DNA from: Neoroseomonas terrae
Lineage (GTDB): Bacteria; Pseudomonadota; Alphaproteobacteria; Acetobacterales; Acetobacteraceae
Length of the DNA: 64,000 bases
NCBI RefSeq assembly: GCF_018129025.1
Contig: NZ_JAAEDI010000012.1
Coordinates: forward strand, 62,001-126,000
Direction: 5' to 3'
Position 1 is the first letter of the stretch. Each line of letters begins with the position of its first letter. Of this stretch, positions 1 to 64,000 are shown in pieces. The notes beneath the pieces were generated by a model, which worked only from the letters and a program-made list of their open reading frames with translations, was not told the DNA's origin and searched no databases. The position numbers were made by a program, and so were the translations under genes.

Positions 1-858
1 TACCACCAGTCGGCCGCCTTCCGTGAATCGAGCCGTGAGGTTGGCAGCGTGCCGAACCTGCGCGCGGCGCGCATCCGCTGGTCGAACAGCGAATCGGGCT
101 TCGACAGGTTGGCCTGCCTATCATCGAACGTGTCGGGCAGCCCGGCGACGCTCGCCGATTTCGCCTTCGCCGCGCTCGATTCCTACGGTTTCACCGACCA
201 GGGCGTCGTGCTGACCGGCGGGCGGGGCCTCGGCTTCGTCGTCGATGCCCGCAATTGCCGGGACTTCGCACTGGCGGTGGATGCCGACGCGCCGCGCGTG
301 GCGGTGATGTGCTTCGACGCCAACCGCAACCTGCTAAGCGACGGCGGCACGCCGTTGGTCCGCGCTTCGGGCCAGTCGCTGGTATGGAATGCGGCGGCAC
401 GCTGGTACCAGGGCTCGGCCGACATGGCGGATGCGACGCTGACGCGCCCGCAGGTCGTGCATCTCGAACCGCAGGTCGCCTACGCGATCATCGGCCTGGC
501 GCGCATCGGCACGGATTATGAGGTGCGCGCGATGCGCCTCGGCTGCGATCCGCTGTTCGCACCGCCGCTGCTGTACGGCCTGCCCGGGCTGCCGCATGGG
601 GCGCGCGAGCTGGTGGCAGAGACGGTCTGGGACGCGCCGTCGATCGCCGCGGGGGGCTCGGCGACGGTGAGCGTGCCGCTGGTCGGCGCACGGCCGGGGG
701 ATTTCGCTTCGGCAGCGTTCTCGCTGGCGACCTCCGGCGTGGTGTTCCTCGCCCAGGTGGGGGCGACGGATGTCGTGACCGTCACCGCCTGGAACCGGAC
801 CGCCGCCGCGGTCGATCTGAACGCCGGGACGGTGCGGGCACGCGTGGTGAAGGCATGA
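1..858 (+). CDS. Phage structural (tail-fibre-like) protein, 5' partial
   Basis: The frame is open from base 1, so the gene starts before the window; the GTG at 49 is only an internal candidate. The C-terminal 70 or so residues (about 215-285 of the visible part) form a Ser/Ala/Val-rich beta domain with the pattern GGSATVSVPLVGARPGD, followed by a VTVTAWN motif. That pattern is common at the end of phage tail or host-contact proteins. The stop overlaps the next gene by 4 bp (ATGA), and the large terminase follows, so I place it in a prophage or gene-transfer-agent-like cluster. The exact structural role is inferred, not proven. Confidence 0.55.
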   Translation, partial: YHQSAAFRESSREVGSVPNLRAARIRWSNSESGFDRLACLSSNVSGSPATLADFAFAALDSYGFTDQGVVLTGGRGLGFVVDARNCRDFALAVDADAPRVAVMCFDANRNLLSDGGTPLVRASGQSLVWNAAARWYQGSADMADATLTRPQVVHLEPQVAYAIIGLARIGTDYEVRAMRLGCDPLFAPPLLYGLPGLPHGARELVAETVWDAPSIAAGGSATVSVPLVGARPGDFASAAFSLATSGVVFLAQVGATDVVTVTAWNRTAAAVDLNAGTVRARVVKA

Positions 859-1172
859 GCGGCGGGCCGGAGGCCGGGCCGCGCAGGCCCGATCTGCGCG
901 CGGCGATGGGTGTGGTGGCGGAGGAGTACTTCCGCTTCCTTCAAGGCGGGCCGGAACCGGGCACCGGCGACGACACCAAGGCCTTCGCCGCGCATCACGC
1001 GGCGTGCCGGGCGGCGCTCGCGCATCTCGAACATCTGCTGAAGCTGGCCCGCGCAATGGGCGAGCCCGACAGCGGCGTCGAGGAAGTGACGACCTTCCTG
1101 ATCGAGGCCCGCCAGGCGCTGTCCGCATTCGAGCAGGAGGAGGATCCGCATGGCGAGGAAGAGCAGTCCTGA
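855..1172 (+). CDS. Small acidic phage-cluster protein, possible terminase-small replacement
   Basis: A 105-aa protein whose ATG overlaps the preceding stop (ATGA). Its own 3' end overlaps the large terminase start by 23 bp, so the three genes are translationally coupled. It is mostly helical, with an Ala/His-rich middle and an acidic tail ending in EEEQS. I see no helix-turn-helix motif. Position directly before a large terminase is where phages usually encode the small subunit, so that role is possible, but only from context. I do not recognise the family. Confidence 0.6.
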   Translation: MSGGPEAGPRRPDLRAAMGVVAEEYFRFLQGGPEPGTGDDTKAFAAHHAACRAALAHLEHLLKLARAMGEPDSGVEEVTTFLIEARQALSAFEQEEDPHGEEEQS

Positions 1173-2592
1173 CGCCGGCTTCCTCGAATTCGTCTGGGTC
1201 TGGAACCGGCGGCTGAACAACGACACGCCGTCGGTGCACCGGCGCATCGCGCGCTGGCTGGAGGCGCGCGACGCGGCCGACGAACGCCGCCTGCTGCTGA
1301 TGGCCTTCCGGGGCTGCGGCAAGTCGACGCTGGTCGGGCTATGGTGCGCATGGCTGCTGGCTCAGCGGCCGCAGACGCGCATCCTGGTGCTGGCTGCCGA
1401 TGCGTCGCTGGCCGTGAAGATGGTGGCGTCCGTGCGGCGCATCGTCGAGCGGCATCCACTGTGCAGGCACCTGCTTCCGGATGGGTCGGAGGCCTGGGCG
1501 TCGGACCGCTTCACCGTCGCGCGGGATGGCGCGCTGCGCGATCCGTCGATGCTGGCGCAGGGCATCGGCGGCAATGTTACCGGGAACCGCGCCGAGGTGA
1601 TCGTCTGTGACGATGTCGAAGTCGCGGGCAATTGCGACACCCCGGGCAAGCGCGCGGAGCTGCGCGAGCGACTGGCGGAAGCCGAGTTCATCCTCGTACC
1701 CGGCGGCACGATCCTGTTCGTCGGCACGCCACACTGCGAGGACAGCCTGTATCGCCCCCCGGCGGAGGAAGGCGCGTTCCTGCGCGGCTATCGCCGGCTC
1801 GCGGTGCCGGTAATGAATGCGGCGGGCGTCGCGGCCTGGCCGGAGCGCTTCTCGCGCGACGCCATTGCCGCGCTGCGCGACCGTGTCGGTCCGTTGCAGT
1901 TCCAGCGGCAGATGATGCTGCAGGCGGTGGCCTCGTCGGCGGTGCGGCTCGATCCGGCGGCGATGGTCCGGTACGGCGACGAACCGGACTATCGCGAGGC
2001 CCAAGGGCGCGGCGTGCTGACGCTGCTCGGGCGGCGCCTGGTCGCCGGGGGAGCGTTCTGGGACCCGGCCTATGGGCGGCCCGGGACGGGTGACGCTTCG
2101 GTCCTGGCCTGCACCTATGCCGATCCGGAGGGACATCACTTCCTCCACCGCCTCGCCTATCTCACGCACGATCCGGCAGCGGCGGACGACCCGGCGACCC
2201 AACAATGCCGGGCGGTGGCGGCGGTGCTGAAGGAGACGCTGCTGCCCTCCGTGCGGGTGGAGACGAACGGCCTCGGGAAGTTCCTGCCGGCGTTGCTGCG
2301 GCGCGAGCTTGCGCGGGCGGGCGTGGCCTGCGCGGTGGTGGAGCACGTCAGCACGCGGGCGAAGGCGGATCGCATCCTGGGCGCGATCGAGCCGGCGCTG
2401 GCGGCAAGGCGGCTGCATGCGCATGAGAGCGTATTCCGCACGTCCTTCCCGGGCGAGATAGCGGAATGGCGCCCCGATGCGGTCGGTGCCCGCGACGATG
2501 CGCTGGATGCCGTGGCCGGATGCCTGCTGGCCGAACCCGTTCGCCTGGTGCGCGCCGCCCCCCCCGCCCGCCCCGCTTCCTGGCGCGCCTAG
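1150..2592 (+). CDS. Phage terminase large subunit
   Basis: The 480-aa product is the packaging motor that cuts concatemeric phage DNA and pumps it into the prohead. Motifs in order are a Walker A loop GCGKST at residues 55-60, a Walker B strand IVCDDVE at 151-157, a TILFVGTP coupling-type motif near 188-194, and an RNase H-fold nuclease domain starting at WDPAYG (Asp305) and ending in an Asp-rich GARDDALD stretch near 450. All key motifs are intact and the length is normal. The ATG at 1150 lies inside the previous gene, with AGGAGGAGG just upstream. It is the last gene before a convergent terminator. Confidence 0.9.
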   Translation: MARKSSPDAGFLEFVWVWNRRLNNDTPSVHRRIARWLEARDAADERRLLLMAFRGCGKSTLVGLWCAWLLAQRPQTRILVLAADASLAVKMVASVRRIVERHPLCRHLLPDGSEAWASDRFTVARDGALRDPSMLAQGIGGNVTGNRAEVIVCDDVEVAGNCDTPGKRAELRERLAEAEFILVPGGTILFVGTPHCEDSLYRPPAEEGAFLRGYRRLAVPVMNAAGVAAWPERFSRDAIAALRDRVGPLQFQRQMMLQAVASSAVRLDPAAMVRYGDEPDYREAQGRGVLTLLGRRLVAGGAFWDPAYGRPGTGDASVLACTYADPEGHHFLHRLAYLTHDPAAADDPATQQCRAVAAVLKETLLPSVRVETNGLGKFLPALLRRELARAGVACAVVEHVSTRAKADRILGAIEPALAARRLHAHESVFRTSFPGEIAEWRPDAVGARDDALDAVAGCLLAEPVRLVRAAPPARPASWRA

Positions 2593-2650
2593 ATGGGCCG
2601 TCGCTCCGCGTCGTCGCTGTCCCGGTGACAGACAGAAAAAGGAGGGGGTC

Positions 2651-2670
2651 CGGGGGAGTTCCCTCCCCCG
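2651..2670. terminator. GC-rich hairpin between convergent genes
   Basis: CGGGGGA and TCCCCCG form a 7-bp stem around GTTCCC. It sits between the stops of the terminase (plus) and the small minus-strand gene, so it could end both transcripts. No T-tract is present, as for most hairpins in this window. Confidence 0.5.
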
Positions 2671-2677
2671 GCCTTCC

Positions 2678-2899
2678 TCACGCGGCGTGCCGCTTCAGGA
2701 TCTCGGTCTCGTGCCGGTTCAACCCGGCTTCGGTGATCTCGAAGCGCCCGTCCTCGCGCGGCTGGGCCAGGCCCATGCCGGTCAGCCGGTTCAGGCAGGG
2801 CCCGTCCTTGAGGCCCGGCGGGCGCCCGTGCGGTCCGACCAGCGTCAGCCGGTGCAGCGCGGACCGGCAGCAGGTCTCGAGATAGGGCTCGTTCCACAT
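2678..2899 (-). CDS. Small winged-helix-like hypothetical protein
   Basis: About 73 aa from the ATG at 2899 (MWNEPYLE). Upstream in-frame starts at 2920 and 2935 are also possible. The middle and C-terminus (KDGPCLNRLTGMGLA, then DGRFEITEAG and RH.TEILK) read like a short winged-helix or helix-wing segment. Similar short proteins occur in phage-like clusters, but I cannot name a family. It is the only minus-strand gene in the prophage remnant and faces the terminase across a shared hairpin. Function unknown. Confidence 0.5.
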   Translation of the reverse strand: MWNEPYLETCCRSALHRLTLVGPHGRPPGLKDGPCLNRLTGMGLAQPREDGRFEITEAGLNRHETEILKRHAA

Positions 2900-2989
2900 G
2901 TGTTGGCGTCGGCTTCCCATGGGGTGTTCCCCCAAGGGTGGCCTGCTGCCGCTTCCCCTTCAAGGTTTCAGCAGAAGGCAGATCAGAGA

Positions 2990-3325
2990 ATGCCGATCCA
3001 GATCGAACCGTTGTGGTGGATCACGGCCGTGGAGGCGCCTGTCGTGGCGGCGCTGTTCTGGATGATCCATGGCCTGCGCAACGACATGCAGCAGCGCTTC
3101 GAGCGCGGCGACCAGCGCGAATCCGATGCGCTGACGCGCACACGGGATGAGCTGGCGCAGTTCAAGATCGAGGTGGCGCGGACCTATGTGCCGCTGTCGC
3201 TGATCCGTGATCTCGACCGGCGGATGTCCGACCACCTGGTGCGGATCGAGGAGAAGCTGGAGGAGGTGTCGCGCGCCGGGATCGCTGTGGCGCAGGCGGC
3301 GCGCCGGATGGAGGAACGGGAGTGA
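2990..3325 (+). CDS. Membrane-anchored coiled-coil phage protein
   Basis: 111 aa. An N-terminal hydrophobic segment (residues 8-25, rich in Trp, Ala and Val) is followed by a long charged helix likely to form a coiled coil (residues 28-110, many Arg/Glu/Asp and heptad Leu/Ile/Val). Layout and size resemble small holin-associated or XhlA-type phage proteins, which sit next to endolysins. Its TGA overlaps the GTG of the hydrolase remnant (GTGA), supporting a lysis-module reading. The ATG at 2990 is the first start that puts the membrane segment at the N-terminus. Family not certain. Confidence 0.6.
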   Translation: MPIQIEPLWWITAVEAPVVAALFWMIHGLRNDMQQRFERGDQRESDALTRTRDELAQFKIEVARTYVPLSLIRDLDRRMSDHLVRIEEKLEEVSRAGIAVAQAARRMEERE

Positions 3326-3529
3326 GCGCGGCGCTTCGCCAGGATGGCGGCGTCGAGATCCTCGCCCTGACCTTTGGGGAGAGGCAGCCGGGCGCCCCGT
3401 GCGCGCGATCGAAGCGATGGCGGCACTGGTGATGAACCGGGCGCGGCAGGCGGCGGTGCCCGGCGGGCCGGCACATTGGGGGCGGGACGTCGCGGCGGTG
3501 TGCCGCGCGCCGTTCCAGTTCCCGTGCTG
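3322..3529 (+). pseudogene. SleB-type cell-wall hydrolase, 5' part (interrupted)
   Basis: GTG at 3322 starts a protein that reads VEILALT and then, after a one-base slip near 3371-3379, WGEAAGRPVRAIEAMAAL, VMNRARQ and FQFP. This is the N-terminal half of a SleB/CwlJ-like hydrolase whose WGEA Glu and FQFSCW-type motif are hallmarks. Two lesions are visible. One C appears to be missing (ACC TTT GGG where ACC CTT TGG G is expected). The gene is then cut at CGTGCTG by an 11.8-kb insertion, and the remainder lies at 15321-15559. The 208 bases here plus the 232 after the right core make 440, and adding the missing base gives exactly 147 codons. It probably served as prophage endolysin. Confidence 0.8.
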
Positions 3530-3542
3530 TCTGCGCAACCAC
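3523..3542 (+). repeat. Left attachment site, imperfect direct repeat
   Basis: CGTGCTG, four bases TCTG, then CGCAACCAC. The same layout recurs at 15321-15340 with GAAC in the four variable positions. The right copy completes the hydrolase codons (Cys-Trp-Asn), so crossover most likely fell in the left 7-bp CGTGCTG block; seven bases is a typical tyrosine-recombinase overlap. Confidence 0.75.
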
Positions 3543-3646
3543 ACCTCATGCCCGCTCATGGCCGCTCACGCATGAGCCTGTATGCCCGCAATTACCTCAT
3601 TTTCCCCCAAACGCTCGCTCACCGCGTTCCATTCCCGCTCACCCTA

Positions 3647-3682
3647 GTCCACAATCTGGTTGTGGACAGGACCGTGGACAGG
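3647..3682 (+). repeat. Left-end inverted and direct repeats, possible integrase arm sites
   Basis: TGTGGACAGG at 3661-3670 and CGTGGACAGG at 3673-3682 are direct repeats with 12-bp spacing, start to start. GTCCACAA at 3647-3654 is an inverted copy of TTGTGGAC at 3660-3667. The integrase ATG follows 7 bp later. A matching pair lies near the right end (15239-15260). They could be arm-type integrase sites, an operator for the integrase, or DnaA-box-like sites. Confidence 0.55.
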
Positions 3683-3689
3683 GGTCGCG

Positions 3690-4979
3690 ATGCCGAAACA
3701 GAACGTGCTGACAGTGAGGGAGGCGGCTGCCCTCATCCGGGCTGGCAGACCGGGCGCCACAAGCGACGGAGCCGGCCTTAGCCTGCGGGTAGCAGGGCCG
3801 GGGTCCGCCCGATGGACCCTGCGATATCAGCGCGACGGCCGCGCCCGTGAGGCTGGCCTCGGAGGCGTAGGCGTCCAGGGCGACCGCCTGACCGGCGTTG
3901 GTCTCGCTGATGCCCGCCTTCGCGCCGAACAGGCCCGAGCCATGCTGCGGGATGGCCTGGACCCGATCGCGGAGGCCGAGAAGGCGAAGCCGGCCACCGT
4001 GACCTTCGGCGACGTGTTGACGATCGTCATGGACGACAAGGTGTCCTCGAACCGATCCGCGAGGCACCGGGCACAGTGGCGCGCGACCCTGTCGAGATAT
4101 GCGGCCGACCTGATCGAGAAGCCCGTTGAGGGCATCGTCACCGATGACGTGCTGGCCGTGCTGCGCCCGATCTGGACCCGCATTCCCGAGACGGCATCCC
4201 GGGTCCGGCAGCGGATCGAGGCGGTACTGACCGCAGCATCGGTGCGCAATCTCCGGCAAGGTCAGAACCCGGCGCAATGGCGCGGGCACCTTCAGGGCAT
4301 CCTCCCGGCGCCGCGCAAGGTGAAGCCGACCGAGAACCATCCGGCGCTGGCTTGGCAGCAGATGCCGGCGTTCTGGTCCGCGTTGGCGGAGCGCAAGGCG
4401 AAGTCGAACGTTGCGCTGAGGTTCTTGATCTTGTGCGCCAGCAGGACGGGCGAGGTGCGGGGTATGAGGCGCCGGGAGGTGGACCTCGACACCGCGACGT
4501 GGACCATACCGGCGGGGCGCATGAAGGCCGGCAGAATGCACCGCGTCGCGCTCAGCACGCCGGCCCTGGCGATCCTGAAGGACCGCATCACGACCGACAC
4601 CGGGGCGATGGACCTGTTGTTTCCAGGCGTGCATCCGAGCCGGCCGATGAGCGATTGGACACTAAGGAAGGCGTTGGACGCCGCGAACCCGGCCGAGACG
4701 GACGCGGACGATGCGCTGCCATGCTGGCGTGACGAGCGGGATCGCCCAATTACGCCCCACGGCTTCAGGTCGAGCTTCAGGGTGTGGTGCGCGGAGAGCG
4801 GCGTGTCCGACGCATTAGCTGAAGCGGCCCTTGCCCACGTTGTCCGCGGTGTCGAGGGCGCTTATCAGCGAAGTGACCTAATCGAGCAGCGCCGCCCCGT
4901 GATGGAGCGCTGGGCGCAGCACTGTCTGGGCCAGACAGCGAAGATCGTGCCGCTGCGGCGGAAGTCGCGGGCATCATGA
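3690..4979 (+). CDS. int: Tyrosine recombinase / P4-type integrase
   Basis: 429 aa, catalysing site-specific insertion and probably excision of the element. An N-terminal arm-binding DUF4102-like region (about residues 1-95) is followed by a SAM-like core-binding domain (about 100-205) and a catalytic domain. The active-site set is complete: Arg252 in ASRTGEV, Lys279 in RMKAGR, His357 and Arg360 in PHGFR, His383 in LAHVV and Tyr392 in GAYQRS. I chose the ATG at 3690 because the preceding codons fall in the GTGGACAGG repeat region. The stop overlaps the next gene (ATGA), so the two are probably co-transcribed. The gene reads inward from the left att site. Confidence 0.95.
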   Translation: MPKQNVLTVREAAALIRAGRPGATSDGAGLSLRVAGPGSARWTLRYQRDGRAREAGLGGVGVQGDRLTGVGLADARLRAEQARAMLRDGLDPIAEAEKAKPATVTFGDVLTIVMDDKVSSNRSARHRAQWRATLSRYAADLIEKPVEGIVTDDVLAVLRPIWTRIPETASRVRQRIEAVLTAASVRNLRQGQNPAQWRGHLQGILPAPRKVKPTENHPALAWQQMPAFWSALAERKAKSNVALRFLILCASRTGEVRGMRRREVDLDTATWTIPAGRMKAGRMHRVALSTPALAILKDRITTDTGAMDLLFPGVHPSRPMSDWTLRKALDAANPAETDADDALPCWRDERDRPITPHGFRSSFRVWCAESGVSDALAEAALAHVVRGVEGAYQRSDLIEQRRPVMERWAQHCLGQTAKIVPLRRKSRAS

Positions 4980-5587
4980 AGTTGATCCCTCCCAACAGTG
5001 ACACCGCCGCCCGCCGGAGGGGCCGACCACGAACGCAGCCCTTCCTTCCGGCCCGTGCCCGCGCCGCTATCGCTGCGCTTTTAAGCGGCGACGAGCAATC
5101 GGCCATCGATCACGGGATCACGCCGGAGGCCATGAGGGAGTATTGTGCGAGCCGGCGCGGCGAGCATGGTGCCGCCGTCGCCGCAATACGATCGGGGCTG
5201 ATCGCCACTAAGGAGGCCTCCACCTCTTTCACGGTAAGGGATCAGGCGCGTGACATCGTACGCCATTTGCGGGAATGGGAGGCCGCGACCCTCCGCGGGA
5301 AGCCGGACTACACCCCGCAAAACGATCCACTCTATCCCGTCTACAGGTTCGCGCGCGGTGACCTCGACGCCAAGGATATTGGCGACGTTCGGTTTGGTCG
5401 TTCTGGCGACATCGGCAGCGTCGAAGCGGAGACGCTGATCGTCCCGCCGAGCACCCCCGCCTATCTCATCGGCAACGTTGCCTGGACGCTTTCGCTCGTC
5501 GCGAAAGCCGGCAGCTTCGACGACTTCGGCATAGCGTATTTCGCGTTCGCTAGGCTGGGCGAGGCTATAGAGGAAAAGTCCGATTAA
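4976..5587 (+). CDS. Hypothetical protein coupled to the integrase
   Basis: 203 aa; start overlaps the integrase stop by 4 bp. The N-terminus is basic ([11 protein letters not shown], an AT-hook-like GRPR motif), followed by a helical segment that could bind DNA (residues 30-60). The C-terminal half has mixed hydrophobic strands (ETLIVPPSTPAYLIG). I do not recognise the family. Coupling to the integrase suggests a role in recombination, its control or early element functions, but this is context only. Confidence 0.6.
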   Translation: MKLIPPNSDTAARRRGRPRTQPFLPARARAAIAALLSGDEQSAIDHGITPEAMREYCASRRGEHGAAVAAIRSGLIATKEASTSFTVRDQARDIVRHLREWEAATLRGKPDYTPQNDPLYPVYRFARGDLDAKDIGDVRFGRSGDIGSVEAETLIVPPSTPAYLIGNVAWTLSLVAKAGSFDDFGIAYFAFARLGEAIEEKSD

Positions 5588-5656
5588 TCTCTTCTCGCTC
5601 GGTGTCGGCGCCAGCGATAGATGGATGCCCGCTGAACCACATTGAGCGGGGTTGAA

Positions 5657-6052
5657 ATGCTGAAGCGAAAGTCCGAGCCGGCCGCCGACAAGGCGGAGAA
5701 GGCGGGTAAGACCGCCACAGTTGTGGGCGCCGCTCGGCGCGCATCGATGATCCCCGGCCTAGACCTCTTGCCCCAGGACGGTTCCGGCATCGCGCCATCC
5801 CGCGCGACACTTCGTCGTTGGAATGAACGCATCATGGCGGCCGGCGGAGAAGCGCTGCTGGTCAAAGTCGGTGGGACCGTCTTCATCCGCACCGCAGTCT
5901 TGGCACAGCATTGCGCGCGTGAGGCCGTGGCGGTGGTTGCCGGCGCGGCCCCTGATGGTGGAGCGCGCCGGAAGAAGGCTGCCGATCCGACAAGGCCGCC
6001 CTCCACGCCCGCGGCTCGCCGGAAGCCCGCACGGCGCAGCGCATCGGCCTGA
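5657..6052 (+). CDS. Possible excisionase/AlpA-like DNA-binding protein
   Basis: 131 aa from the ATG at 5657; a TTG at 5642 in the same frame is an alternative. The central part (about residues 40-90) has a helix with ATLRRWNERI followed by GGTVFIRTAVLAQHC, the order of a short winged helix-turn-helix with a beta hairpin as in excisionases of P4-like elements. Both ends are basic and Ala/Pro-rich (ARRKPARRSASA at the C-terminus). Its place after the integrase operon fits recombination directionality control. The assignment rests on weak pattern similarity and context. Confidence 0.45.
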   Translation: MLKRKSEPAADKAEKAGKTATVVGAARRASMIPGLDLLPQDGSGIAPSRATLRRWNERIMAAGGEALLVKVGGTVFIRTAVLAQHCAREAVAVVAGAAPDGGARRKKAADPTRPPSTPAARRKPARRSASA

Positions 6053-6184
6053 CCCGAAAAGGAACGGCCGGCGGCGCGAACCAACTCGCACACGCCGGCC
6101 GGAGATCGACGCCCGTCGCACAGGGTCGGTCTCCGGTTAGCATGATCGCGACCTCGGTTTCCAGCGTCGCCGGCCGGCACCGCC

Positions 6185-7129
6185 ATGGCCGCGCGCACCG
6201 GCAGCACCGAGCCTCAACCGCACCCGCCAGGGCCTGGCGGCGCGCGTTGCGACATCCAAACGACCTTCCCGACTTGCGGGAAGTCCGAGGGGGGCAAAAA
6301 GCGCGGCCGGCCGCCAGTTTTGGTGCGGTCAAAGGGCCGATACGTAGATAGGGAACAATCTAGCCCCGCCGCCCTGATCCACCGCGCTGTCACCCTGCTC
6401 GATGCCGCAGCCGCGCTTGGTCGCCGCTGGTGGATCGGTTGCACGATCAGGCCCCGCGATCTTCCTGGCGCCTGGGATGCCGCCCGCACGCGAGTTCTGT
6501 GGACCGCAGTGGCAGCCGCTGCCCGCGACTTCTTGCGGAAGCGGGTGAAGGAACAGCCGGTCGCGTCGATCGCCTCGGTCCAGATGCAGGCCCGTTCCGG
6601 TGCTCACCTTCATGCCGCGTTGCTGGTCCAGCCCTTCCTCGCTGGACCTCTTAGACGCGCCATAGAGCGCGCGGTCTGCCGCTTCGCTGACGTGTCGAAG
6701 CTCCCGCCATACGCCATCCACTGGTGCGCGGACGGCAGCGCGTTGGGGGCCAAGGAGCCTTCAGGCGACCGGCGTACCCGAGCCCTGATGCACGATGGCC
6801 CCGGCGGCCGGCTGCGTGGATGGGTCGGCTACGTGCTGGCTGCGCTTCCCGAGCCCGGCGAGATCATCGCGGCCGGCGGCGCCGAGGTGATCGGCAAGGA
6901 GGGCGCGCGCCCGATCCAGGGCCGGCGGCTGATGATGTCCAGCGCGGACGCGCTTCGAAGCTGGGCCGAACGACAGGCCAGTCCCCCGGCTCCCTCGCGC
7001 CGGCTGAAGCAACGCCAGCAGCGATCCAAAGCATCACGTTCACATCGTCCAGAGAAGGAGGGAGTTGATGCCGCTGACCGCAACATCCAGAGCAATCAGG
7101 GCGATCCCGATGCCGCCGCCGGCCCATAG
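6185..7129 (+). CDS. Candidate HUH-type Rep/relaxase-like protein
   Basis: 314 aa. Three features in the usual order suggest an HUH endonuclease: a hydrophobic strand RWWIGCTI (81-88), the His-hydrophobic-His motif GAHLHAALLV (139-148, His141 and His143), and a downstream helix RGWVGYVLAAL with Tyr216 as a possible catalytic tyrosine. The N-terminal 60 residues are low-complexity and the start is uncertain; the C-terminus is basic. Such proteins nick a strand to start rolling-circle replication or transfer. No second conserved Tyr or helicase domain is seen. Conservation of the motif in homologues is needed to trust this. It would give the element its own replication. Confidence 0.4.
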   Translation: MAARTGSTEPQPHPPGPGGARCDIQTTFPTCGKSEGGKKRGRPPVLVRSKGRYVDREQSSPAALIHRAVTLLDAAAALGRRWWIGCTIRPRDLPGAWDAARTRVLWTAVAAAARDFLRKRVKEQPVASIASVQMQARSGAHLHAALLVQPFLAGPLRRAIERAVCRFADVSKLPPYAIHWCADGSALGAKEPSGDRRTRALMHDGPGGRLRGWVGYVLAALPEPGEIIAAGGAEVIGKEGARPIQGRRLMMSSADALRSWAERQASPPAPSRRLKQRQQRSKASRSHRPEKEGVDAADRNIQSNQGDPDAAAGP

Positions 7130-7352
7130 CGACGCCTGGGCCACGGGCTGGACCATCAAGCCACAGCATCACGCCCAGGCTCGGTCGCTTGGCCTGGACG
7201 TCGAAGCACAGGCGCGAACATTCCACTTCGTCGCCATCGCGCTCAACCACCCCATCCAGGACCCCGATCACGCATTCGTGGACTGGCTCCGCGACCGCGG
7301 CCGACGCGGCGGTTGGCGTGCACAGGACCGTACGCCCGGCACAGCGCCATGA
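7068..7352 (+). CDS. Small hypothetical protein with replication-protein-like tail
   Basis: 94 aa. A very strong ribosome-binding site (AGAAGGAGGGAG at 7051-7062, ending 5 bases before the ATG at 7068) fixes the start inside the end of the HUH-like gene. The segment ARSLGLDVEAQARTF followed by FVDWLRDRG resembles the C-terminal motif in phage replication proteins of the type LGLD...F...W..WLR. That is a family-level resemblance only; no catalytic motif is visible. It probably belongs to the same replication module as the gene it overlaps. Confidence 0.5.
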   Translation: MPLTATSRAIRAIPMPPPAHSDAWATGWTIKPQHHAQARSLGLDVEAQARTFHFVAIALNHPIQDPDHAFVDWLRDRGRRGGWRAQDRTPGTAP

Positions 7353-7668
7353 TCGCGATGGCGTCGTTCTCCGACACGGTGAGGCTGACGGTGGCGTCCA
7401 AGGCGTCGCTGAGGGAGGGGGCGCCTCCCCCGGCCGTGGTGTCGCCGGAGGAGACCGGCGCCGGCCAGGGGAGGCTTGGGGGTCCACCCACGGCGCCCGC
7501 GCCGAGCTACGGCGCCGTGGGATGGGATGCCCCGCCGCCGGTCTCTTCCGGGTCACGGCGGTGGGGACTTTGGGGGGCACGCGGAGAGAGGACGAAGAAC
7601 GCGCGCCAACATCTCCATACCAGAATGTTATGGTTAGGCCATCATCATTCGCGAAGGAGCATGCCTCT
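7353..7668. other. 316-bp gap inside the element, no confident gene
   Basis: An open frame from 7349 (MIAMASFSDTVRL) exists but lacks a good ribosome-binding site and becomes Gly/Pro-rich. The last 60 bases are AT-richer (7610-7660) and end in GAAGGAG, so a promoter for the following phage-like genes probably lies here. No repeats stand out. Confidence 0.4.
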
Positions 7669-8166
7669 ATGTCCGGTACCATGAGCAACAGACCCGGCGC
7701 ACCGCGCAGGCTGAAGTCGATCCGCATCAACGAAATCTCGCTGGTCGCCCGGCCGGCCAATGTCCACGCCGTCGCATTGATGACGAAGTGCGCCGACACC
7801 ACGGCCGCCGACCTCGTCGCGCAGCAGGCCGATATCGCAGCGCGCCTCGATGCGTTGCAAAAGCGCCGGTCGCTGGATGGCGCGCCGGCCCGGCTGCTGA
7901 AGGCTGCGGCCGTGGCCGGTGATCGCATTCGTGCGCAGGTAGAGGGTCGCGCATACAGCGCACCGCTCCCGCCGACGCAGGTCGCGAAGGATGCTGGCGG
8001 TGGCGCCCGTCTTGTCTCGAAGGCTGCATCCATCGCGGAGGCGCACCGCGCCGCGCAGCAGGCCCAGCAGCGTGACACACCGCCGGTCTCGAAGGCCAAC
8101 CTGTCGCCAGCCGAGCTCTTCATCCAGGCCGCTCGCGAGCGCGCCCGGCTCATGAAGGACGGCTGA
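7669..8166 (+). CDS. Phage-protein fragment with ISLVARPAN motif (XkdF-associated)
   Basis: 165 aa. Near the N-terminus, SIRINEISLVARPAN followed by a Val/Ala-rich strand matches the motif IxEISLVDRPANxxA found in phage head-maturation or XkdF-associated proteins. The rest is a helical Ala/Arg-rich segment with no recognised domain. AAGGAG at 7653-7658 supports the ATG at 7669; another ATG lies at 7681. An XkdF-like protease is encoded two genes downstream, so the two may descend from one head-protease module. The separation by 8310-9104 is unusual. Confidence 0.55.
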   Translation: MSGTMSNRPGAPRRLKSIRINEISLVARPANVHAVALMTKCADTTAADLVAQQADIAARLDALQKRRSLDGAPARLLKAAAVAGDRIRAQVEGRAYSAPLPPTQVAKDAGGGARLVSKAASIAEAHRAAQQAQQRDTPPVSKANLSPAELFIQAARERARLMKDG

Positions 8167-8309
8167 CGTGTCCAGGCGACGCCGCCGCGCCCCCCGCGAG
8201 GAACTGGCCGTCACCGGCTGGCGCATCGCGCGCGGTTGCAGTTTCGCCAGTCGATGCGTGCCTCCCGAAGCGGACGACCCCGAGCCCATCCACACCAAGG
8301 AGCCCGACC

Positions 8310-9104
8310 ATGCCGCCCAACACCACGCCGACCAGCAACGCCTCGCGGATCATGCCGCGCAGGACGCCGGCCACCAGCAGGCGCATCACGGCGCCGGTAG
8401 GCGCGCCCGCCGCCGCCCCGCTCGACGCGGTCAAGGCCGCGCCCAAGCCTCCGCCTGATCCCGCCTGGGTGATGCCGTTGCGCGCCGCCCTTGGTGCCCT
8501 CCGCGATGTTGAGCAGCGCCACCGTCATGCGCAGGATCGGCTGCTCGTCGTGCGGCGCGAGGTTGCGGATGCGCGTGCAGCTTTGGCCCGGGAAGAAGCC
8601 GCAGGCCCGATCGACGGCAACGGCCGCAGCGTGGATGTCACCGTAGCAGCCGGCGATCGTCTGAACGCAGCCGAGGTCGAGGCGGCACGCATGAGCCGGA
8701 TCACCGCGGCGCTGGGGGAGCAGGCAGAGACGGCGCGCGCTGCCCTGGGGCCACTAATCGAAGTCGGCCGTGTCGGGAGCATCGAATGGCTCGATACCGA
8801 GCTTGTAGCGATCGACCGGGAGTACCGCGCGGCGGCCGACGCGACCATGTCGATCATCGCCCGGTTCGTAGCGGTGGCGGACCAGGCAGGTGCGCTGCAC
8901 CTGACTGAAGCAGCGATACGGCTCCGCCTTGTCCGATCACTACTGGACAGCGGGGAGGGCGTCATGGAGATCGGCTCCATGCTGGGCATGACGCCGCCCG
9001 TCGCCAGTCCGACCAGCGAGCAGGCCGCCGACCTGCGTCGCCTCCTCGACACGGCGCGCACCGCCGCCGCCGGCAGCACCAGCCAGCATAAGGAGGCCGC
9101 GTGA
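8310..9104 (+). CDS. Hypothetical helical protein, possible scaffold
   Basis: 264 aa with AAGGAG (8295-8300) ahead of the ATG. The first 50 residues are Pro/Ala/Thr-rich and probably disordered. Residues about 60-225 are almost entirely helical with many Ala, Arg, Glu and Leu, including a coiled-coil-prone stretch (RDVEQRHRHAQDRLLVVRR). It lies between two proteins of head-protease type and is coupled to the XkdF-like gene: its TGA overlaps the next ATG (TGATG). A scaffolding role is plausible by position and composition only. No family recognised. Confidence 0.5.
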   Translation: MPPNTTPTSNASRIMPRRTPATSRRITAPVGAPAAAPLDAVKAAPKPPPDPAWVMPLRAALGALRDVEQRHRHAQDRLLVVRREVADARAALAREEAAGPIDGNGRSVDVTVAAGDRLNAAEVEAARMSRITAALGEQAETARAALGPLIEVGRVGSIEWLDTELVAIDREYRAAADATMSIIARFVAVADQAGALHLTEAAIRLRLVRSLLDSGEGVMEIGSMLGMTPPVASPTSEQAADLRRLLDTARTAAAGSTSQHKEAA

Positions 9105-9601
9105 TGGAGATGTTCGCTCAGACGATGGCGCGGCTATACCCGCGGTCAACCCGGAAGTCCGGCCCAAAGATGTTCCTCGATGTCCTTGCTGCCCATGACG
9201 CACGACGCACCGCCAGGGCCGCCGCCGTGTTGAGCGTCACCAAGACGGCGGTGAACACGGAGAAGCGCCTGATCACCGGCTGGGCCAGCGTCGCCACGAT
9301 GGGTGGGAAGGACGTGATCGACCTTCAGGGTGACGTCCTGTCGATCGAGGAAATCCGCGCAGCCGCACACGACTATATCCGGGGGTCGCGACCCGCTCTC
9401 CTGAACCACGCCGGTGAGGCTGTGGCGGAGGTGGTCGAGACCTTCGTTGCCGACGAAGCGGTGCAGAAGGCCTTGGGCGTGGATTTCGGCCGCACGGGCT
9501 GGTTGGTCACGATGTACGTCTCGGACGACGCCACCTGGGCGCGAGTGAAGGCCGGGGAGCTTGCAGCGTTCTCGATCGGCGGCATGGCGATCCGCGAATG
9601 A
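9104..9601 (+). CDS. XkdF-like phage capsid maturation protease
   Basis: 165 aa. The pattern GWASV, then DVIDLQGDVLSIEEI, a His in LLNHAGE, GWLVTMYVSDDATWARVKAGE and SIGGMA at the C-terminus is that of the XkdF-type peptidase family (Peptidase_S78_2), which processes capsid and scaffold proteins. The family shape is complete, though short because the N-terminal extension is brief. AAGGAGG at 9090-9096 supports the ATG at 9104. The stop overlaps the next gene by 4 bp. Finding this protease without portal or major capsid genes suggests the element remodels or borrows a helper capsid. Confidence 0.75.
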   Translation: MEMFAQTMARLYPRSTRKSGPKMFLDVLAAHDARRTARAAAVLSVTKTAVNTEKRLITGWASVATMGGKDVIDLQGDVLSIEEIRAAAHDYIRGSRPALLNHAGEAVAEVVETFVADEAVQKALGVDFGRTGWLVTMYVSDDATWARVKAGELAAFSIGGMAIRE

Positions 9602-9990
9602 CCACCGCCCCGCGCCGCCGCCGCACCGGTGGCCATCCATTCGGCCTGTCGCACCCGGTGCATGTTCGCGCCCGGCTGCGTCAGGCCGAGGCGCTGCGGC
9701 TGAGGATCGCCGGCTTCACGCTGGACGAGATCGCGGCGGCCCTGGGTTACGCCGGCCGGCAGGGCGTGCATGAGGCGCTTCGATCGGCCCGGTCGCATGC
9801 GTCACCAGCGCTGCGGATGGAGGAAGCCACACTCGACCTAGGCAGGCTGGACAGGCTGTTGGCCGCGGTGCTCCCCGCCGCCTTCGCCGGCCGGGTCGGC
9901 CACATCGAGGCGGCATGCCGATTGATCGAGGATCGGCACCGCCTGATCGGCATGCTGACCGCCATCCGTGCAGAGCGCGAACCGCAGTGA
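9598..9990 (+). CDS. Terminase-small-subunit-like HTH protein
   Basis: 130 aa. Residues 31-63 form a sigma-like helix-turn-helix (EALRLRIAGFTLDEIAAALG, then a YAGRQGVHEALRSA recognition segment). A second helical domain follows with RLDRLLAAVLPAAFAG, HIEAACRLIEDRHRLIG. This two-part pattern is common in small terminase-like proteins of phages, which recognise pac or cos DNA. It overlaps the XkdF-like gene (ATGA). No large terminase lies in the element, but one is encoded 7 kb upstream in the flanking prophage remnant. A transcriptional regulator is the alternative. Confidence 0.6.
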   Translation: MTTAPRRRRTGGHPFGLSHPVHVRARLRQAEALRLRIAGFTLDEIAAALGYAGRQGVHEALRSARSHASPALRMEEATLDLGRLDRLLAAVLPAAFAGRVGHIEAACRLIEDRHRLIGMLTAIRAEREPQ

Positions 9991-10071
9991 TGAGGGCCCG
10001 GAGAAGGATGCGGGCCATCGCGTGAGACCCTTGATACTGCGAATGCCGCCGCATACGGTTGCGAATACAGG

Positions 10072-10617
10072 GTGCGGGGATTTAGGCGCGAAGTGCCTAT
10101 CACGGAAGAACACGCCAAGGAGGGAATGTCGCGGGCCCACATTGCAGCCGTCGCTGCAATGGCCGGCGTCTTGGTAGGCAAAACTGATCACGACTACGGT
10201 GTCGATGGGCACTTTAGAGAAGTGCAGGTGCTGCCAAATGGCCAGCATGTCGATGCGGGTGTATCGCTGGATTTTCAGGCGAAGGCGACGACGGTATTCA
10301 CGCGGGAGCAGAACCACATCGCCTATGATCTGGACGCTCGCGCATACAACAACCTTGTCCGGCGGGGGACCTACCGAACCACCCTCATCCTCATATTGCT
10401 TTGTCTGCCGCGCAGCCGGTCGGATTGGCATGAGCTAACGACCGCCGGGACCGTGCTTCGAGATCACTGCTACTGGTTCGTTCTCCCTCCCGGACCGGAA
10501 ACCGGAAACACATCATCGGTGCGCATCAAGGTGCCAACCAGCCAGCGGTTTTCTCCGGAGGCGCTGAAGAAACTTCTGGCGCTAGAGCAGGCGCGCTGCT
10601 CAACGACCTCCCCATGA
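10072..10617 (+). CDS. DUF4365 protein (PD-(D/E)XK nuclease-like)
   Basis: 181 aa. The N-terminus ITEEHAKEGMSRAHIAAVAA, then DHDYGVDGHF (residues 39-48) and SLDFQAKATT (65-74), fit the DUF4365 pattern. Its D...D-x-Q-x-K arrangement (Asp45, Asp67, Gln69, Lys71) resembles the PD-(D/E)XK nuclease core. The C-terminus (RFSPEALKKLLAL) also fits. GTG at 10072 keeps the full domain. The ATG at 10126 has AAGGAGGGA in front but would remove the conserved N-terminal helix start. It overlaps its partner by 4 bp. DUF4365 genes are frequent in defence and mobile contexts; an anti-phage nuclease role is inferred. Confidence 0.75.
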   Translation: MRGFRREVPITEEHAKEGMSRAHIAAVAAMAGVLVGKTDHDYGVDGHFREVQVLPNGQHVDAGVSLDFQAKATTVFTREQNHIAYDLDARAYNNLVRRGTYRTTLILILLCLPRSRSDWHELTTAGTVLRDHCYWFVLPPGPETGNTSSVRIKVPTSQRFSPEALKKLLALEQARCSTTSP

Positions 10618-11816
10618 GCGACAGTGATCGCATAGACCCCGCGACGGTGCCGCTGGAGCTACTCCAGCGGTATGTCCGCGCGCAGGGCTGGCGAAACGCG
10701 ACGCGTGCGGAGGTAGCGTCACCTGAGGTGTCTCGCGATGGGGAAGAAGCCTTCCGTAGCTTCCTAGAGGCACGTAGTGCGGCCCACGTGGACTATCGGT
10801 TGATGGTCAACCCAGCGGACGGTCTAGCGGGCGTCAAGTTGGTTGTACCTGTCGATACGAAGGGCCCGGATTTCCTGTCTCGCATCGACCGGGCTGTTCG
10901 GCTTCTCGCCGCGATTGAGGGTCGCGCAGCCGGCGTGGTGGCACGCGCGATCCGTTCGGTCGGGTTCGATGCAATGTTCAGTCGCCTGCCGGACATCATG
11001 GTCCAAAGCGACACCGTGAGCCTGAAGACAGCAACGGATCATATTGCTGCCTTCAAGTCCGCGCTCGTTAGCACGGCTATGACAGAGCATCGTCCCGTCT
11101 CGCATTATGATCAGCCGAGCAAGGCCGCGACGGACTACGCGGAGGCCTGTCGGTTCGGACACACGTTCCGGGGAAGCTTCGGGTTCAGCATCGAAAGCCC
11201 GCTGGAACGGCGTGACGGTGATCCGCTGTTGGCGGATGTAGAACCGACGCCTCCGTTTGAGAGACGAGTTGTAGCGCGCTTCGTGCGAGGTCTTCGCGCG
11301 GTGGCGGCTGCTGGCTCAACGAGAGATCTGGAACCGTTGATGGACGGCCCAGAACATGGGTTCGGCGCTAACGCCTACGAGGCTGTTGCGAGCCTGATCG
11401 AGACGTCGGGTGTGGGTTTCGCGATAGACGTAAGCCTGAGCCCCGAATGGCTGGCGCCACCGGACATTGGCAAGCAAGCAAGCGTATCTCTCGCCCCCAT
11501 CCATGCGGAGGTTGCGCGTGAAGCGGGAAGAGCGTTGAGGAGGCGCCTGACGCCGGAGTTCGTTGAGATCGTGGGAATGGTCGTGACGCTACGAAGCGAG
11601 CAAAATCCGCAGTTGCTGGACCCGCGCGGCAGTCAGGTCCTTACGGTGAAGTGGACGAGCCCGAAGCACGGCGAGATCAGGACGCAGGTCCGGGTCAGCG
11701 CCGAAGACTATCTAGCTGCCATCCGCGCACATCAGGAGGGGCAGGCAATCCGCGTGAAGGGCACGCTGGAACACCGACATGGATGGGTCTTGGTCGATCC
11801 ATCTCCACTGCATTGA
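10614..11816 (+). CDS. Unknown partner of the DUF4365 protein
   Basis: 400 aa, ATG overlapping the DUF4365 stop (ATGA), so the two form a coupled pair. An N-terminal helix LELLQRYVRAQGWR is followed by mixed alpha/beta (residues 60-200) and a central GHTFRGSFGFSIESPL motif. The C-terminal domain (about 310-400) has VEIVGMVVTLRS, then VRVSAEDYLAAIRAHQEGQAIRVKGTLE, which looks like an OB- or SH3-like beta fold. No Walker, nuclease or membrane motif is visible. I have no family name for it. It probably acts as sensor, regulator or second effector of a two-gene module. Confidence 0.65.
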   Translation: MSDSDRIDPATVPLELLQRYVRAQGWRNATRAEVASPEVSRDGEEAFRSFLEARSAAHVDYRLMVNPADGLAGVKLVVPVDTKGPDFLSRIDRAVRLLAAIEGRAAGVVARAIRSVGFDAMFSRLPDIMVQSDTVSLKTATDHIAAFKSALVSTAMTEHRPVSHYDQPSKAATDYAEACRFGHTFRGSFGFSIESPLERRDGDPLLADVEPTPPFERRVVARFVRGLRAVAAAGSTRDLEPLMDGPEHGFGANAYEAVASLIETSGVGFAIDVSLSPEWLAPPDIGKQASVSLAPIHAEVAREAGRALRRRLTPEFVEIVGMVVTLRSEQNPQLLDPRGSQVLTVKWTSPKHGEIRTQVRVSAEDYLAAIRAHQEGQAIRVKGTLEHRHGWVLVDPSPLH

Positions 11817-11949
11817 CGAGTAAGGCATTGCCCCCGGACGAGGGCCGGAAACCCTAACCAGAAATAGACGGCGCCGCCGCCGGAGTGGCCGCTCTATCGC
11901 TCTATCCGGGTGGACTGATAGCATCGCTACGAAGCATGTCGGAGGGAAC
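11817..11949 (+). other. Gap before the reverse transcriptase, possible ncRNA or promoter
   Basis: 133 bases with no ORF of note. They hold a tandem 8-mer (CGCTCTAT at 11890-11897 and 11898-11905), a short GGG/CCC hairpin near 11845 and the self-complementary GGCGCC inside a GC-rich run near 11873. The gap ends in GGAGGGA before the GTG start of the RT gene. Some defence RTs use an adjacent ncRNA, so the gap deserves attention, but nothing here proves a transcript. Confidence 0.3.
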
Positions 11950-13542
11950 GTGACCTTTCGTCTTAGTGAAGCGTCCCTGACGAACGCCATCAAACATCTC
12001 TGTCGCTATGGCGACACGGACGTGTTCCCTCACTTGCCCGAGTTGGCTTTTCTTAGAGAACAAGAAAATGCGGTAGTAAAAGAGCTAGCTCAATTGGACC
12101 TCGATACATTTGATCCGGTCGGCGCCATTGAGGCCCTGGGACCCAAGAGCCGCTTTAGCTTCCGGATCGTGCACCAGATGCCGCTGCTCGATACCGTGTT
12201 GCTCCTCGCGGCCGTCGTTGAGATCGGCCCGTCCATTGAGGCACATCGGCAGCCTCCCGAGGAACACCGTGCCTTCTCGTATCGCTTCGCATTGGACGGC
12301 AACGGAGCTATCTTCAGCCCGGACCGGACGTTCAGGGCTTGGCTTCAAGCTCAGCTTGCACTTGTGAAGGCCAATTTGAAGATCCGAAATATCATCAGCA
12401 CGGACATTTCGGACTTCTACGCGCGGGTAAACTACCATCGACTTGAGAACCTGCTTGCCGAAGTTGCACCAAAGCACGGTGCAGCGAGATACATTTTGAA
12501 GCACATCAAAGTCATTCGAGCGAAGCAGTCGTTCGGGGTTCCGGTCGGCGGAAGTGCTGCGCGATTATTGGCTGAACTCGCGCTCGCCGACACAGACCTC
12601 GCGATCAGGCAGGAAGGTCTACTTTCAACGCGGTTTGTCGATGATTTTCGGATTTTCCTACAAGCGCATGAGGATCCTTATGACGCTCTGGCGTTGCTGG
12701 CAGAGCAACTGGGACTGAGCGAAGGCCTATCGTTAAACGCGGCGAAAACTAAAGTGGAAACGCGGGCCGAGTTTCTTGCGCGCCTCCGGCATCTTGTGGC
12801 GGACGTTGCGGAAGAAGCCGAAGGAGCTGCGCTCGAGGCTCTTACTAGCGATATCTACTTCGATGATGAACCTGATGCGGCGGACCTCGAGGCACTAAAG
12901 AGCATGAACCTCTTAGGGTTCCTGCAGGAGGAAGTAGGCGAAGAAGCCTTCGATATGGGGCGCATCAAGGTCATTTTTCGCGCCCTGACCCTCGCAAAGC
13001 CATCTGAAGCCGTGGAATATATCCGAGATAATTTTACTGAACTTGTGGTATTCGCGAAAGAAATGACGATATTAATGCAGGCTCTACAGAATGACAATCG
13101 CGGGTGCTTTGCGGATCTTACCGAAACGGTGATAGATACTATATTGTCGCCCCCTTCATCAAGCATTCAAACAATCAAAACTTGGCTTATGGAGCTCTTC
13201 GTGCGTGGGGTGGTTCCGATAGACGCTTCCGGCGTGAAGAGGTTGGAGACACTCTCTTCGCCGCTAGATCGCCGCCAACTCCACCTGATCCGTGGGCGTA
13301 TCCGCGATCGCCTGTATTTCCGGCGAGGGAAGACCGGCTTCGGGCAGTTGTCCGATATGGAGCAATCCTGCTTCGTCTGGGGGGCGAGTTGCCTGCCGAA
13401 AGACGAGTTTGAGAGCTGGTTAACGATGGCTAAGTCGATCTTTGCCAGGCCGCTGGGCGCGCTCTACCTCAAATGGGCGGAGCAGCAGCGAGGCAAGCTG
13501 TTCGCGAAGTTGGAAACGCCGACTGACGATCATCAAGAGTAA
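11950..13542 (+). CDS. Reverse transcriptase, unknown/Abi group (defence RT candidate)
   Basis: 530 aa. RT motif A is TDISDFY (Asp152, Asp155), motif B FGVPVGGSAARLLAE (195-209), motif C RFVDDF (Asp231, Asp232) and motif D NAAKT (263-267), so the polymerase site is intact. The FVDD form and the GVPVG..A.RLLAE signature are those of the stand-alone UG/Abi RTs, several of which are anti-phage DRT systems, rather than retrons or group II introns. No maturase or zinc-finger domain is seen. Residues 280-530 are helical and unrecognised, as in many such RTs. GTG start with GGAGGGA. It is markedly AT-richer than its neighbours, a sign of transfer. Confidence 0.85.
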   Translation: MTFRLSEASLTNAIKHLCRYGDTDVFPHLPELAFLREQENAVVKELAQLDLDTFDPVGAIEALGPKSRFSFRIVHQMPLLDTVLLLAAVVEIGPSIEAHRQPPEEHRAFSYRFALDGNGAIFSPDRTFRAWLQAQLALVKANLKIRNIISTDISDFYARVNYHRLENLLAEVAPKHGAARYILKHIKVIRAKQSFGVPVGGSAARLLAELALADTDLAIRQEGLLSTRFVDDFRIFLQAHEDPYDALALLAEQLGLSEGLSLNAAKTKVETRAEFLARLRHLVADVAEEAEGAALEALTSDIYFDDEPDAADLEALKSMNLLGFLQEEVGEEAFDMGRIKVIFRALTLAKPSEAVEYIRDNFTELVVFAKEMTILMQALQNDNRGCFADLTETVIDTILSPPSSSIQTIKTWLMELFVRGVVPIDASGVKRLETLSSPLDRRQLHLIRGRIRDRLYFRRGKTGFGQLSDMEQSCFVWGASCLPKDEFESWLTMAKSIFARPLGALYLKWAEQQRGKLFAKLETPTDDHQE

Positions 13543-13695
13543 CGCGCTCTTAGCGGCCGGGCACACCCGCTACTGCTTCCGTCACATCAGGATGCCTTTA
13601 GCGGCGGCGATGGAGGCCGATGGTGCTCTTCGCGAGGTCCATGGGCACCCTGCCTATTCGTTTTCGTATGGGGCCCGATTGAGTACCCTGGCGCA

Positions 13696-14508
13696 ATGGC
13701 TTCCGATCATCCTCCGCCGCCGAAGGTTGACCCCAACGAAGTGGAGCGATTGCGCGCACACCTGAACCTTGTTCCTCAGGCTCGCGTAGCCTGCCTCGCG
13801 ATGATCGACGCGATGGGGGCCACGGACCTAAACGACTTCTCGGTGCCGAAGCAGACCGTCTTCGGGCTGGTCGCCCGATCAGTGGGAAATCTTCAAGGTG
13901 TGGACCTGCTGCTCCGGGCCGAGCGGATTGTGGAGGCGCGGACCATCACCCGATGCCTCGTCGAGAACTTAGTCTTGTTGGCCAGCATCTACGCTCGGCC
14001 GGACCGGACGCTGGAAGAGCTTCAGCGGGATTTCGTCAAAAGCCGGGTCGTGCGCGCGGACATCCTCGCCAAGGGAGGAAGTGACGTGATCGAGCCGGAG
14101 CAACTGGCCCGACTACAGGCATTCGCTTCAGACCTCAGAGGGCGGCACCCGAAGACCAGCTACCTAAATCAGACACGGCTCGCCGCGGATACATTCGCGG
14201 AAGGGGCCATGGCGACATACAGCCTTCTGTCGGACGATGCGGCGCATGCCACCGTCGCTTCACTTGCCCGCCACATCCTCCTTCAGCAGTCTGGCGCCAG
14301 AGAACTCATCCCCTACCCCGAGCCGTCAGTATCGGAGGCGTGTCACACGGCCGCCACCGCCACCAACATGACCCTCGGGCTACTTCTCGGTTCCAGGGAC
14401 ATCTTCGGCAACGCGCTGGGGGAACAGGACATCCTGAAGCTGCACACCGAGTTGTCGGCCGTGAAGGCACGCTGGCCGCCCCGGCCGGGCACGCTGGACC
14501 CGACCTAG
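13696..14508 (+). CDS. DUF5677-like protein
   Basis: 270 aa. The all-helical N-terminal part has LLLRAERIVEARTITRCLVENLVLLASIY (residues about 74-102 of the frame), then LNQTRLAADTF and a YSLLSDDAAHATVASL motif, which fit the DUF5677 pattern (an R..E motif, then S...H). The function of that family is unknown. It follows the RT by 154 bp with no clear terminator, so it may be its accessory or a separate cargo gene. The ATG at 13696 is the first in frame. Confidence 0.55.
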   Translation: MASDHPPPPKVDPNEVERLRAHLNLVPQARVACLAMIDAMGATDLNDFSVPKQTVFGLVARSVGNLQGVDLLLRAERIVEARTITRCLVENLVLLASIYARPDRTLEELQRDFVKSRVVRADILAKGGSDVIEPEQLARLQAFASDLRGRHPKTSYLNQTRLAADTFAEGAMATYSLLSDDAAHATVASLARHILLQQSGARELIPYPEPSVSEACHTAATATNMTLGLLLGSRDIFGNALGEQDILKLHTELSAVKARWPPRPGTLDPT

Positions 14509-14665
14509 GAGGCAACCCTTACCTGCCTATCATAGGCGCCGCGGACCATGAGGTCCGACCTCGCAATCAGCGCCTGCGAGATTGGCGGCACGTTCCGCGT
14601 CTTGCCCCCCATGCCGCCCTCGCGGCTAGGATGGATCGGACGTCGATGCCAGTCGGGGGGGCAGC

Positions 14666-14932
14666 ATGGACTTCGACAGCACAGAGCCGGAGTTCCCGGT
14701 CCGCGTGTTCTTTTACGCCACAGATGGCGAGGCGAGCGTGTCTGACGATATTGGGACCGTTGTGCGCGACGAAGCACATGTCGAGCAGGTGGCTCGCGAA
14801 ACAGCACGCGCCATCATGGCGAACCAGCCCGAGCGAACGGACTGGTCCGATTGGGGGGTCATCCCCGTTACCGAGGAACGTGACGGGGTCGAGATCGAAT
14901 TCGATGAGGTTCCGTTCCCTCCGCCGCACTAG
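14666..14932 (+). CDS. Small DUF6894-like protein
   Basis: 88 aa. The pattern VRVFFYATDGEASVSDDIGTVV, then a helix with VARETARAIMA and a final strand GVEIEFDEV, resembles DUF6894 (YFF...DG...D..G....A...A...A), a short family of unknown function common in alphaproteobacteria. It is acidic, and GGGGGGCAGC precedes the ATG. It is the last gene in the element before a 390-bp C-rich non-coding end. Confidence 0.5.
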   Translation: MDFDSTEPEFPVRVFFYATDGEASVSDDIGTVVRDEAHVEQVARETARAIMANQPERTDWSDWGVIPVTEERDGVEIEFDEVPFPPPH

Positions 14933-15320
14933 CGCGTCGCCCGTCCTGCCCCCGCCTCTGTCGCCCTGGCCTGACAATCCGTGGGCGCCTGTGCCGCCTG
15001 GACAGGTCGCGGACCCTGCTGCCGACCCGCCCCCGCCTGTTGCCCTGTAGCGCCCTCCCCAGCCCGCCGCAGCCGTCCATGCGCCTGCCTGACGAGCCGA
15101 GCCGTGTCCCGCAGCGCCCCGCCCGAGCCGCCCCAGCGCCCGCCAGAGCACCCCAGCACCGCCTAGAGTGCCCTGAGCTGCCGCTGAGCCCGCCCAGCCG
15201 CCCGCCTGATCCAGCCGCGCCCCAGGAGACCGGCCGGCCGTGGACAGGATTGTGGACAAGCAATGGTCGCCTGTCAGAAAAATCCATTATTTCAATTTAG
15301 TAGACCATACTTCCCGCAGA
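14933..15320 (+). other. C-rich non-coding right end of the element
   Basis: 390 bases without a credible gene. From about 14940 to 15235 the plus strand is strikingly C-rich (29 C against 18 G in 15061-15120), with GCCCC, CGCCC and GCCTG words repeated many times; the other strand is G-rich. The last 60 bases (15262-15320) are instead AT-rich (AAAAATCCATTATTTCAATTTAG), as expected for a bending or IHF-like site at an attachment end. It could hold recombination arm sites, a packaging site or an origin; none is demonstrated. Confidence 0.5.
15239..15260 (+). repeat. Right-end pair of GTGGACA repeats
   Basis: CGTGGACAGG at 15239-15248 and TGTGGACAAG at 15251-15260. The 12-bp spacing and orientation are the same as the pair at 3661-3682 at the left end. 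They lie 61 bp inside the right attachment core. Conservation of sequence and spacing at both ends points to integrase or accessory-protein binding. Confidence 0.6.
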
Positions 15321-15340
15321 CGTGCTGGAACCGCAACCAC
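15321..15340 (+). repeat. Right attachment site, imperfect direct repeat
   Basis: CGTGCTG, GAAC, CGCAACCAC, matching the left site in 16 of 20 positions. From TGC at 15323 the hydrolase frame resumes as Cys-Trp-Asn-Arg-Asn-His-Pro. This indicates that GAAC and what follows are ancestral host sequence. Confidence 0.75.
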
Positions 15341-15559
15341 CCGCGCCATGCCGCGCTGCGGGAGGTGCCGGCGGGTGACGGAGCGCTGGCGATCTGCCGG
15401 CGGGTGGCGGCGCGGGCGATCGCGGGGTCGCTGCCGGACCCCACCGGCGGCGCGACGCATTTCCACGATGCGCTGGCGCTGCCGGGATGGGCCCTCGGCC
15501 GGCCGGCAGCGGCCGAGATCGGCGGGCTGTGCTTCTACCGGGCTGAAGACCTAGGCTAG
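15321..15559 (+). pseudogene. SleB-type cell-wall hydrolase, 3' part
   Basis: The frame from 15323 reads CWNRNHPRHAAL, then LAICRRVAARAIAGSLPDPT, GGATHFHDALALPGWA and IGGLCFYRAEDLG. This is the C-terminal half of a SleB-type hydrolase, with the GGATHFH catalytic-region motif intact. It has no start of its own in host sequence; an ATG-like start at 15263 lies in element DNA (MVACQKN) and would give a 98-aa chimeric product of doubtful use. The 5' half lies at 3322-3529. Confidence 0.85.
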
Positions 15560-15568
15560 AGACCGGGC

Positions 15569-15925
15569 ATGGAACCCTTCATCTACACATTGGTGCGCGA
15601 AGCGGATTGGCGCGCGGCGGAAGCGGCCGGCGCCTATGCCGGCAGCGCGGACGACCGGCGGGACGGCTTCCTGCATTTCTCGACCGCCGGGCAGGTGCGG
15701 GCGAGCGCGGCGAAGCATCGCGCGGGCATCGCCGACCTGCTGCTGGTCGAGGCGGAGGCAGCCGTGCTCGGCGAGGCGCTGCGCTGGGAACCGGCCGCCG
15801 GCGGGTCGCGGCCGGGACTGTTCCCGCATCTGTATGCGCCGCTGCCGCTGTCGACGGTGCGGCGCGTGGTGGCACTGCCGCTCGGCGCCGACGGAAGTCA
15901 CGTTTTTCCCGACGGCTTCGCCTGA
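15569..15925 (+). CDS. DUF952 family protein
   Basis: 118 aa. IYTLVREADWRAAEAAGAY, DGFLHFSTAGQV and HLYAPLPLSTV match DUF952, a small domain of unknown biochemical function sometimes linked by name to glutathione S-transferases. Length is typical. It starts 10 bp after the hydrolase remnant and may have shared its transcript. Its end overlaps the convergent transporter gene by 28 bp. Confidence 0.85.
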   Translation: MEPFIYTLVREADWRAAEAAGAYAGSADDRRDGFLHFSTAGQVRASAAKHRAGIADLLLVEAEAAVLGEALRWEPAAGGSRPGLFPHLYAPLPLSTVRRVVALPLGADGSHVFPDGFA

Positions 15926-16761
15926 GCCGCTCGCTGGCTCATCAGGCAGGCGAAGACGACGATCATGGCGCCCACCATGGTCCAGGCGCTCGGCCACACG
16001 CCCCAGATGGCGAGGTCGAAGCTGAGCGCGAAGACCAGCGCGCTGAATTCCAGCGGCGCGAGCCGCGCCGCGGAGTCGTGGCGGAAGGCGATGGCAAGGC
16101 ACAGCGTCGCGCCTCCCGCCAACACCCCGTTCACCGCCAGCGCAGCGAGATCGAGCGCGGATGGCGCGACCCAGGACATCGCCGCGAAGGGCGAGACCAG
16201 GATCAGCCCCGGCAGCGAGGACCACAGGATCAGCACGGCGACGCCCGTCTCATGCCGCAGCAGCCGGTTCGCCGTCAGCACCATCGCGTAGCAGACCGTA
16301 GCGAAGAACGCCCAGAGATAGGCTCGCACCGGCCCGCCGGCGGCGAGCCCCGGCCACATCGCGACCAGTACCCCTGCGAAGCCTAGCAGGGACCAGGCCC
16401 AGACGGCCCGCCCGGTGCGCTCCTTGAGCACCAGCGCCGCCAGCCCCAGCGTCATGAAGGGCGCCGTGAAGTAGACGAGGTAGCCCTCGGCCATCGGAAT
16501 CTCGCGCAGGGCGAGGAAGAAGCCGAAGCCGGAGCCGATCATCATCGCGGCGCGCGTCAGGTGCAGCCAGGGGTGCGCGGTGGAGAGCCGGCCGCCGAGG
16601 CCGGGCAGGACGGCGCGCGCGGCGAACAGCGCCAGCAGCAGCGTCGCGTAGCGCACCACGATCACTTGGTCCGCAGGGTAGCGCCCTGACAGCAGCTTGG
16701 AATTGGCGTCCAGCAGCGCGAACAGCGCCATCGCGACGACGATGAAGGCGGGGCCTTTCAT
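15898..16761 (-). CDS. DMT superfamily (EamA) transporter
   Basis: 287 aa from the ATG at 16761 (MKGPAFIVVAMALFALLD); further upstream codons in frame are low-complexity and unlikely. Ten hydrophobic segments in two EamA repeats are visible, with the AEGYLVYFTAPFMTLGLAALVLKER signature spread over the helix 3-4 region. It is probably an inner-membrane exporter of a metabolite, by family. Substrate cannot be told. It converges on the DUF952 gene and is divergent from pyrD. Confidence 0.85.
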   Translation of the reverse strand: MKGPAFIVVAMALFALLDANSKLLSGRYPADQVIVVRYATLLLALFAARAVLPGLGGRLSTAHPWLHLTRAAMMIGSGFGFFLALREIPMAEGYLVYFTAPFMTLGLAALVLKERTGRAVWAWSLLGFAGVLVAMWPGLAAGGPVRAYLWAFFATVCYAMVLTANRLLRHETGVAVLILWSSLPGLILVSPFAAMSWVAPSALDLAALAVNGVLAGGATLCLAIAFRHDSAARLAPLEFSALVFALSFDLAIWGVWPSAWTMVGAMIVVFACLMSQRAAQAKPSGKT

Positions 16762-16856
16762 TCTTTTCGCCTCAACATCCGGCGGCCTGGCTTGCGCGCC
16801 CTGCACTGTCGCGTCCGGCGCGGTATGCGGTCTGGGCGCTCGCGCTGTGCGCTCGC

Positions 16857-16879
16857 GGCCCGATGCGCGGCATCGGGCC
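16857..16879 (+). other. Perfect hairpin in the pyrD upstream region
   Basis: GGCCCGATG and CATCGGGCC form a 9-bp perfect stem around CGCGG, about 125 bp before the pyrD start. Just upstream GCGCTCGCG occurs twice (16836-16856). No T-tract follows. It may be a regulatory leader structure or a simple GC-rich palindrome. Confidence 0.4.
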
Positions 16880-17003
16880 GGGGTCTGGGGGCGGGTGGCA
16901 CCGGCGTGCTTTCTTGGTGTGACCATTGGCTTCTCGCCGCGGGCCGCGGCCGGCGTCAACCGGGCTTTCCCCGCGCGGCGTGCCGAGGCACAAGACAGCC
17001 GCC

Positions 17004-18059
17004 ATGATCCCTTCCCTCGCCTCCGCCCTCATGCCGTTGATGCGCGGCCTCGACGCCGAAACCGCACATGGGATCGCGCTGAAAGCGCTCGCCGCGGGGC
17101 TTGCCGGTCGTGATTCGGGCCGCGACGACCCGGTGCTGGCGACGGAGGCGCTCGGCCTGCGCTTCCGCAATCCGATCGGCCTGGCCGCCGGCTTCGACAA
17201 GGATGCGGTGGCGGTGCTGCCGCTGATGCGGCTCGGCTTCGGCTTCGTCGAGGCCGGCACCGTCACGCCGCGCCCGCAGCCCGGCAATCCCCGCCCGCGC
17301 CTGTTCCGGCTGACCGAGGACCAGGCGGTGATCAACCGCATGGGCTTCAACAATGGCGGGCTGGACGGCTATGTCGCGCGGCTGCGCGACCTGCCGGCGG
17401 AACGCCCCGCGGTGTTCGGTGCGAACATCGGCATCAACAAGGAAGGCGCCGATCCGGAACGCGACTACCCGGCGCTGTATGCCGCCGTCGCGCCGTTCGC
17501 TGATTACGTCACCATGAATGTGTCCTCCCCCAACACGCCGGGCCTGCGGGACCTGCAGGGGGAGGAGAAGCTGGCCGCGATTCTTGATGCCATTGCGGCA
17601 ACGCGCGCGACGCTGCCGCGCACCCCGCCGCTGCTGGTGAAGATCGCGCCGGACCTCGCCGACGACGCGCTGCCGCCGATCGTGCAGGCCTGCCTGACGC
17701 GCGGTGTGGCGGGGCTGATCGTGTCCAACACCACCATCGCACGGCCTCCGCTGACCTCCCCGCACGCAAAGGAAGCGGGCGGGCTGTCCGGCGCCCCGCT
17801 CTTCGCACCCTCCACCGAGGTGCTGCGCAAGGTGTTCCGCATCGCGCGCGGGCGGCTGGTGCTGATCGGCGTCGGCGGCATCGCGACCGCCGAGCAGGCC
17901 TACGCGAAGATCCGCGCCGGCGCCTCGCTGGTGCAGTTCTATTCCGCCTTCGCCTATGCCGGGCCGGCGCTGCCGAGGCGGATCGCCGATGGCCTCGCCG
18001 TGCTGCTGAAGCGCGACGGCTTCACTTCTGTCGCCGACGCCGTCGGCAAGGATGCGTGA
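17004..18059 (+). CDS. pyrD: Dihydroorotate dehydrogenase (quinone), class 2
   Basis: 351 aa. It oxidises dihydroorotate to orotate with ubiquinone in de novo pyrimidine synthesis, at the inner membrane. NPIGLAAGFDKDA, TVTPRPQPGNPRPRLFR, NRMGFNN, MNVSSPNTPGLR (the catalytic Ser region), LIVSNTT and GVGGI with the FMN-binding end are all present. The N-terminal helix (SLASALMPLMRGLDAETAHGIA) is the membrane-associating extension of class 2. The ATG at 17004 is the usual start. The stop overlaps the next gene, so it heads a three-gene operon. Confidence 0.95.
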   Translation: MIPSLASALMPLMRGLDAETAHGIALKALAAGLAGRDSGRDDPVLATEALGLRFRNPIGLAAGFDKDAVAVLPLMRLGFGFVEAGTVTPRPQPGNPRPRLFRLTEDQAVINRMGFNNGGLDGYVARLRDLPAERPAVFGANIGINKEGADPERDYPALYAAVAPFADYVTMNVSSPNTPGLRDLQGEEKLAAILDAIAATRATLPRTPPLLVKIAPDLADDALPPIVQACLTRGVAGLIVSNTTIARPPLTSPHAKEAGGLSGAPLFAPSTEVLRKVFRIARGRLVLIGVGGIATAEQAYAKIRAGASLVQFYSAFAYAGPALPRRIADGLAVLLKRDGFTSVADAVGKDA

Positions 18060-18919
18060 TGGAAATCCTCGACGGCATCGCGCCGATCGCCGACCGCTAC
18101 GATGGCTACGTGCTCGACCTCTGGGGCGTCGTGCATGACGGGCGCAAGCCCTATCCCGGCGTGCCCGAGGCGCTCGCCGAACTGAAGGCGCGCGGCAAGG
18201 CGATCTGCTTCCTGACCAACGCGCCGCGGCGCGCCTGGGTCGTGGCGGAGATGCTTGACCGCATGGGCCTCGACCGCGCGCTGTATGACGGGATCATGTC
18301 CTCGGGCGAGGCGTCCTGGCGGATGCTGAAGGACCGGAAGCACCCCTGGTTCGCAGCGCTCGGCCACCGCTGCATCCATATCGGGCCGGAGCGCGACCTC
18401 TCCGTCGTCGAGGAAGACGTTGCCGAGATCGTCACCGATCCCGACCAGGCCGATTTCCTGCTGAACACCGGCCCGGACGATCGGCTCGGCCCGACCAGCA
18501 GCGAGCCGTATCGCCCGATGCTCGAGGCCTGCGCCAAGGCGCGCCTACCGATGATCTGCGTGAACCCCGACCGCGCCGTGATGGTCGCCGGGCGGAAGGT
18601 GATCTGCGCCGGCGCGCTGGCCGACATCTATCTGGAGCTCGGCCAGAAGGTGATGGAAATCGGCAAGCCCGACCCCGCCGTCTACGAGCCGGTGCTGGAG
18701 GTGCTGGGCAACCCGCAGCGGCATCGCGTCGTCGCCATCGGCGACACGCCGCACACCGACCTCGCCGGCGCGCAGGCCGCCGGGCTTGATGCGCTCTGGG
18801 CGCTGACCGGCCTCGCCGCCGAGGCGCATGGCGACGACCCGGCGCCGGCACGCCTCGCCGAGGTCGCGCATGAGGAAGGCGTGCGCCCCATCGCCGCGCT
18901 GCGGAGCCTGCGCTGGTGA
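18059..18919 (+). CDS. HAD superfamily class IIA hydrolase (TIGR01459 type)
   Basis: 286 aa. YDGYVLDLWGVVHDG is HAD motif I (nucleophile Asp in LDLWG), FLTNAPR is motif II, and the C-terminal GDTPHTDLAGAQAAG is motif IV. The layout fits the TIGR01459 subgroup of class IIA phosphatases. The substrate is unknown. Its ATG overlaps the pyrD stop (TGATG), and its own stop overlaps the next GTG. Co-transcription with pyrD suggests nucleotide-related metabolite repair, as inference only. Confidence 0.9.
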   Translation: MEILDGIAPIADRYDGYVLDLWGVVHDGRKPYPGVPEALAELKARGKAICFLTNAPRRAWVVAEMLDRMGLDRALYDGIMSSGEASWRMLKDRKHPWFAALGHRCIHIGPERDLSVVEEDVAEIVTDPDQADFLLNTGPDDRLGPTSSEPYRPMLEACAKARLPMICVNPDRAVMVAGRKVICAGALADIYLELGQKVMEIGKPDPAVYEPVLEVLGNPQRHRVVAIGDTPHTDLAGAQAAGLDALWALTGLAAEAHGDDPAPARLAEVAHEEGVRPIAALRSLRW

Positions 18920-19272
18920 GTGCCGCCGCGCAGAAGCGTCTGCGCGCAATCTGCCTCGCCCTGCCCGAGGCAGCGGAACAGGAAACCTGGGAAGCACCGA
19001 CCTGGCGCATCCGCGGCAAGATCTTCTGCATGTGGCGCCCGATGGATGACGGCACCGGCGCGCTGTGGTGCAAGGCGCCGCGCGGCGTGCAGGAGATGCT
19101 GGTGGAGGCCGACCCGGCGCGATTCTTCCGCCCGCCCTATGTCGGGCCCAAGGGCTGGATCGGGCTTGTGCTCGACCGGGCCACCGATTGGAAGGAGGTC
19201 GCCGCGCTGGTCACGCGGTCGTGGCGGATGACAGCCCCGAAGCGGGTGGCGGCCACGCTGCCAGAAGGCTGA
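18916..19272 (+). CDS. MmcQ/YjbR family protein
   Basis: 118 aa, GTG start overlapping the HAD stop. LALPEAAEQETWEAPTWRIRGKIFC, LWCKAPRG and PPYVGPKGWIGLVLD fit the MmcQ/YjbR (CyaY-like fold) family, whose role is uncertain, possibly DNA binding. Complete length. The stop is 1 bp from the convergent MocR gene. Confidence 0.88.
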   Translation: MSAAAQKRLRAICLALPEAAEQETWEAPTWRIRGKIFCMWRPMDDGTGALWCKAPRGVQEMLVEADPARFFRPPYVGPKGWIGLVLDRATDWKEVAALVTRSWRMTAPKRVAATLPEG

Positions 19273-19273
19273 C

Positions 19274-20665
19274 CTAGACGATCCCGGCGAAGGCCGTGCC
19301 CGGTTCGATGCTCAGCGTCTCGGCCACGGCCCGCAACGCCGCCCGCAGCGAGGCCCGGCTCGACGCGGCCCCAAGGGAAAGCCGGACCGCCCCCGGCGGC
19401 GGCACTGCCGCATCCACCGCAAAGGCGTCGCTCGGCACCACCGCGAGCCCCTGTCGGCGAAGCTGCGTGGCGAAATGCAGCCGGTCCCAATGCGGCGGCA
19501 GCGCGAGCCAGACATGGATGCCTTCGGGATGGGCGCTGATTGCCGCCCCCGGCAGAATCTCGCGCGCCAGGCGCTGCCTTGCCGCGCATTCGCGCCGGAT
19601 GGCACCCACGATCGCCGCTGCCGTGCCGTCCCCGACCCAGCCCATGACCACGCCGGCCGCCAGCGGGGAGGCCATCAGCACGCTCGCCCGCAGCGCCGCC
19701 GTCAGGGTCGCCGCCCAACGCGCATCGGGCACGACGATCCAGGCCAGCCGCAGCGCGGGCGACAGAACCTTCGACAGCGTCGCGATATGGAAGCCGAGTG
19801 CCGGCGCGAAGCTGGAGACCGCCGGAATGGAGTGCGACGGCAGCAGGCCGTAGGCATCGTCCTCGATGATCGGCAGGCCACGGCGCAGCGCGACGGCCGC
19901 GATCGCCTCCCGCCGCGCCATCGGCATGGTGATCGCGGTCGGGTTGTGCATGGTCGGCACCAGGTAAACGGCCTTCGGTGCGTGATCCCGGCAGGCCTCG
20001 TCCAAGGCGGCCGGCAACATTCCCTCCGCATCCCCGGCGATGGCGTGCAGCCGCAAGCCCAGATGCGCCGCCGCGGCGCGCAGCCCGGGATAGGTCAGCG
20101 CATCCGTGAGCACGACATCCCCGCGGGCCGCGAGGGCGCCGAGCACCGCCGCCAGCGCCGGTTGCGCGCCGGGGGACAGCAGCACGCGCTCCGGTGCCAC
20201 GGCGCCGAGCGTCGGCGCCAGCCAGGCCGCGCCGGCCGCCTTCTCCGGCCCGCTGCCGGCGCCGGTGCGGTAGGTGAGCACCCCCGCCGCCTCCGGCCCC
20301 GCCAGCAGCCGCGCGACTCCACGCTGCAGCAGGTCCGGCAGGGACGGATCGGCCGGGATCGGCGGCAGGTTCATGCCAAGATCGACCGGCCCTTCCGCAG
20401 CCTCCGCGCGAGGCATCGCGGCGCCGCGGATGAAGGTGCCGCGACCGACGGTGGCATCGAGCAATCCGCGTTGCCGTGCCTCCGCATAGGCGCGTGTGAC
20501 GGTCGTCAGGTCGAGGCCCAGCGCCTCCGACAGCGCGCGGTGCGTCGGCAGTCGCTGGCCCGGCCGCAGCGTGCCGTCGGCCACGGCCGCCCCGATCGCA
20601 TCCGCGATGGCGCGATAGATCGGGCCGTCATGTCCCCCGAGGTGCGGCAGCCAGATAGAACTCAT
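19274..20665 (-). CDS. MocR/PdxR-type GntR regulator with aminotransferase domain
   Basis: 463 aa. An N-terminal GntR winged helix (PIYRAIADAIGAAVADGTL, RPGQRLPTHRALSEALG, DLTTVTRAYAEAR) is joined to an aminotransferase fold I domain with EDDAYG and the PLP-lysine region TLSKVLSPALRLAW. Such proteins sense a PLP- or amine-related ligand and control a neighbour, often a divergent one. The divergent DUF983 gene lies across a spacer carrying three ATTGTATG-type sites. The target pathway cannot be read from sequence; DUF983 and itself are likely targets. Confidence 0.9.
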   Translation of the reverse strand: MSSIWLPHLGGHDGPIYRAIADAIGAAVADGTLRPGQRLPTHRALSEALGLDLTTVTRAYAEARQRGLLDATVGRGTFIRGAAMPRAEAAEGPVDLGMNLPPIPADPSLPDLLQRGVARLLAGPEAAGVLTYRTGAGSGPEKAAGAAWLAPTLGAVAPERVLLSPGAQPALAAVLGALAARGDVVLTDALTYPGLRAAAAHLGLRLHAIAGDAEGMLPAALDEACRDHAPKAVYLVPTMHNPTAITMPMARREAIAAVALRRGLPIIEDDAYGLLPSHSIPAVSSFAPALGFHIATLSKVLSPALRLAWIVVPDARWAATLTAALRASVLMASPLAAGVVMGWVGDGTAAAIVGAIRRECAARQRLAREILPGAAISAHPEGIHVWLALPPHWDRLHFATQLRRQGLAVVPSDAFAVDAAVPPPGAVRLSLGAASSRASLRAALRAVAETLSIEPGTAFAGIV

Positions 20666-20677
20666 CTTGTCATCGAG

Positions 20678-20743
20678 CCATGCAATCCATATAAATCGCG
20701 CAAGGCGGCATTGATTGTATGTATATCAATGTGGATTGTATGG
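20678..20743. promoter_or_regulatory. Candidate MocR operator in the divergent spacer
   Basis: CCATGCAATCC (20678-20688) is the near inverse of GGATTGTATGG (20733-20743), and GATTGTATG occurs again at 20713-20721. The spacer is unusually AT-rich for this genome (TATATAAAT, TATGTATATC). MocR regulators commonly bind such repeats between themselves and a divergent target. Confidence 0.55.
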
Positions 20744-20785
20744 CAAGCACGCGATGCAGCCGGAACCGCCGGATGGAGACACGCG

Positions 20786-21157
20786 ATGGCCGGGAGATCG
20801 AGGATCGTCGAGGGCGTGTTGAGGGGCGCGCGGCTCCGCTGCCCGCATTGCGGCGAAGGCCGCCTCTTCGCCGGGTTTCTCAAGGTCCGCGCCCATTGCG
20901 AAGTCTGCGGCGAGGACAACAGCGTCTTCCCGTCCGACGATGCGCCGCCCTACCTGTCACTCCTGCTCGTGGGGCACATCGTATTCCCCTTCGTCTTCTG
21001 GTCGGACAAAGTCTGGGCGCCGGCGCTGTGGCTGCAATTCGCCATCTGGATGCCGATCATCGTGGGCATCACCCTGGGCACCCTGCCCTTCATCAAGGGC
21101 GCGGTGATCGGCATCGCCTGGGCGAACGGCGTGACGCGCGACAGCGTCCGCCAGTAG
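20786..21157 (+). CDS. DUF983 family membrane protein
   Basis: 123 aa. An N-terminal zinc-ribbon-like part has two CxxC motifs (CPHCGEGRLF, CEVCGED), followed by two membrane helices (LSLLLVGHIVFPFVF and LQFAIWMPIIVGITLGTLPF) and an FIKGAVIGIAWA end. This is the DUF983 family. ATG at 20786 is chosen to start at MAGRSRIVEG. The gene is divergent from MocR and its stop abuts the convergent cupin gene with no gap. Function unknown. Confidence 0.88.
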   Translation: MAGRSRIVEGVLRGARLRCPHCGEGRLFAGFLKVRAHCEVCGEDNSVFPSDDAPPYLSLLLVGHIVFPFVFWSDKVWAPALWLQFAIWMPIIVGITLGTLPFIKGAVIGIAWANGVTRDSVRQ

Positions 21158-21499
21158 TCAGTCGACGATGAACAGCTTGGCCCCGGTCGCGGTGCGCGAC
21201 CGGTGCGGCTCGGCGCCATCCGCCACCTGGTAGGACATGCCGGGCTTCAGCGTGAAAACGCGGCCATCGGCGAGCGTCGTCTCCAGCTCGCCGTCCAGCA
21301 CCAGCAGGACATGCCCCTTCTGGCACCAATGGTCCGAGACGTAGCCGGGCGAATACTCGACCATGCGGACGCGGATGGGGTTCTCCGCCGGCCCGACATG
21401 CCGGGTGCGCCACAGCGCCTCTCCCACATCCCCCGCATGGCGGCTGGGCTCCACCGCCGACCAGTCGGTCGTGTCGAACGGGATCTCAGCCATTTGCAT
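21158..21499 (-). CDS. Cupin-fold protein (DHWC motif)
   Basis: 113 aa. VSDHWCQKGHVLLVLDGELETTL and a later DGAEPHRSRT form the two cupin motifs. The variant DHWC replaces the usual first His pair, as in the small DHCW-type cupin family. Residues that could bind metal are His and Cys of DHWC and the His of EPHRS. Function unknown. It lies 15 bp downstream of the YqgE gene on the same strand and is probably co-transcribed. Confidence 0.8.
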   Translation of the reverse strand: MQMAEIPFDTTDWSAVEPSRHAGDVGEALWRTRHVGPAENPIRVRMVEYSPGYVSDHWCQKGHVLLVLDGELETTLADGRVFTLKPGMSYQVADGAEPHRSRTATGAKLFIVD

Positions 21500-21513
21500 C
21501 GGGCAGGTCTTCC

Positions 21514-22113
21514 TCAGGCGTGGCCGGCCGTACCTGACAGCAGGGCCGGGTCGACGCGCAGCTTGGCGAGCGCCGCCCCCCAGGTATGGCTGGTGTCACC
21601 ATGGAACACCAGCGAGGCATCGGCCTGCACGTTCAGCCAGGCATTGCGCTGGATCTCATCCTCCAACTGCCCGGGCGCCCAACCGGCATAGCCGAGGGCG
21701 AGCACGCAATCCCGCGGCCCGCCACCGCCGGCGATCGCCTTCAGGATGTCCACGCTGGCCGTCAGCGTCAGCCCCTTCATCACCGGCAGGCTGCCATCGG
21801 TCGACCAGTCGTCGCTGTGCAGCACGAAGCCGCGACCGGTCTCGACCGGCCCGCCTTCCAGCATGCGGATGCGCCGCTGCGGAGGCATCGGCGCGACCTC
21901 GAGCTGGCGCAGCAGATCGTCGAACACCATGCCCGGCAACGGCCGGTTAACCACCAGCCCCATGGCGCCATCCGCCGAATGCGCACACAGGCAAACGACG
22001 GAGTGGTCGAAGCGCGGGTCCTGCATGCCCGGCATGGCAATCAGCAGGTGGCCGGTGAGGTAGGTGCCGTCTTTGTCAGCCGATGGGTCGATGGAGGAAG
22101 CCATCGAAAACAT
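21514..22113 (-). CDS. YqgE/AlgH family protein
   Basis: 199 aa. YLTGHLLIAMPGMQDPRFDHSV, GLVVNRPLPG, LEGGPVETGRGFVLHS and LGYAGWAPGQLEDEIQRNAW are signature segments of the YqgE/AlgH family. The family is conserved and often essential-looking; the biochemical role is unclear. An in-frame ATG at the fourth codon is an alternative start. A gap with a GC-rich hairpin separates it from the mutase upstream. Confidence 0.93.
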   Translation of the reverse strand: MFSMASSIDPSADKDGTYLTGHLLIAMPGMQDPRFDHSVVCLCAHSADGAMGLVVNRPLPGMVFDDLLRQLEVAPMPPQRRIRMLEGGPVETGRGFVLHSDDWSTDGSLPVMKGLTLTASVDILKAIAGGGGPRDCVLALGYAGWAPGQLEDEIQRNAWLNVQADASLVFHGDTSHTWGAALAKLRVDPALLSGTAGHA

Positions 22114-22170
22114 CTGGCGCGAGCCGGGCGGCTGCGCAAGGGATGCTTCGATACGCCGGCTGCGGGGAAT

Positions 22171-22185
22171 GGGGGCGGAGCCCCC
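22171..22185. terminator. GGGGGC/GCCCCC hairpin after the mutase gene
   Basis: A 6-bp stem with GGA loop lies 7 bp after the mutase stop (minus strand) and 58 bp before the YqgE start. The motif is of the same GC-hairpin type seen at other unit ends here. Confidence 0.45.
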
Positions 22186-22191
22186 TCCCTT

Positions 22192-23604
22192 TCAGTGCCC
22201 TGCGTTCTCCGCCGAAAAGTCCGGGGCTTCCAGGCCGCTGGCCACGAGCTGCTTCACGAGCTGCCCCTTCAGCCGTTCCAGCCCGGCCTCGGTCTTCGCC
22301 TCGCAGCGCGCGACCAGCACCGCCTGGGTGTTGGAGGCCCGTAGCAGCCACCAGCCGTCCTCGGTCAGGACCCGGACGCCGTCCACGTCCTGAACCTTGG
22401 CACCTTCGGTGGCGAGGCGGTCCTTCACTTCCTTCACCACGGCGAACTTCCGCTGCTCCTCGCAGTTGAAGCGCAGCTCGGGCGTATTGATCACCTGCGG
22501 CAGGGCAGCGCGCACGGCGGAAAGCCTCTCCTGCATCCGTGCGACGATGCCGAGCAGGCGGACGGCGGAATAGGGTGCGTCATCGAAGCCGTACCACTTG
22601 TCCGCGAAGAAGATGTGGCCCGACATCTCGCCGGCCAGCGGGCTGCCGGTCTCGGCCATCTTCGCCTTGATCAGCGAGTGGCCGGTCTTCCACATCAGCG
22701 GATCGCCGCCAGCTTTCGCCACCTCATCGAACAGCACCTGCGATGCCTTCACGTCGGCGATGACCGTCGCGCCCGGCTTCGACTTCAGGACATCCCGCGC
22801 CAGCACGATCAGCAGCTGGTCGCCGAACAGGATGTGGCCCTCATTGTCCACCACGCCGATTCGGTCGCCATCGCCGTCGAAGGCGATGCCGAGATCGGCC
22901 TTCTCCCGCGCCACTTCGGTGATGATCTGCTCGAGGTTCTTCGCCACCGTCGGGTCGGGGTGATGGCTGGGAAAGGTGCCGTCCACATCGCCGTTGATGA
23001 CGTAGTGCGTGCCGGGCAGCCGGGCGGTCAGGGCCTTCACGATCGGCCCGGCCGAACCGTTGCCGGGGTCCCACACCACCTTCAGCTTGCGGTCGCCACC
23101 ATCCCAGTCCCGCAGCACGCGGTCGGCATAGGCACCGGCGATGTCCACGGCGCGGTCTGTGCCGACAGCCTCGGGCACCACGTCGCCCTCGGCTGCCATG
23201 CGGCCGATCTCCTGGATCGCGCTGCCGTAGAACGGCTTCTTGCCGATCATCATCTTGAAGCCGTTGTAGTCCGGCGGGTTGTGGCTGCCGGTGACCATCG
23301 CGGCGCCGTCGGCCTCCTGGTCGTAGGCCGCGAAATACAGCATCGGCGTCGCGCACAGCCCGATGCGCACGACCTCCAGCCCACAGGTGCGCAGGCCGGC
23401 GACGAGTTGCGCCTCCAGCTCCGGCGAATGCAGCCGCCCATCATAGCCCACCGCGACGCGCTTGCCGCCGGCGCGGACGACCACGGACCCGAAGCAACGG
23501 CCGATCGCGAAGGCATCCTCGGGCTTCAGCGTTTTTCCGACGATCCCGCGGATGTCGTACTCACGAAGAACGGTCGGGTCGAAGCGGTGGTTGAAGGCGG
23601 GCAT
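22192..23604 (-). CDS. Phosphomannomutase/phosphoglucomutase
   Basis: 470 aa. It interconverts hexose 1- and 6-phosphates for nucleotide-sugar and polysaccharide synthesis. FREYDIRG-type start ([15 protein letters not shown]), the phosphoserine loop [11 protein letters not shown], the metal loop DGDGDRIG and the sugar-binding GEMSGHIFF are intact, as is the C-terminal RASNTQ phosphate site. The ATG at 23604 puts [17 protein letters not shown] at the N-terminus. It sits 11 bp after the UDP-glucose dehydrogenase gene, consistent with a surface-polysaccharide precursor operon (AlgC-like role). Confidence 0.93.
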
Positions 23605-23615
23605 GGTCACTCCGT

Positions 23616-24920
23616 TCACGGGCGGCCGATGGAAGAATAGGTGATGCCGGCAGCGCGCATCGCCGCCGGGTCCCACACGTTGCGCAGGTCGAGAACAACG
23701 TCGCCCTTCATGGCGGCCTTGAGGCGGTCAGGTGACAATGCACGGAATTCGTTCCATTCCGTCAGCACCACCACGGCGTCCGCCCCCTCGGCCGCGGCGA
23801 GCGCGGTGCCGGCGAAGTCCACCGCCGCCGGTAGCGCCTGCCGCGCGTGGCCCGGCTGCGGGTCGTAGGCGCGCACGTCCACCCCCGCCGCGACGAGCGC
23901 CGGCAGGATGACGAGGGACGGTGCATCGCGCATGTCGTCCGTCTCGGGCTTGAAGGTCACGCCGAGCACACCGACGCGCCGGCCCTTCGGGTCCGGCCCC
24001 AACGCCGCCAGGATGCGCTCGGCCATCTGCACCTTGCGTGCGTCATTCACCGCGATGGTGGTCTCGACCAGCCGGATCGGGCTGCCGGCATCCTGCGCCG
24101 TCCGCGCCAGCGCCAGCGTGTCCTTGGGGAAGCAGGACCCGCCATAGCCCGGGCCGGGATGCAGGAACTTCCGCCCGATCCGCCCGTCGAGGCCCATGCC
24201 GCGCGCCACGTCGTGCACGTCCGCACCGACCTTCTCGCACAGGTCCGCGATCTCGTTGATGAAGGTGATCTTGACGGCGAGGAAGGCGTTGGCAGCGTAC
24301 TTGATCAGTTCCGCGCTCTCGAGCGAGACGGCGAGAACCGGCGTCTCGATCAGGTAGAGTGGCCGGTACAGCCGCTTCAGCACGGTCGTCGCGTGGTCGT
24401 CATCGACGCCGATCACCACGCGGTCGGGCCGCATGAAGTCGCCGATCGCGTTGCCCTCGCGCAGGAATTCCGGATTCGATGCGACGGAAATCGGCGCATC
24501 GGGCCGGGCGCGGCGGACGATCGCCTGCACCTCCCGGCCCGTGCCGACCGGCACGGTCGACTTCGTCACCAGCACCAGCGGCCCCTCGGCGGCCCGCGCC
24601 ACCTGCTCGGCTGCCGCGTAGACATAGGACAGGTCGGCGTGGCCATCCCCCCGCCGGGTCGGCGTGCCGACGGCAAGAAACACCGCATCCGCCCCCTTCA
24701 CCGCCGCCACGAGGTCGGTCGTGAAGGTCAGCCGGCCGTCCCGCACATTCTCGGCGACCAGATTGTCGAGGCCGGGCTCGTAGATCGGCATCCGGCCGGC
24801 CTTCAGCCCCTCGATCTTGTCGGGATCGACGTCCACCACCGCCACATCGACGCCGAACTCGGCGAAGCAGGCGCCTGAGACGAGTCCGACATAGCCAGCG
24901 CCGATCATGGCGATTCGCAT
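23616..24920 (-). CDS. ugd: UDP-glucose 6-dehydrogenase
   Basis: 434 aa. It oxidises UDP-glucose to UDP-glucuronate with two NAD+, feeding exopolysaccharide or lipid modification. [17 protein letters not shown] is the Rossmann motif. The catalytic Cys lies in [14 protein letters not shown], and [15 protein letters not shown] and [12 protein letters not shown] are also conserved. Length and motifs are complete. It is the upstream partner of the mutase and lies 67 bp after the MprF-like gene. Confidence 0.95.
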
Positions 24921-24987
24921 GAGGATCCCTCGCGGATGGGGTGAGGCACGGCTGGAATGACGCGTCGCGATAGGTCTTGCAAGCGGA

Positions 24988-26946
24988 TCACGCGACCTCG
25001 TCCTCGGCGGGCAGAAGGGACAGCAGCCCTTCCATGTCCCGCTCCGGACGGCAAAGAAGATAGAGTGGCCCGGTCGGGCCCGGCTTCAGCGGAAACGGCG
25101 TCAGGCCGATATCGGCATAGACGCGCAGCAGGGCGGGCCCGGCGCGCCAGAAGGCGGGGTCGACGCGGTTTCTCTCGCACAGGTCCCGGAAACGCCAGAT
25201 CGCGGAGATTCGGTCCCGCTCCTCCCCGGCCGGATCGCCAAGGGCGAGCCAAGTCTCCTCCCGCTTCACAAAGGCGAAGCCGGCACGGCCGGCCTCCCCG
25301 AAGATCGCGCCGTCCGCACCGCCCACCACCGGCGCCGTGGCGCCCAGCGCGATCAGGCGCTGCCGAACCGCCTCATCATAGGGCAGCACCGCGATGCGGG
25401 CCGGCCGCAGCAGCGATGCGGCCGCCGCGATCAGTAGCACCGCGGCGAGGCCGACCGCGAAGCGCAGCGAATCCGGCACCTCGGCCGAGAGCACCACGCC
25501 CCACCAGGACAGATCCGCATAGGGGCCGGCATAGGCGATGCCCGCGAGGGTCAGGCCGCTGAACGACAGGGCGGCGAGGGCGGCGACCGTCTCGCCCGCC
25601 AGCGCCTCCGAGGTCAGCCGCGCGCGGCGATAAAAGGCCGGGCGCACCGTCGTCAGCAGCAGCATCAGCAGCAGGAAACCGCCGGTCAGCCACCAGGGCT
25701 CCCCCCGCAGCCAGACCACCAAGGCGCCATTCAGCAGCAGCAGCAGCGCCGCCCACCAGGCAATGGCGAGCCGCCGCATCAGCCCATAGGCTGCGACCAG
25801 CAGCAGGCAGCCGACCACCGAGGCGGCGAAATGGCTCGCCGCGTCGTCCAGCAAGTCGAAGACGCCGTCGAGCGCGTTCGGCTTCGGCGGCAGCGCGCCG
25901 ATGATGATCATCGTCATCGCCGCGAGGCCGGTGAGCGCGGCCATTGCCGGCACCTCGAAGGAAATCGCGACGCCGCGCTCGGGCGCGATGCGTTCCATCA
26001 GGTGACGCCGCTGACTGATCTCGAAGGCCGCAAACATCAGCCCGGCGATGAACAGCGGCACGATGTAGTAATACAGCCGGAACAGCAGCAGCGCGCCGAT
26101 CACGACCGGCGCCGGCAGGTAGTTCGCAAGGCCGATCAGGATGGCCCCGTCGAAGACGCCGATGCCGCCGGGGACATTGGCGATGATGCCGGCCGACAGC
26201 GCGAGCACGTAGATCGCAAGGAAGTGCAGGAAGGTCAGCCCCTCCGCATGCGGCAGCAGCGTCCAGAAGATCAGCGCCGTCACCGCGACATCCGCCGAGG
26301 CCAGCGCCGTCTGGCCCACCGCCATGCGGAAGCCCGGCAGGTCGATCTGGTGCCCGAACAGCCGGAAATGCGACACGAAGCGCGCCGCGAGGATGTAGGA
26401 ACAGACGATGATCCACATCACGGCGCCGACCGCCTGCATCATCCAGCGCGGCGTACCGTCTCCGAAGAAGGGCAGCACCTCCGGCTCGACGATCAGCACC
26501 AGGCCGCCGAGCGCGAAGCCACCGAGGCCGAAGGTGAGCGAAGTGAAGGCGACGACCTTGGCAATGGCAAGCGGCGGCAGCCCCCAGGCCGCGTAGAAGC
26601 GGTACCGCACCGCCGCCCCCGACACGGTCGCGAAGCCGAGGTTGTTCGCCAGCGAATAGGCGACAAAGGAGGCCAGCGAGGTCCGTGCATAGGACACCGG
26701 ATGCCCCGCATACACCGAGCCCAGCCGGTCATAGGCCGTCAGCACGATGTAGGCTGTCAGCGTGAAGCCCGCGGCCGCCCAGAGCGCGACCGCCGGCGTG
26801 GCATCGAGCGCACCCTTGATGTCCGCCCAGGAGAGCGTGCGGAACTCGCGCTGCACGACATAGAGGGCGCCGCCAAGCAGCAGAAGGCCGAAGACGGTCG
26901 GCCCGTGCCGCTTCACGAGGGCGAGCAGGCGCGCACCCATGCTCAC
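24988..26946 (-). CDS. MprF-like lysyl-phosphatidylglycerol flippase with truncated synthetase domain
   Basis: 652 aa. The N-terminal 500 residues are a polytopic flippase domain (UPF0104/MprF type) with about 13 membrane segments, for example [25 protein letters not shown] and [11 protein letters not shown]. The C-terminal part starts as the cytosolic DUF2156 GNAT-like domain ([40 protein letters not shown]) but stops about 40 residues later, where MprF proteins normally continue for another 170 or so with the second GNAT half. Lysine transfer is therefore doubtful. The start overlaps the LysRS stop (GTGA), an apt partner since MprF uses Lys-tRNA. ATG at 26940 is an alternative start. Confidence 0.8.
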
Positions 26947-28589
26947 GCGGCCGGGTTCTCCTGCCGCCGCGCCAGGGCCGTCTCGATCAACCCGATCGTG
27001 CCGGCGATGCCGTAGAGCGCCACGAAGCCGCCGAAGCGCGGCCCTTCCTCCTGCCCGAGCAGAACTTGGTACAGCGCGTTGAACCAGGCGCGCGAAACGC
27101 CCATCGAGCCGTCCTTGTTCGGCTGCTGGAAGGGCTCGCGACGGCCGGCATCGTAGACCAGGTCCTGGATCTCCTTCGCGCGCTGCTCGGGCGGCATGGC
27201 TTCGAGGTCCACGGCACGGTCGCGCAACGCGCTCATCAACGCTGACAGGGCCTCGCGCTCCGGCTCGGTCGGCAGGCGGAAGCGCTTCGTCGGTGCGACG
27301 AAGTCCCGGTAATAGTGCACGGCATGCTCAACGAGCTTGCCGAGCAGCGGTTGCGTCGCCGGCGTCGCCCCCGGCGCGTAGCGCGCGAGGAACCCCCACA
27401 GGATCGCCGGATCATCCGCGTTCACCACTGAGGCGAGGTTCAGCAGCATGGTGAAGGAGACGGGCGGCTCCGGGTCGTTCGGCACCGCCCCGGCGTGGAT
27501 GTGCCAAGCCGGATTCGTCGCATCCGGCGCCGTGCGCAGCCGCGCCCGGTGCTGGAGGTATTCGTCCACCGCGCGGGGGATCTGGTCGAAGAACAGCCGC
27601 TTCGCCCGCTGCGGCTGGTTGTACATGTATTGCGACAGGCTTTCCGCCGGCGCGTAGCGCAGCCATTCGTCGATGGTCAGCCCGTTGCCCTTCGACTTGC
27701 TGATCTTCTGGCCCTGCTCGTCCAGGAAATGCTCGTAGGTGAAGGCATCGGGCGGCTCGGCGCCGAGCACCCGGCAGATCGCCGAGGATAGCCGCACGGA
27801 ATCGATCAGGTCCTTGCCCGACATCTCATAGTCGACGCCGAGCGCGTACCAGCGCAGTGCCCAATCGGCCTTCCACTGCGCCTTGCAATGCCCGCCCGTG
27901 ATCCGCGTCGCGTGGCGCGTGCCATCCGCCGGGTCGCGCCAGATCAGCAGGTCCTCGGAGGGGCGCACCTCCTCCATCGGCACCTGCATCACAACGCCGG
28001 TCTTCGGGTGGATCGGCAGGAATGGCGAGTAGGTCGCGCGGCGGTCCGGGCCCAGCGTCGGCAGGATGACCGCGCGGACCTTCTCATGCTTCTCCGCCAT
28101 GCGGATCAGGGCGTCGTCGAAGCGTCCGGACTTGTAGTAGTCGGACGAGCTCGCGAATTCGTAGTCGAAGCCGAAGGCGTCGAGGAACGCCCGCAGCCGG
28201 GCATTGTTGTGGTGCCCGAAGCTCTCATGCGTGCCGAAGGGGTCGGGGATGGCGGTGACCGACCGGCCGAGATGCTCGGCCAGCATCTCCTTGTTCGGCA
28301 CGTTGTCCGGCACCTTGCGCAGCCCGTCCATGTCGTCGCTGAAGGCGATCAGCCGGGACGGAAGCCCCGTCAGCAGGGTGAAGGCATGCCGGACCCAGGA
28401 GGTGCGCGCGACCTCCCCGAAGGTACCGATATGCGGCAGGCCGGACGGGCCGTAGCCCGTCTCGAACAACGCGACGTCCTTGCCCGATTTCGCCAGCCGC
28501 GCGGCGACCTTGCGCGCTTCCTCGAAAGGCCATGCCTTCACGGTCGTGAGGTCGGGAACGGTGGGGATCGTCACGATGGCTGAACTCAA
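26943..28589 (-). CDS. lysK: Lysyl-tRNA synthetase, class I
   Basis: 548 aa. It charges tRNA-Lys using a class I Rossmann catalytic domain, as in archaea and many alphaproteobacteria. [18 protein letters not shown] holds the HIGH-type motif and KISKSKGNG the KMSKS motif. The C-terminal helical anticodon-binding region follows. TTG at 28589 gives [12 protein letters not shown] at 28574 is an equally reasonable start. No class II LysRS is seen here. Coupling by a 4-bp overlap to an MprF-like gene suggests that Lys-tRNA may be diverted to lipid modification. Confidence 0.94.
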
Positions 28590-28726
28590 CGGCAGATAAG
28601 GCCGGGGTTTATACGGTGATAGGCGGGACCGCGCGACCCCTGAGCCCCCCGGGGCGTCGTTCCGGCAGGACGGCCGAAGGTCCGGCGCCCCGGGCGAAGG
28701 ACGGGTTTTTCCGGACCATGGGCAGC

Positions 28727-29467
28727 CTATGAGCCGGGCCGCATGGGGCTCCCCGCGAATATGGGATCGCGCGGGCCCTCCCCCGGCACGTGCGCGACTT
28801 CGAGCACCAGCTTCCGAAGGATGGCCCGCTCGAAACTCCCTGCGTCCTGCGCCACGACCATGAAGGCGCCCGGCCCCCCGATGACGTTCTGAGCGAAATA
28901 GCCGGCGAGATCGCTCACGACATCCAGCATGGGCAGGCCGTTCACGGTCGCGCCCGCGGCGACCGCGTCGTCGCGCGCCTCGCTCGCCAGCCGGCCGTCA
29001 TTATTCGGTCCATTGCCGGAAACATCGATCACGCGGCGCATCGCCGCATAAGGTGCCCGGTCGAGCAACGCCACCGCGAAGTCGATGCCGCCGCTGATCG
29101 ATGTGTAGCCCGGGATCGGCCGGGATGCGCGCAGGAGCGCGGTGGCGAATTGCCGCGCGTCGGCGCCGGTCTCGACGACGCTCCAGGGAACGACCAGTGA
29201 CTGGCGCTCACGATCGGTCCACTCGATCGCGGCGAGAGCGACCCTGCCATGAAACCCGGACGCTACCGCATCGAGGAAGGCGTCGCTCGCGACGGCCCGC
29301 GCGTGGCCAGAGCGCTGAAGCGTCAGCCTTTCATCGCTGAGGCTGCCGGAAACGTCCATGGCAAGCGCCAGCAGCAGGTCCACGGCGCCGCCCGCACTCC
29401 GGGCAACGGCGGGCCGGGACGACGATGCGCCCGCCAGTGCAGTCGCGACAAAACTCCTGCGCAGCAT
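28727..29467 (-). CDS. DUF1194 secreted protein (von Willebrand factor A-like)
   Basis: 246 aa. [21 protein letters not shown] is a Sec- or Tat-like signal with two Arg. [22 protein letters not shown] has the MIDAS DxSxS motif, and [15 protein letters not shown] and [11 protein letters not shown] fit the family. DUF1194 proteins are exported vWA-fold proteins of unknown function. The ATG at 29467 is favoured because it begins at the signal peptide; upstream in-frame codons look non-coding. A 200-bp divergent spacer separates it from the AraC-TPR gene. Confidence 0.85.
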
Positions 29468-29668
29468 CTCCCTCGGCCTCCCTCCCCTCGGGCAGCCGAC
29501 CGGCTCAGCCGGCCCGCCAGCGGATGCGTAGGGGACAACATCCGCGCGGCGGCGGCCTATCCGGTTCCAGCCATTCGGATCGGCCATCCGGAGGATTCCC
29601 ACGCAGATCTGGGGCTGAGAGCGCTATCCTGCCATGTGGTTGCGAGACCGCGCCTGGAGCAGCATCGC

Positions 29669-31297
29669 ATGGCGCCATACGAGCATCCTGCCGAGGCACC
29701 GACGCCGAGCATCGCCGCGCCGCGCGACGTCAGGATCGCGCTCGCCTACCTGCGCCGGGCGCTGGCGCTGCGCATGACGATGCCTGAATTGGCCCAGCTC
29801 TGCGGGGTGCCCGAACGTACCTTGCATCGTCATTTCGTCGCTTTCGTCGGCCGGCCGCCGCTCGAGCACCTCCGTCGGATGCGCCTGTCGGCGGTGCGCG
29901 ACGCACTGCTCGCCCCGGATGGCGGCGCAACGGTCACCCGGGTCGCGACTGGTTTCGGGTTTCTGCATCTGGGGCGCTTCGCAGCGGAATACCGGCAGCA
30001 ATTCGGCGAGCCGCCGTCGGCGACGCTCTCGCGGGCCAGGGCGGCCGTGGCCGATTCGGGCGCCGCCGGCAATGCGCTCGGCGCACGACCGGAACGGATG
30101 GACGACGCCTTGTTCTGCCCCTCGCCGAGGCGCATCGCAGCAGAGCTCGCGGTGCTCCACTTCCGCGCCGATACCGCCGATCCCGATCTGGCGAGATTCG
30201 CAGAATCGCTGACCGAGCAGATGACCGCCGGGTTGAGGCGGTTTCACGGATTCGCGGCCCGCCTCGGCGGCGCCGGGCGAAGCGACCGCTATTGCCTGAC
30301 CGGACATGTTGCGCGCCTTGCGGATGGCACGGTGCGGGTCGTGACGCAGCTGCGCGACCGTCCGGATGGCGAATGTCACGTTTGGGGCGACGCCCATCAT
30401 GGGACGATCGACGATCTCGCCGGCTTGCTGGGTCGTGTGGTCAGCGACGTGGTCAGCGCGGTGCAGCCAGGCACCGACGGGACGGCAATCGAATGCGCGC
30501 GGCGAGGTCCGCCAGCTGTTCCGCGCGCCGGCGACCTCGTGTTGCGCGCCCTGCCCCTCGTCCTGGCGGCCGACCCGACCAGCGCGACGCTGGCGCTCGG
30601 CATGCTCGAAGACGCCATGGGCCTCGATCCCGACGATGCGCGACCCGTCGCGCTGGCGGCGTGGTGCCGCAGCCAGCGTGTCCTCTACGACGGCGTCGCC
30701 GATCCGGCCGCGGAACGCAGGCGGGCCCGGCAACTGGCCGATCGCGCGGCGGCGCTCGATCACCTCGCGGATCCGTGGGTGCTCACGGCGCGCAGCGGCG
30801 TCACCATGGCGGAAGGCCGCCGCGATGAAGCGCTGGTCCTGCTGGCGCGTGCCAAGGCGATCGATCCCGGCTTCGGCTGGGCCTGGGAGCGCAGCGCCTG
30901 GGTGCTGGCGAACCAGGGCAACGGCGAAGGAGCCCTCGGGCAGTTCCGCCGCGCCCTGCCGCTGAAAGGACCGCGCGCGCCGATCGGCAACTGCCTGGCC
31001 GGCATCGGGGCTGCGTATTTCAGCGCGGGCCGCTTTGCGGAGGCCGCCCGCTGGATCAATCGCGCCCTCACCGAGAACCCCGGCGCCGTCTGGCTCAACC
31101 GCAACCTGGCGCCCTGCTATCTGGCCCTTGGCGACCGCACGGCTGCCGCCGCGTCGGTCAGACGGCTTCGCGAGGCCCACCCACGCCTCACGCTCGCGCA
31201 GATCACGATGGCGCGGCCTCCCCTTTGCGAGGAGGCCGAGCGCGTTGCCGAGGGGCGCATCCTGGATGGGCTGATCGCTCTCGGGATGCCGCGCTGA
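29669..31297 (+). CDS. AraC-type regulator fused to TPR repeats
   Basis: 542 aa. An N-terminal AraC DNA-binding domain has two helix-turn-helix motifs (LRMTMPELAQLCGVPERTLHRHF, then GATVTRVATGFGFLHLGRFAAEY). The C-terminal 250 residues are helical TPR-like repeats (RSGVTMAEGRRDEALVLLARAKAID, then AYFSAGRFAEAARWINRAL). The middle part has LTGHVARLADGTVRVVTQLRDRPDG, the beta-type motif seen in CadC- and adenylate-cyclase-linked regulators. It probably senses a peptide or cofactor through the TPR array. The ATG at 29669 is the earliest start free of the divergent promoter region. Confidence 0.8.
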   Translation: MAPYEHPAEAPTPSIAAPRDVRIALAYLRRALALRMTMPELAQLCGVPERTLHRHFVAFVGRPPLEHLRRMRLSAVRDALLAPDGGATVTRVATGFGFLHLGRFAAEYRQQFGEPPSATLSRARAAVADSGAAGNALGARPERMDDALFCPSPRRIAAELAVLHFRADTADPDLARFAESLTEQMTAGLRRFHGFAARLGGAGRSDRYCLTGHVARLADGTVRVVTQLRDRPDGECHVWGDAHHGTIDDLAGLLGRVVSDVVSAVQPGTDGTAIECARRGPPAVPRAGDLVLRALPLVLAADPTSATLALGMLEDAMGLDPDDARPVALAAWCRSQRVLYDGVADPAAERRRARQLADRAAALDHLADPWVLTARSGVTMAEGRRDEALVLLARAKAIDPGFGWAWERSAWVLANQGNGEGALGQFRRALPLKGPRAPIGNCLAGIGAAYFSAGRFAEAARWINRALTENPGAVWLNRNLAPCYLALGDRTAAAASVRRLREAHPRLTLAQITMARPPLCEEAERVAEGRILDGLIALGMPR

Positions 31298-31398
31298 CGG
31301 GCCGGGGCACCCGCGCCCGGCAACAATGCTTTGGTCCTCAGCCGGCTTTGCGCTAAGCATCCCGCCCCCTTCCAACCGTCGAAAGGACAAAGAGGGAC

Positions 31399-32412
31399 AT
31401 GCGTGTCGGTATTGTCGGCGCCACCGGGGCGGTGGGCCGCGAGCTTGTGGATGTTCTGGGGCGCCGGGCCTTCCCGGTCACCTCCCTGAGGCTGTTCGCC
31501 TCCGCCCGCAGCGCCGGCACGAAAACGAAAACGCCCTTCGGCGACGTCACGATCGAGGAATTCTCGGACGCCGCCGTGCGCGACCTCGACCTCGCTTTGC
31601 TCGCTGTGTCCGGTGACTTCGCCAAGGCCCATGCGCCGGCGATGGTCGCGGCGGGCGTCACGGTGGTCGACAATTCCTCCGCCTTCCGCCTGCAGGACGA
31701 CGTTCCGCTGGTGGTGCCCGAGGTGAATGCGGCGGCCGCGGGCGACGCCCGGCTGATCGCGAACCCCAACTGCACGACCGCGATCCTGGTCGTCGCCCTG
31801 GAACCGCTGCGCAAGGCCTTCGGCCTGAAGCGCGTGATCGTGTCCACCTACCAGGCGGCCTCGGGTGCCGGGGCGGAGGGCATGGCGGAACTCGAGCGTG
31901 AGACGCGCCGCGTGCTGGTCGAGGGCGTGAAGCCGGAGAACGAGGTGTTCCGCTGGCCGCTCGCCTTCAACGTCATCCCGCAGATCGATGCCTTCCAGCC
32001 GAACGGCTACACGAAGGAGGAGATGAAGGTGACGTGGGAGAGCCGGAAGATCATGGGCATGCCCGATCTCCCGATCTCGTGCACCGCGGTCCGCATCCCG
32101 ACCATGCGCGTGCATGCGGAAGCGGTGACTATCGAGACGGAACGCCCCATCACGCCGGAAGCGGCGCGCGAGGTGCTGCGCAATGCCCCGGGCGTGAAGC
32201 TGGTGGATGACCCCGAGCAGGGCCTCTACCCGATGCCGATCAACGCGACGGGCCAGGACGACGTCGAGGCCGGCCGCATCCGGGCGAACCCGGTGTTCGG
32301 GGATCGCGGGCTCGACTTCTTCCTCTGCGGCGATCAGCTGCTGAAGGGCGCCGCGCTGAATGCGGTGCAGATCGCCGAGCGCCTGACGATCAAGGCGCGC
32401 AAGGCCGCTTGA
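31399..32412 (+). CDS. asd: Aspartate-semialdehyde dehydrogenase
   Basis: 337 aa. It reduces aspartyl phosphate to the semialdehyde with NADPH, feeding Lys, Thr, Met and diaminopimelate synthesis. [14 protein letters not shown] is the Rossmann loop; [13 protein letters not shown] holds the catalytic Cys; the [15 protein letters not shown] region carries the active-site His. Length and motifs are standard. It stands alone, followed by a hairpin before a convergent gene. Confidence 0.96.
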
Positions 32413-32430
32413 GCCAAGGGCGCGACGGTG

Positions 32431-32462
32431 AGGCCGAGAGGGGGGAGTCCCTCTCCCGGCCT
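32431..32462. terminator. Nested GC hairpin between convergent genes
   Basis: AGGCCG/CGGCCT and AGAGGG/CCCTCT form a two-step stem with a 2-base bulge and GGGAGT-type loop. It lies between asd (plus) and the LprI-like gene (minus), so it may end both transcripts. Confidence 0.6.
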
Positions 32463-32469
32463 GCACCGG

Positions 32470-33033
32470 TCAGGGCCCCTCGACCGAAGCGAAGCCGACC
32501 GCCAGCCACATCTCGTCACGCAACCGCTTCAGCTCCAGCGCGCGGATCGCCGTCTGCTCCAGCCGGCAGGAAAGCCGGTTCGCTTCCGCCTCGGCCGGCG
32601 GCGACAATGTTCCTTCCAGCGCGCAGGCAGCGTCCCGATAGCCGATGAAGGCGCGTTGCAGCCGCCGCAGCGTTTCCTGCTGCGCAGTCGGCGCAAGCAG
32701 CGCGACCTCGCGAGCCCAGCGTTCCATCTGCTGCTGCCACAGCGCCGTCTCGACCTGGGCGCAGATGGCGGCGGATTGCGGCCGCCCAGGCAGCGCCGGC
32801 AGGCGCGCGATTAGCAGCCCCTCTCCCGGCTCGCCCTGGCAGACCGCGGCGAGCCGCCAGGCGCAGCGACCAAAGGCCGCGCGCGGCGGATGCGCCAGCG
32901 CGCCCAGCACGCACGCTTCGAGCCAGGCACGTTCGGCCGGTAGGGGCCGCGCCGGGTCGGGCGCACGTTGCGCCGCCACCGGCAGCGCTGCCAGCGTCAA
33001 TGCCCAACCGATCGCCACCCAACCCCGCGCCAT
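32470..33033 (-). CDS. LprI-like secreted protein
   Basis: 187 aa. A signal peptide (WALTLAALPVAAQ) is followed by a helical Cys-containing region. The C-terminal motif RRLQRAFIGYRDAACALEG...LSCRLEQTAIRALEL matches the LprI/DUF1311 pattern (YRDAAC ... C....T..R...L), known for lysozyme-inhibitor-like periplasmic proteins. Six Cys could form disulfides. The family assignment rests on the C-terminus. No operon partner. Confidence 0.65.
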   Translation of the reverse strand: MARGWVAIGWALTLAALPVAAQRAPDPARPLPAERAWLEACVLGALAHPPRAAFGRCAWRLAAVCQGEPGEGLLIARLPALPGRPQSAAICAQVETALWQQQMERWAREVALLAPTAQQETLRRLQRAFIGYRDAACALEGTLSPPAEAEANRLSCRLEQTAIRALELKRLRDEMWLAVGFASVEGP

Positions 33034-33325
33034 CGATCATCCCCCGAGCGGTCGCGGCCCGCGCAGCACCGTCGCCGGGGCGCATCCTGCCGCATCCGTG
33101 CGGGATCGCGCTCGCCTTCCGATCACATCACGAGCGCCGTCGCTATGCGGCAGGCCCGCCGTAGCGCCACGGACCGCAGGCAGCCGCGGGAGGGCCAACC
33201 CGATGCCGCCAGTCCTGCGCCGCTGCATGAAGCCTCGATGAACGTGGAGAGGTGGCACGGTCCTCCGTCTACCGACGGCCGACCCCGGGGCGTATCGCCG
33301 CGACGGCAGCAAGGGAGACCCGGCC
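33034..33325. other. 292-bp intergenic region, no gene seen
   Basis: This lies between the divergent LprI-like and PPOX genes. I see GC-rich sequence with no credible ORF or RNA. The last 20 bases hold AAGGGAG, the ribosome-binding site of the PPOX gene. Confidence 0.4.
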
Positions 33326-33934
33326 ATGCGGATCGAGACGGTGGACGCGTTGGAAGCGATCTACGGCGCGCCGAACCTCGCCTCCACGGCGAAGGTCGCG
33401 GATCGCATCACCCCCGAGTACCGCCGGCTGATCGAGGCATCCCCCTTCCTCGTCCTGGCCACGGTCGGGCCGGAGGGGCTGGACGCCTCGCCGCGCGGGG
33501 ATGCCCGTGGCCTGGTGCGCCTGGCCGACGACCGCACGCTGCTGCTGCCCGACCGCCGCGGCAACAACCGCGTGGACAGTCTGCGCAACATCGTGCGCGA
33601 CCCGCGCGTCGGCCTGCTGTTCCTGATCCCCGGCTCCGGCACCACGCTGCGTGTCAACGGGCGCGCCCATCTGTCGATCGACCCCGACCTGCTGGCATCC
33701 TTCGCGGTCGAGGGCGCCACGCCGCGATCCGTCGCGGTCATCGAGGTGCAGGAGCTGTTCTTCCAGTGCGCCCGCGCTGTGGTGCGCGCCGGGCTGTGGG
33801 ATGCCGACCGCCACGTCCCGCCGGGCAGCCTGCCGACGCCTGGACGCATCCTCGCCGTGATGAGCCGCGGCGAAACCGGCGGCGAGGTCTATGACCGCGA
33901 ATGGCCGGCCCGCGCCGCGCGGACGATGTGGTGA
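33326..33934 (+). CDS. FMN-dependent PPOX-family protein (MSMEG_1061 type)
   Basis: 202 aa. ASPFLVLATVGPEGLDASPRGD, LLPDRRGNNRVDSLRNIVRDP and GLLFLIPGSGTTLRVNGRA are the FMN-binding split-barrel signature of the pyridoxamine-phosphate-oxidase-like family, and the C-terminal FFQCARAVVRAGLW matches the MSMEG_1061 subgroup. Substrate unknown; it is probably a flavin/F420-type reductase. GAAGGGAG-type site precedes the ATG. Confidence 0.88.
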   Translation: MRIETVDALEAIYGAPNLASTAKVADRITPEYRRLIEASPFLVLATVGPEGLDASPRGDARGLVRLADDRTLLLPDRRGNNRVDSLRNIVRDPRVGLLFLIPGSGTTLRVNGRAHLSIDPDLLASFAVEGATPRSVAVIEVQELFFQCARAVVRAGLWDADRHVPPGSLPTPGRILAVMSRGETGGEVYDREWPARAARTMW

Positions 33935-34293
33935 AGCAGTGCGGCGGCAGCCGGAGCCGCTGTCGCCTCTCGAATGGGTTGGGAGGGCCGGTGCGGCGGG
34001 GGCGGACGCTTTCGCGACGACGATGATTGTTCCCGCGGCCAGGGCGGCTGCTTCGGTGATTCGGAAGGCCATTCCGCGTGGCGCCGCAGCTGGCAGAACC
34101 GTCGGTAGCGCTGAGGACGTCGCGGAGACAGTCTCCGGCGTAAAGCACGTCCGCTGCGCGTGAAGCCTTCATCCACGGCGGCGGGCAACGATGACAATGC
34201 CGAGAAGCGGTCGGCCGCCACGCAGTCCCGCAGCGTTAAGCGGTGATTGCATCGCCGGCGGCGGGCGCGGCCCCTCCGCCGGGCAGGAGGACC
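33935..34293. other. 360-bp region without a confident gene
   Basis: It ends in the AGGAGG ribosome-binding site of the SDR gene. A 90-aa frame (33891-34163) exists but overlaps the PPOX end and shows no domain. Composition is GC-rich and ordinary. It may be remnant coding sequence. Confidence 0.35.
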
Positions 34294-35253
34294 ATGATGA
34301 AGGTGACCGAACAGCAGCGCGCGGTGCAGGAGCAGGTGCGCAAGGCCGATGAAGCGCGGCCGCGCGAGGAGATGGCGGCTGCGATGCAGGCCGGGGCGCG
34401 ACGTTACCCCGAGCCGCCCTTCCCGGATCAGCAACTGCGGAAGCCGGGGATTGAAGCCGAGCAGCAGCTCCCTCCGATGTATGAGGCGCCCTATTATCGC
34501 GGTTCGGGCAAGCTCGATGGCATGAAGGCGATCGTGACCGGTGGCGATTCCGGCATCGGCCGCGCGGTATCGGTTCTCTTCGCACGCGAGGGCGCGGACG
34601 TCGCCATCATCCATCTGGAGGAGGAACAGGCCGACGCTGACGCGACGCGCGTTGCTGTGGAGGGCGAAGGGCGTCGCTTCCTCGGCATTGTCGGTGACGT
34701 CACGGATAGGCAGTTCTGCATGGAAGCCGCGCGGCGCGTCGCTGCGGAACTCGGCGGGATCGACATCCTGGTCAACAACGCCGCCTTCCAGCTTCATGTC
34801 TCGCGCTTCGAGGACCTGACGGCCGAGCATTTCGACCTCACCATCAAGACCAACCTCTACGGCTACTTCCATATGGTGCAGGCCTGCCTGCCGCACCTCC
34901 GGCCGGGGTCCTCGATCGTGAATACCGGATCGGTGACCGGCTTCGAGGGCAGCTCGGCGATCGTCGACTACTCGATGACGAAGGGCGGTATACACGCCTT
35001 CACCCGAGCCCTGTCCGGCAGCCTGCTGCCCAAGGGCATCCGCGTGAACGCCGTGGCCCCCGGGCCGGTCTAGACCCCGCTAAACCCCAGCGACAATGTT
35101 GAGAAGGCGAAGAGCTTCGGCTCGAAAACCGCGATGAAAAGACCGGCGCAGCCCGAGGAGCTTGCGCCAGCCTATGTCTTCCTCGCCTCCCCCCAGATGT
35201 CGAGTTACATCACGGGCGAGATCCTGCCGGTCGTCGGCGGATACGCGCAGTAG
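34294..35253 (+). pseudogene. Short-chain dehydrogenase with in-frame amber codon
   Basis: The frame encodes a YghA-type SDR: TGGDSGIGRAVSVLFAREG (Rossmann), NNAAFQL, then SVTGFEGSSAIVDYSMTKGG with the catalytic Tyr and Lys, and VNAVAPGPV. At 35071-35073 a TAG follows GPV where the family usually has Trp (GPVWTPL). The same frame then continues TPLNPSDNVEKAKSFG, LAPAYVFLASPQMSSYITGEILPVVGGYAQ to a second TAG at 35251. All catalytic residues precede the amber, but the last 60 residues (substrate-loop and fold-closing segment) would be lost. ATG at 34297 has the better spacing from AGGAGG. Sequencing error, suppression or true decay are all possible. Confidence 0.85.
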
Positions 35254-35646
35254 CTACCGCAGCAGCGCCGCGTAGCGATCACGATAGGCGTAGAGCATCG
35301 TGCCGGTCATCAAGGCCAGCAGGATAGCCACCGGCATGCCCTGCGGGTTCAGCACGATGTGGAACAGGATGATGACCGTGATGATCGGCAACAGCAGCAG
35401 CAGCGCCGCAGCCGGTGCGCGGTTGGTCAGCAGGCCGATCGCGGCGATCAGGTCGACCACCTTCATCAGGGGCCAGAGGAAGCCACTGTCCTTCAGCGCA
35501 TCCTCGAAGCGCAGACCGGCGGCGGAAGTCGGCGGCTGCACCAGGCTCTGCCCGGTGGCCATCCAGTAGAATCCGTCCAGCGCGCCCACCAGGAACAGCA
35601 ATCCCAGCAGGACACGAGGAACATCGACGGCAAGGCGGCGGATCAT
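35254..35646 (-). CDS. DoxX-like membrane protein
   Basis: 130 aa with four membrane segments (VLLGLLFLVGALDGFYWMA, WPLMKVVDLIAAIGLLT, AALLLLLPIITVIILFHIV, ILLALMTGTMLYAY). The layout and the Gly/Pro-rich second segment resemble DoxX-type small membrane proteins. Its stop abuts the stop of the SDR gene. Function unknown. Confidence 0.65.
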   Translation of the reverse strand: MIRRLAVDVPRVLLGLLFLVGALDGFYWMATGQSLVQPPTSAAGLRFEDALKDSGFLWPLMKVVDLIAAIGLLTNRAPAAALLLLLPIITVIILFHIVLNPQGMPVAILLALMTGTMLYAYRDRYAALLR

Positions 35647-35760
35647 GGCGGCTCCGGACAGCTCGGGACCGCCCTCCTACAACCCTGCCGGCGACGCGCA
35701 AGACCTTCCGCGTCCAGAACGTGACCTGCAGCACGCCGCCGGCCGGTGGCGCGGCTCTCG

Positions 35761-36198
35761 TCAGCTCCGGTCGACCGGCTGCTGCGGGCCGGTCGGCGTC
35801 GCGCGGAACGACATCGGCACCGTCTGCCGGTTATTCAGCGTGATGTTGCAGTCGAACTGGCGGTCGGCCTTGGCGAGCTCCCGCGACTGGCACACCGCGG
35901 TGACCGGCATCGTCCCGGCGTAGCCCTGCAATGTCGTCGCGCCATATGTCACGAGCGTACCCTGTACCGCCGGCTGACCGTTCACCCGGATGTAGAGGTC
36001 ATGCCGAGGCGCCGTGTTGCCCTGGACCGGAACGCGGAGCGTGTTCATCTCGCCCGAAACCACGGCCTGCTGGCTGGTGCCGGGAATCGCGCCTGGGACC
36101 ACCACCGTCTGCTCTGCCGCGCGGGAAACGCCAGGTGCCGTCTGGGTACAGGCCGCCACCGCGAGCATGGCCACGCCGGCCAGGGCAATCCGTCGCAT
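35761..36198 (-). CDS. Putative lipoprotein
   Basis: 145 aa from the ATG at 36198, supported by GGAGG upstream; the GTG two codons earlier is less likely. A signal peptide ends in a lipobox LAVAAC. The mature part is beta-rich with two Cys (AVCQSRELAKADRQFDC) and polar stretches. No family recognised. It is divergent from the liv operon across 130 bp. Confidence 0.65.
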   Translation of the reverse strand: MRRIALAGVAMLAVAACTQTAPGVSRAAEQTVVVPGAIPGTSQQAVVSGEMNTLRVPVQGNTAPRHDLYIRVNGQPAVQGTLVTYGATTLQGYAGTMPVTAVCQSRELAKADRQFDCNITLNNRQTVPMSFRATPTGPQQPVDRS

Positions 36199-36328
36199 TT
36201 TCACCTCCGTGTCTCGTCTTCACGGAACGAACGCCATGCATGGAATCAAGTTGCAGAGCGCGAATCCGCTTCCGGCCTCGGCATCCCTGCCCTAGCGTCC
36301 CTTCGCTGGGAAAGAAGTTGGGGGGCCC

Positions 36329-37243
36329 GTGGCCTATGCGCTGCAACAGCTGATCAACGGGATCAGCCTCGGGATGATCTACGGGCTGATCGCCGTGGGC
36401 TACACGATGGTCTACGGCATCATCGGGATGATCAACTTCGCCCATGGCGATATCTTCATGATCGGCGCCTTCATCGCGCTGATCTCCGTCGTGATGCTGA
36501 TCTCAGGTGGCATCATGGATGGCCCTGCGGCGATCCTCATCGTGTTGCTCGTCTCGATGTGCGTCACCGCGCTGTATGGCTGGACGGTCGAACGCGTTGC
36601 CTACCGCCCGCTGCGCGGCTCCTTCCGCCTCGCGCCGCTGATCTCGGCGATCGGCATGTCGATCGTGCTGCAGAACTACGTGCAGGTCGCGCAGGGCGCG
36701 CGGGTGAAGCCGATCGACTCCGTGCTGCCCGGCGGCGTCACCGTGCTGCGCGCGGAATCCTTCGTCGTGCAGTTCTCCTACATGCAGATGCTGATCATCG
36801 CGCTGACGCTGGGCGTGCTCGCGGTGTTCACCTGGCTGGTCACGCGAACGCCGCTCGGCCGCGCGATGCGCGCCTGCGAGCAGGACCGCAAGATGGCCTC
36901 GCTGCTCGGCATCGACACCGACCGCACGATCAGCCTGACCTTCGTCATCGGCGCGTCGCTCGCCGCCGTGGCGGGCACGATGTACCTGTTCCGCTATGGC
37001 GTGATCGACTTCTACATCGGCTTCCTCGCCGGGGTGAAAGCCTTCACCGCGGCGGTGCTCGGCGGCATCGGGTCACTGCCCGGCGCAGTGCTGGGCGGAT
37101 TGCTGATCGGGCTGATCGAGACCTTCTGGTCCGCCTATTTCAGCGTGGAATACAAGGATGTCGCGGCCTTCTCGATCCTTGCCATCGTGCTGATCTTCAT
37201 GCCGACCGGCCTGCTCGGCCGGGCCGAGGTCGAGAAGGTATGA
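36329..37243 (+). CDS. livH: Branched-chain amino acid ABC transporter permease
   Basis: 304 aa. First membrane subunit of a LivH-type importer. QQLINGISLGMIYGLIAVGYTMVYGIIGMINFAHGD is spread over helices 1-2, and the GRAMRACEQDRKMASLLGID coupling loop is present. About eight membrane helices. GTG start. Its stop overlaps livM (ATGATG). No substrate-binding protein lies in the cluster itself. Confidence 0.94.
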   Translation: MAYALQQLINGISLGMIYGLIAVGYTMVYGIIGMINFAHGDIFMIGAFIALISVVMLISGGIMDGPAAILIVLLVSMCVTALYGWTVERVAYRPLRGSFRLAPLISAIGMSIVLQNYVQVAQGARVKPIDSVLPGGVTVLRAESFVVQFSYMQMLIIALTLGVLAVFTWLVTRTPLGRAMRACEQDRKMASLLGIDTDRTISLTFVIGASLAAVAGTMYLFRYGVIDFYIGFLAGVKAFTAAVLGGIGSLPGAVLGGLLIGLIETFWSAYFSVEYKDVAAFSILAIVLIFMPTGLLGRAEVEKV

Positions 37244-38517
37244 TGCCACAGGCGCTGAAGGATGCGGTGCTGACGGCACTGGTGGCTTTCGGCCTGTTCG
37301 CGCCGATGGTCGGCCTGCGGACCGATGTCGGGCCGAGCGGCGCATTGGTGCTGCGGCAGCGCTGGGGGGATGTGGCAATCCTGGTCGGCCTCGCCTTCGC
37401 GGGGCGGCTTGCGCTGCTGGCCTGGCGCGCCGCGCGCGGCGAACCGCGCCCGCAATCGACGGCCCGCGCGGAGGCGATCCGCCGCGCCGGCAGGCTGGTC
37501 GCGCCGCTGCTGCTTGCCGTCGCCGTGCTGCTGCCCTTCATGCCCGGCACGGGCCGCTATGAACTCGACCTCGGCATCCTCGTGCTCACCTACGTCATGC
37601 TCGGCTGGGGGCTGAACATCGTAGTCGGGCTCGCCGGCCTTCTCGACCTCGGCTACGTCGCCTTCTATGCGGTTGGCGCCTATTCCTACGCGTTGCTCGC
37701 CACCACCTTCGGCCTGTCCTTCTGGGTCTGCCTGCCGCTTGCCGGCATCCTGGCCGCCTTCTGGGGCATCCTGCTGGGCTTCCCGGTGCTGCGGCTGCGC
37801 GGCGACTACCTCGCCATCGTCACGCTGGCCTTCGGCGAGATCATCCGCATCGTGCTGCTGAACTGGGTCAGCCTGACCAACGGGCCGAACGGCGTCAGCG
37901 GCATCCCGCGCCCGACCTTCTTTGGCCTGACCTTCAGCGCCGGCGGCGGGCCTGGCTCCTTCGCCGATTTTTTCGGCCTCGAGCCCTCACCCTCGCATCG
38001 CGTGATCTTCCTCTACTACCTCATCCTCGCGCTCGCGCTGATCACGAACGTCATCAGCATCCGCCTGCGGCGCCAGCCCCTCGGCCGTGCCTGGGAAGCA
38101 CTGCGGGAGGATGAGATCGCCTGCCGCGCCCTCGGCATCAACATCACCACGACGAAGCTGACCGCTTTCGCGCTGGGTGCCATGTTCGCCGGCATCGCCG
38201 GATCCTTCTTCGCCACGCGGCAGGGCTTCATCAGCCCGGAATCCTTCACCTTCATCGAGAGCGCGATCATCCTCGCCATCGTCGTGCTCGGCGGCATGGG
38301 CAGCCAGATCGGCATCGCCATCGCCGCACTGGTGATGATCGGCGGGTTCGAGGTGTTCCGCGACCTCGACGAATGGCGGATGCTCGTCTTCGGCCTCGTC
38401 ATGGTGATGATCATGGTGCTGCGCCCGCGTGGGCTGGTCGGCCACCGCACGCCCTCGGTCGCGCTGGGCGAGCGGCGCATGATCAGCGCCGAGCACGTCG
38501 CCGAGGGCCATGGCTGA
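37240..38517 (+). CDS. livM: Branched-chain amino acid ABC transporter permease
   Basis: 425 aa, LivM-type with about ten membrane helices. GLNIVVGLAGLLDLGYVAFYAVGAY and FPVLRLRGDYLAIVTLAFGEIIRI are signature segments, as is the coupling loop GRAWEALREDEIACRALGIN. ATG at 37240 overlaps the livH stop; ATG at 37243 is an alternative. Its stop overlaps livG. Confidence 0.94.
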   Translation: MMPQALKDAVLTALVAFGLFAPMVGLRTDVGPSGALVLRQRWGDVAILVGLAFAGRLALLAWRAARGEPRPQSTARAEAIRRAGRLVAPLLLAVAVLLPFMPGTGRYELDLGILVLTYVMLGWGLNIVVGLAGLLDLGYVAFYAVGAYSYALLATTFGLSFWVCLPLAGILAAFWGILLGFPVLRLRGDYLAIVTLAFGEIIRIVLLNWVSLTNGPNGVSGIPRPTFFGLTFSAGGGPGSFADFFGLEPSPSHRVIFLYYLILALALITNVISIRLRRQPLGRAWEALREDEIACRALGINITTTKLTAFALGAMFAGIAGSFFATRQGFISPESFTFIESAIILAIVVLGGMGSQIGIAIAALVMIGGFEVFRDLDEWRMLVFGLVMVMIMVLRPRGLVGHRTPSVALGERRMISAEHVAEGHG

Positions 38518-39307
38518 TGGCCGCGCCGATCCTGCAAGCCGAGAACCTCACCATGCGCTTCGGCGGCCTGGTCGCCGTCGATGCCGTATCCTTCACGGCG
38601 CATCACGGCGACATCACCGCGATCATCGGTCCGAACGGGGCCGGCAAGACGACGCTGTTCAACTGCATCACCGGGTTCTACCGCCCCAGCGGTGGCGCGC
38701 TGCGCCTGCAGCGGGACGGCGCGCCGGTCGACCTGCACCGCCTCGCCGGCCATCGCATCGCCCGTGCGGGCGTCGCCCGCACCTTCCAGAACATCCGGCT
38801 GTTTCCGGGCATGACGGCGCTGGAGAACCTGCTCGTCGCGCAGCACAACACGCTGATGGCAGCCACCGGCTTCGGCATCGGTGCACTGCTCGGTGCGCCA
38901 TCCTATCGCCGGGCGGAGAAGGCCGCGATCGCCAGGGCGGTCCACTGGCTGGAACGCACCGCGCTGATCGCCCGCGCGGACGACCCCGCCGGTGCCCTGC
39001 CCTATGGCCAGCAGCGGCGGCTCGAGATCGCGCGCGCCATGTGCACCGATCCTGTCCTGTTGTGCCTCGACGAGCCGGCCGCGGGGCTGAACCCTCGGGA
39101 ATCGGAGGAACTCTCCACCCTGCTGCGCGGCATCCGCGACGGCGGCTGCTCGCTGCTGCTGATCGAACACGACATGGGCGTGGTGATGGGCATCTCCAAC
39201 CGCGTGGTCGTCCTCGACCACGGCCGCAAGATCGCCGACGGCACGCCCGCCGAGGTCCGCGCCGATCCTCGCGTCATCGCGGCCTATCTCGGCGAGGGCG
39301 ACGACGA

Positions 39308-39314
<7 letters not shown>
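38517..39314 (+). CDS. livG: Branched-chain amino acid ABC transporter ATP-binding protein
   Basis: 265 aa. Walker A GPNGAGKTT, Q-loop region ARTFQNIRLF, signature LPYGQQRRLEIARAM and Walker B LLCLDEPAAGLNP with His in LIEHDMGVVM are all intact. Start overlaps the livM stop (TGATG). It drives uptake together with LivF. Confidence 0.95.
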
Positions 39315-40015
<701 letters not shown>

Positions 40016-40022
40016 CGGAGAC

Positions 40023-40077
40023 GGGAGGAGCTCCGCCCCTCCCGAACCCTCCCCGCCAAAGGCCGAAAGGCCTTTGG
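40023..40077 (+). terminator. Tandem hairpins after livF
   Basis: GGGAGG and CCTCCC (40023-40043) form one stem. CCAAAGGCC, GAAA, GGCCTTTGG (40056-40077) is a perfect 9-bp stem with a GNRA-type tetraloop. Together they are the best candidate terminator of the liv operon; no long T-tract follows. Confidence 0.6.
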
Positions 40078-40236
40078 AAACCTTGACCTGGCGCCGTGCG
40101 CGACGGGCAGTCGGAAGACCACCGCCGGCTCTCACGCACCATTCCCCGATGAGGAGAGGTCCAAAGAGGAACAAGGCCCTGTGCGGTCGCCACCTGCGCA
40201 CATCGTCCAAGAACCAACGCGTGCTATACGCCCCTC

Positions 40237-41868
40237 ATGCTGCGCCTGACCGAACTGAAGCTCCCGCTCGACCACCCGCCCGACGCGCTCGAAGCGGCGG
40301 TGCGCGCGCGCCTCGGCCTGCGCGGCGACGAGCTTCGCGCCATGCACATCGCGCGTCGGGCCTGGGATGCCCGCAAGCGGTCGAACATCATCCTCGTCTA
40401 TTCCGTCGATATCGAGGTCGCCGACGAGGCCGCCCTGCTGCGCCACGCAGCGCGGGACAAGGTGCTGGCGCGCACGCTCGGCCTCACGCCGGACACGACC
40501 TACCGGCACGTCGCCCGCGCGCCGTCGGGCGGATGGAAGCGTCCGGTCGTCATCGGCACCGGCCCCTGCGGCCTGCTCGCCGCTCTGATCCTCGCCGAGA
40601 TGGGCTTTCGCCCGATCATCCTCGACCGCGGCAAGGTGGTGCGCGAACGCACCAAGGACACCTGGGCGCTGTGGCGGCGGCGCGAGCTGACGCCCGAGAG
40701 CAACGTGCAGTTCGGCGAAGGCGGTGCCGGCACCTTCTCGGACGGCAAGCTCTATTCCGGCATCAAGGCGCCGGAGGCGGTGACGCGGAAGGTGCTGACC
40801 GAGTTCGTCGCGGCCGGCGCGCCGGAGGAGATCCTGTATGTGGCGAAGCCGCATATCGGCACCTTCCGCCTGGTGACGATGGTGGAATCCCTGCGCGAGA
40901 AGATCACCGCATTGGGCGGCGAGTACCGCTTCGGCACGAAGGTGACGGATTTCCTCATCGATCGCGGCATGATCCGCGGTGTCGTCACCGAAGCCGGCGA
41001 GACCATCGAGACCGACCACGTCGTGCTGGCGATCGGCCATTCGTCCCGCGACACGTTCCAGACGCTGCACGACCGCGGCGTCCTCGTCGAGGCCAAGCCC
41101 TTTTCCATCGGCGTGCGCATCGAGCACCCGCAATCCATCATCGACCGCGCCCGCTTCGGGGATCTCGAGAAGAACCCGATCCTCGGCGCTGCGGACTACA
41201 AGCTGGTGCATCACGGTCGGACGGGGCGCGACGTCTATTCCTTCTGCATGTGCCCCGGCGGCACGGTCGTCGCCGCAACATCGGAACCGGGCCGCGTCGT
41301 GACGAACGGGATGAGCCAGTATTCGCGCGCCGAACGCAACGCGAATGCCGGCATCGTGGTGGGCATCACGCCGGAGCGCGACTATCCCGGCCATCCGCTC
41401 GCCGGCATCGCCTTCCAGCGCCACTGGGAGGAACAGGCCTTCATCGCCGGCGGCGGCGACTACAGCGCACCCGCGCAGCGCGTGGGGGATTTCCTGGCGG
41501 GACATCCCTCCACCGCGCTCGGCGACGTCGTGCCGTCCTACAAGCCGGGGGTGACCCCGACCGATCTCGCGCGCTGCCTGCCCGATTTCGCCGTCGCCGC
41601 GATCCGCGAGGCGCTGCCCGAATTCGGCCGCCAGATCCGCGGCTTCGACATGGAGGATGCGGTGATGACGGGGGTGGAGACGCGCACCTCCTCCCCCATC
41701 CGCATCCGCCGCGGCGCGGATTTCCACAGCGTGAACACCGTCGGCCTGTACCCGGCCGGCGAAGGCGCCGGGTATGCAGGCGGCATCTTCTCCGCCGCCG
41801 TGGACGGCATCCGCGTGGCGGAGGCGGTTGGCCGGGACATGGCGGGCCGGAGCGCAGCCGCGGCGTGA
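40237..41868 (+). CDS. FAD-dependent dehydrogenase (COG2509 type)
   Basis: 543 aa. An N-terminal 100-residue domain is followed by a FAD Rossmann motif VIGTGPCGLLAALILAEMG and a long oxidoreductase domain with GEGGAGTFSDGKLYSG, GHSSRDTF and a C-terminal GLYPAGEGAGYAGGIFSAA FAD-contact motif. This is the NAD(FAD)-utilising dehydrogenase family COG2509, whose substrate is unknown. Its stop overlaps the next FAD gene (GTGA). Length is normal. Confidence 0.88.
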   Translation: MLRLTELKLPLDHPPDALEAAVRARLGLRGDELRAMHIARRAWDARKRSNIILVYSVDIEVADEAALLRHAARDKVLARTLGLTPDTTYRHVARAPSGGWKRPVVIGTGPCGLLAALILAEMGFRPIILDRGKVVRERTKDTWALWRRRELTPESNVQFGEGGAGTFSDGKLYSGIKAPEAVTRKVLTEFVAAGAPEEILYVAKPHIGTFRLVTMVESLREKITALGGEYRFGTKVTDFLIDRGMIRGVVTEAGETIETDHVVLAIGHSSRDTFQTLHDRGVLVEAKPFSIGVRIEHPQSIIDRARFGDLEKNPILGAADYKLVHHGRTGRDVYSFCMCPGGTVVAATSEPGRVVTNGMSQYSRAERNANAGIVVGITPERDYPGHPLAGIAFQRHWEEQAFIAGGGDYSAPAQRVGDFLAGHPSTALGDVVPSYKPGVTPTDLARCLPDFAVAAIREALPEFGRQIRGFDMEDAVMTGVETRTSSPIRIRRGADFHSVNTVGLYPAGEGAGYAGGIFSAAVDGIRVAEAVGRDMAGRSAAAA

Positions 41869-43040
41869 GCGATTTCGATGTGGTGGTGCTCGGCGCCGGC
41901 GCGGCCGGGCTGTTCGCCGCGATGCGGGCGGGGCAGCGCGGGCGGCGCGTGTTGCTGCTGGACCATGCGGAGGAGCCGGGCAAGAAGATCCTGATCTCCG
42001 GCGGCGGGCGCTGCAACTTCACGAATACCGGCTGCGTGCCGGACCGCTTCATCTCGGCGAACCGGCATTTCGCGCGCTCCGCGCTGGCGCGCTTCACGCA
42101 GCACGACTTCATCGCATTGGTGCGCAAGCACGGCATCGCCTTCCACGAGAAGACGCTCGGCCAATTGTTCTGCGACGGATCGGCGCGGCAGATCGTGCAG
42201 ATGCTGCTGGCGGAATGCGAGGCCGCCGGCGTCGATCTGCGCCTGCGGCACCGCGTCACCGACGTCGCGCGCGCCGACCGCTTCACCATCGCCACCGACC
42301 ACGGCACCTTCCGCGCGGAATCGCTGGTGCTGGCGACCGGCGGCCTGTCCATCCCGAAGATGGGCGCGACGGGCTTCGCGCATGACGTCGCGCGCCGCTT
42401 CGGGTTGCCGATCGTGACACCGGCGCCAGGATTGGTGCCGCTCACCTTCGACGGCAGCGCGCTGGACCTGATGCGCCCCCTCGCCGGGGTCGCCCTGCCC
42501 GTGGTCGCGCGCGCCGGCCGCGCCGCCTTCCCCGAGGCGATGCTGTTCACTCATCGCGGCCTGTCCGGCCCGGCGATCCTCCAGGCCTCCTCCTACTGGC
42601 AACCCGGCGGGCCCATGACCATCGACCTGCTGCCCGGGCAGGACGCGACGACATTGCTGCTTTCGGCGAAGCGCGCGCGGCCAAAGGCGGAACCCCGCAC
42701 CATCCTCGCCGACTGGCTGCCGCAGCGTCTCGCCCAGTCCATGGCTGCGTCCCATCTGCCGCCGCGCATCATGGGCGAGCTCGGCGACGCAGCGCTGAAG
42801 GCGCTTGGCGCGCTGCTGCGGTCCTGGCGGTTGGAGCCCGCCGGCACCGAGGGCTACGCCAAGGCCGAGGTGACGCTGGGCGGCATCGACACCGCCGCGC
42901 TTTCATCCAAGACCATGGCCGCCACGGCCGTCCCCGGCCTGTTCGTGATCGGCGAAGCCGTGGACGTCACGGGCTGGCTCGGCGGCTACAATTTCCAGTG
43001 GGCCTGGTCGAGCGGCTGGGCCGCCGGCGAGGCCGCCTAG
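41865..43040 (+). CDS. HI0933/YhiN-family FAD oxidoreductase
   Basis: 391 aa, GTG start overlapping the previous stop. VVVLGAGAAGLFAAMRAG is the FAD motif; KKILISGGGRCNFTN, LATGGLSIPKMGATG and a C-terminal GEAVDVTGWLGGYNFQWAWSSG are hallmarks of the HI0933-like family, of unknown substrate. Coupled expression with the preceding FAD enzyme suggests a shared pathway, as inference. Confidence 0.92.
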   Translation: MSDFDVVVLGAGAAGLFAAMRAGQRGRRVLLLDHAEEPGKKILISGGGRCNFTNTGCVPDRFISANRHFARSALARFTQHDFIALVRKHGIAFHEKTLGQLFCDGSARQIVQMLLAECEAAGVDLRLRHRVTDVARADRFTIATDHGTFRAESLVLATGGLSIPKMGATGFAHDVARRFGLPIVTPAPGLVPLTFDGSALDLMRPLAGVALPVVARAGRAAFPEAMLFTHRGLSGPAILQASSYWQPGGPMTIDLLPGQDATTLLLSAKRARPKAEPRTILADWLPQRLAQSMAASHLPPRIMGELGDAALKALGALLRSWRLEPAGTEGYAKAEVTLGGIDTAALSSKTMAATAVPGLFVIGEAVDVTGWLGGYNFQWAWSSGWAAGEAA

Positions 43041-43072
43041 AAACCGCCGCACTCGCATCCCATTCTCAATGC

Positions 43073-43516
43073 ATGCGCAAGGTGACTCTCCTCGCCGGAC
43101 TGATGCTCGGCGCCTGCGCCAGCCAGGCCGGCTTCGATGCACGAATGCAGTCTCTCGTGGGCCTGCCGGTCGGCGACCTTGTGCAACGCATCGGTGTCCC
43201 CGACAGCGACTTCACGACGCCGGAAGGCCGCCGCTTCCTGCAATACGAACGCCTTGGTACCAGTGCGCCGACGCCTGCACCCACCATGGGCATCGGCCTT
43301 GGCGGCTTCGGCTGGCGGGGGCCCTATGCGGGCGGCTGGGGCTGGGGCTGGGGTCTCGGCTATCCGGGCTACGCGCCGCCACCACCGTGCCGCGTGACCT
43401 TCGAGATCCGCGCCGACCGCGTGATGTCCTTCACCCGCGCCGGCGGCGGCTGCGTCGCAACCGAACCCGACCCGGCGCCCGCTACCGCTGCACCACCGCC
43501 AGCGGGAAGGACCTGA
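43073..43516 (+). CDS. Putative outer-membrane lipoprotein
   Basis: 147 aa. MRKVTLLAGLMLGACASQ is a lipoprotein signal with lipobox GAC. The middle has LVGLPVGDLVQRIGVPDSDF, then a Gly/Trp-rich stretch (GGWGWGWGLGYPGY) and a Cys-containing end (CRVTFEIRADRVMSF). SmpA/OmlA-like small lipoproteins share the G.P..L...G.P pattern, but the match is loose. It overlaps the convergent caspase gene by 35 bp. Confidence 0.6.
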   Translation: MRKVTLLAGLMLGACASQAGFDARMQSLVGLPVGDLVQRIGVPDSDFTTPEGRRFLQYERLGTSAPTPAPTMGIGLGGFGWRGPYAGGWGWGWGLGYPGYAPPPPCRVTFEIRADRVMSFTRAGGGCVATEPDPAPATAAPPPAGRT

Positions 43517-46500
43517 GGTCCCGCTGCGCCGCGCGGAACACCGCATTCTGCTGGTGCCCCTTCTCACGCGCGAGCTGCGGCACGCGCCGCATCACCCATT
43601 CGCCGAGCGCCAGCGCGGTCACCCGCCCTTCCGCATCGACGGCCGCACGCCCGCGCAGCCCCTCCATCAGGGCGTAGGCGAAGACGCCGTTGCGGTCGTC
43701 GTAGGAATCCAGCGCTTCCTGCACCGAGGACGACGCCGCGAGCAGGAAGCGACCGGTGTCGTTGCCGATCGCGGCGAGCTGGTCGATGTCGATCTGACCG
43801 GCATAGCAGGTGTCGATCAGGATGAAGGCGTCGCGTGCCCGGATGCGTGCGAGGGCCGCGACCAGCGTCGTGTCGTCCAGCGATTGCTGCCGCAGCACCT
43901 GGAAGTTGCTCGTGTCCCGCACATCCGACGGCAGGAACAGGAAGTGGTTGCCGGGCTGCGAGACGATGCCGTGCCCCGCCAGATACAGGATGAAGGTATC
44001 CGCCGGCCCAGTGTCCCGCGCGACAGCGGCCAGCGCCTCCAGCACGCCCTGGCGCGTGGCGCGCGAACTCGGCAGGAAGCGCAGGTCCACGTCGCGGAAC
44101 AGCCCACCGCCGGCGGCACGCAGCACATCGCCGACTGAGCGCGCATCCGGCTCGGCGTAGCGTAGGTTCAGCTCCGAATTGGCATAGTCGTTCACGCCGA
44201 TCGCCAGCACCACCAGGCGCCCCGCGCCCTGCGGCGCATCGGGTTCGCCCGGGCGGCGCAGCGCCATCGTCGGGCCTTCGGCGAACAGCGTGCCGTCGCT
44301 GCCATAGAGCCGCGTCACGATGCGGTTGCTGCCGGGGTCGAGCGGCACCTCGACGGCGGTATCTCCCGCCGATGGCTCCGCCCGCGCCGCGATGCGGTCA
44401 TTCACCAGCACGTCGAGCGGCCCGAATCCCAGGCCGCGATCCGTTGCCGTGAAGCTCATGCGCAGCGCCGTGGAACCCTCGGGCAGCGCCCGCGCATCCC
44501 ATGCCAGCTCGCGGCAATCCCCGCCCACCACGACGCAGAGCGACCCCGGCGCCAGGGAGGGCAATCGGCCGATGCGGCTGCGCACTTCACCAAGCTGCGC
44601 AAGGCGTTCCTGCGCCGCCTGGAAATCCCCCGCGATGCGCGCTCGCACCGCCCGCGGCGCATACAGCGCGCGATAAGCCTGCTGGAAGGACGCCCATTCC
44701 GGCGTCTGGTTCCGCCCGCCATTGAGATGGACACCGACCATCTCCTGCCCGCCATTGGCGCCGTGGTCGAATAGCCCCTCCGGCGTCCACAGCGCCCAAC
44801 GCAGCGTCTCGGCGTGGACGAACAGCGCCGCCTGCTCGCGCAGCGCACCAGCCTCGAAGCGGTACCAGCGGATGGTGCCATCGCCGAGCGCGGCGATGCC
44901 CATGTCGCCTGCCACCGTCAGCCCCCACACGGCGCCCGGCGTCGGGATGGAATCGACCAGCCGCCCCTGCGCATCGAACAGCCGGATATGCGTGTCGGTG
45001 CCGAGCAGGAACCCGTCCTCCCGCACCAGGATCGCGAGGCTGCGGGCGAACTCGCCCTCACCCAGGCGCAACGGCACGTTGTTCAGCCGCGGGCGGTTGG
45101 AATTGCGCCAGTCCAGCACACGGATGCGCGGAGTCTCCGTACGCGCGGTGGCGAAGCCGCCCTCGCCCCGCCAGGCACTCAGGCTGCCGGTCAGCGGGTC
45201 GAAGACGACAGGCACGCCATTCGCGCGCAGGCTGAACTGCACCTGCGTCCCGTCGGCCGACAGCGCCAGCGTCACGCCGGTATTGCGGAAATCCCCACCC
45301 GGCGGCCGTGGCGCGGCGGCCAGCGTTCCCTCGGGCGCGATGCGCCCCCAGCCCGGATCGGCCGCGGCATAGACAAGCCCGCCCTGCGGCAGGGGCAGCA
45401 TGTGGGAAATCGCGTCACGCGCCGCCGGGATGTCGGTGGCCGCGCCAAAGCCGAAATCCGCCCAGCGTCGGATCAGGAACTCGCGCTGCGTGTCTGGCGG
45501 GGAGACCAGCGCCGGGTCCAGCATCGCCTCCGCCGACGGCTGCTGCTGCCGCACCACCAGCCCGCGGCTGCCGGGAGCCGGCGCTGAGGAGGAGGATGAC
45601 GAGGCCGGCCCCGCCGGCTGCTGTTGGGGCGCATTGGCCGGCGGTGCGACGCGCGTGCCGCCCTGCGGCGCCGGCGCCCGGGTATGCCGCGCATAGCCGC
45701 TGGCATAGAGCTGCAGCCCGCCCCGTCCGTCATGCGCCCAGGCGACGGCGGGAAGCCCCTCGCCCGCCAGCCCCGCGACATCCGGCACCAACACGGTGCG
45801 AAGGTCGGCGGTGGACAGCACTTCGACGCGCAGCCGGTCCTCGAAGCCCAGGACGAGCAGCGAGCCCTCGGGCGAAAAGGCAATGCCATAGGGCCGCGCG
45901 CCCTGCACCGGCGTCCGCTGCGCCAGCCGCCGCCCGTCCGGTGCGTAGAGCCGCACCGACCCGTCCGCCGAACTCGCGGCGAGCCGCCCCGTGCGGTCGA
46001 AGGCCACCATGCGGGCGGGGCCGGTGAAGGCCGTGTCCTCGAATTGCAGCCGGCCGTTTCGGGCATCCCAGACCTTGATGCCGGCACGCCCGCCGAGGGC
46101 GGCCGCGAGCCGTGTCCCGTCCGCCGAGAAGGCCAAATGCTGCACCGGCGCCGCCAGCCCGGGCAGGCGCGCAAGCAGCCGCCCGGTGGCGGCATCGAAG
46201 ATGTAGAGCGCGAAGCTGCTGTCCCAGGATCGCGCGGTGAAGCCCGCGGCGGCGACGCGCGCGCCATCCGGCGTCAGCGCGACGGCGTAGAGCTCGCCCT
46301 CCGCCTCCGCCCCCATCGGCGGGCGGATCACCAGCCGCTGCGTGCCTTCCGGCAGGTTCCACAGCCGCAGCGTCTTGTCGTCGGAGACGGTGGCGAGGGT
46401 GCCGCCCGCCGCATCGGTCGCAAGGCGCGCGACCGGGGCGATATGCGCCCCGGCCTCGATCCGCAGGAAGGGCTGCTGCGGCGGTTCGTTCGGCGCCTGG

Positions 46501-46571
46501 GCGAAGGCGGGGACGAACAGGCAGCAAGTCGCCGCGAGCCACAGCGCCCGCAGCAGGCGGCGACCGGCCAT
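43482..46571 (-). CDS. Caspase-family peptidase with WD40-type repeats
   Basis: 1029 aa from the ATG at 46571, which begins at a signal peptide (LLRALWLAATCCLFVPAFAQ). The N-terminal 560 residues are WD40-like repeats (for example LRLWNLPEGTQRLVI and HLAFSADGTRLAAALGG). A middle beta domain is followed by the C14 peptidase domain (about 770-1000): VLAIGVNDYANSELNLRYAEPDA, ILYLAGHG with catalytic His near 867, and FILIDTCYAG with catalytic Cys near 922. It is a bacterial orthocaspase, probably exported or periplasmic. It lies 4 bp after a glycine-zipper lipoprotein gene and is likely co-transcribed. Role unknown. Confidence 0.85.
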   Translation of the reverse strand: MAGRRLLRALWLAATCCLFVPAFAQAPNEPPQQPFLRIEAGAHIAPVARLATDAAGGTLATVSDDKTLRLWNLPEGTQRLVIRPPMGAEAEGELYAVALTPDGARVAAAGFTARSWDSSFALYIFDAATGRLLARLPGLAAPVQHLAFSADGTRLAAALGGRAGIKVWDARNGRLQFEDTAFTGPARMVAFDRTGRLAASSADGSVRLYAPDGRRLAQRTPVQGARPYGIAFSPEGSLLVLGFEDRLRVEVLSTADLRTVLVPDVAGLAGEGLPAVAWAHDGRGGLQLYASGYARHTRAPAPQGGTRVAPPANAPQQQPAGPASSSSSSAPAPGSRGLVVRQQQPSAEAMLDPALVSPPDTQREFLIRRWADFGFGAATDIPAARDAISHMLPLPQGGLVYAAADPGWGRIAPEGTLAAAPRPPGGDFRNTGVTLALSADGTQVQFSLRANGVPVVFDPLTGSLSAWRGEGGFATARTETPRIRVLDWRNSNRPRLNNVPLRLGEGEFARSLAILVREDGFLLGTDTHIRLFDAQGRLVDSIPTPGAVWGLTVAGDMGIAALGDGTIRWYRFEAGALREQAALFVHAETLRWALWTPEGLFDHGANGGQEMVGVHLNGGRNQTPEWASFQQAYRALYAPRAVRARIAGDFQAAQERLAQLGEVRSRIGRLPSLAPGSLCVVVGGDCRELAWDARALPEGSTALRMSFTATDRGLGFGPLDVLVNDRIAARAEPSAGDTAVEVPLDPGSNRIVTRLYGSDGTLFAEGPTMALRRPGEPDAPQGAGRLVVLAIGVNDYANSELNLRYAEPDARSVGDVLRAAGGGLFRDVDLRFLPSSRATRQGVLEALAAVARDTGPADTFILYLAGHGIVSQPGNHFLFLPSDVRDTSNFQVLRQQSLDDTTLVAALARIRARDAFILIDTCYAGQIDIDQLAAIGNDTGRFLLAASSSVQEALDSYDDRNGVFAYALMEGLRGRAAVDAEGRVTALALGEWVMRRVPQLAREKGHQQNAVFRAAQRDLRSFPLAVVQR

Positions 46572-46575
46572 GGCG

Positions 46576-47592
46576 TTAGCTGCTGGCCAGTTCGAAGCCC
46601 TGGCCCTGCGCCAGACGATCGGCGTTCTGCACGCTCTCCGAGAAGTTGTCGCGGCGCGCGATGTTCGACGCGGCGAGCTGGCGGAACTCGCCATCCGCGC
46701 CGCGGCCGCCGACGCTTGCCTCCGGCGAGCCGAGGCCGCGCACGCCCACCGAGCTCGCCGGCACGTATCCGACCACGCCGGACGAGGTCTCCACGCGGGC
46801 GAAGTTGCCCTGCGCCGGGGTGACGCTCACGGACTCGTTGCGGTTCAGCTGGCCCACCTGGGCCGCACCGGCGTCGGGGCGGATGCGGATGGGCGCGGAC
46901 ACGCGCGCGGTGGTCGGGCGGACGCTCACGGCCCGGCGGGCCTGGACCTGGCCCTTCACGCCGGGCGCGATGGTCTCGATGGCGCTGTCGAATTCTGCGC
47001 CGCGGGTGCCGATCTTCTCGTTGATGGTGCGGGCCAGCGCCACGTCGCGGCGCATCATGTCGCGCTGATAGGTCATCAGCGCCATGCCCTGCGCCTGGGT
47101 GATGCGACCCGCCCGCACATCGGCGCGGATGCCGTTCGCCGCATTCACGCGGCAATCCACGACCTGGTCGAAGGCGAGCTGCGTCGCGGCGAGCTGGCGG
47201 TTCTCGTTCTGGAGGTCGCCACCGACGGCCTGCACCAGCGCCGACTGATTCTGCGCCTGGCGCTGCCGCGCGGTGATGTAGCCGGCGGTGCCGCCGACGA
47301 CGCCGCCGGCCACCGCGCCGATCGCGGCGCCGGCGAGGATGTCGCTGCCGCGCCGCCCCGTCGCCGCGGCCAGCAGGCCGCCCGCAAGCGCACCGGTGCC
47401 GGCGCCGATCGCCGCACCGCGCAGAATGTCCTCGCCATAGAAATCGCCGGTCGAATCGAGCTGGACGACATACGCCCGGCACGCATCCCGCCCGTCATCT
47501 ACGCCGATGCGGCCCGCCTGGGTCGAGACGCAGCCAGCAAGCAGGACGGCAGCAGTAACGCTGGCGATCGGTCGACGAAGGGCGGAACGCAT
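46576..47592 (-). CDS. Glycine-zipper lipoprotein with SH3-like domain
   Basis: 338 aa. A lipobox (LLAGC) is followed by two glycine-zipper stretches (GAAIGAGTGALAGGLLAAATG and GAAIGAVAGGVVGGTAGY), helices, and a bacterial SH3 domain (IRIRPDAGAAQVGQLNRNESVSVTP, YVPASSVGV). This build suggests an outer-membrane-anchored protein with a membrane-inserting zipper. ATG at 47592 is the start that yields the signal peptide. It is 4 bp from the caspase gene, so the two probably act together at the envelope. Confidence 0.75.
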   Translation of the reverse strand: MRSALRRPIASVTAAVLLAGCVSTQAGRIGVDDGRDACRAYVVQLDSTGDFYGEDILRGAAIGAGTGALAGGLLAAATGRRGSDILAGAAIGAVAGGVVGGTAGYITARQRQAQNQSALVQAVGGDLQNENRQLAATQLAFDQVVDCRVNAANGIRADVRAGRITQAQGMALMTYQRDMMRRDVALARTINEKIGTRGAEFDSAIETIAPGVKGQVQARRAVSVRPTTARVSAPIRIRPDAGAAQVGQLNRNESVSVTPAQGNFARVETSSGVVGYVPASSVGVRGLGSPEASVGGRGADGEFRQLAASNIARRDNFSESVQNADRLAQGQGFELASS

Positions 47593-47812
47593 CAAAAAAA
47601 CTCCCGAAGCAAGTTCGCGAGACAGGGTATCAGGCCGAAACAGTCTATGCCAGAGCGCCGCATGGTTCGCGGTGCGCAAGATCACGCCAGCCGACAGGGT
47701 TGCAGCGGGCATCACATGATTCCCAGCCGACCGAAAACTGCCCTAACCTTGCGGCACGGGGCGCCTGCGCCATCACGCTGCGGGCGGCCGGCTTCGACGA
47801 AGGGAACACGGA

Positions 47813-48946
47813 ATGTTCAAGTCTCCCAGGCTGACACGCAGGCTGCTGCTCGGTGCCGGCGCAGGCACGCTGGCGGCCGGGCGCGGCGCCTTCGCCCAGG
47901 GCGCCTCGGGCCCCATCCGCATCGCGACGGCCGGCCCGATGACCGGCCAATACGCGGCCTTCGGGACGCAGATGCGCGAAGGCGCAACCCAGGCGGTCAC
48001 GGACATCAACGCAGCCGGCGGCGTGCTCGGCCGGCAGCTCGTGCTCGAGATCGGCGACGATGCCTGCGACCCGCGCCAGGCTGTGTCCGTCGCGAACCAG
48101 CTCGCGAGCCGCCGCGTGCAGTTCGTCGCCGGGCATTTCTGCTCCGGCTCCTCGATCCCCGCCCGCGACGTCTATGCCGAGGAAGGCGTGCTGCAAATCA
48201 GCCCGGCCTCGACCAACCCGCGCTTCACCGACGAAGGCAAGTGGAACACCTTCCGCACCTGCGGGCGCGACGACCAGCAGGGCCAGGTGGCCGGGCGCTA
48301 CATCCTGCAGAACTTCGCCGGCAAGCGCGTTGCGATCCTTCACGACAACACCGCCTACGGCAAAGGCCTCGCGGACGAGACCAAGAAGGCGATGAACGCC
48401 GGCGGCATGCAGGAGACGATGTACGCCGCCTACACGCCGGGCGAGCGCGACTACACCGCGATCGTCAGCCGCATGAAGGCTGCGAACATCGATGTCATCT
48501 ACCTCGGCGGCTACCATACCGAAGGCGGCCTGATCATCCGCCAGGCCAAGGAGCAGGGGATGAACGTCACCCTGATTGGCGGCGACGCGCTGGTGACGAA
48601 CGAGTTCTGGCAGATCAGCGGCGCGGCGGGTGAAGGCACGCTGATGACCTTCTCCTCCGACCCCCGCCGCCGCCCGACGGCCGCGGAAGTCGTGCAGCGC
48701 TTCCGCGCGCGCAACATCGATCCCGAGGGCTACGTGCTCTACACCTACGCCGCGATCCAGATCTTCGCCGACGCGGCGAAGAAGGCGAACAGCACCGATC
48801 CGCGCCGGCTCGCGCAGGTGATCAAGTCGGATGGCCCGTGGCAGACGGTGCTCGGGCCGATCAGCTTCGACGCGAAGGGCGACGTCACCGTGCCCGACTA
48901 CGTCTTCTACGTCTGGCGCAACGGCGCCTACGCCGAGCTGTCGTAA
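47813..48946 (+). CDS. Branched-chain amino acid-type substrate-binding protein
   Basis: 377 aa. The signal region (LTRRLLLGAGAGTLAAGRGAFAQ) carries twin Arg, so Tat export is possible. PIRIATAGPMTGQYAAFGTQM, INAAGGVLGRQL and the two-lobe fold (Peripla_BP_6) are clear. It is the only Liv-type binding protein in the window and may serve livHMGF 8 kb upstream, or another permease elsewhere. It is followed by an inverted repeat. Confidence 0.9.
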   Translation: MFKSPRLTRRLLLGAGAGTLAAGRGAFAQGASGPIRIATAGPMTGQYAAFGTQMREGATQAVTDINAAGGVLGRQLVLEIGDDACDPRQAVSVANQLASRRVQFVAGHFCSGSSIPARDVYAEEGVLQISPASTNPRFTDEGKWNTFRTCGRDDQQGQVAGRYILQNFAGKRVAILHDNTAYGKGLADETKKAMNAGGMQETMYAAYTPGERDYTAIVSRMKAANIDVIYLGGYHTEGGLIIRQAKEQGMNVTLIGGDALVTNEFWQISGAAGEGTLMTFSSDPRRRPTAAEVVQRFRARNIDPEGYVLYTYAAIQIFADAAKKANSTDPRRLAQVIKSDGPWQTVLGPISFDAKGDVTVPDYVFYVWRNGAYAELS

Positions 48947-48957
48947 CCGCGCCGGAA

Positions 48958-48979
48958 CGTGCGCAGGAACTTGCGCACG
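48958..48979 (+). terminator. Inverted repeat after the binding-protein gene
   Basis: CGTGCGCA and TGCGCACG form a perfect 8-bp stem around GGAACT, 12 bp after the stop. Probably a transcription end or RNA-protecting hairpin; no T-tract. Confidence 0.55.
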
Positions 48980-49047
48980 CTCCCCTCGCATTCCGCTTGC
49001 GAAGGCGACATCGACGCCCCAGATTGCGTCTTCGTCGTCAACAACCG

Positions 49048-49061
49048 AAAGGAGGTGATCC
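49048..49061 (+). promoter_or_regulatory. Maximal Shine-Dalgarno sequence
   Basis: AAAGGAGGTGATCC is complementary to 14 bases at the 3' end of 16S rRNA (the GGATCACCTCCTTT end). The GTG start of a 19-codon ORF follows at 49063. Full-length pairing is rare at real genes. Confidence 0.7.
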
Positions 49062-49062
49062 G

Positions 49063-49122
49063 GTGTCTCATCGCATCAATCGGGCAGTCGCGCCCGTGGC
49101 CCGGATCACTGCCGGTCACTGA
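49063..49122 (+). CDS. Tiny ORF (19 aa) with extreme ribosome-binding site
   Basis: GTG-started peptide MSHRINRAVAPVARITAGH, basic and His/Arg-rich. Its stop lies inside a perfect 9-bp inverted repeat (49110-49118 with 49120-49128, TGCCGGTCA, C, TGACCGGCA), and a strong terminator hairpin follows at 49172-49201. The unit could be a leader peptide, a small protein or a ribosome-sequestering RNA. I recognise no family. The convergent SRPBCC gene begins its stop at 49209, so no downstream gene is regulated on this strand. Confidence 0.45.
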   Translation: MSHRINRAVAPVARITAGH

Positions 49123-49171
49123 CCGGCAGGTCACCAGGGTTTCGCGGGCCGTGCCTCGGCCACGCGATGTG

Positions 49172-49201
49172 AAGGCTCCGGCGGGATACCGCCGGGGCCT
49201 T
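49172..49201 (+). terminator. Long-stem terminator after the tiny ORF
   Basis: AAGGCTCCGGCGG, GATA, CCGCCGGGGCCTT pairs over 13 positions with one G-T pair. It is followed by CTGCGTTT, giving a weak T-rich end. It also faces the SRPBCC stop and may end both transcripts. Confidence 0.65.
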
Positions 49202-49208
49202 CTGCGTT

Positions 49209-49739
49209 TCAGGGGATTCGCTGCGGATATTCGGATTCGTAGCGTGCGACGCTCGCCCAGAAGGCCGGCGCCGCCGTTCCTTCCAGCTTTGCCCGCAGCA
49301 GGTCCAGATGGATGTGCCAGCCGCCCGACACGTCGATCATGCCAGGGCGGTCCAGGCGCCGATGCGTCAGTTCGAGCAGCACGCGGTCGCCCTGCTCGGT
49401 CAGCGTGATGGTCACTTCGGAATCTGGCGTGCCCTCCTCGCCCGGCCAGGTGAAGGCCAGCAGCCGCGGCGGCTCGGCGGCGAGGATGCAGTAGTCGAAC
49501 TCGATCCCTTCATTGGCCTTGCGGTACTTCTCCGGCGGCGTTTCGCCGGGCGACAGGTTGGCGTGGCGAATGTGCATCCGCGCGGCGCCGCCGGCCCGCA
49601 ATTCCATCGGGCCGCCGCCGAACCAGGTGGCGCGCTTTTCGGGTTCCGTCAGAAAGGCCCAGACCCGTTCGACCGGGCCGGGCAGGACCCGTCGGAACCG
49701 CACAGTGCCGGCCTCGGTCACGTCGCCATAGTCGCTCAT
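49209..49739 (-). CDS. SRPBCC (AHSA1-like) domain protein
   Basis: 176 aa. RVLPGPVERVWAFLTEPEKRATWFGGGPMELRAGG is the N-terminal helix-grip motif, and WHIHLDLLRAKLEG the C-terminal helix of AHSA1/START-like proteins. Such proteins bind hydrophobic ligands; this one is coupled (ATGA overlap) to an ArsR regulator, a common pair. Ligand unknown. Confidence 0.9.
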   Translation of the reverse strand: MSDYGDVTEAGTVRFRRVLPGPVERVWAFLTEPEKRATWFGGGPMELRAGGAARMHIRHANLSPGETPPEKYRKANEGIEFDYCILAAEPPRLLAFTWPGEEGTPDSEVTITLTEQGDRVLLELTHRRLDRPGMIDVSGGWHIHLDLLRAKLEGTAAPAFWASVARYESEYPQRIP

Positions 49740-50050
49740 AAATCGTCCTCCCGATCGTTAGCCAGCGCCTGTTCCAGGGCGTCGAGCCTCGTCGCCCAGT
49801 GACGACGGACACGGCGCGTCCAGGCCTCGATCTCCTCCAGCCCCGACGGGTCGAGACTGTAGATGCGCCGCTGCCCCTCGACCCGCACACGCACTAACCC
49901 CGCCGTCTTCAGCACCTTCAGATGCTGCGAGATGGCAGGGGCGCTGATGGCGAAGCGGGCGACGATGGCACCGGCAGGACGATCCCCCTCCCCGAGCATT
50001 TCGAGGATGGCGCGGCGCGTCGGGTCGGCGAGGGCAGCGATGCTCTCCAT
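49736..50050 (-). CDS. ArsR-family transcriptional regulator
   Basis: 104 aa. ALADPTRRAILEMLGEGDRPAGAIVARFAISAPAISQHLKVLKTAGLVRVRVEGQRR read in pieces shows the whole winged helix. No CxC metal site is seen (no ELCVCDL), so the ligand is probably organic. It precedes and overlaps the SRPBCC gene, and its upstream region carries an AT-rich palindrome. Confidence 0.92.
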   Translation of the reverse strand: MESIAALADPTRRAILEMLGEGDRPAGAIVARFAISAPAISQHLKVLKTAGLVRVRVEGQRRIYSLDPSGLEEIEAWTRRVRRHWATRLDALEQALANDREDDL

Positions 50051-50059
50051 GCGCTAATA

Positions 50060-50093
50060 ATTCATCATCTGCTTAATTAAGTAAATGACGAAT
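50060..50093. promoter_or_regulatory. AT-rich palindrome, candidate ArsR operator
   Basis: A 34-bp dyad centred on TTAATTAA (50073-50080); arms ATTCATCATCTGCTTAA and ATTCGTCATTTACTTAA agree at 13 of 17 positions. It lies 10 bp before the ArsR start in an otherwise GC-rich genome, so autoregulation is likely. Confidence 0.6.
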
Positions 50094-50207
50094 CACGCCA
50101 AGGCCCCGCCCGTTGAAACGGACGACGCGTCCTTGCCCGGTTTCGGGCTGACGCGTCGGCGGTGCTCGTCGGGTCGAGGCTGAAACGTCACGCTGGCCGC
50201 AAAGGGG

Positions 50208-50224
50208 GCCGGCGTTTCGCCGGC
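50208..50224 (-). terminator. Hairpin after the ribbon-helix-helix gene
   Basis: GCCGGCG, TTT, CGCCGGC, a 7-bp stem. On the minus strand it is followed by CCCCCTTT, so it is placed correctly to end the small gene at 50239-50409. Confidence 0.55.
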
Positions 50225-50238
50225 GCGGTGGGCAGGAC

Positions 50239-50409
50239 CTAGCGGGCGATCCAGCAGTCCGGACCCTCGCAGGTCTCCTCAGGCAGGTCGGCGGCGACGT
50301 CCTGCACGACGGCCGATACCCATGCCTCGGTGGTGATGCCGAGCGCAGCAGCCCGGCGGCCGATCTCCTCGGCGAGGGTGTCAGGCAGTTCCACCGTCAC
50401 TTCAGTCAT
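50239..50409 (-). CDS. Small ribbon-helix-helix-like protein
   Basis: 56 aa from the ATG at 50409, with GAAGGAG upstream. MTEVTVELPDTLAEEIGRRA has the beta-strand then helix of CopG-type DNA-binding proteins; the C-terminus (PEETCEGPDCWIAR) has two Cys. The domain resembles antitoxins, but no toxin ORF lies beside it. Regulatory target unknown. Confidence 0.6.
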   Translation of the reverse strand: MTEVTVELPDTLAEEIGRRAAALGITTEAWVSAVVQDVAADLPEETCEGPDCWIAR

Positions 50410-50537
50410 TCGGGCACGCTCCTTCGGTTGCACCTGCGAAGAAAGGATAGGGTGCAAACCATTTGTGGTGCCTTTGCGACCTTCGCATGGGAGCAATGCG
50501 CTGGATCACATTGTCCCAAAAGGAGGTGCTGTCCCGC

Positions 50538-51032
50538 TCACCCAGCGCCGATCGCGTGATAGTCGCGGCTGAACCAGATCAGGCCGCGCGACGCTGCACC
50601 CTGCCGGACGGCCACGACCTCGGCGAAGATCACGCTGTGCGTCCCGCGCTCCACCACCTCGGCGATCCGGCAGTCGAAGGAGACAGCCGCCCCGTCCAGC
50701 ACCGGCGACCCCGTCTCCAGCAGCCCCCAGCTCGCGTGGGAGAAGCGTTCGGTCATGTCGGCCTCCGCCGAGCGGCCGGCGAAGCGGCCCGACAGTTCCT
50801 CCTGCCCCGGCGCCAGGCTGTTCACGCAGAGCACGCCGTTGTCCTTGAACAGCCGGTTCTGCGGGCTGCCGCGGTTGAGGCAGACCAGCAGCGTCGGAGG
50901 ATCGTCAGTCACCGAGCAGACGGCGCTGACCGTCAGCCCGCCGAGCCCGGCTGGCCCGTCGGTGGTGACGATGTTCACCGCAGCCCCCAGGCGCGCCATG
51001 GCATCACGGAATTCCTGGCGCGTCACCGACAT
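50538..51032 (-). CDS. Flavin reductase-like FMN-binding protein
   Basis: 164 aa. FRDAMARLGAAVNIVTTDGPAGLGGLTVSAVCSVTDDPPTLLVCLNR (read in parts) and FAGRSAEADMTERFSHASW fit the flavin reductase family (HpaC/RutF type), which supplies reduced FMN to monooxygenases. Complete length. No oxygenase partner is next to it. Confidence 0.9.
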   Translation of the reverse strand: MSVTRQEFRDAMARLGAAVNIVTTDGPAGLGGLTVSAVCSVTDDPPTLLVCLNRGSPQNRLFKDNGVLCVNSLAPGQEELSGRFAGRSAEADMTERFSHASWGLLETGSPVLDGAAVSFDCRIAEVVERGTHSVIFAEVVAVRQGAASRGLIWFSRDYHAIGAG

Positions 51033-51207
51033 GCAAACGGTCCCTTACCGGCCGGGCACGCCCTGGCCGCCTGATGATGAAAAACAGCGAGCAACACCTG
51101 CGCGCCTGCGGTGTGCGGCGCAACCCCGGGCGACGCCGCCGCCGGCCTGTTCACGCGCTGCTTGCCCGTTCGATGGGCCCGGCTGCCTGCGCCACGAGCG
51201 GCAGCGG

Positions 51208-51693
51208 TCACTTCACCGGGCCGCCGCCCCCGAAATTGCCGCCGCCGCCGAAGTTCCCGCCACCGCCACCACCCAGCGTGCCGCCGCCGAGATTGCCGCC
51301 ACCACCGCCGAAGTTGCCGCCGCCGCCGCCGCCCGTCAGGTTGCCGCCGCCGGGCCGCTGCCGGTTGCGATAGGCGTTCGTGACGGCCTCGACGAGCTGC
51401 GCGCTGTCGTTCGACCGGTCATTTACCCAGGCGAAGACCGCGGCCACCCGCTGCGACCCGATGCAGCGGACGGTCAGCGCCTCATCGCCGCGCCAACCGA
51501 ACACGGTCTGGCGGTCCTGCGAGACGCTCGCCTGGAAGCCCACCCCCTGCACGGCGCGCTGGCCGACATCGATGCACTCGTCCTGGTTGGCTGACCGCAG
51601 CTCCACCCAGGCGGTGGATACCGAGGCCGCCATGGCGGGCAGCGCCGCCAGGCCGAAGATCGTCACATAGGCAATGGTCTTGGTGCGGGACAC
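51208..51693 (-). CDS. Secreted protein with glycine-rich repeat tail
   Basis: 161 aa, GTG start with AGGAGG upstream. Signal peptide (YVTIFGLAALPAMA), then a 90-residue domain with two Cys (ECIDVG, VRCIGSQRVAAVFAW) and a C-terminal 45-residue tail of GGGGGNFGGGG and NLGGG repeats. The tail could be flexible or surface-exposed. No family recognised for the folded part. Confidence 0.7.
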   Translation of the reverse strand: MSRTKTIAYVTIFGLAALPAMAASVSTAWVELRSANQDECIDVGQRAVQGVGFQASVSQDRQTVFGWRGDEALTVRCIGSQRVAAVFAWVNDRSNDSAQLVEAVTNAYRNRQRPGGGNLTGGGGGGNFGGGGGNLGGGTLGGGGGGNFGGGGNFGGGGPVK

Positions 51694-51732
51694 GGGATCC
51701 TCCTGCCGTCTCGCGAATGGTCGTCCTTGATC

Positions 51733-52299
51733 CTACCGCCCCGGGGCCGCCAGGCGATAGAGCAGGTGTTGGCGCATCGCGTGGTCCACCGGCAGGCGCG
51801 GGTGGTCGAAGTGGCCATCGGCCCGCATGCCGAGCCGTTGCATCAACCGCCAGGACGGCTCGTTGGCCGGGATGGTGAAGGCGACGACCTCGTCGAGCCG
51901 CAGCGTGCCGAAGCCGAAATCCAGCGCCGCGCGGGCCGCTTCCTCGGCGAAGCCGCGCCGGCGATGGCGTGGGTGGATGCGCCAGCCGATCTCGACCGCC
52001 GGCGTGAAGCGCGCCTGCCACGGAATGGTAAGCAGCCCGACCACACCCACGAAGGGCGCGCCGCCGTCTTCCTCGACTGCCCAGAAGCCCCAGCCATGCT
52101 CGTCGAAATGCGCGCGCAGCCGCGCGGCCCAGGCGTCGCTTTCGGCGCGCGTCATCATCGACTGGAAGTGGCGCATGCTGTCGGCATCGCCGTTGATCTC
52201 GAACAGCGGGGCGAGATCCGCCTCCCGCCACGGCCGCAGGATCAGGCGCGGCGTGCGGAGCGTCGCGGCACTGCGGCGATCGTTCGGGGCGTGCGGCAT
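51733..52299 (-). CDS. GNAT family N-acetyltransferase (RimJ-like)
   Basis: 188 aa. TPRLILRPWREADLAPLFEIN, VGLLTIPWQARFTPAVEIGWRIHPRHRRRGFAEEAARAALDFGF in parts shows the acetyl-CoA loop (RRRGFAEEA). It resembles RimJ/RimL-type enzymes that acetylate protein N-termini or small molecules. Substrate unknown. Confidence 0.9.
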   Translation of the reverse strand: MPHAPNDRRSAATLRTPRLILRPWREADLAPLFEINGDADSMRHFQSMMTRAESDAWAARLRAHFDEHGWGFWAVEEDGGAPFVGVVGLLTIPWQARFTPAVEIGWRIHPRHRRRGFAEEAARAALDFGFGTLRLDEVVAFTIPANEPSWRLMQRLGMRADGHFDHPRLPVDHAMRQHLLYRLAAPGR

Positions 52300-52397
52300 C
52301 CCTTCTCCTCACCATGGCGGGGTCAGCCCCGCAAGCCCTGCCGTTCTGGTCACTCCGCCAGCCAGCCTGTAGCATCGCCCGCCGGAGGAACTGCCCG

Positions 52398-53252
52398 ATG
52401 ATGCTGCCATCCGTGGATGCGCTCGCCGCCCAGGTGCCCGATGGGGCGCTGGTGGCGATGCCGCCGGACAATTCACTGCCGTCGGTGGCGCTCGCCAAGG
52501 CACTGATCCGCAAGGGGGCGCGCAACCTCCGCCTGCTCGGCGTGCCGGTCTCGGGCTTCGCGACGGACATCCTGGTCGGTGCCGGCTGCGTTGCCGAGAT
52601 CGAGACCTCCGCCGTCTCGCTCGGCGAAGCGGGCTTCGCGCCGCGCTTCACCGCCGCGCTGAAGGCAGGCAGCGTCGTGGTGCGGGACGCCACCTGCCCG
52701 GCGATCCATTCAATGCTGCAGGCTGCCGAGAAGGGCATCCCCTTCATGCCGCTGCGCGGGATCATCGGGTCGGACATCCTCGCCAACCGGCCGGATTGGA
52801 AGGTCATCCCGAACCCCTTCGCGCCCGCTGCGGAGGGGCAGGACGGGCAGTACGGCGCCGATCCGATCGTGCTGCTGCCGGCGAAGCAGCCGGACTTCGC
52901 GGTCTTCCACGCCGCGCTTGCCGACAGCGAGGGCAATGTCTGGCTCGGCCGGCGCCGCGAATGCGCGACGATCGCCCATGCGTCGAAGGCCGCGCTGGTC
53001 ACAGTGGAGCGCGTCGTGGACGGCAATTTCCTCGAGGACGAGCGCATGGCGCCGGGCGCGATCAGCGCGACCTACATCACCGCGACCGCCATCGCCGAGC
53101 GCGGCGCACGCCCGGCCGCGCTGCTCGACGAGTACGGCTTCGACCAGGCCTATGTGTCGGACTACGCTCGCGCCGCGAAGACCGAGGACGGCTTCCGCGC
53201 CTGGCTCGACCGCGAGGTGTTCGGCACCGCGCAGAAGGTCGCCGCGGAATGA
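52398..53252 (+). CDS. CoA-transferase subunit A
   Basis: 284 aa. VDALAAQVPDGALVAMPPDN is the alpha-subunit start; LRGIIGSDILANRPDWKVI, HAALADSEGNVWLG and ATYITATAIAERGA fit class I CoA-transferase alpha subunits. ATG at 52398 has GGAGGA at good spacing; the ATG at 52401 is an alternative. The stop overlaps the beta subunit (ATGA). Together with it and the CaiB enzyme downstream it may activate an organic acid. Confidence 0.85.
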   Translation: MMLPSVDALAAQVPDGALVAMPPDNSLPSVALAKALIRKGARNLRLLGVPVSGFATDILVGAGCVAEIETSAVSLGEAGFAPRFTAALKAGSVVVRDATCPAIHSMLQAAEKGIPFMPLRGIIGSDILANRPDWKVIPNPFAPAAEGQDGQYGADPIVLLPAKQPDFAVFHAALADSEGNVWLGRRRECATIAHASKAALVTVERVVDGNFLEDERMAPGAISATYITATAIAERGARPAALLDEYGFDQAYVSDYARAAKTEDGFRAWLDREVFGTAQKVAAE

Positions 53253-54028
53253 GCCCGTCCGTGAGCGGGCTGGACACCGCCATCGCGCCCGAAGAACGCA
53301 TCGCCGCCGCGCTGGCACGGCTGATCCTGGACCCCGATGCGCCGCCGGCACGCCACATCGCGGTCGGCGCCGCCTCCCCCATCCCGGCCGCGGCCTGCTG
53401 GCTGGTGAAGCTGATGGGCCATCCGGTGCGGCTTTCCCTGCTGCACAAGCGGTCCGGCAACCCCTTCACCGAAGGCACGCGGGAATTGTTCGACCTGACC
53501 GGCCAGGGGCGGATCGACCTGTTCTTCCTCGGCGGCGGGCAGATCGACGGGCAGGCGAACCTCAACCTCGTCGGCACGGGTGAATGGCCGGGCCGCGCGG
53601 TGCGTTTCCCGGGCAGCTTCGGCTCCGCCTTCATGTACTTCATGACGCCGCGCACCATCCTGTTCCGCGAGGAACATTCCCCGCGCGTCCTGGTCGAGAA
53701 GGTGGACAACATCTCCGCCCCCGGCGTCTCGCCGCCGGGCGTGTTTCGCCGTGGCACGGCGCAAGCTCTCGTCACCGGCAAATGCGTGTTCCGCTTCCAT
53801 CCGGACCGCGCCCGCTTCTCGCTGGAATCGCTGCATCCCGGCGAGACGGTGGACAGCGTGCGTGACGCGACCGGCTTCGATTTCGACGCGACGGGCGACA
53901 TCCCCGCCACGCCGGACCCCACCGAGGCCGAGCACGCCCTGCTGCGCGGCCCCGTGAAGGCGGAAATGGTCGAGACCTATCCCGATTTCTGCGCCCGCGT
54001 CTGGGGAAGCGACGCCGCGGCGGCCTGA
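53249..54028 (+). CDS. CoA-transferase subunit B
   Basis: 259 aa, start overlapping subunit A. Family segments LFFLGGGQIDGQANLNLVGTG and FGSAFMYFMTPRTILF are present. The catalytic Glu of the canonical E-x-G motif (as in SENG) is not obvious at its expected place, where HIAVGAASPIPAAAC is seen. Some IpdAB-like relatives lack it and act as hydrolases. Function uncertain. Confidence 0.8.
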   Translation: MSPSVSGLDTAIAPEERIAAALARLILDPDAPPARHIAVGAASPIPAAACWLVKLMGHPVRLSLLHKRSGNPFTEGTRELFDLTGQGRIDLFFLGGGQIDGQANLNLVGTGEWPGRAVRFPGSFGSAFMYFMTPRTILFREEHSPRVLVEKVDNISAPGVSPPGVFRRGTAQALVTGKCVFRFHPDRARFSLESLHPGETVDSVRDATGFDFDATGDIPATPDPTEAEHALLRGPVKAEMVETYPDFCARVWGSDAAAA

Positions 54029-54032
54029 GGGT

Positions 54033-54386
54033 GTGCATGCCTTCGTCGCCGTATCGCCTTTCGTCCTGCTGCTGACGCTGCTGTGGCTCGCGTGGCGTGT
54101 GCTGGGGATCCTGCAGCCGTCCTTCATCCCGGCCCGCGTCCGCCTGGTCCGGCCCGGGTCCGACGGGCAGGTGCTGGTGGAGTTGGACACGCAGGAGCCG
54201 GGTGGCGGCGCGGGCACGGCGCTGCTCGAGCGTCCATCGCGGCGCGCGCCGCCGGCGGGGCAGCGGCTGACGCTGTTCCGCGGCGCGCGGCCGGCCGTCG
54301 CCTGGTGCAGCTATCCGGTCCTCGCCGCGGCGACCTATGGCGCCGTCGCGCTGCTCTGGCTGGCGCTCTACCTGCTGTTCGCCTGA
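54033..54386 (+). CDS. Two-helix membrane protein
   Basis: 117 aa, GTG start 4 bp after the CoA-transferase stop. Membrane helices lie at residues 6-25 (VSPFVLLLTLLWLAWRVLG) and 93-116 (YPVLAAATYGAVALLWLALYLL), with a polar domain between. No family recognised; possibly cotranscribed with the CoA-transferase genes. Confidence 0.6.
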   Translation: MHAFVAVSPFVLLLTLLWLAWRVLGILQPSFIPARVRLVRPGSDGQVLVELDTQEPGGGAGTALLERPSRRAPPAGQRLTLFRGARPAVAWCSYPVLAAATYGAVALLWLALYLLFA

Positions 54387-54474
54387 CGGGCGGCGGGGCG
54401 TCGTAACGCAATCGACTTTCGACCCGCCCTGGGGCAGTTTCCAGCGCGAACGGGACGATCGAGGAAACCCCAGC

Positions 54475-55719
54475 ATGGACGGCACGCCGAAACTCTCCGA
54501 AGCGACGGGCCCTGCCCGCACCCCTTCCGCCGGGGCGCTCGCCGGGCTGCGCGTGGTGGATCTGACCCGCGTCCTTGGCGGTCCCTACTGCACCATGGTG
54601 CTGTCCGACCACGGCGCCGAGGTCATCAAGCTGGAACCGCCCCAGGGCGATGAGGTCCGCGACTGGGGCCCGCCCTTCAACGCGGATGGCGATGCCTCCT
54701 ATTTCGTCGGCGTGAACCGCAACAAGCGGTCGGTCGGTCTCGACCTGTCGAAGCCGGCGGGGCGCGAGGTGCTGATGCGCCTCCTGGAAGGTGCCGACAT
54801 CCTCGTCGAGAACTTCAAGCCGGGGTCCATGGAGAAGTGGGGCCTCGGCTACGAACAGGTGCTGTCGAAGAAGTTCCCGCGCCTGATCCATTGCCGCGTC
54901 TCGGGCTTCGGCGGCGAGGGACCGCTCGGCGGCTTCCCCGGCTATGATGCCGTGTTGCAGGCGATGGTCGGGCTGATGTCGATCAACGGCACCGAGGATT
55001 CCGGCCCAACGCGCCTCGGCAACCCGATCGTGGACATCGCGACCGGCCTGTTCAGCACCATCGCCATCCTGATGGCGCTGCATGAGCGCGAGCGCTCCGG
55101 CCGCGGCCAGTATTGCGACATGACGCTGCATGATTGCGGCATGGCGCTGCTGCACCCGCATGCCGCCAACTTCTTCCTGTCGGGCAATCGCCCCAAGGCG
55201 ACGGGCAATCCGCACCCGAACCTGGCCCCCTACTCCAAGTTCACGACGAAGACCTGCGAGATCTTCGTCGCCGCCGGCAACGACCCCGCCTTCCGCAAGT
55301 TCTGCGACTTCCTCGGCATCCCCGAGATCGCGAAGGATGAGCGCTTCGCGACCAACGGCCAGCGCGTGATCAACAAGGCGGCGCTCACCGAAGTGCTGAA
55401 CGCGCGCTTCGCCTCCGAGGACGGGCATGACCTGACCCGCCGGATGCTCGCCGCCGGCCTGCCCGCCGGTCCGGTGCTGCATGTGGACGAGGCGATGGCA
55501 GCGGAACACACCGCCTTCCGCAACATGGTCGCGCAAATCGGCGATTTCCGCGCGCTGAACACGCCGATCAAGCTGTCGCGCACGCCGGGCGGTGCGCGAT
55601 CGGAACCGCCGCGCTTTAACCAGCACGGCCGGGAAGTGCTGGCTGCCCGTGGGTTCAGCGAGGCGGAGATCGCCTCGCTCGAGAACGACGGGGTGATCGT
55701 CGGCGCGCGACGCAAGTAG
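54475..55719 (+). CDS. CaiB/BaiF-type CoA-transferase
   Basis: 414 aa. LAGLRVVDLTRVLGGPYCTMVLSDHGAEVIKLEPP (in parts), ADILVENFKPG, GYDAVLQAMVGL and a catalytic Asp region fit class III CoA-transferases. It moves CoA between carboxylic acids; substrate not determinable. The ATG at 54475 is preceded by a GAGGAAACC site. It follows the CoA-transferase pair by about 90 bp without a visible terminator. Confidence 0.92.
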   Translation: MDGTPKLSEATGPARTPSAGALAGLRVVDLTRVLGGPYCTMVLSDHGAEVIKLEPPQGDEVRDWGPPFNADGDASYFVGVNRNKRSVGLDLSKPAGREVLMRLLEGADILVENFKPGSMEKWGLGYEQVLSKKFPRLIHCRVSGFGGEGPLGGFPGYDAVLQAMVGLMSINGTEDSGPTRLGNPIVDIATGLFSTIAILMALHERERSGRGQYCDMTLHDCGMALLHPHAANFFLSGNRPKATGNPHPNLAPYSKFTTKTCEIFVAAGNDPAFRKFCDFLGIPEIAKDERFATNGQRVINKAALTEVLNARFASEDGHDLTRRMLAAGLPAGPVLHVDEAMAAEHTAFRNMVAQIGDFRALNTPIKLSRTPGGARSEPPRFNQHGREVLAARGFSEAEIASLENDGVIVGARRK

Positions 55720-55736
55720 CAGCACGCTTCCGGTTC

Positions 55737-55758
55737 GAGAGGGGCGCACGCCCCTCTC
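55737..55758 (+). terminator. Perfect 10-bp hairpin between convergent genes
   Basis: GAGAGGGGCG, CA, CGCCCCTCTC. It lies 17 bp after the CaiB stop and overlaps the 3' end of the minus-strand phosphatase by two bases, so it is likely a shared transcription end. Confidence 0.6.
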
Positions 55759-56161
55759 AGAAGCCCCGCACGAAGGCCGCCTGCGCCTCGGTCTCGATCG
55801 CCTCGGGGACGTATCGCGCCCGCAGCCAGGCGACCGGATCGCCTTCGACCGCCCCGGCGAGCTTCGCCAGGCAGGCGAGAGCCAGGCCCGTCCGCCCGAG
55901 CCCCGCGCGGCAACCGATGTGGTAGGCGTCCGCCGGCCGCTCCCGCATGGCCGCGAGCATCGACAGCAGCACCGTGCGGAGGGCCTCGTCGTCGGGCACG
56001 CCGAAATCGGGGATGTCGAGCCGCCATTCCGCCAACCCGGCGCGGCGGGCGCTGGCTTCCAGGCACAGGCCGCGCGCGCCGTCCGGTAGGCCGTCGAACG
56101 GGCCGCCGGTCACGCGGGTCTTCCTGCCGTCGAGGAACAGCGTCAGGCCGCCGAGCGTCAC
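55757..56161 (-). CDS. Protein tyrosine / dual-specificity phosphatase
   Basis: 134 aa from the GTG at 56161, which overlaps the kinase stop (GTGA). The P-loop HIGCRAGLGRTGLALACLA (Cys, five residues, Arg) and an acid loop IPDFGVPDDE are intact. It removes phosphate from Tyr or other residues, or from a nucleotide-like substrate. Coupling to a histidine kinase gene is uncommon and suggests opposing or linked signalling. Function inferred. Confidence 0.8.
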   Translation of the reverse strand: MTLGGLTLFLDGRKTRVTGGPFDGLPDGARGLCLEASARRAGLAEWRLDIPDFGVPDDEALRTVLLSMLAAMRERPADAYHIGCRAGLGRTGLALACLAKLAGAVEGDPVAWLRARYVPEAIETEAQAAFVRGF

Positions 56162-57777
56162 GCCGTCTGCTCGGGCGTGAAGCGGAAGGTCGCGACCAGG
56201 CCTCCGGACGTGTACTCCCGCGTCACCTCGCCGGGCACGGCATCGCTGTCGAAGGCGCGGCTGATCAGGAAGGAACCGAAGCCTTCGCGGGATGGCGGCT
56301 CGGCGATGAGCGGGCCGCCTTCCTCGTGCCAGGTGAGCCGCACGACGCCATCGGCCTCGTGGCGCCAATCGAGCGAGACCTTGCCGCCCGGCATGGACAG
56401 CGCTCCGTACTTCGCCGCGTTCGTCGCGAGTTCGTGCAGTACGAGGGCGAGGCTGAGCACCTGGCTGGTACCGAGCAGCGGTGCAGGCCCCGCTTCCCCG
56501 TTCACCACCAGCCCGCCTTCGGCCTGGCCGAGCCAGGGAGCGAGGGCGACGCGCAGCACCTCGGTCAGTGGTGCGTTCTGCCAGGCGGATTCGAACAGCA
56601 GCCCATGGGCGGCGGCAAGGCTGCGCAGCCTCGCGCCAAACATGTCGAGGAACAGCTCGCCGTCGCCCTCCGCCCCGCTCCAGCTCTGGTTCGCGAGCCC
56701 CTGCACGGTCGCGATGACGTTCTTCACGCGGTGGTTCAACTCGCGGATCAGCAGCAGGCGCTCGGCCTCGGCGGCGCGGCGGGTCGTGATGTCCTGCATC
56801 AGCAGGACAAGCCGCGGCGCCCGCCCCTTCTCGGCATCGGCGCGGGCAATGCCGTGCCAGGATTGCCGCTCGCGCGGGCTGCCGGGGCCGTCGATCGTCG
56901 CGTCCGTGGGTGCGCCGGGGCGGGCGAGCGCCGTCTCCAGCAGACCCTGCACGGCCGGCGCCAGGGCAGGCGGCAGCACTTCCGTCACGCGCCGCCCGCG
57001 CATTTCCTCGGCTGGGCGGCCGACCACCTGCCCCAGCGCCTCATTCACCACGAGGAAGCACAGCCGGGCATCCAGCATGGCGATGCCGAGCGGCGCGGTC
57101 TCGACGATGGAGCGCGTCCGCGCGGCAACCTCGGCCTCCCGCTCGCGGCCGATGCGCTGGCCGCGCAGGCCGGCGGCGAAAGCGATGGCGAGCAGGGCGA
57201 CGACCGACATGCCGCCCCAGCGCAGCAATTGCTCCGATTCCTCGGCCGAGCGCTCGGCCAGCACGTCGGTGATGACGTGAATGCGCTCGACCAGGTCCCG
57301 CGCCTCGTCCATCAGCCGCTTGCCGGTGCCGGAACGCACTTCTTCGACCGCCGTTTCCCGTCCCGCTTCCGCGAAGCGCCGGATCGTGGTGTCGAGTTCC
57401 GCCTGCTTGGCGGCGGCGGTGTCCAGAAGCTGCCTCAGCGCGGCCGCGACAGGCTGGTCGGCCGGCCACTCGGTGCTCTGCGCCGTGAGGCCGGCCATCG
57501 CCCCAGCCAGTGTCCCCTGCGCATCGCGGTAAGGCGCGAGGTAGCTGTCCTCCCCGGTGAGCAGGTAGCCGCGCTGGCCGGTCTCCGCGTTCAGCAGGCC
57601 GGCGAACAGCGCATCGGCGGCGATCGCCGCGTCACGCGCGCGCTGGGCCGTCGTGGCAAGGCCGGCGATGCGAGGCGCCCCGATCACGACGAGGCCGAGC
57701 GCCGCCAGGAGCGCGATGGCAGCCAGGCTCCAGGCCAGGCGTCCGCTGCGGCGGTCGGGGATGATGGTGCGCGGCAC
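56158..57777 (-). CDS. HWE-family sensor histidine kinase (CHASE3-PAS)
   Basis: 539 aa, GTG start with GAGAGG upstream. An N-terminal helix, a CHASE3-like periplasmic sensor (residues 35-190, with LLNAETGQRGYLLTGED), a second membrane helix (VVALLAIAFAAGL), a PAS domain (SIVETAPLGIAMLDARL) and an HWE kinase domain with phosphoacceptor His in LIRELNHRVKNVIATVQ and HELATNAAKYGALS. No response regulator lies beside it. Its stop overlaps the phosphatase start. Confidence 0.9.
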   Translation of the reverse strand: MPRTIIPDRRSGRLAWSLAAIALLAALGLVVIGAPRIAGLATTAQRARDAAIAADALFAGLLNAETGQRGYLLTGEDSYLAPYRDAQGTLAGAMAGLTAQSTEWPADQPVAAALRQLLDTAAAKQAELDTTIRRFAEAGRETAVEEVRSGTGKRLMDEARDLVERIHVITDVLAERSAEESEQLLRWGGMSVVALLAIAFAAGLRGQRIGREREAEVAARTRSIVETAPLGIAMLDARLCFLVVNEALGQVVGRPAEEMRGRRVTEVLPPALAPAVQGLLETALARPGAPTDATIDGPGSPRERQSWHGIARADAEKGRAPRLVLLMQDITTRRAAEAERLLLIRELNHRVKNVIATVQGLANQSWSGAEGDGELFLDMFGARLRSLAAAHGLLFESAWQNAPLTEVLRVALAPWLGQAEGGLVVNGEAGPAPLLGTSQVLSLALVLHELATNAAKYGALSMPGGKVSLDWRHEADGVVRLTWHEEGGPLIAEPPSREGFGSFLISRAFDSDAVPGEVTREYTSGGLVATFRFTPEQTA

Positions 57778-57835
57778 CGGCAGCCTCTCTCAGTTGCTGT
57801 CGCGCGGGCGCCGTGGCTGGACGGTCATGCGGGCC

Positions 57836-58711
57836 TCAGTGATTGGCCGTCGTGCCGCTGCCCCCCACCACCACGGGCTCGAGGAGGCTTTCCGCCTCCT
57901 TCTTCAGCCGCAGGTAGGAGCGCACGGAGAAGGGCAGCATGCCGAGGTAGAAAAGCCCGGCGAGCGCCAGCGCCGCCCAGGGTTCGGCGAGCAGCACGGC
58001 GACGAACATGCCGGCGCCGAGCATCAGCGGCAGGACGTAGATGCGCGGCACGCGGAAGTTCTTGAAGGACCAGGTCGGCAGGGTGCTGACCAGCAGCCCG
58101 GCCATCACGACCATCACCACACCCACGAAGGCCGGGTGACGCACCGCGTCCGCTAGCATCGTCCAGCCCGCCTGGGTGAACCACAGGCCGAGAAACAGCG
58201 GGAAGAGCACACAGCCCGCCCCCGCCGGCGCCGGCACGCCGGTGAAGAAGTTGTAGGTGTAGGCCGGTTTCACGGCCGGCCCGACATCGATCGCGGCGTT
58301 GAAGCGCGCGAGGCGCAGCGCCATGCACACCGCGAACAGCAGGCACGGCCCGAAGCCGAGCGCGCGATAGTCGTGCATCGTCCAGAGGTACAGCACCATC
58401 GCCGGCGCAACGCCGAAGCAGAGGAAGTCCGACAGGCTGTCGAACTCCGCCCCGAAACGGGAGGTCGCCTTCAGCAGCCGGGCGAGCCGACCGTCCAGCC
58501 CGTCGATCACGCCGGCGACCAGGATCAGCGTCGCCGCCTGTTCGAAGCGGCCCTCAAAGGCGAAGCGGATCGCGACCAGGCCGCAGCACAGGCCGAGCAT
58601 GGTCATGATGTTGGGGATCAGCCGGTTGAAGGACTGGCCCTCCACCCGCGGGCGCGTGCGCGGCCTGAAGCGGCGACGGAGGCGCCGGACCCGGCCCTCC
58701 TCCCCGTTCAC
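57836..58711 (-). CDS. pssA: CDP-diacylglycerol-serine O-phosphatidyltransferase
   Basis: 291 aa from the GTG at 58711, overlapping the psd stop (GTGA). DGLDGRLARLL, then FGAEFDSLSD carry the CDP-alcohol phosphotransferase motif (DG..AR...G...D...D). Several membrane helices follow. It makes phosphatidylserine, the substrate of the coupled decarboxylase. Complete. Confidence 0.93.
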   Translation of the reverse strand: MNGEEGRVRRLRRRFRPRTRPRVEGQSFNRLIPNIMTMLGLCCGLVAIRFAFEGRFEQAATLILVAGVIDGLDGRLARLLKATSRFGAEFDSLSDFLCFGVAPAMVLYLWTMHDYRALGFGPCLLFAVCMALRLARFNAAIDVGPAVKPAYTYNFFTGVPAPAGAGCVLFPLFLGLWFTQAGWTMLADAVRHPAFVGVVMVVMAGLLVSTLPTWSFKNFRVPRIYVLPLMLGAGMFVAVLLAEPWAALALAGLFYLGMLPFSVRSYLRLKKEAESLLEPVVVGGSGTTANH

Positions 58712-59382
58712 GCGCCGAGCTCCGCGATGACCGTTTCGCCACCGATCATGGTCTGACCCTCTCGCGCCAGCGGCAGCACGCCGTGGGGAAGATAGACGTC
58801 GGTGCGGCTGCCGAAGCGGATGATGCCGAAACGCTCGCCGGCCTGCACGGAATCGCCGACCTTGGCGTCGCACAGGATGCGGCGGGCGACGAGGCCGGCA
58901 ATCTGCACGACGGCGAGGTCCCGACCGTCAGGCAGGGCGATGGCGAGTGCGTTGCGCTCGTTCTCGTCGCTCGCCTTGTCGAGGTTGGCCGACACGAACT
59001 TGCCGTGGTGGTAGGCGATGCGCGTGACCGTGCCGTCGGTCGGCATGCGGTTCACATGCACGTCGAGCACCGAGAGAAAGATCGCGACGCGCCAGCGGGG
59101 CGCGTCACCCAAGCCGAGTTCGAGCGGCGGGACCGCCATGCCGACCGAGACGACATGGCCATCCGCGGGGGCGAGCACCATGCCGGGCCGATCGGGAGGC
59201 ACGCGCTCGGGGTCGCGGAAGAAGTACAGGCAGAAGGCGACGAAGATCACCCCGAGCCAGAACAGCCAGTTGCCAAGAACGATCAGGCCGAGCAGCGCCG
59301 CAGCGCCGCCGCCGATCAGGAAAGGTCGCGCCGCCGGATGCGGAGGCGCGAGCACCATGCGAAGGCTTTGCTCGAGGGCCAT
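58708..59382 (-). CDS. psd: Phosphatidylserine decarboxylase, short form
   Basis: 224 aa, with an N-terminal membrane segment. The pyruvoyl self-cleavage motif is RFGSRTDVY (Gly-Ser). DVHVNRMPTDG and the FFRDPERVPP motif match the short-form family. It makes phosphatidylethanolamine. Gene order psd-pssA with overlap fits a dedicated phospholipid operon. Confidence 0.93.
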   Translation of the reverse strand: MALEQSLRMVLAPPHPAARPFLIGGGAAALLGLIVLGNWLFWLGVIFVAFCLYFFRDPERVPPDRPGMVLAPADGHVVSVGMAVPPLELGLGDAPRWRVAIFLSVLDVHVNRMPTDGTVTRIAYHHGKFVSANLDKASDENERNALAIALPDGRDLAVVQIAGLVARRILCDAKVGDSVQAGERFGIIRFGSRTDVYLPHGVLPLAREGQTMIGGETVIAELGA

Positions 59383-59432
59383 GACGCGGCGGTTATGGTG
59401 TGTTCACTCCTTCCGGACAACCCTGCGCAGCC

Positions 59433-59837
59433 ATGGACGTGATCGAACTCGGCCGCTTCGCGGTCGCGCCGGACGGCGCCCTGACCCCGCGCGCGGCGCC
59501 GGACACCCCGGCGCTGCGCTTCGCCTGGCGTGGCCGAGCCGTCGAGGCGCGGTTCGACCCGGAATCGATCCGGCTGGCGGCGGATGCGGCGCGGATTCCC
59601 TCAACGGCGATCCGAGCCTTCGACCGGAAGCGGGCCTTCACCGCTGCGGCCGCGCTGCCGCAGCGCCTGCCGGCGGGCTGGCGGGCGCGGCTGCTGCCGG
59701 ACCACCGCATTCGCATCGAGGCCGAGGCGCCGATGGACAGCCCGTCCAACGCTATCGCTCTGGTGGCGGCGCTGGTCCGCTTCGCGCTTGCGCTCGACCC
59801 CTATCTGGACGCGCTGGAAGCCGGCGGCGCCGACTGA
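59433..59837 (+). CDS. Hypothetical protein
   Basis: 134 aa from the ATG at 59433; GTG at 59400 is possible. Ala/Arg/Leu-rich with a Pro-rich middle and a helical C-terminus (SNAIALVAALVRFALALDPYLDALE). It is divergent from psd and convergent with the LysM gene. No family recognised and no motif stands out. Confidence 0.55.
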   Translation: MDVIELGRFAVAPDGALTPRAAPDTPALRFAWRGRAVEARFDPESIRLAADAARIPSTAIRAFDRKRAFTAAAALPQRLPAGWRARLLPDHRIRIEAEAPMDSPSNAIALVAALVRFALALDPYLDALEAGGAD

Positions 59838-59844
59838 TGCGCGG

Positions 59845-61011
59845 TCAGCGGATCACGCTGGCCGGTTCCGCCCCCGGCAGTTCGAAGATCTGGCCCGGGA
59901 AGATCCGGTGCGGATCACGGATCTGTTCCGTATTGGCGCGGTGGATGACGGTGAAGTGGGTGCCGCGGCCATAGGTGCTGCGGGCGATGCGCCACAAATT
60001 TGCGCCCGGCTGAACGACGACGCGGCGGGCTTCCAGGGCACCAGGGGGCAGTTCGTCACGCTGGAACGGCACTTCGATGCGCGCGGCAACCTGGCCGCCG
60101 GCGCCGAGCTGGTCCACCCGCAGGGCGTTGCGCCCGACCGGCGGCTGACGTTCCGGCGCCAGCACCCAACGACCGCCGGCATCGGCGACGGCATCGCCCG
60201 CGTGCCGGTCGTCGACATAGACGCGGACGGAGGCCCCGGGCGGGGCGCTGCCGGCGAAGCGGATGGCGCCGCCCTCCTCGTAATCGACCGAATCCATGGC
60301 GAGGCGGGGTGGGGTGGCGCGCGCCTGCGCGGATGGCGGCGCCACCTGCGGCCCCTGCAGGATGCGCGGCGCGGCACCGGACGCGGCCGGCGGGATCAGG
60401 ACGGCAATGGGGCCAGAGGCGGATTCGGCGGGCTGCTCGGTCCGCGGCTGAGCCTCGGTCGCGGCCGTGCGGACGGGCTGGGTCGGCGCGGCGTCGGGGA
60501 CAACCACCACGACGGCGTCGGGGCCGGCCGTCTCCTCCCCCGCGAGGCGCGCGCGCAGTGACAGTTCCCACGCGCCGGAAGGCAGCGGATCGGCTGGCAG
60601 GATGACCCATTCGCCCCGGCCATCCGCCCGGGCTCGGCCGAGTTCACGGCCGCCATCGACGATTAGCAGGACCTCGGCGCCGGGCGCGGCACGGCCGGCG
60701 ATGACGGCGGAACCCCGCGCACCCACGCGCACCACGTCAAAGCGCGGCACCGGACTCGCGGCAGGGGGATCGGCCATGGCAACCGACGTCGCGGCCGCCG
60801 GCGCAGCCTCGGTCACCGCCGCGGCGGCGACCGCGGGCGATGAGACGGCCCGGGTGGAGATGGCAGGCGGCGCGGCGGGCACAGCAACAGACCGCGGCGC
60901 TTCCGCCGCAGGCCAAAGGACATAGGTAACGGCCGAGAGCAGGGTGAGCCCGCCTAGGCCGAGGAAAGCAACAGGCCGCATCGCGGATTCCGCCGGTGTC
61001 CGGTGATCCAT
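59845..61011 (-). CDS. LysM-domain protein with Ig-like region
   Basis: 388 aa. An N-terminal membrane anchor or signal (PVAFLGLGGLTLLSAVTYVLW) is followed by low-complexity Pro/Ala linker, two beta-type Ig-like stretches (GSAVIAGRAAPGAEVLLIVDG and IRFAGSAPPGASVRVYVDD) and a C-terminal LysM (VQPGANLWRIARSTYG, then NRDPHRIFPGQIFELP-like end). It probably binds peptidoglycan from the membrane side. The domain order is typical of many alphaproteobacterial LysM proteins. Confidence 0.8.
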   Translation of the reverse strand: MDHRTPAESAMRPVAFLGLGGLTLLSAVTYVLWPAAEAPRSVAVPAAPPAISTRAVSSPAVAAAAVTEAAPAAATSVAMADPPAASPVPRFDVVRVGARGSAVIAGRAAPGAEVLLIVDGGRELGRARADGRGEWVILPADPLPSGAWELSLRARLAGEETAGPDAVVVVVPDAAPTQPVRTAATEAQPRTEQPAESASGPIAVLIPPAASGAAPRILQGPQVAPPSAQARATPPRLAMDSVDYEEGGAIRFAGSAPPGASVRVYVDDRHAGDAVADAGGRWVLAPERQPPVGRNALRVDQLGAGGQVAARIEVPFQRDELPPGALEARRVVVQPGANLWRIARSTYGRGTHFTVIHRANTEQIRDPHRIFPGQIFELPGAEPASVIR

Positions 61012-61158
61012 ACCGCCGATCGCCCCCGGCTGTGCAGACGAAAAACGCTTCGCACGTCATGGCTTGGCGACACTGCCGCAGGCGCGGGGTCAACCAGCCG
61101 GCTTCGCGCGGAAGGCGTGTGCGTGGCAGGCTGGCCGGGTTCGGGCGGGAGGATGGCA

Positions 61159-61839
61159 ATGGCCGAACCGAGAGTTGCCGTGCGTGTCTGGGACGCCTGG
61201 GTGCGCCTGTTCCACTGGGGCGCCGTGGCCTGCGTCGCCGTGTCCTATGTCAGCGCGCAGCGGGAGGCGTGGGCGGTGCATTATGCCTCGGGCTATACGC
61301 TGCTCGCGCTGCTGCTGTTCCGCGTTGGCTGGGGGCTGGCGGGGTCGGAGAATGCGCGATTCGCCGGCTTCGTCCGATCGCCGCTCGCGGCGCTGCGCGA
61401 ACTGGCACGCTTCCCTCTCCGCGAGGTGGATACCGGGACCACGCACAACCCCGCCGGCGGTTGGATGGTGCTGTTGCTGTTCGCGCTGCTGCTGGCGCAG
61501 GCGGTGAGTGGGCTATTCACCAACCACGATGTCGGCTTCACCTATTCCGCCCATGGGCCGCTTGCCAATGCGGTGGCGGAGGGGACCTCCGAATGGTTCT
61601 CCAGCCTGCACCGCCGCATCATCGACGTACTTCTGATCGCGATCGGGGTGCATGTGGTGGCGGTCCTCGCCTATGCGGCGGTGAAACGGCAGGACCTGGT
61701 GCGGCCGATGCTGACCGGTGTGAAGCGGTTGCCGCCCGCTGCCGCCCACGCGCCCCGGCATGCGCCGCCGCTGCGCGCGCTGGCGCTGCTCGCCGCCGCC
61801 GCGGCCGCGGTGTGGGGCATCACACGCATCGGCGCGTGA
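61159..61839 (+). CDS. Cytochrome b561-type membrane protein
   Basis: 226 aa from the ATG at 61159; ATG at 61153 is too close to GGGAGG. WDAWVRLFHWGAVACVAVSY and four membrane helices carry paired His (for example WAVHYASGY and HRRIIDVLLIAIGVHVVAVLAY) as expected for a b-type haem protein of the hydrogenase/b561 family. It precedes a convergent cytochrome c' gene, and the two could exchange electrons. Confidence 0.85.
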   Translation: MAEPRVAVRVWDAWVRLFHWGAVACVAVSYVSAQREAWAVHYASGYTLLALLLFRVGWGLAGSENARFAGFVRSPLAALRELARFPLREVDTGTTHNPAGGWMVLLLFALLLAQAVSGLFTNHDVGFTYSAHGPLANAVAEGTSEWFSSLHRRIIDVLLIAIGVHVVAVLAYAAVKRQDLVRPMLTGVKRLPPAAAHAPRHAPPLRALALLAAAAAAVWGITRIGA

Positions 61840-61851
61840 TGCCCACCGCGC

Positions 61852-62289
61852 CTATCGCGCCGGGCCGCGATAGGCGCGGTGACAGGCGGCACAGGCCGCA
61901 CCGACCTGGGTGAACCCCGCCGTCGTCGCCGGAAGGTCGCCCGACGCCGCCGCCACCCGCAGCGTGCCCAGGGCGGCGACGATCGTCGTCCGCGCCGCCT
62001 CGAAGCCTGCGGGGTCAGACCAGATCGCCGGCAGGGCGCGAGTCTCCCCGGTCTGGGTCCCAGGCGGATACAGCGCCTGCAGATCCCGGTAGAAGGCGGC
62101 GATAGTGTCGACGCGCTCCACCAGCGGCCGAGTGTCGCCTCGCGCATCGAGGACGCCCTTGATGGCCTCCATCTGGCGCCCTTCCGTGCGCATGCCTTCC
62201 CGGCGCTGAGCGATCACGTCCTGCGCGGCCGCCGCGCCGGCCAGGCCGATCAGCGCCGTGGCCATTCCTGCGAACAATACGGTCTTCAT
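61852..62289 (-). CDS. Cytochrome c'
   Basis: 145 aa. Signal peptide (LFAGMATALIGLAGAAAAQ), four-helix body and C-terminal haem motif CAACH (AACAACHRAYRG). Family role: gas binding or NO handling in the periplasm. Complete length. Confidence 0.92.
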   Translation of the reverse strand: MKTVLFAGMATALIGLAGAAAAQDVIAQRREGMRTEGRQMEAIKGVLDARGDTRPLVERVDTIAAFYRDLQALYPPGTQTGETRALPAIWSDPAGFEAARTTIVAALGTLRVAAASGDLPATTAGFTQVGAACAACHRAYRGPAR

Positions 62290-62446
62290 CGTCGTTGGTT
62301 CCCACCTCCCCCTTGTTCCGCCAGTGGCGGGCCAAGGCAGGGTGCGGTCTGACCCGTTACTTCCGCAATGGCGACATGCGGGCGACGCCGTCTTGCGGTG
62401 CCGCTAACCTGCCGCTATACCGCCGCCTCCGCGGCAGACCCGGCAC

Positions 62447-62523
62447 CGGAGTGTAGCTCAGCCTGGTAGAGCACTGTGTTCGGGACGCAGGGGCCGGAGG
62501 TTCGAATCCTCTCACTCCGACCA
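62447..62523 (+). tRNA. tRNA-Pro (anticodon CGG)
   Basis: 77 nt with encoded CCA (62521-62523). Acceptor stem CGGAGTG pairs with CACTCCG. The D arm is AGCTCAGCCTGGTAGAGC. The anticodon stem CTGTG/CGCAG holds the loop TTCGGGA, and GGAGGTTCGAATCCTCT is the T arm. A strong terminator follows. No integration site is visible here. Confidence 0.97.
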
Positions 62524-62549
62524 TCCGGAGGGTCTGCCGCCGAAGATCG

Positions 62550-62576
62550 GGCCGCTGAGCGATCAGCGGCCTTTTT
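62550..62576 (+). terminator. Terminator of tRNA-Pro
   Basis: GGCCGCTGA, GCGA, TCAGCGGCC then TTTTT: a perfect 9-bp stem with a T-tract, the clearest canonical terminator in the window. Confidence 0.9.
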
Positions 62577-62616
62577 CTTTGCCTGGTCCGGAACGCGGGA
62601 GGCCCGGCCTGGGGAT

Positions 62617-62817
62617 TCAGACCCGCTTTCCGCCGCGCACCGCCCAGGCGATCAGCCACTTCGCCGGCCACACCCAGACGATGCCGGCGGCGGCATAGAA
62701 CAGCAGCTCGACGACCCAGTGCAGCTCACGGACATGGTCCGACAGCAGCAGGATGACGACGACATAGGCCAGGAAACCGCCGATCCCGGCGAGCGAAGCG
62801 ATCAGGTTGCGCGACAT
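62617..62817 (-). CDS. DUF2842 membrane protein
   Basis: 66 aa from the ATG at 62817. Two membrane helices ([18 protein letters not shown] and [23 protein letters not shown]) with the VWPAKWLI motif of DUF2842, a short alphaproteobacterial family of unknown function. Confidence 0.8.
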
Positions 62818-62921
62818 GGCCTGCAATTGCCGGCTTCCGGCGCCGACGCCAAGCCCCGGCCACCGCGATTGGACAGCGCCGCCGCCGATCGGCCAATGTC
62901 CGGCCCGGCATTCCCCACCCC

Positions 62922-63470
62922 ATGAACGGCAGTGACGACGTGACGAGCGAGACCCTCGACCTCAAGAACCATATCCGCGGCATCCCGGATTTCCCGAAGC
63001 CCGGCATCCTTTTCTACGACATCTCGACCCTGCTGCGGCACGGACCGGCCTGGAAGGCGGCGATGTCGCGGCTCGCCGCGCTGATCGCCCCGCACAAGCC
63101 GGACCTGCTGGCGGGCATCGAGAGCCGCGGCTTCCTCGTGGCGGCACCGTTGGCGCTGGAACTGGGGCTCGGCTTCATCATGCTGCGCAAGCCGCGCAAG
63201 CTGCCGGGGCTGACCATCGGGCTCAACTACGCCCTGGAATACGGCACGGACCGCATCGAGATGCAGGCGGACGCCGTACAGAAGGGCCAGCGCGTGGTGA
63301 TCCTGGACGACCTGCTGGCGACGGGCGGGACGATGGCGGCGGGCATCAGCCTGCTACGCCAGGCAGGCGCCGAGGTGCCCTGCGCGGCCGCGCTGATCGA
63401 GCTGAGCTTCCTGAACGGGCGCTCGCGGATCGATACGCATTTCGAATCGCTGGCGGCCTACGACGAGTAA
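62922..63470 (+). CDS. apt: Adenine phosphoribosyltransferase
   Basis: 182 aa. It converts adenine and PRPP to AMP in purine salvage. [31 protein letters not shown] and the PRPP motif [17 protein letters not shown] are all present. Divergent from the DUF2842 gene across a 104-bp spacer. Confidence 0.96.
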
Positions 63471-63509
63471 CGGCGCCCGCGGCAGCCGCGCGAGGCGAAA
63501 GCCCGGCCC

Positions 63510-64000
63510 CTATCGGAACAGCCCAAGCGCCGCCAAGCCGCGCCACAGCGGCAGAACGAACAGGTTGCACAGCACCATCCGCGTCAGGTGAAAGCCGAGC
63601 ACGAGCGGCACAGCGAGGTTGAGCGCCTGTGCCGTCACCGTCATCTCCGGCATGCCGCCCGGCGCCAGGCCCAGCACGACGGCCGCGACGGGCAGGCCCG
63701 CGCCCCAGCCCAGCGCAAGCCCCGCCAGGAGGAGCAGCAGCGACACGGTGAGGCCGGCGACGAGGGAGGCCATCATCGCGCGCCGCGGCGCCCCGCCCAG
63801 CCCATCTCGCGCCAAGTGCAGGCCTAGGCTCGCCCCCATGGCGACCTGCGCCGCATCCACCAACCAGCGCGGGACGGATGACGGCAGCACGCCGCTGCCC
63901 GACAGCGCCATGGCGAGCAGGCACGGTGCGAGCATCGCCGCATTGGGCAGTCGAATCCTCGCCGCCAGCAGCGCCACCATGGCGCCGGCAACGAGCAGCA
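63510..64000 (-). CDS. AbrB-family membrane protein, 5' partial
   Basis: The frame stays open to base 64000, so the N-terminus lies beyond the window. About 160 residues are visible with several membrane helices (MASLVAGLTVSLLLLLAGLALGWG) and the GLAPGGMPEMTVTAQAL motif of the AbrB/AmoA-like membrane family, annotated variously as transporter or regulator. Function unknown. Confidence 0.8.
   Translation of the reverse strand, partial: LLVAGAMVALLAARIRLPNAAMLAPCLLAMALSGSGVLPSSVPRWLVDAAQVAMGASLGLHLARDGLGGAPRRAMMASLVAGLTVSLLLLLAGLALGWGAGLPVAAVVLGLAPGGMPEMTVTAQALNLAVPLVLGFHLTRMVLCNLFVLPLWRGLAALGLFR

Follow-up and report, generated by a model that had tools for sequence, protein, structure and literature searches.

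The window analysed here, the whole 64,000-nt stretch at forward-strand positions 62,001-126,000 of contig NZ_JAAEDI010000012.1 from Neoroseomonas terrae (GCF_018129025.1), probably holds a single site-specific integrative element, chiefly a mobile defence island, inserted in the lysin gene of a podovirus-like locus that is itself a probable gene transfer agent (GTA). Our reading is that of a defence island of the integrative kind that keeps some satellite-like remnants, and the larger point of the finding is its landing site, the lysin gene at the end of a podovirus-like particle locus whose inheritance appears to be vertical.

The element comprises 11,798 bp (window 3523-15320) and is bounded by the core repeat CGTGCTG at 3523..3529 (+, attL) and by its second copy at 15321..15327 (+, attR), both recognised by pattern search and by comparison with the intact gene. 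The bare core proves nothing by itself, because it is frequent in the window (46 copies vs 17.8 expected). When as many as 2 mismatches were allowed, the longer pattern CGTGCTG-N4-CGCAACCAC still occurred exactly twice in the window, at both element ends and with 0 mismatches (0.14 copies expected; 0 of 100 shuffles reached 2). The flanks, joined over the core with the junction at position 207 of the query, were aligned unbroken with 11 of 11 Neoroseomonas-group loci at 77-86% identity, the alignments beginning at positions 1-33 and finishing at 432-437, in a comparison that excluded duplicate records of the same genomes and more diverged loci of the genus; the hydrolase gene was likewise intact in 6/6 same-genus genomes. 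Thus, the exact ends within a split hydrolase that had been claimed in an earlier note, made from the letters of this DNA, were confirmed, and the empty site for which it advised looking was seen by sequence in all 11 relatives. The anatomy is that of an integrative element, with a complete tyrosine integrase, a direct repeat at each end and, in the relatives, a site that nothing interrupts, and the case for mobility is an anatomical one only, since no relative and no second copy of the element were found. Most likely, the integrase recombined a circular form at the 7-bp overlap CGTGCTG, flanked in the attP deduced by eye (CGCAGA-CGTGCTG-TCTGCG) by inverted arms of 6 bp, and its target would be the conserved F-P-C-W codons of the SleB-type lysin, in which the insertion falls.

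The integrase (3660..4979, +; start at TTG 3660 or ATG 3690) matched PF13356, PF22022 and PF00589, as well as phrog_1 (1.8e-45), and it is complete, as the earlier note had it, the designation "P4 type" being our own reading of these domains. Downstream on the same strand there are a 203-aa protein (4976..5587, +), with no family match in the Pfam, PHROG and PADLOC searches and, apart from itself, just 5 weak hits among 299 genomes of the family; a 136-aa protein without a family match (5642..6052, +), possibly of the excisionase type by eye only; a 314-aa protein (6185..7129, +); and, beyond one of the head genes described below, a 264-aa protein (8310..9104, +), for which Pfam, PHROG, viral-contig and phage searches returned no relatives. 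The 314-aa protein had been proposed as a possible HUH initiator, a proposal that was not confirmed: its HLHAALL motif was seen by eye, no family or PDB match was obtained (phrog_510, a primase family, reached E 0.064), and the single-sequence AlphaFold model, with pLDDT 39.9, was of no use, so that this motif is all that speaks for a replication module. Matches to this protein were absent from the genome contigs, viral contigs and phages, and the three weak matches, apart from itself, that it gave across the 299 genomes of the family (E between about 4e-4 and 7e-4) were taken as spurious because the loci examined place them in or over housekeeping genes. The reading of the 130-aa HTH protein (9598..9990, +) as terminase-small-like was rejected, since its best PHROG match, phrog_645 (3e-11), is a family named RNase E of nucleotide metabolism, and the sole relative found (32%, in locus L125) stands in no recognised terminase neighbourhood; no phage and only one distant viral contig matched it.

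As a whole, the block had no credible relatives in the collections searched (family genomes, genome contigs, viral contigs, phages), which differed by protein and in which pattern scans reach close relatives only; searches for its proteins at other sites, where the earlier note advised looking for the same gene block, gave empty or weak results throughout. The integrase was without a match in viral contigs, its nearest homologues share about 51% identity or less over the full length, and none of 14 neighbourhoods of the nearest integrases shares another element protein (E 0.01).

The phage-head content of the element is real but tiny. The XkdF-type prohead protease (9101..9601, +) was supported by PF14550 (4.4e-14), in agreement with the earlier naming, and by matches below 1e-6 to four PHROG families of head maturation proteases, its best PHROG match (2e-22) being a family named DNA methyltransferase. 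The second member is a scaffold-like head protein (7669..8166, +, its frame open further upstream), with no match among phages in direct search and with phrog_12449, of unknown function, at 4.9e-5, whose N-terminus with the motif EISLVARPAN aligns, over only 27 columns, with the scaffold-like protein encoded just after XkdF in phages (hhalign E 1.7e-5, probability 78.8). As the earlier note had it, the element holds head genes but lacks capsid, portal and large terminase, and its head content goes slightly beyond what was claimed, because this scaffold-like protein accompanies XkdF. The pair may be what is left of a phage-head module, or the least of one that still works, and such a module could have let a helper phage package the element.

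The right half carries the defence cargo, namely PDC-M02A with its DUF4365 domain (10072..10617, +; PADLOC 2.1e-59, DUF4365 3e-17), its adjoining predicted partner PDC-M02B (10614..11816, +; PADLOC 2.1e-116) and the defence reverse transcriptase DRT8 (11950..13542, +; PADLOC Drt8 3.2e-131, RVT_1 1.8e-9), which is matched over residues 5-513 of 530, followed by a DUF5677 protein (13696..14508, +; PF18928 3e-8) and a DUF6894 protein (14666..14932, +; PF21834 4.2e-6). The reverse transcriptase and DUF4365 pair noticed earlier as antiviral cargo can thus be named as two predicted systems, whose antiviral function is assigned by family and which would protect the host. According to passages of PMC13213688 and PMC13314766, PDC-M02 counts as a candidate system and DRT8 acts by a mechanism still unresolved, which gives the element an interest of its own as a carrier of such a reverse transcriptase. 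The GC content is lower in the cargo (0.55-0.62 for 10001-13500 vs 0.65-0.71 leftward), so the element is a mosaic.

Two other histories may be proposed for such a mosaic. It could be a decayed prophage of the XkdF type that lost most of its genes, kept its integrase and ends and later gained the defence island. The lower GC of the cargo and the setting of XkdF relatives, which in the neighbourhoods examined lie within phage head modules except for a lone truncated copy in locus L018, agree with this origin; however, the ends are exact, no frame break was noticed inside the element, just two head genes are retained in a changed order, and three left-half proteins are unmatched in 50,697 phage records, so that we consider it rather unlikely. 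The same setting bears on the suggestion that homologous blocks always carrying full phage genes would speak against a satellite, which was borne out by half: the XkdF relatives examined do, with that one exception, belong to head modules, but no relatives of the whole block were found. Alternatively, the element could be a true phage satellite, whose own protease and scaffold redirect the capsid of an XkdF-type helper, whose 11.8-kb genome is packaged and whose cargo fends off other phages. An integrase is present and a full virion gene set is absent inside the element, and the protease and scaffold-like pair without capsid, portal and large terminase, the long open frames, the P4-type integrase and the defence cargo all agree with this; thus, the single exact-ended element, the head genes and the antiviral cargo of the satellite once proposed have stood, whereas its terminase small subunit, helper and sister blocks have not. 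Helper redirection in PICI and P4-like satellites involves terminase small, sid, psu and cpm genes, and no such family was found in the element with Pfam and PHROGs, the sole candidate for this role being the XkdF/scaffold-like pair, in which the scaffold-like gene precedes XkdF, opposite to phage head modules. Nor was a helper marker found in the host genome: across the 67 contigs of the assembly there was no other XkdF, no match to an XkdF-type capsid in a search run without a positive control, and no PF05065 capsid in a search that was positive in 4 of 14 named control genomes. With no sister elements found either, a true satellite appears unlikely, and an "undescribed satellite type" is a possible label for the genes seen; the element offers a compact test case of whether a protease and scaffold-like pair suffices for a satellite.

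The landing site is the last gene of a cluster of about 13 kb directly upstream of the element, which the earlier note missed together with a frameshift in the lysin at about 3370-3385, upstream of the insertion, that may be an assembly error. The 5' part of the SleB-type hydrolase lies at 3322..3529 (+, by comparison with the intact gene), and the 3' part at 15321..15559 (+; PF07486 2.1e-5, 25.5 bits against a cut-off of 27). Insertion and frameshift together should stop particle release by the lysin in this strain. Among 152 loci 119 lysins were found, 114 of them full length (some genomes counted twice), the other five comprising four in which a frameshift or stop separates two adjoining halves and one cut by the end of the stretch; the remaining 33 loci, without a lysin match, are in many cases short or cut, and some full-length ones, for example in Elioraea, perhaps have a different lysin. 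Recurrent landing in the lysin was looked for and rejected, as none of the 119 is split by an element. Accordingly, it is very unlikely that the insertion was selected as that of an anti-GTA parasite because the locus can no longer lyse its host: the element does interrupt the lysin while the remaining genes of the locus stay open in the strain, but this is so in only this genome, and the integrase may simply recognise conserved codons.

The cluster encodes an S24 repressor, portal, T7-type scaffold, capsid, tail tubes, fibre, terminase, holin-like protein and lysin, as identified by PHROG families together with separate matches for the S24 repressor and the T7-type capsid assembly protein. 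Its capsid and portal genes sit beyond the window start, and its tail and terminase genes are within the window: the C-terminal part of the tail fibre (1..858, +; start upstream of the window, at 18518 in L022, and one gene in L053), a 105-aa protein upstream of the large terminase (855..1172, +; in 64/65 loci, no Pfam family), the large terminase (1150..2592, +; phrog_38 4.9e-79, 65/65 loci) and the holin-like protein, named from its place and sequence (2990..3325, +; 61/65 loci, no Pfam family); pyrD, a frequent neighbour, follows at 17004..18059 (+; PF01180 1.2e-77). In these 65 loci of at least 14 kb, the own one included and all chosen by capsid, the portal was present in 63, the scaffold in 64, the tail tubes in 65 and 64, the fibre in 64 and the terminase in 65. 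Order and strand are preserved in 72/72 relative loci for the genes within each contig, and all 7 core particle genes were matched in 63 of them. The locus is under purifying selection, the mean dN/dS by gene being 0.07-0.42 among five genus members, compared with 0.155 in pyrD and 0.29 in the HAD gene. Over 30 loci, distances follow those of pyrD closely for the terminase (Mantel r 0.92), repressor (0.91) and portal (0.89) and less well for the capsid (0.65) and both tail tubes (0.56), 0 of 999 permutations reaching each r; because of the latter, part of the locus may recombine.

Relatives of the locus number at least 560 in a GTDB scan. The capsid was present at 52% identity or more in 45 of 289 class-wide genomes, the own one included, which represent 33 sampled families, i.e., 32 other alphaproteobacterial families, and include genomes near 1 Mb. 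The locus resembles a podovirus-type gene transfer agent and is a candidate for one by its gene content: it has a near-complete particle set with packaging and lysis genes and, between repressor and lysin, no integrase or replication genes were called in the two loci examined by eye (own and L053); its inheritance appears vertical at a fixed place and its genes are under purifying selection, with the pattern, judged from pyrD distances rather than a species tree, weaker for capsid and tail tubes. Searches of open-access papers turned up no account that treats the locus as a gene transfer agent.

The other origin to be weighed is that of an ordinary or dying prophage. Its genes are of the podovirus type throughout, related capsids also occur in phages (116 records, every one under 60% identity), and broken lysins turn up in a few further genomes. 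According to passages of PMC10386132, moreover, vertical descent is possible for prophage lineages, whose persistence is then patchy. However, the same order recurs in many genera, pyrD adjoins the locus in 35/72 family and 8/20 other-family loci where the stretch reached, purifying selection acts on it, integrase and replication genes were not called in either locus examined, and, out of at least 589 copies in IMG/VR, the best 80 lie on contigs no longer than 16.2 kb; an ordinary prophage is considered rather unlikely. In the 20 distant loci the portal was found in 12, one of them rearranged, while in 7 the search did not find the portal, at least, where it would be expected. Phage-like contigs of a peat-moss virome align to Acetobacteraceae genomes, according to passages of PMC12142844, and may or may not include this locus. 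For the gene transfer agent, the broadest proposal has somewhat less than an even chance, namely that Alphaproteobacteria possess a second, class-wide podovirus-type agent, beside pyrD in many lineages, whose release was shut off in this strain by a defence element in the lysin, a natural knock-out with the element as passenger or parasite. If true, such an agent would occur in the 33 sampled families, the genomes near 1 Mb among them, and gene transfer could be tested in Roseomonas-type bacteria and relatives, for which this strain would serve as a lysis mutant already at hand.

Compared with known systems, the element shares with P4-like and PICI satellites, which combine a tyrosine integrase, compact size, some phage-head genes and defence cargo, each of these features, but differs in having no capsid-redirecting, AlpA, primase-helicase or terminase-small gene recognisable with Pfam and PHROGs, in the XkdF type of its head genes and in the absence of a helper marker found in the host genome. 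In several of the small same-family elements with the nearest integrases (L338-L344; 44-48% integrase identity by BLAST), unlike in the present element, AlpA-like genes and genes resembling a primase or helicase were recognised by eye. As in the XkdF-type head modules of Roseobacter phage CRP-6, the phage-like Pseudomonas plasmid p2463-1 and IMG/VR contigs, it has a protease and a scaffold-like protein (EISLVARPAN for their EVSLVDRPAN); those modules place the scaffold-like gene after XkdF and go on to capsid and tail genes, whereas the element places it before and has two head genes only. Its defence proteins match the DRT8 and PDC-M02 families at near full length. The flanking locus is conserved with packaging and lysis genes, like the gene transfer agents of the RcGTA type and FpGTA of Faecalibacterium; RcGTA is siphovirus-like, whereas the locus, known here from genes alone, is of the podovirus type in capsid, tail tubes and terminase, and FpGTA is thought to be podovirus-like in a passage of PMC12946183.

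The element of 11,798 bp (window 3523-15320) lies on contig C12 of a host genome of 5.77 Mb in 67 contigs and is bordered by two copies of the core CGTGCTG, at 3523-3529 and 15321-15327. The core alone is frequent in the GC-rich window (46 copies), and a search of the window found the extended end pattern at the two element ends only. The flanks joined at the core were aligned uninterrupted across the junction with all 11 of the 11 Neoroseomonas-group loci compared, and the deduced attP carries, as judged by eye, 6-bp inverted arms around the core; the core repeats, the uninterrupted relatives and the attP arms together are the trace expected of a tyrosine integrase. The observation of the earlier note, an integrative element within a split hydrolase, was confirmed, and the evidence from the ends argues for a single insertion of the whole 11.8 kb rather than for separate insertions of its two halves. 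The GC content differs between parts of the element, which is therefore of mosaic origin.

The integrase is the first in the gene order and is followed by seven genes reaching 9990, among which a telling match was obtained for two only: the head-module gene XkdF (9101-9601) and the scaffold-like protein of 7669-8166, whose N-terminal motif is shared with the gene after XkdF in phages (hhalign E 1.7e-5, probability 78.8, 27 columns). The XkdF relatives that were read, in the genomes G190 and G108, CRP-6, two phage-like plasmid regions and IMG/VR contigs, stand among phage structural genes. A truncated XkdF-like reading frame was also seen in the genome G016 (L018 9957-10238), beside a 183-aa gene and outside any phage cluster. 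The cargo consists of two predicted defence systems, PDC-M02AB and Drt8, with near full-length PADLOC matches, followed by the DUF5677 gene (13696-14508, directly downstream of DRT8) and then a DUF6894 gene; DRT8 is described as protective, with the mechanism unsettled, in two papers of 2026 (PMC13213688, PMC13314766).

The proposal of an undescribed satellite type, which would use the capsid of a helper phage and carry defence cargo, was supported in part, namely by the XkdF/scaffold-like pair and by the cargo. The terminase-small-like identity suggested for the HTH protein found no support in any test made. No visible helper emerged from the 67-contig host assembly, in which a second XkdF, a match to the XkdF-type capsid and a PF05065 capsid were all absent, and the collections searched yielded no credible relative of the gene block at other sites. 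At E 1e-60, relatives of the integrase were found in 107 of the 299 family genomes (the host's among them), with the identity of about 51% or less over the full length and one partial match at 55%; the 14 neighbourhoods of the best of them matched zero other element proteins, even at E 0.01, and credible relatives of the orphan proteins were absent in the collections searched.

The conserved podovirus-like locus, whose last gene the element splits, is the more important object than the element interrupting it. It occupies about 52.0-65.5 kb of C12 in the host genome G000 (from position 9973 of the fetched locus L022 to window 3529) and continues at window 15321-15559. Directly upstream of the element are encoded an S24-type repressor, two small genes, a portal-type head-tail adaptor and a T7-type capsid assembly protein, and further the capsid, tail tubes, internal virion protein, tail fibre and large terminase, with a 105-aa gene, a holin-like gene (without a family match) and the split lysin at the end. 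In the two loci inspected for such genes, no integrase or replication gene was called between the repressor and the lysin. The host also contains a second, distant podovirus-type capsid gene (G000:C18:1188-1991, 30% identity), which lies close to the end of its contig and may belong to an ordinary prophage.

Matches to the locus capsid were obtained in 78 of the 299 family genomes, including 7/7 of the genus, and 72 relative loci were taken from 72 of the 77 other capsid-positive genomes (capsid identity of at least 68% over most of the length or nearly so). Gene order and strand are kept in all 72 for the genes present in each; all 7 core particle genes were matched in 63, the remainder being mostly cut contigs, and in L099 the central part of the cluster is gone. 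Downstream, pyrD (PF01180) is found in 35/72 loci and elsewhere is cut off or more distant. Counting the host's own, 65 loci measure 14 kb or more; the first tail tube and the terminase were found in every one of these 65, the portal in 63 and the lysin in 58, with 54 of these lysins having a single frame over 80%. The mean Nei-Gojobori dN/dS in five genus members ranged from 0.07 to 0.42 across the genes; pyrD gave 0.155 and the HAD gene 0.29. Protein distances in 30 loci correlated strongly with those of pyrD for the terminase, repressor and portal (r 0.89-0.92); for the capsid and tail tubes the correlation was lower (r 0.56-0.65).

Of 289 genomes spread across the class, 70 have a capsid match, 45 of them at 52% identity or more (own included; 32 families besides that of the host), and two of the latter capsids contain stop codons. 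Of the 44 other class-wide loci, 20 were fetched, mostly those with the best capsid matches. All 20 contain the second tail tube, and 19 each the first tail tube and the terminase; the fibre was recovered in 17 of them, the scaffold in 13 and the portal in 12, and pyrD lies within reach in 8. The gene set is thus old and often retains its chromosomal neighbour; in certain lineages it has been broken up or reordered, or else is too diverged for the search. Podovirus-like genes also persist in small genomes of 0.9 Mb (L235, G484; portal rearranged) and 1.9 Mb (L236, G495). A GTDB scan gave at least 560 relatives, and at least 589 copies of the locus are catalogued as viral in IMG/VR. The best 80 of these copies (L238-L317) lie on contigs of 4-16.2 kb, a length that fits a short fixed locus better than a 40-kb phage; pipeline trimming may contribute to such lengths. 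Viral catalogues may therefore include a bacterial locus among their phages.

Apart from the insertion, the lysin carries a frameshift upstream of it (window 3370-3385), with the frame intact in six same-genus relatives, and this may be either real decay or an assembly or sequencing error. Excision alone would therefore not obviously restore the gene; provided that the frameshift is no sequencing error, this argues against a reversible switch. Recurrent targeting of the lysin by elements was unsupported, as none of the 119 other lysins is split by one: 114 have their full length, four are interrupted by a frameshift or stop that leaves adjacent halves (two of these come from one genome) and one runs off the end of the fetched stretch. 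Like the lysin of this strain, those of the loci L076, L178 and L113 are broken.

Gene transfer agents are marked by genes for the particle, its packaging and lysis in the absence of replication and integration functions, by a kept place and by purifying selection. The locus bears these marks in its gene set, place and selection, and it is with moderate confidence that we read it as a candidate gene transfer agent; no description of it as such was found in the open-access literature. In Caulobacter, an immune-like system is reported to be required for gene transfer agent release (PMC13236601), and the position of a defence element in the lysis gene here may be due to chance.
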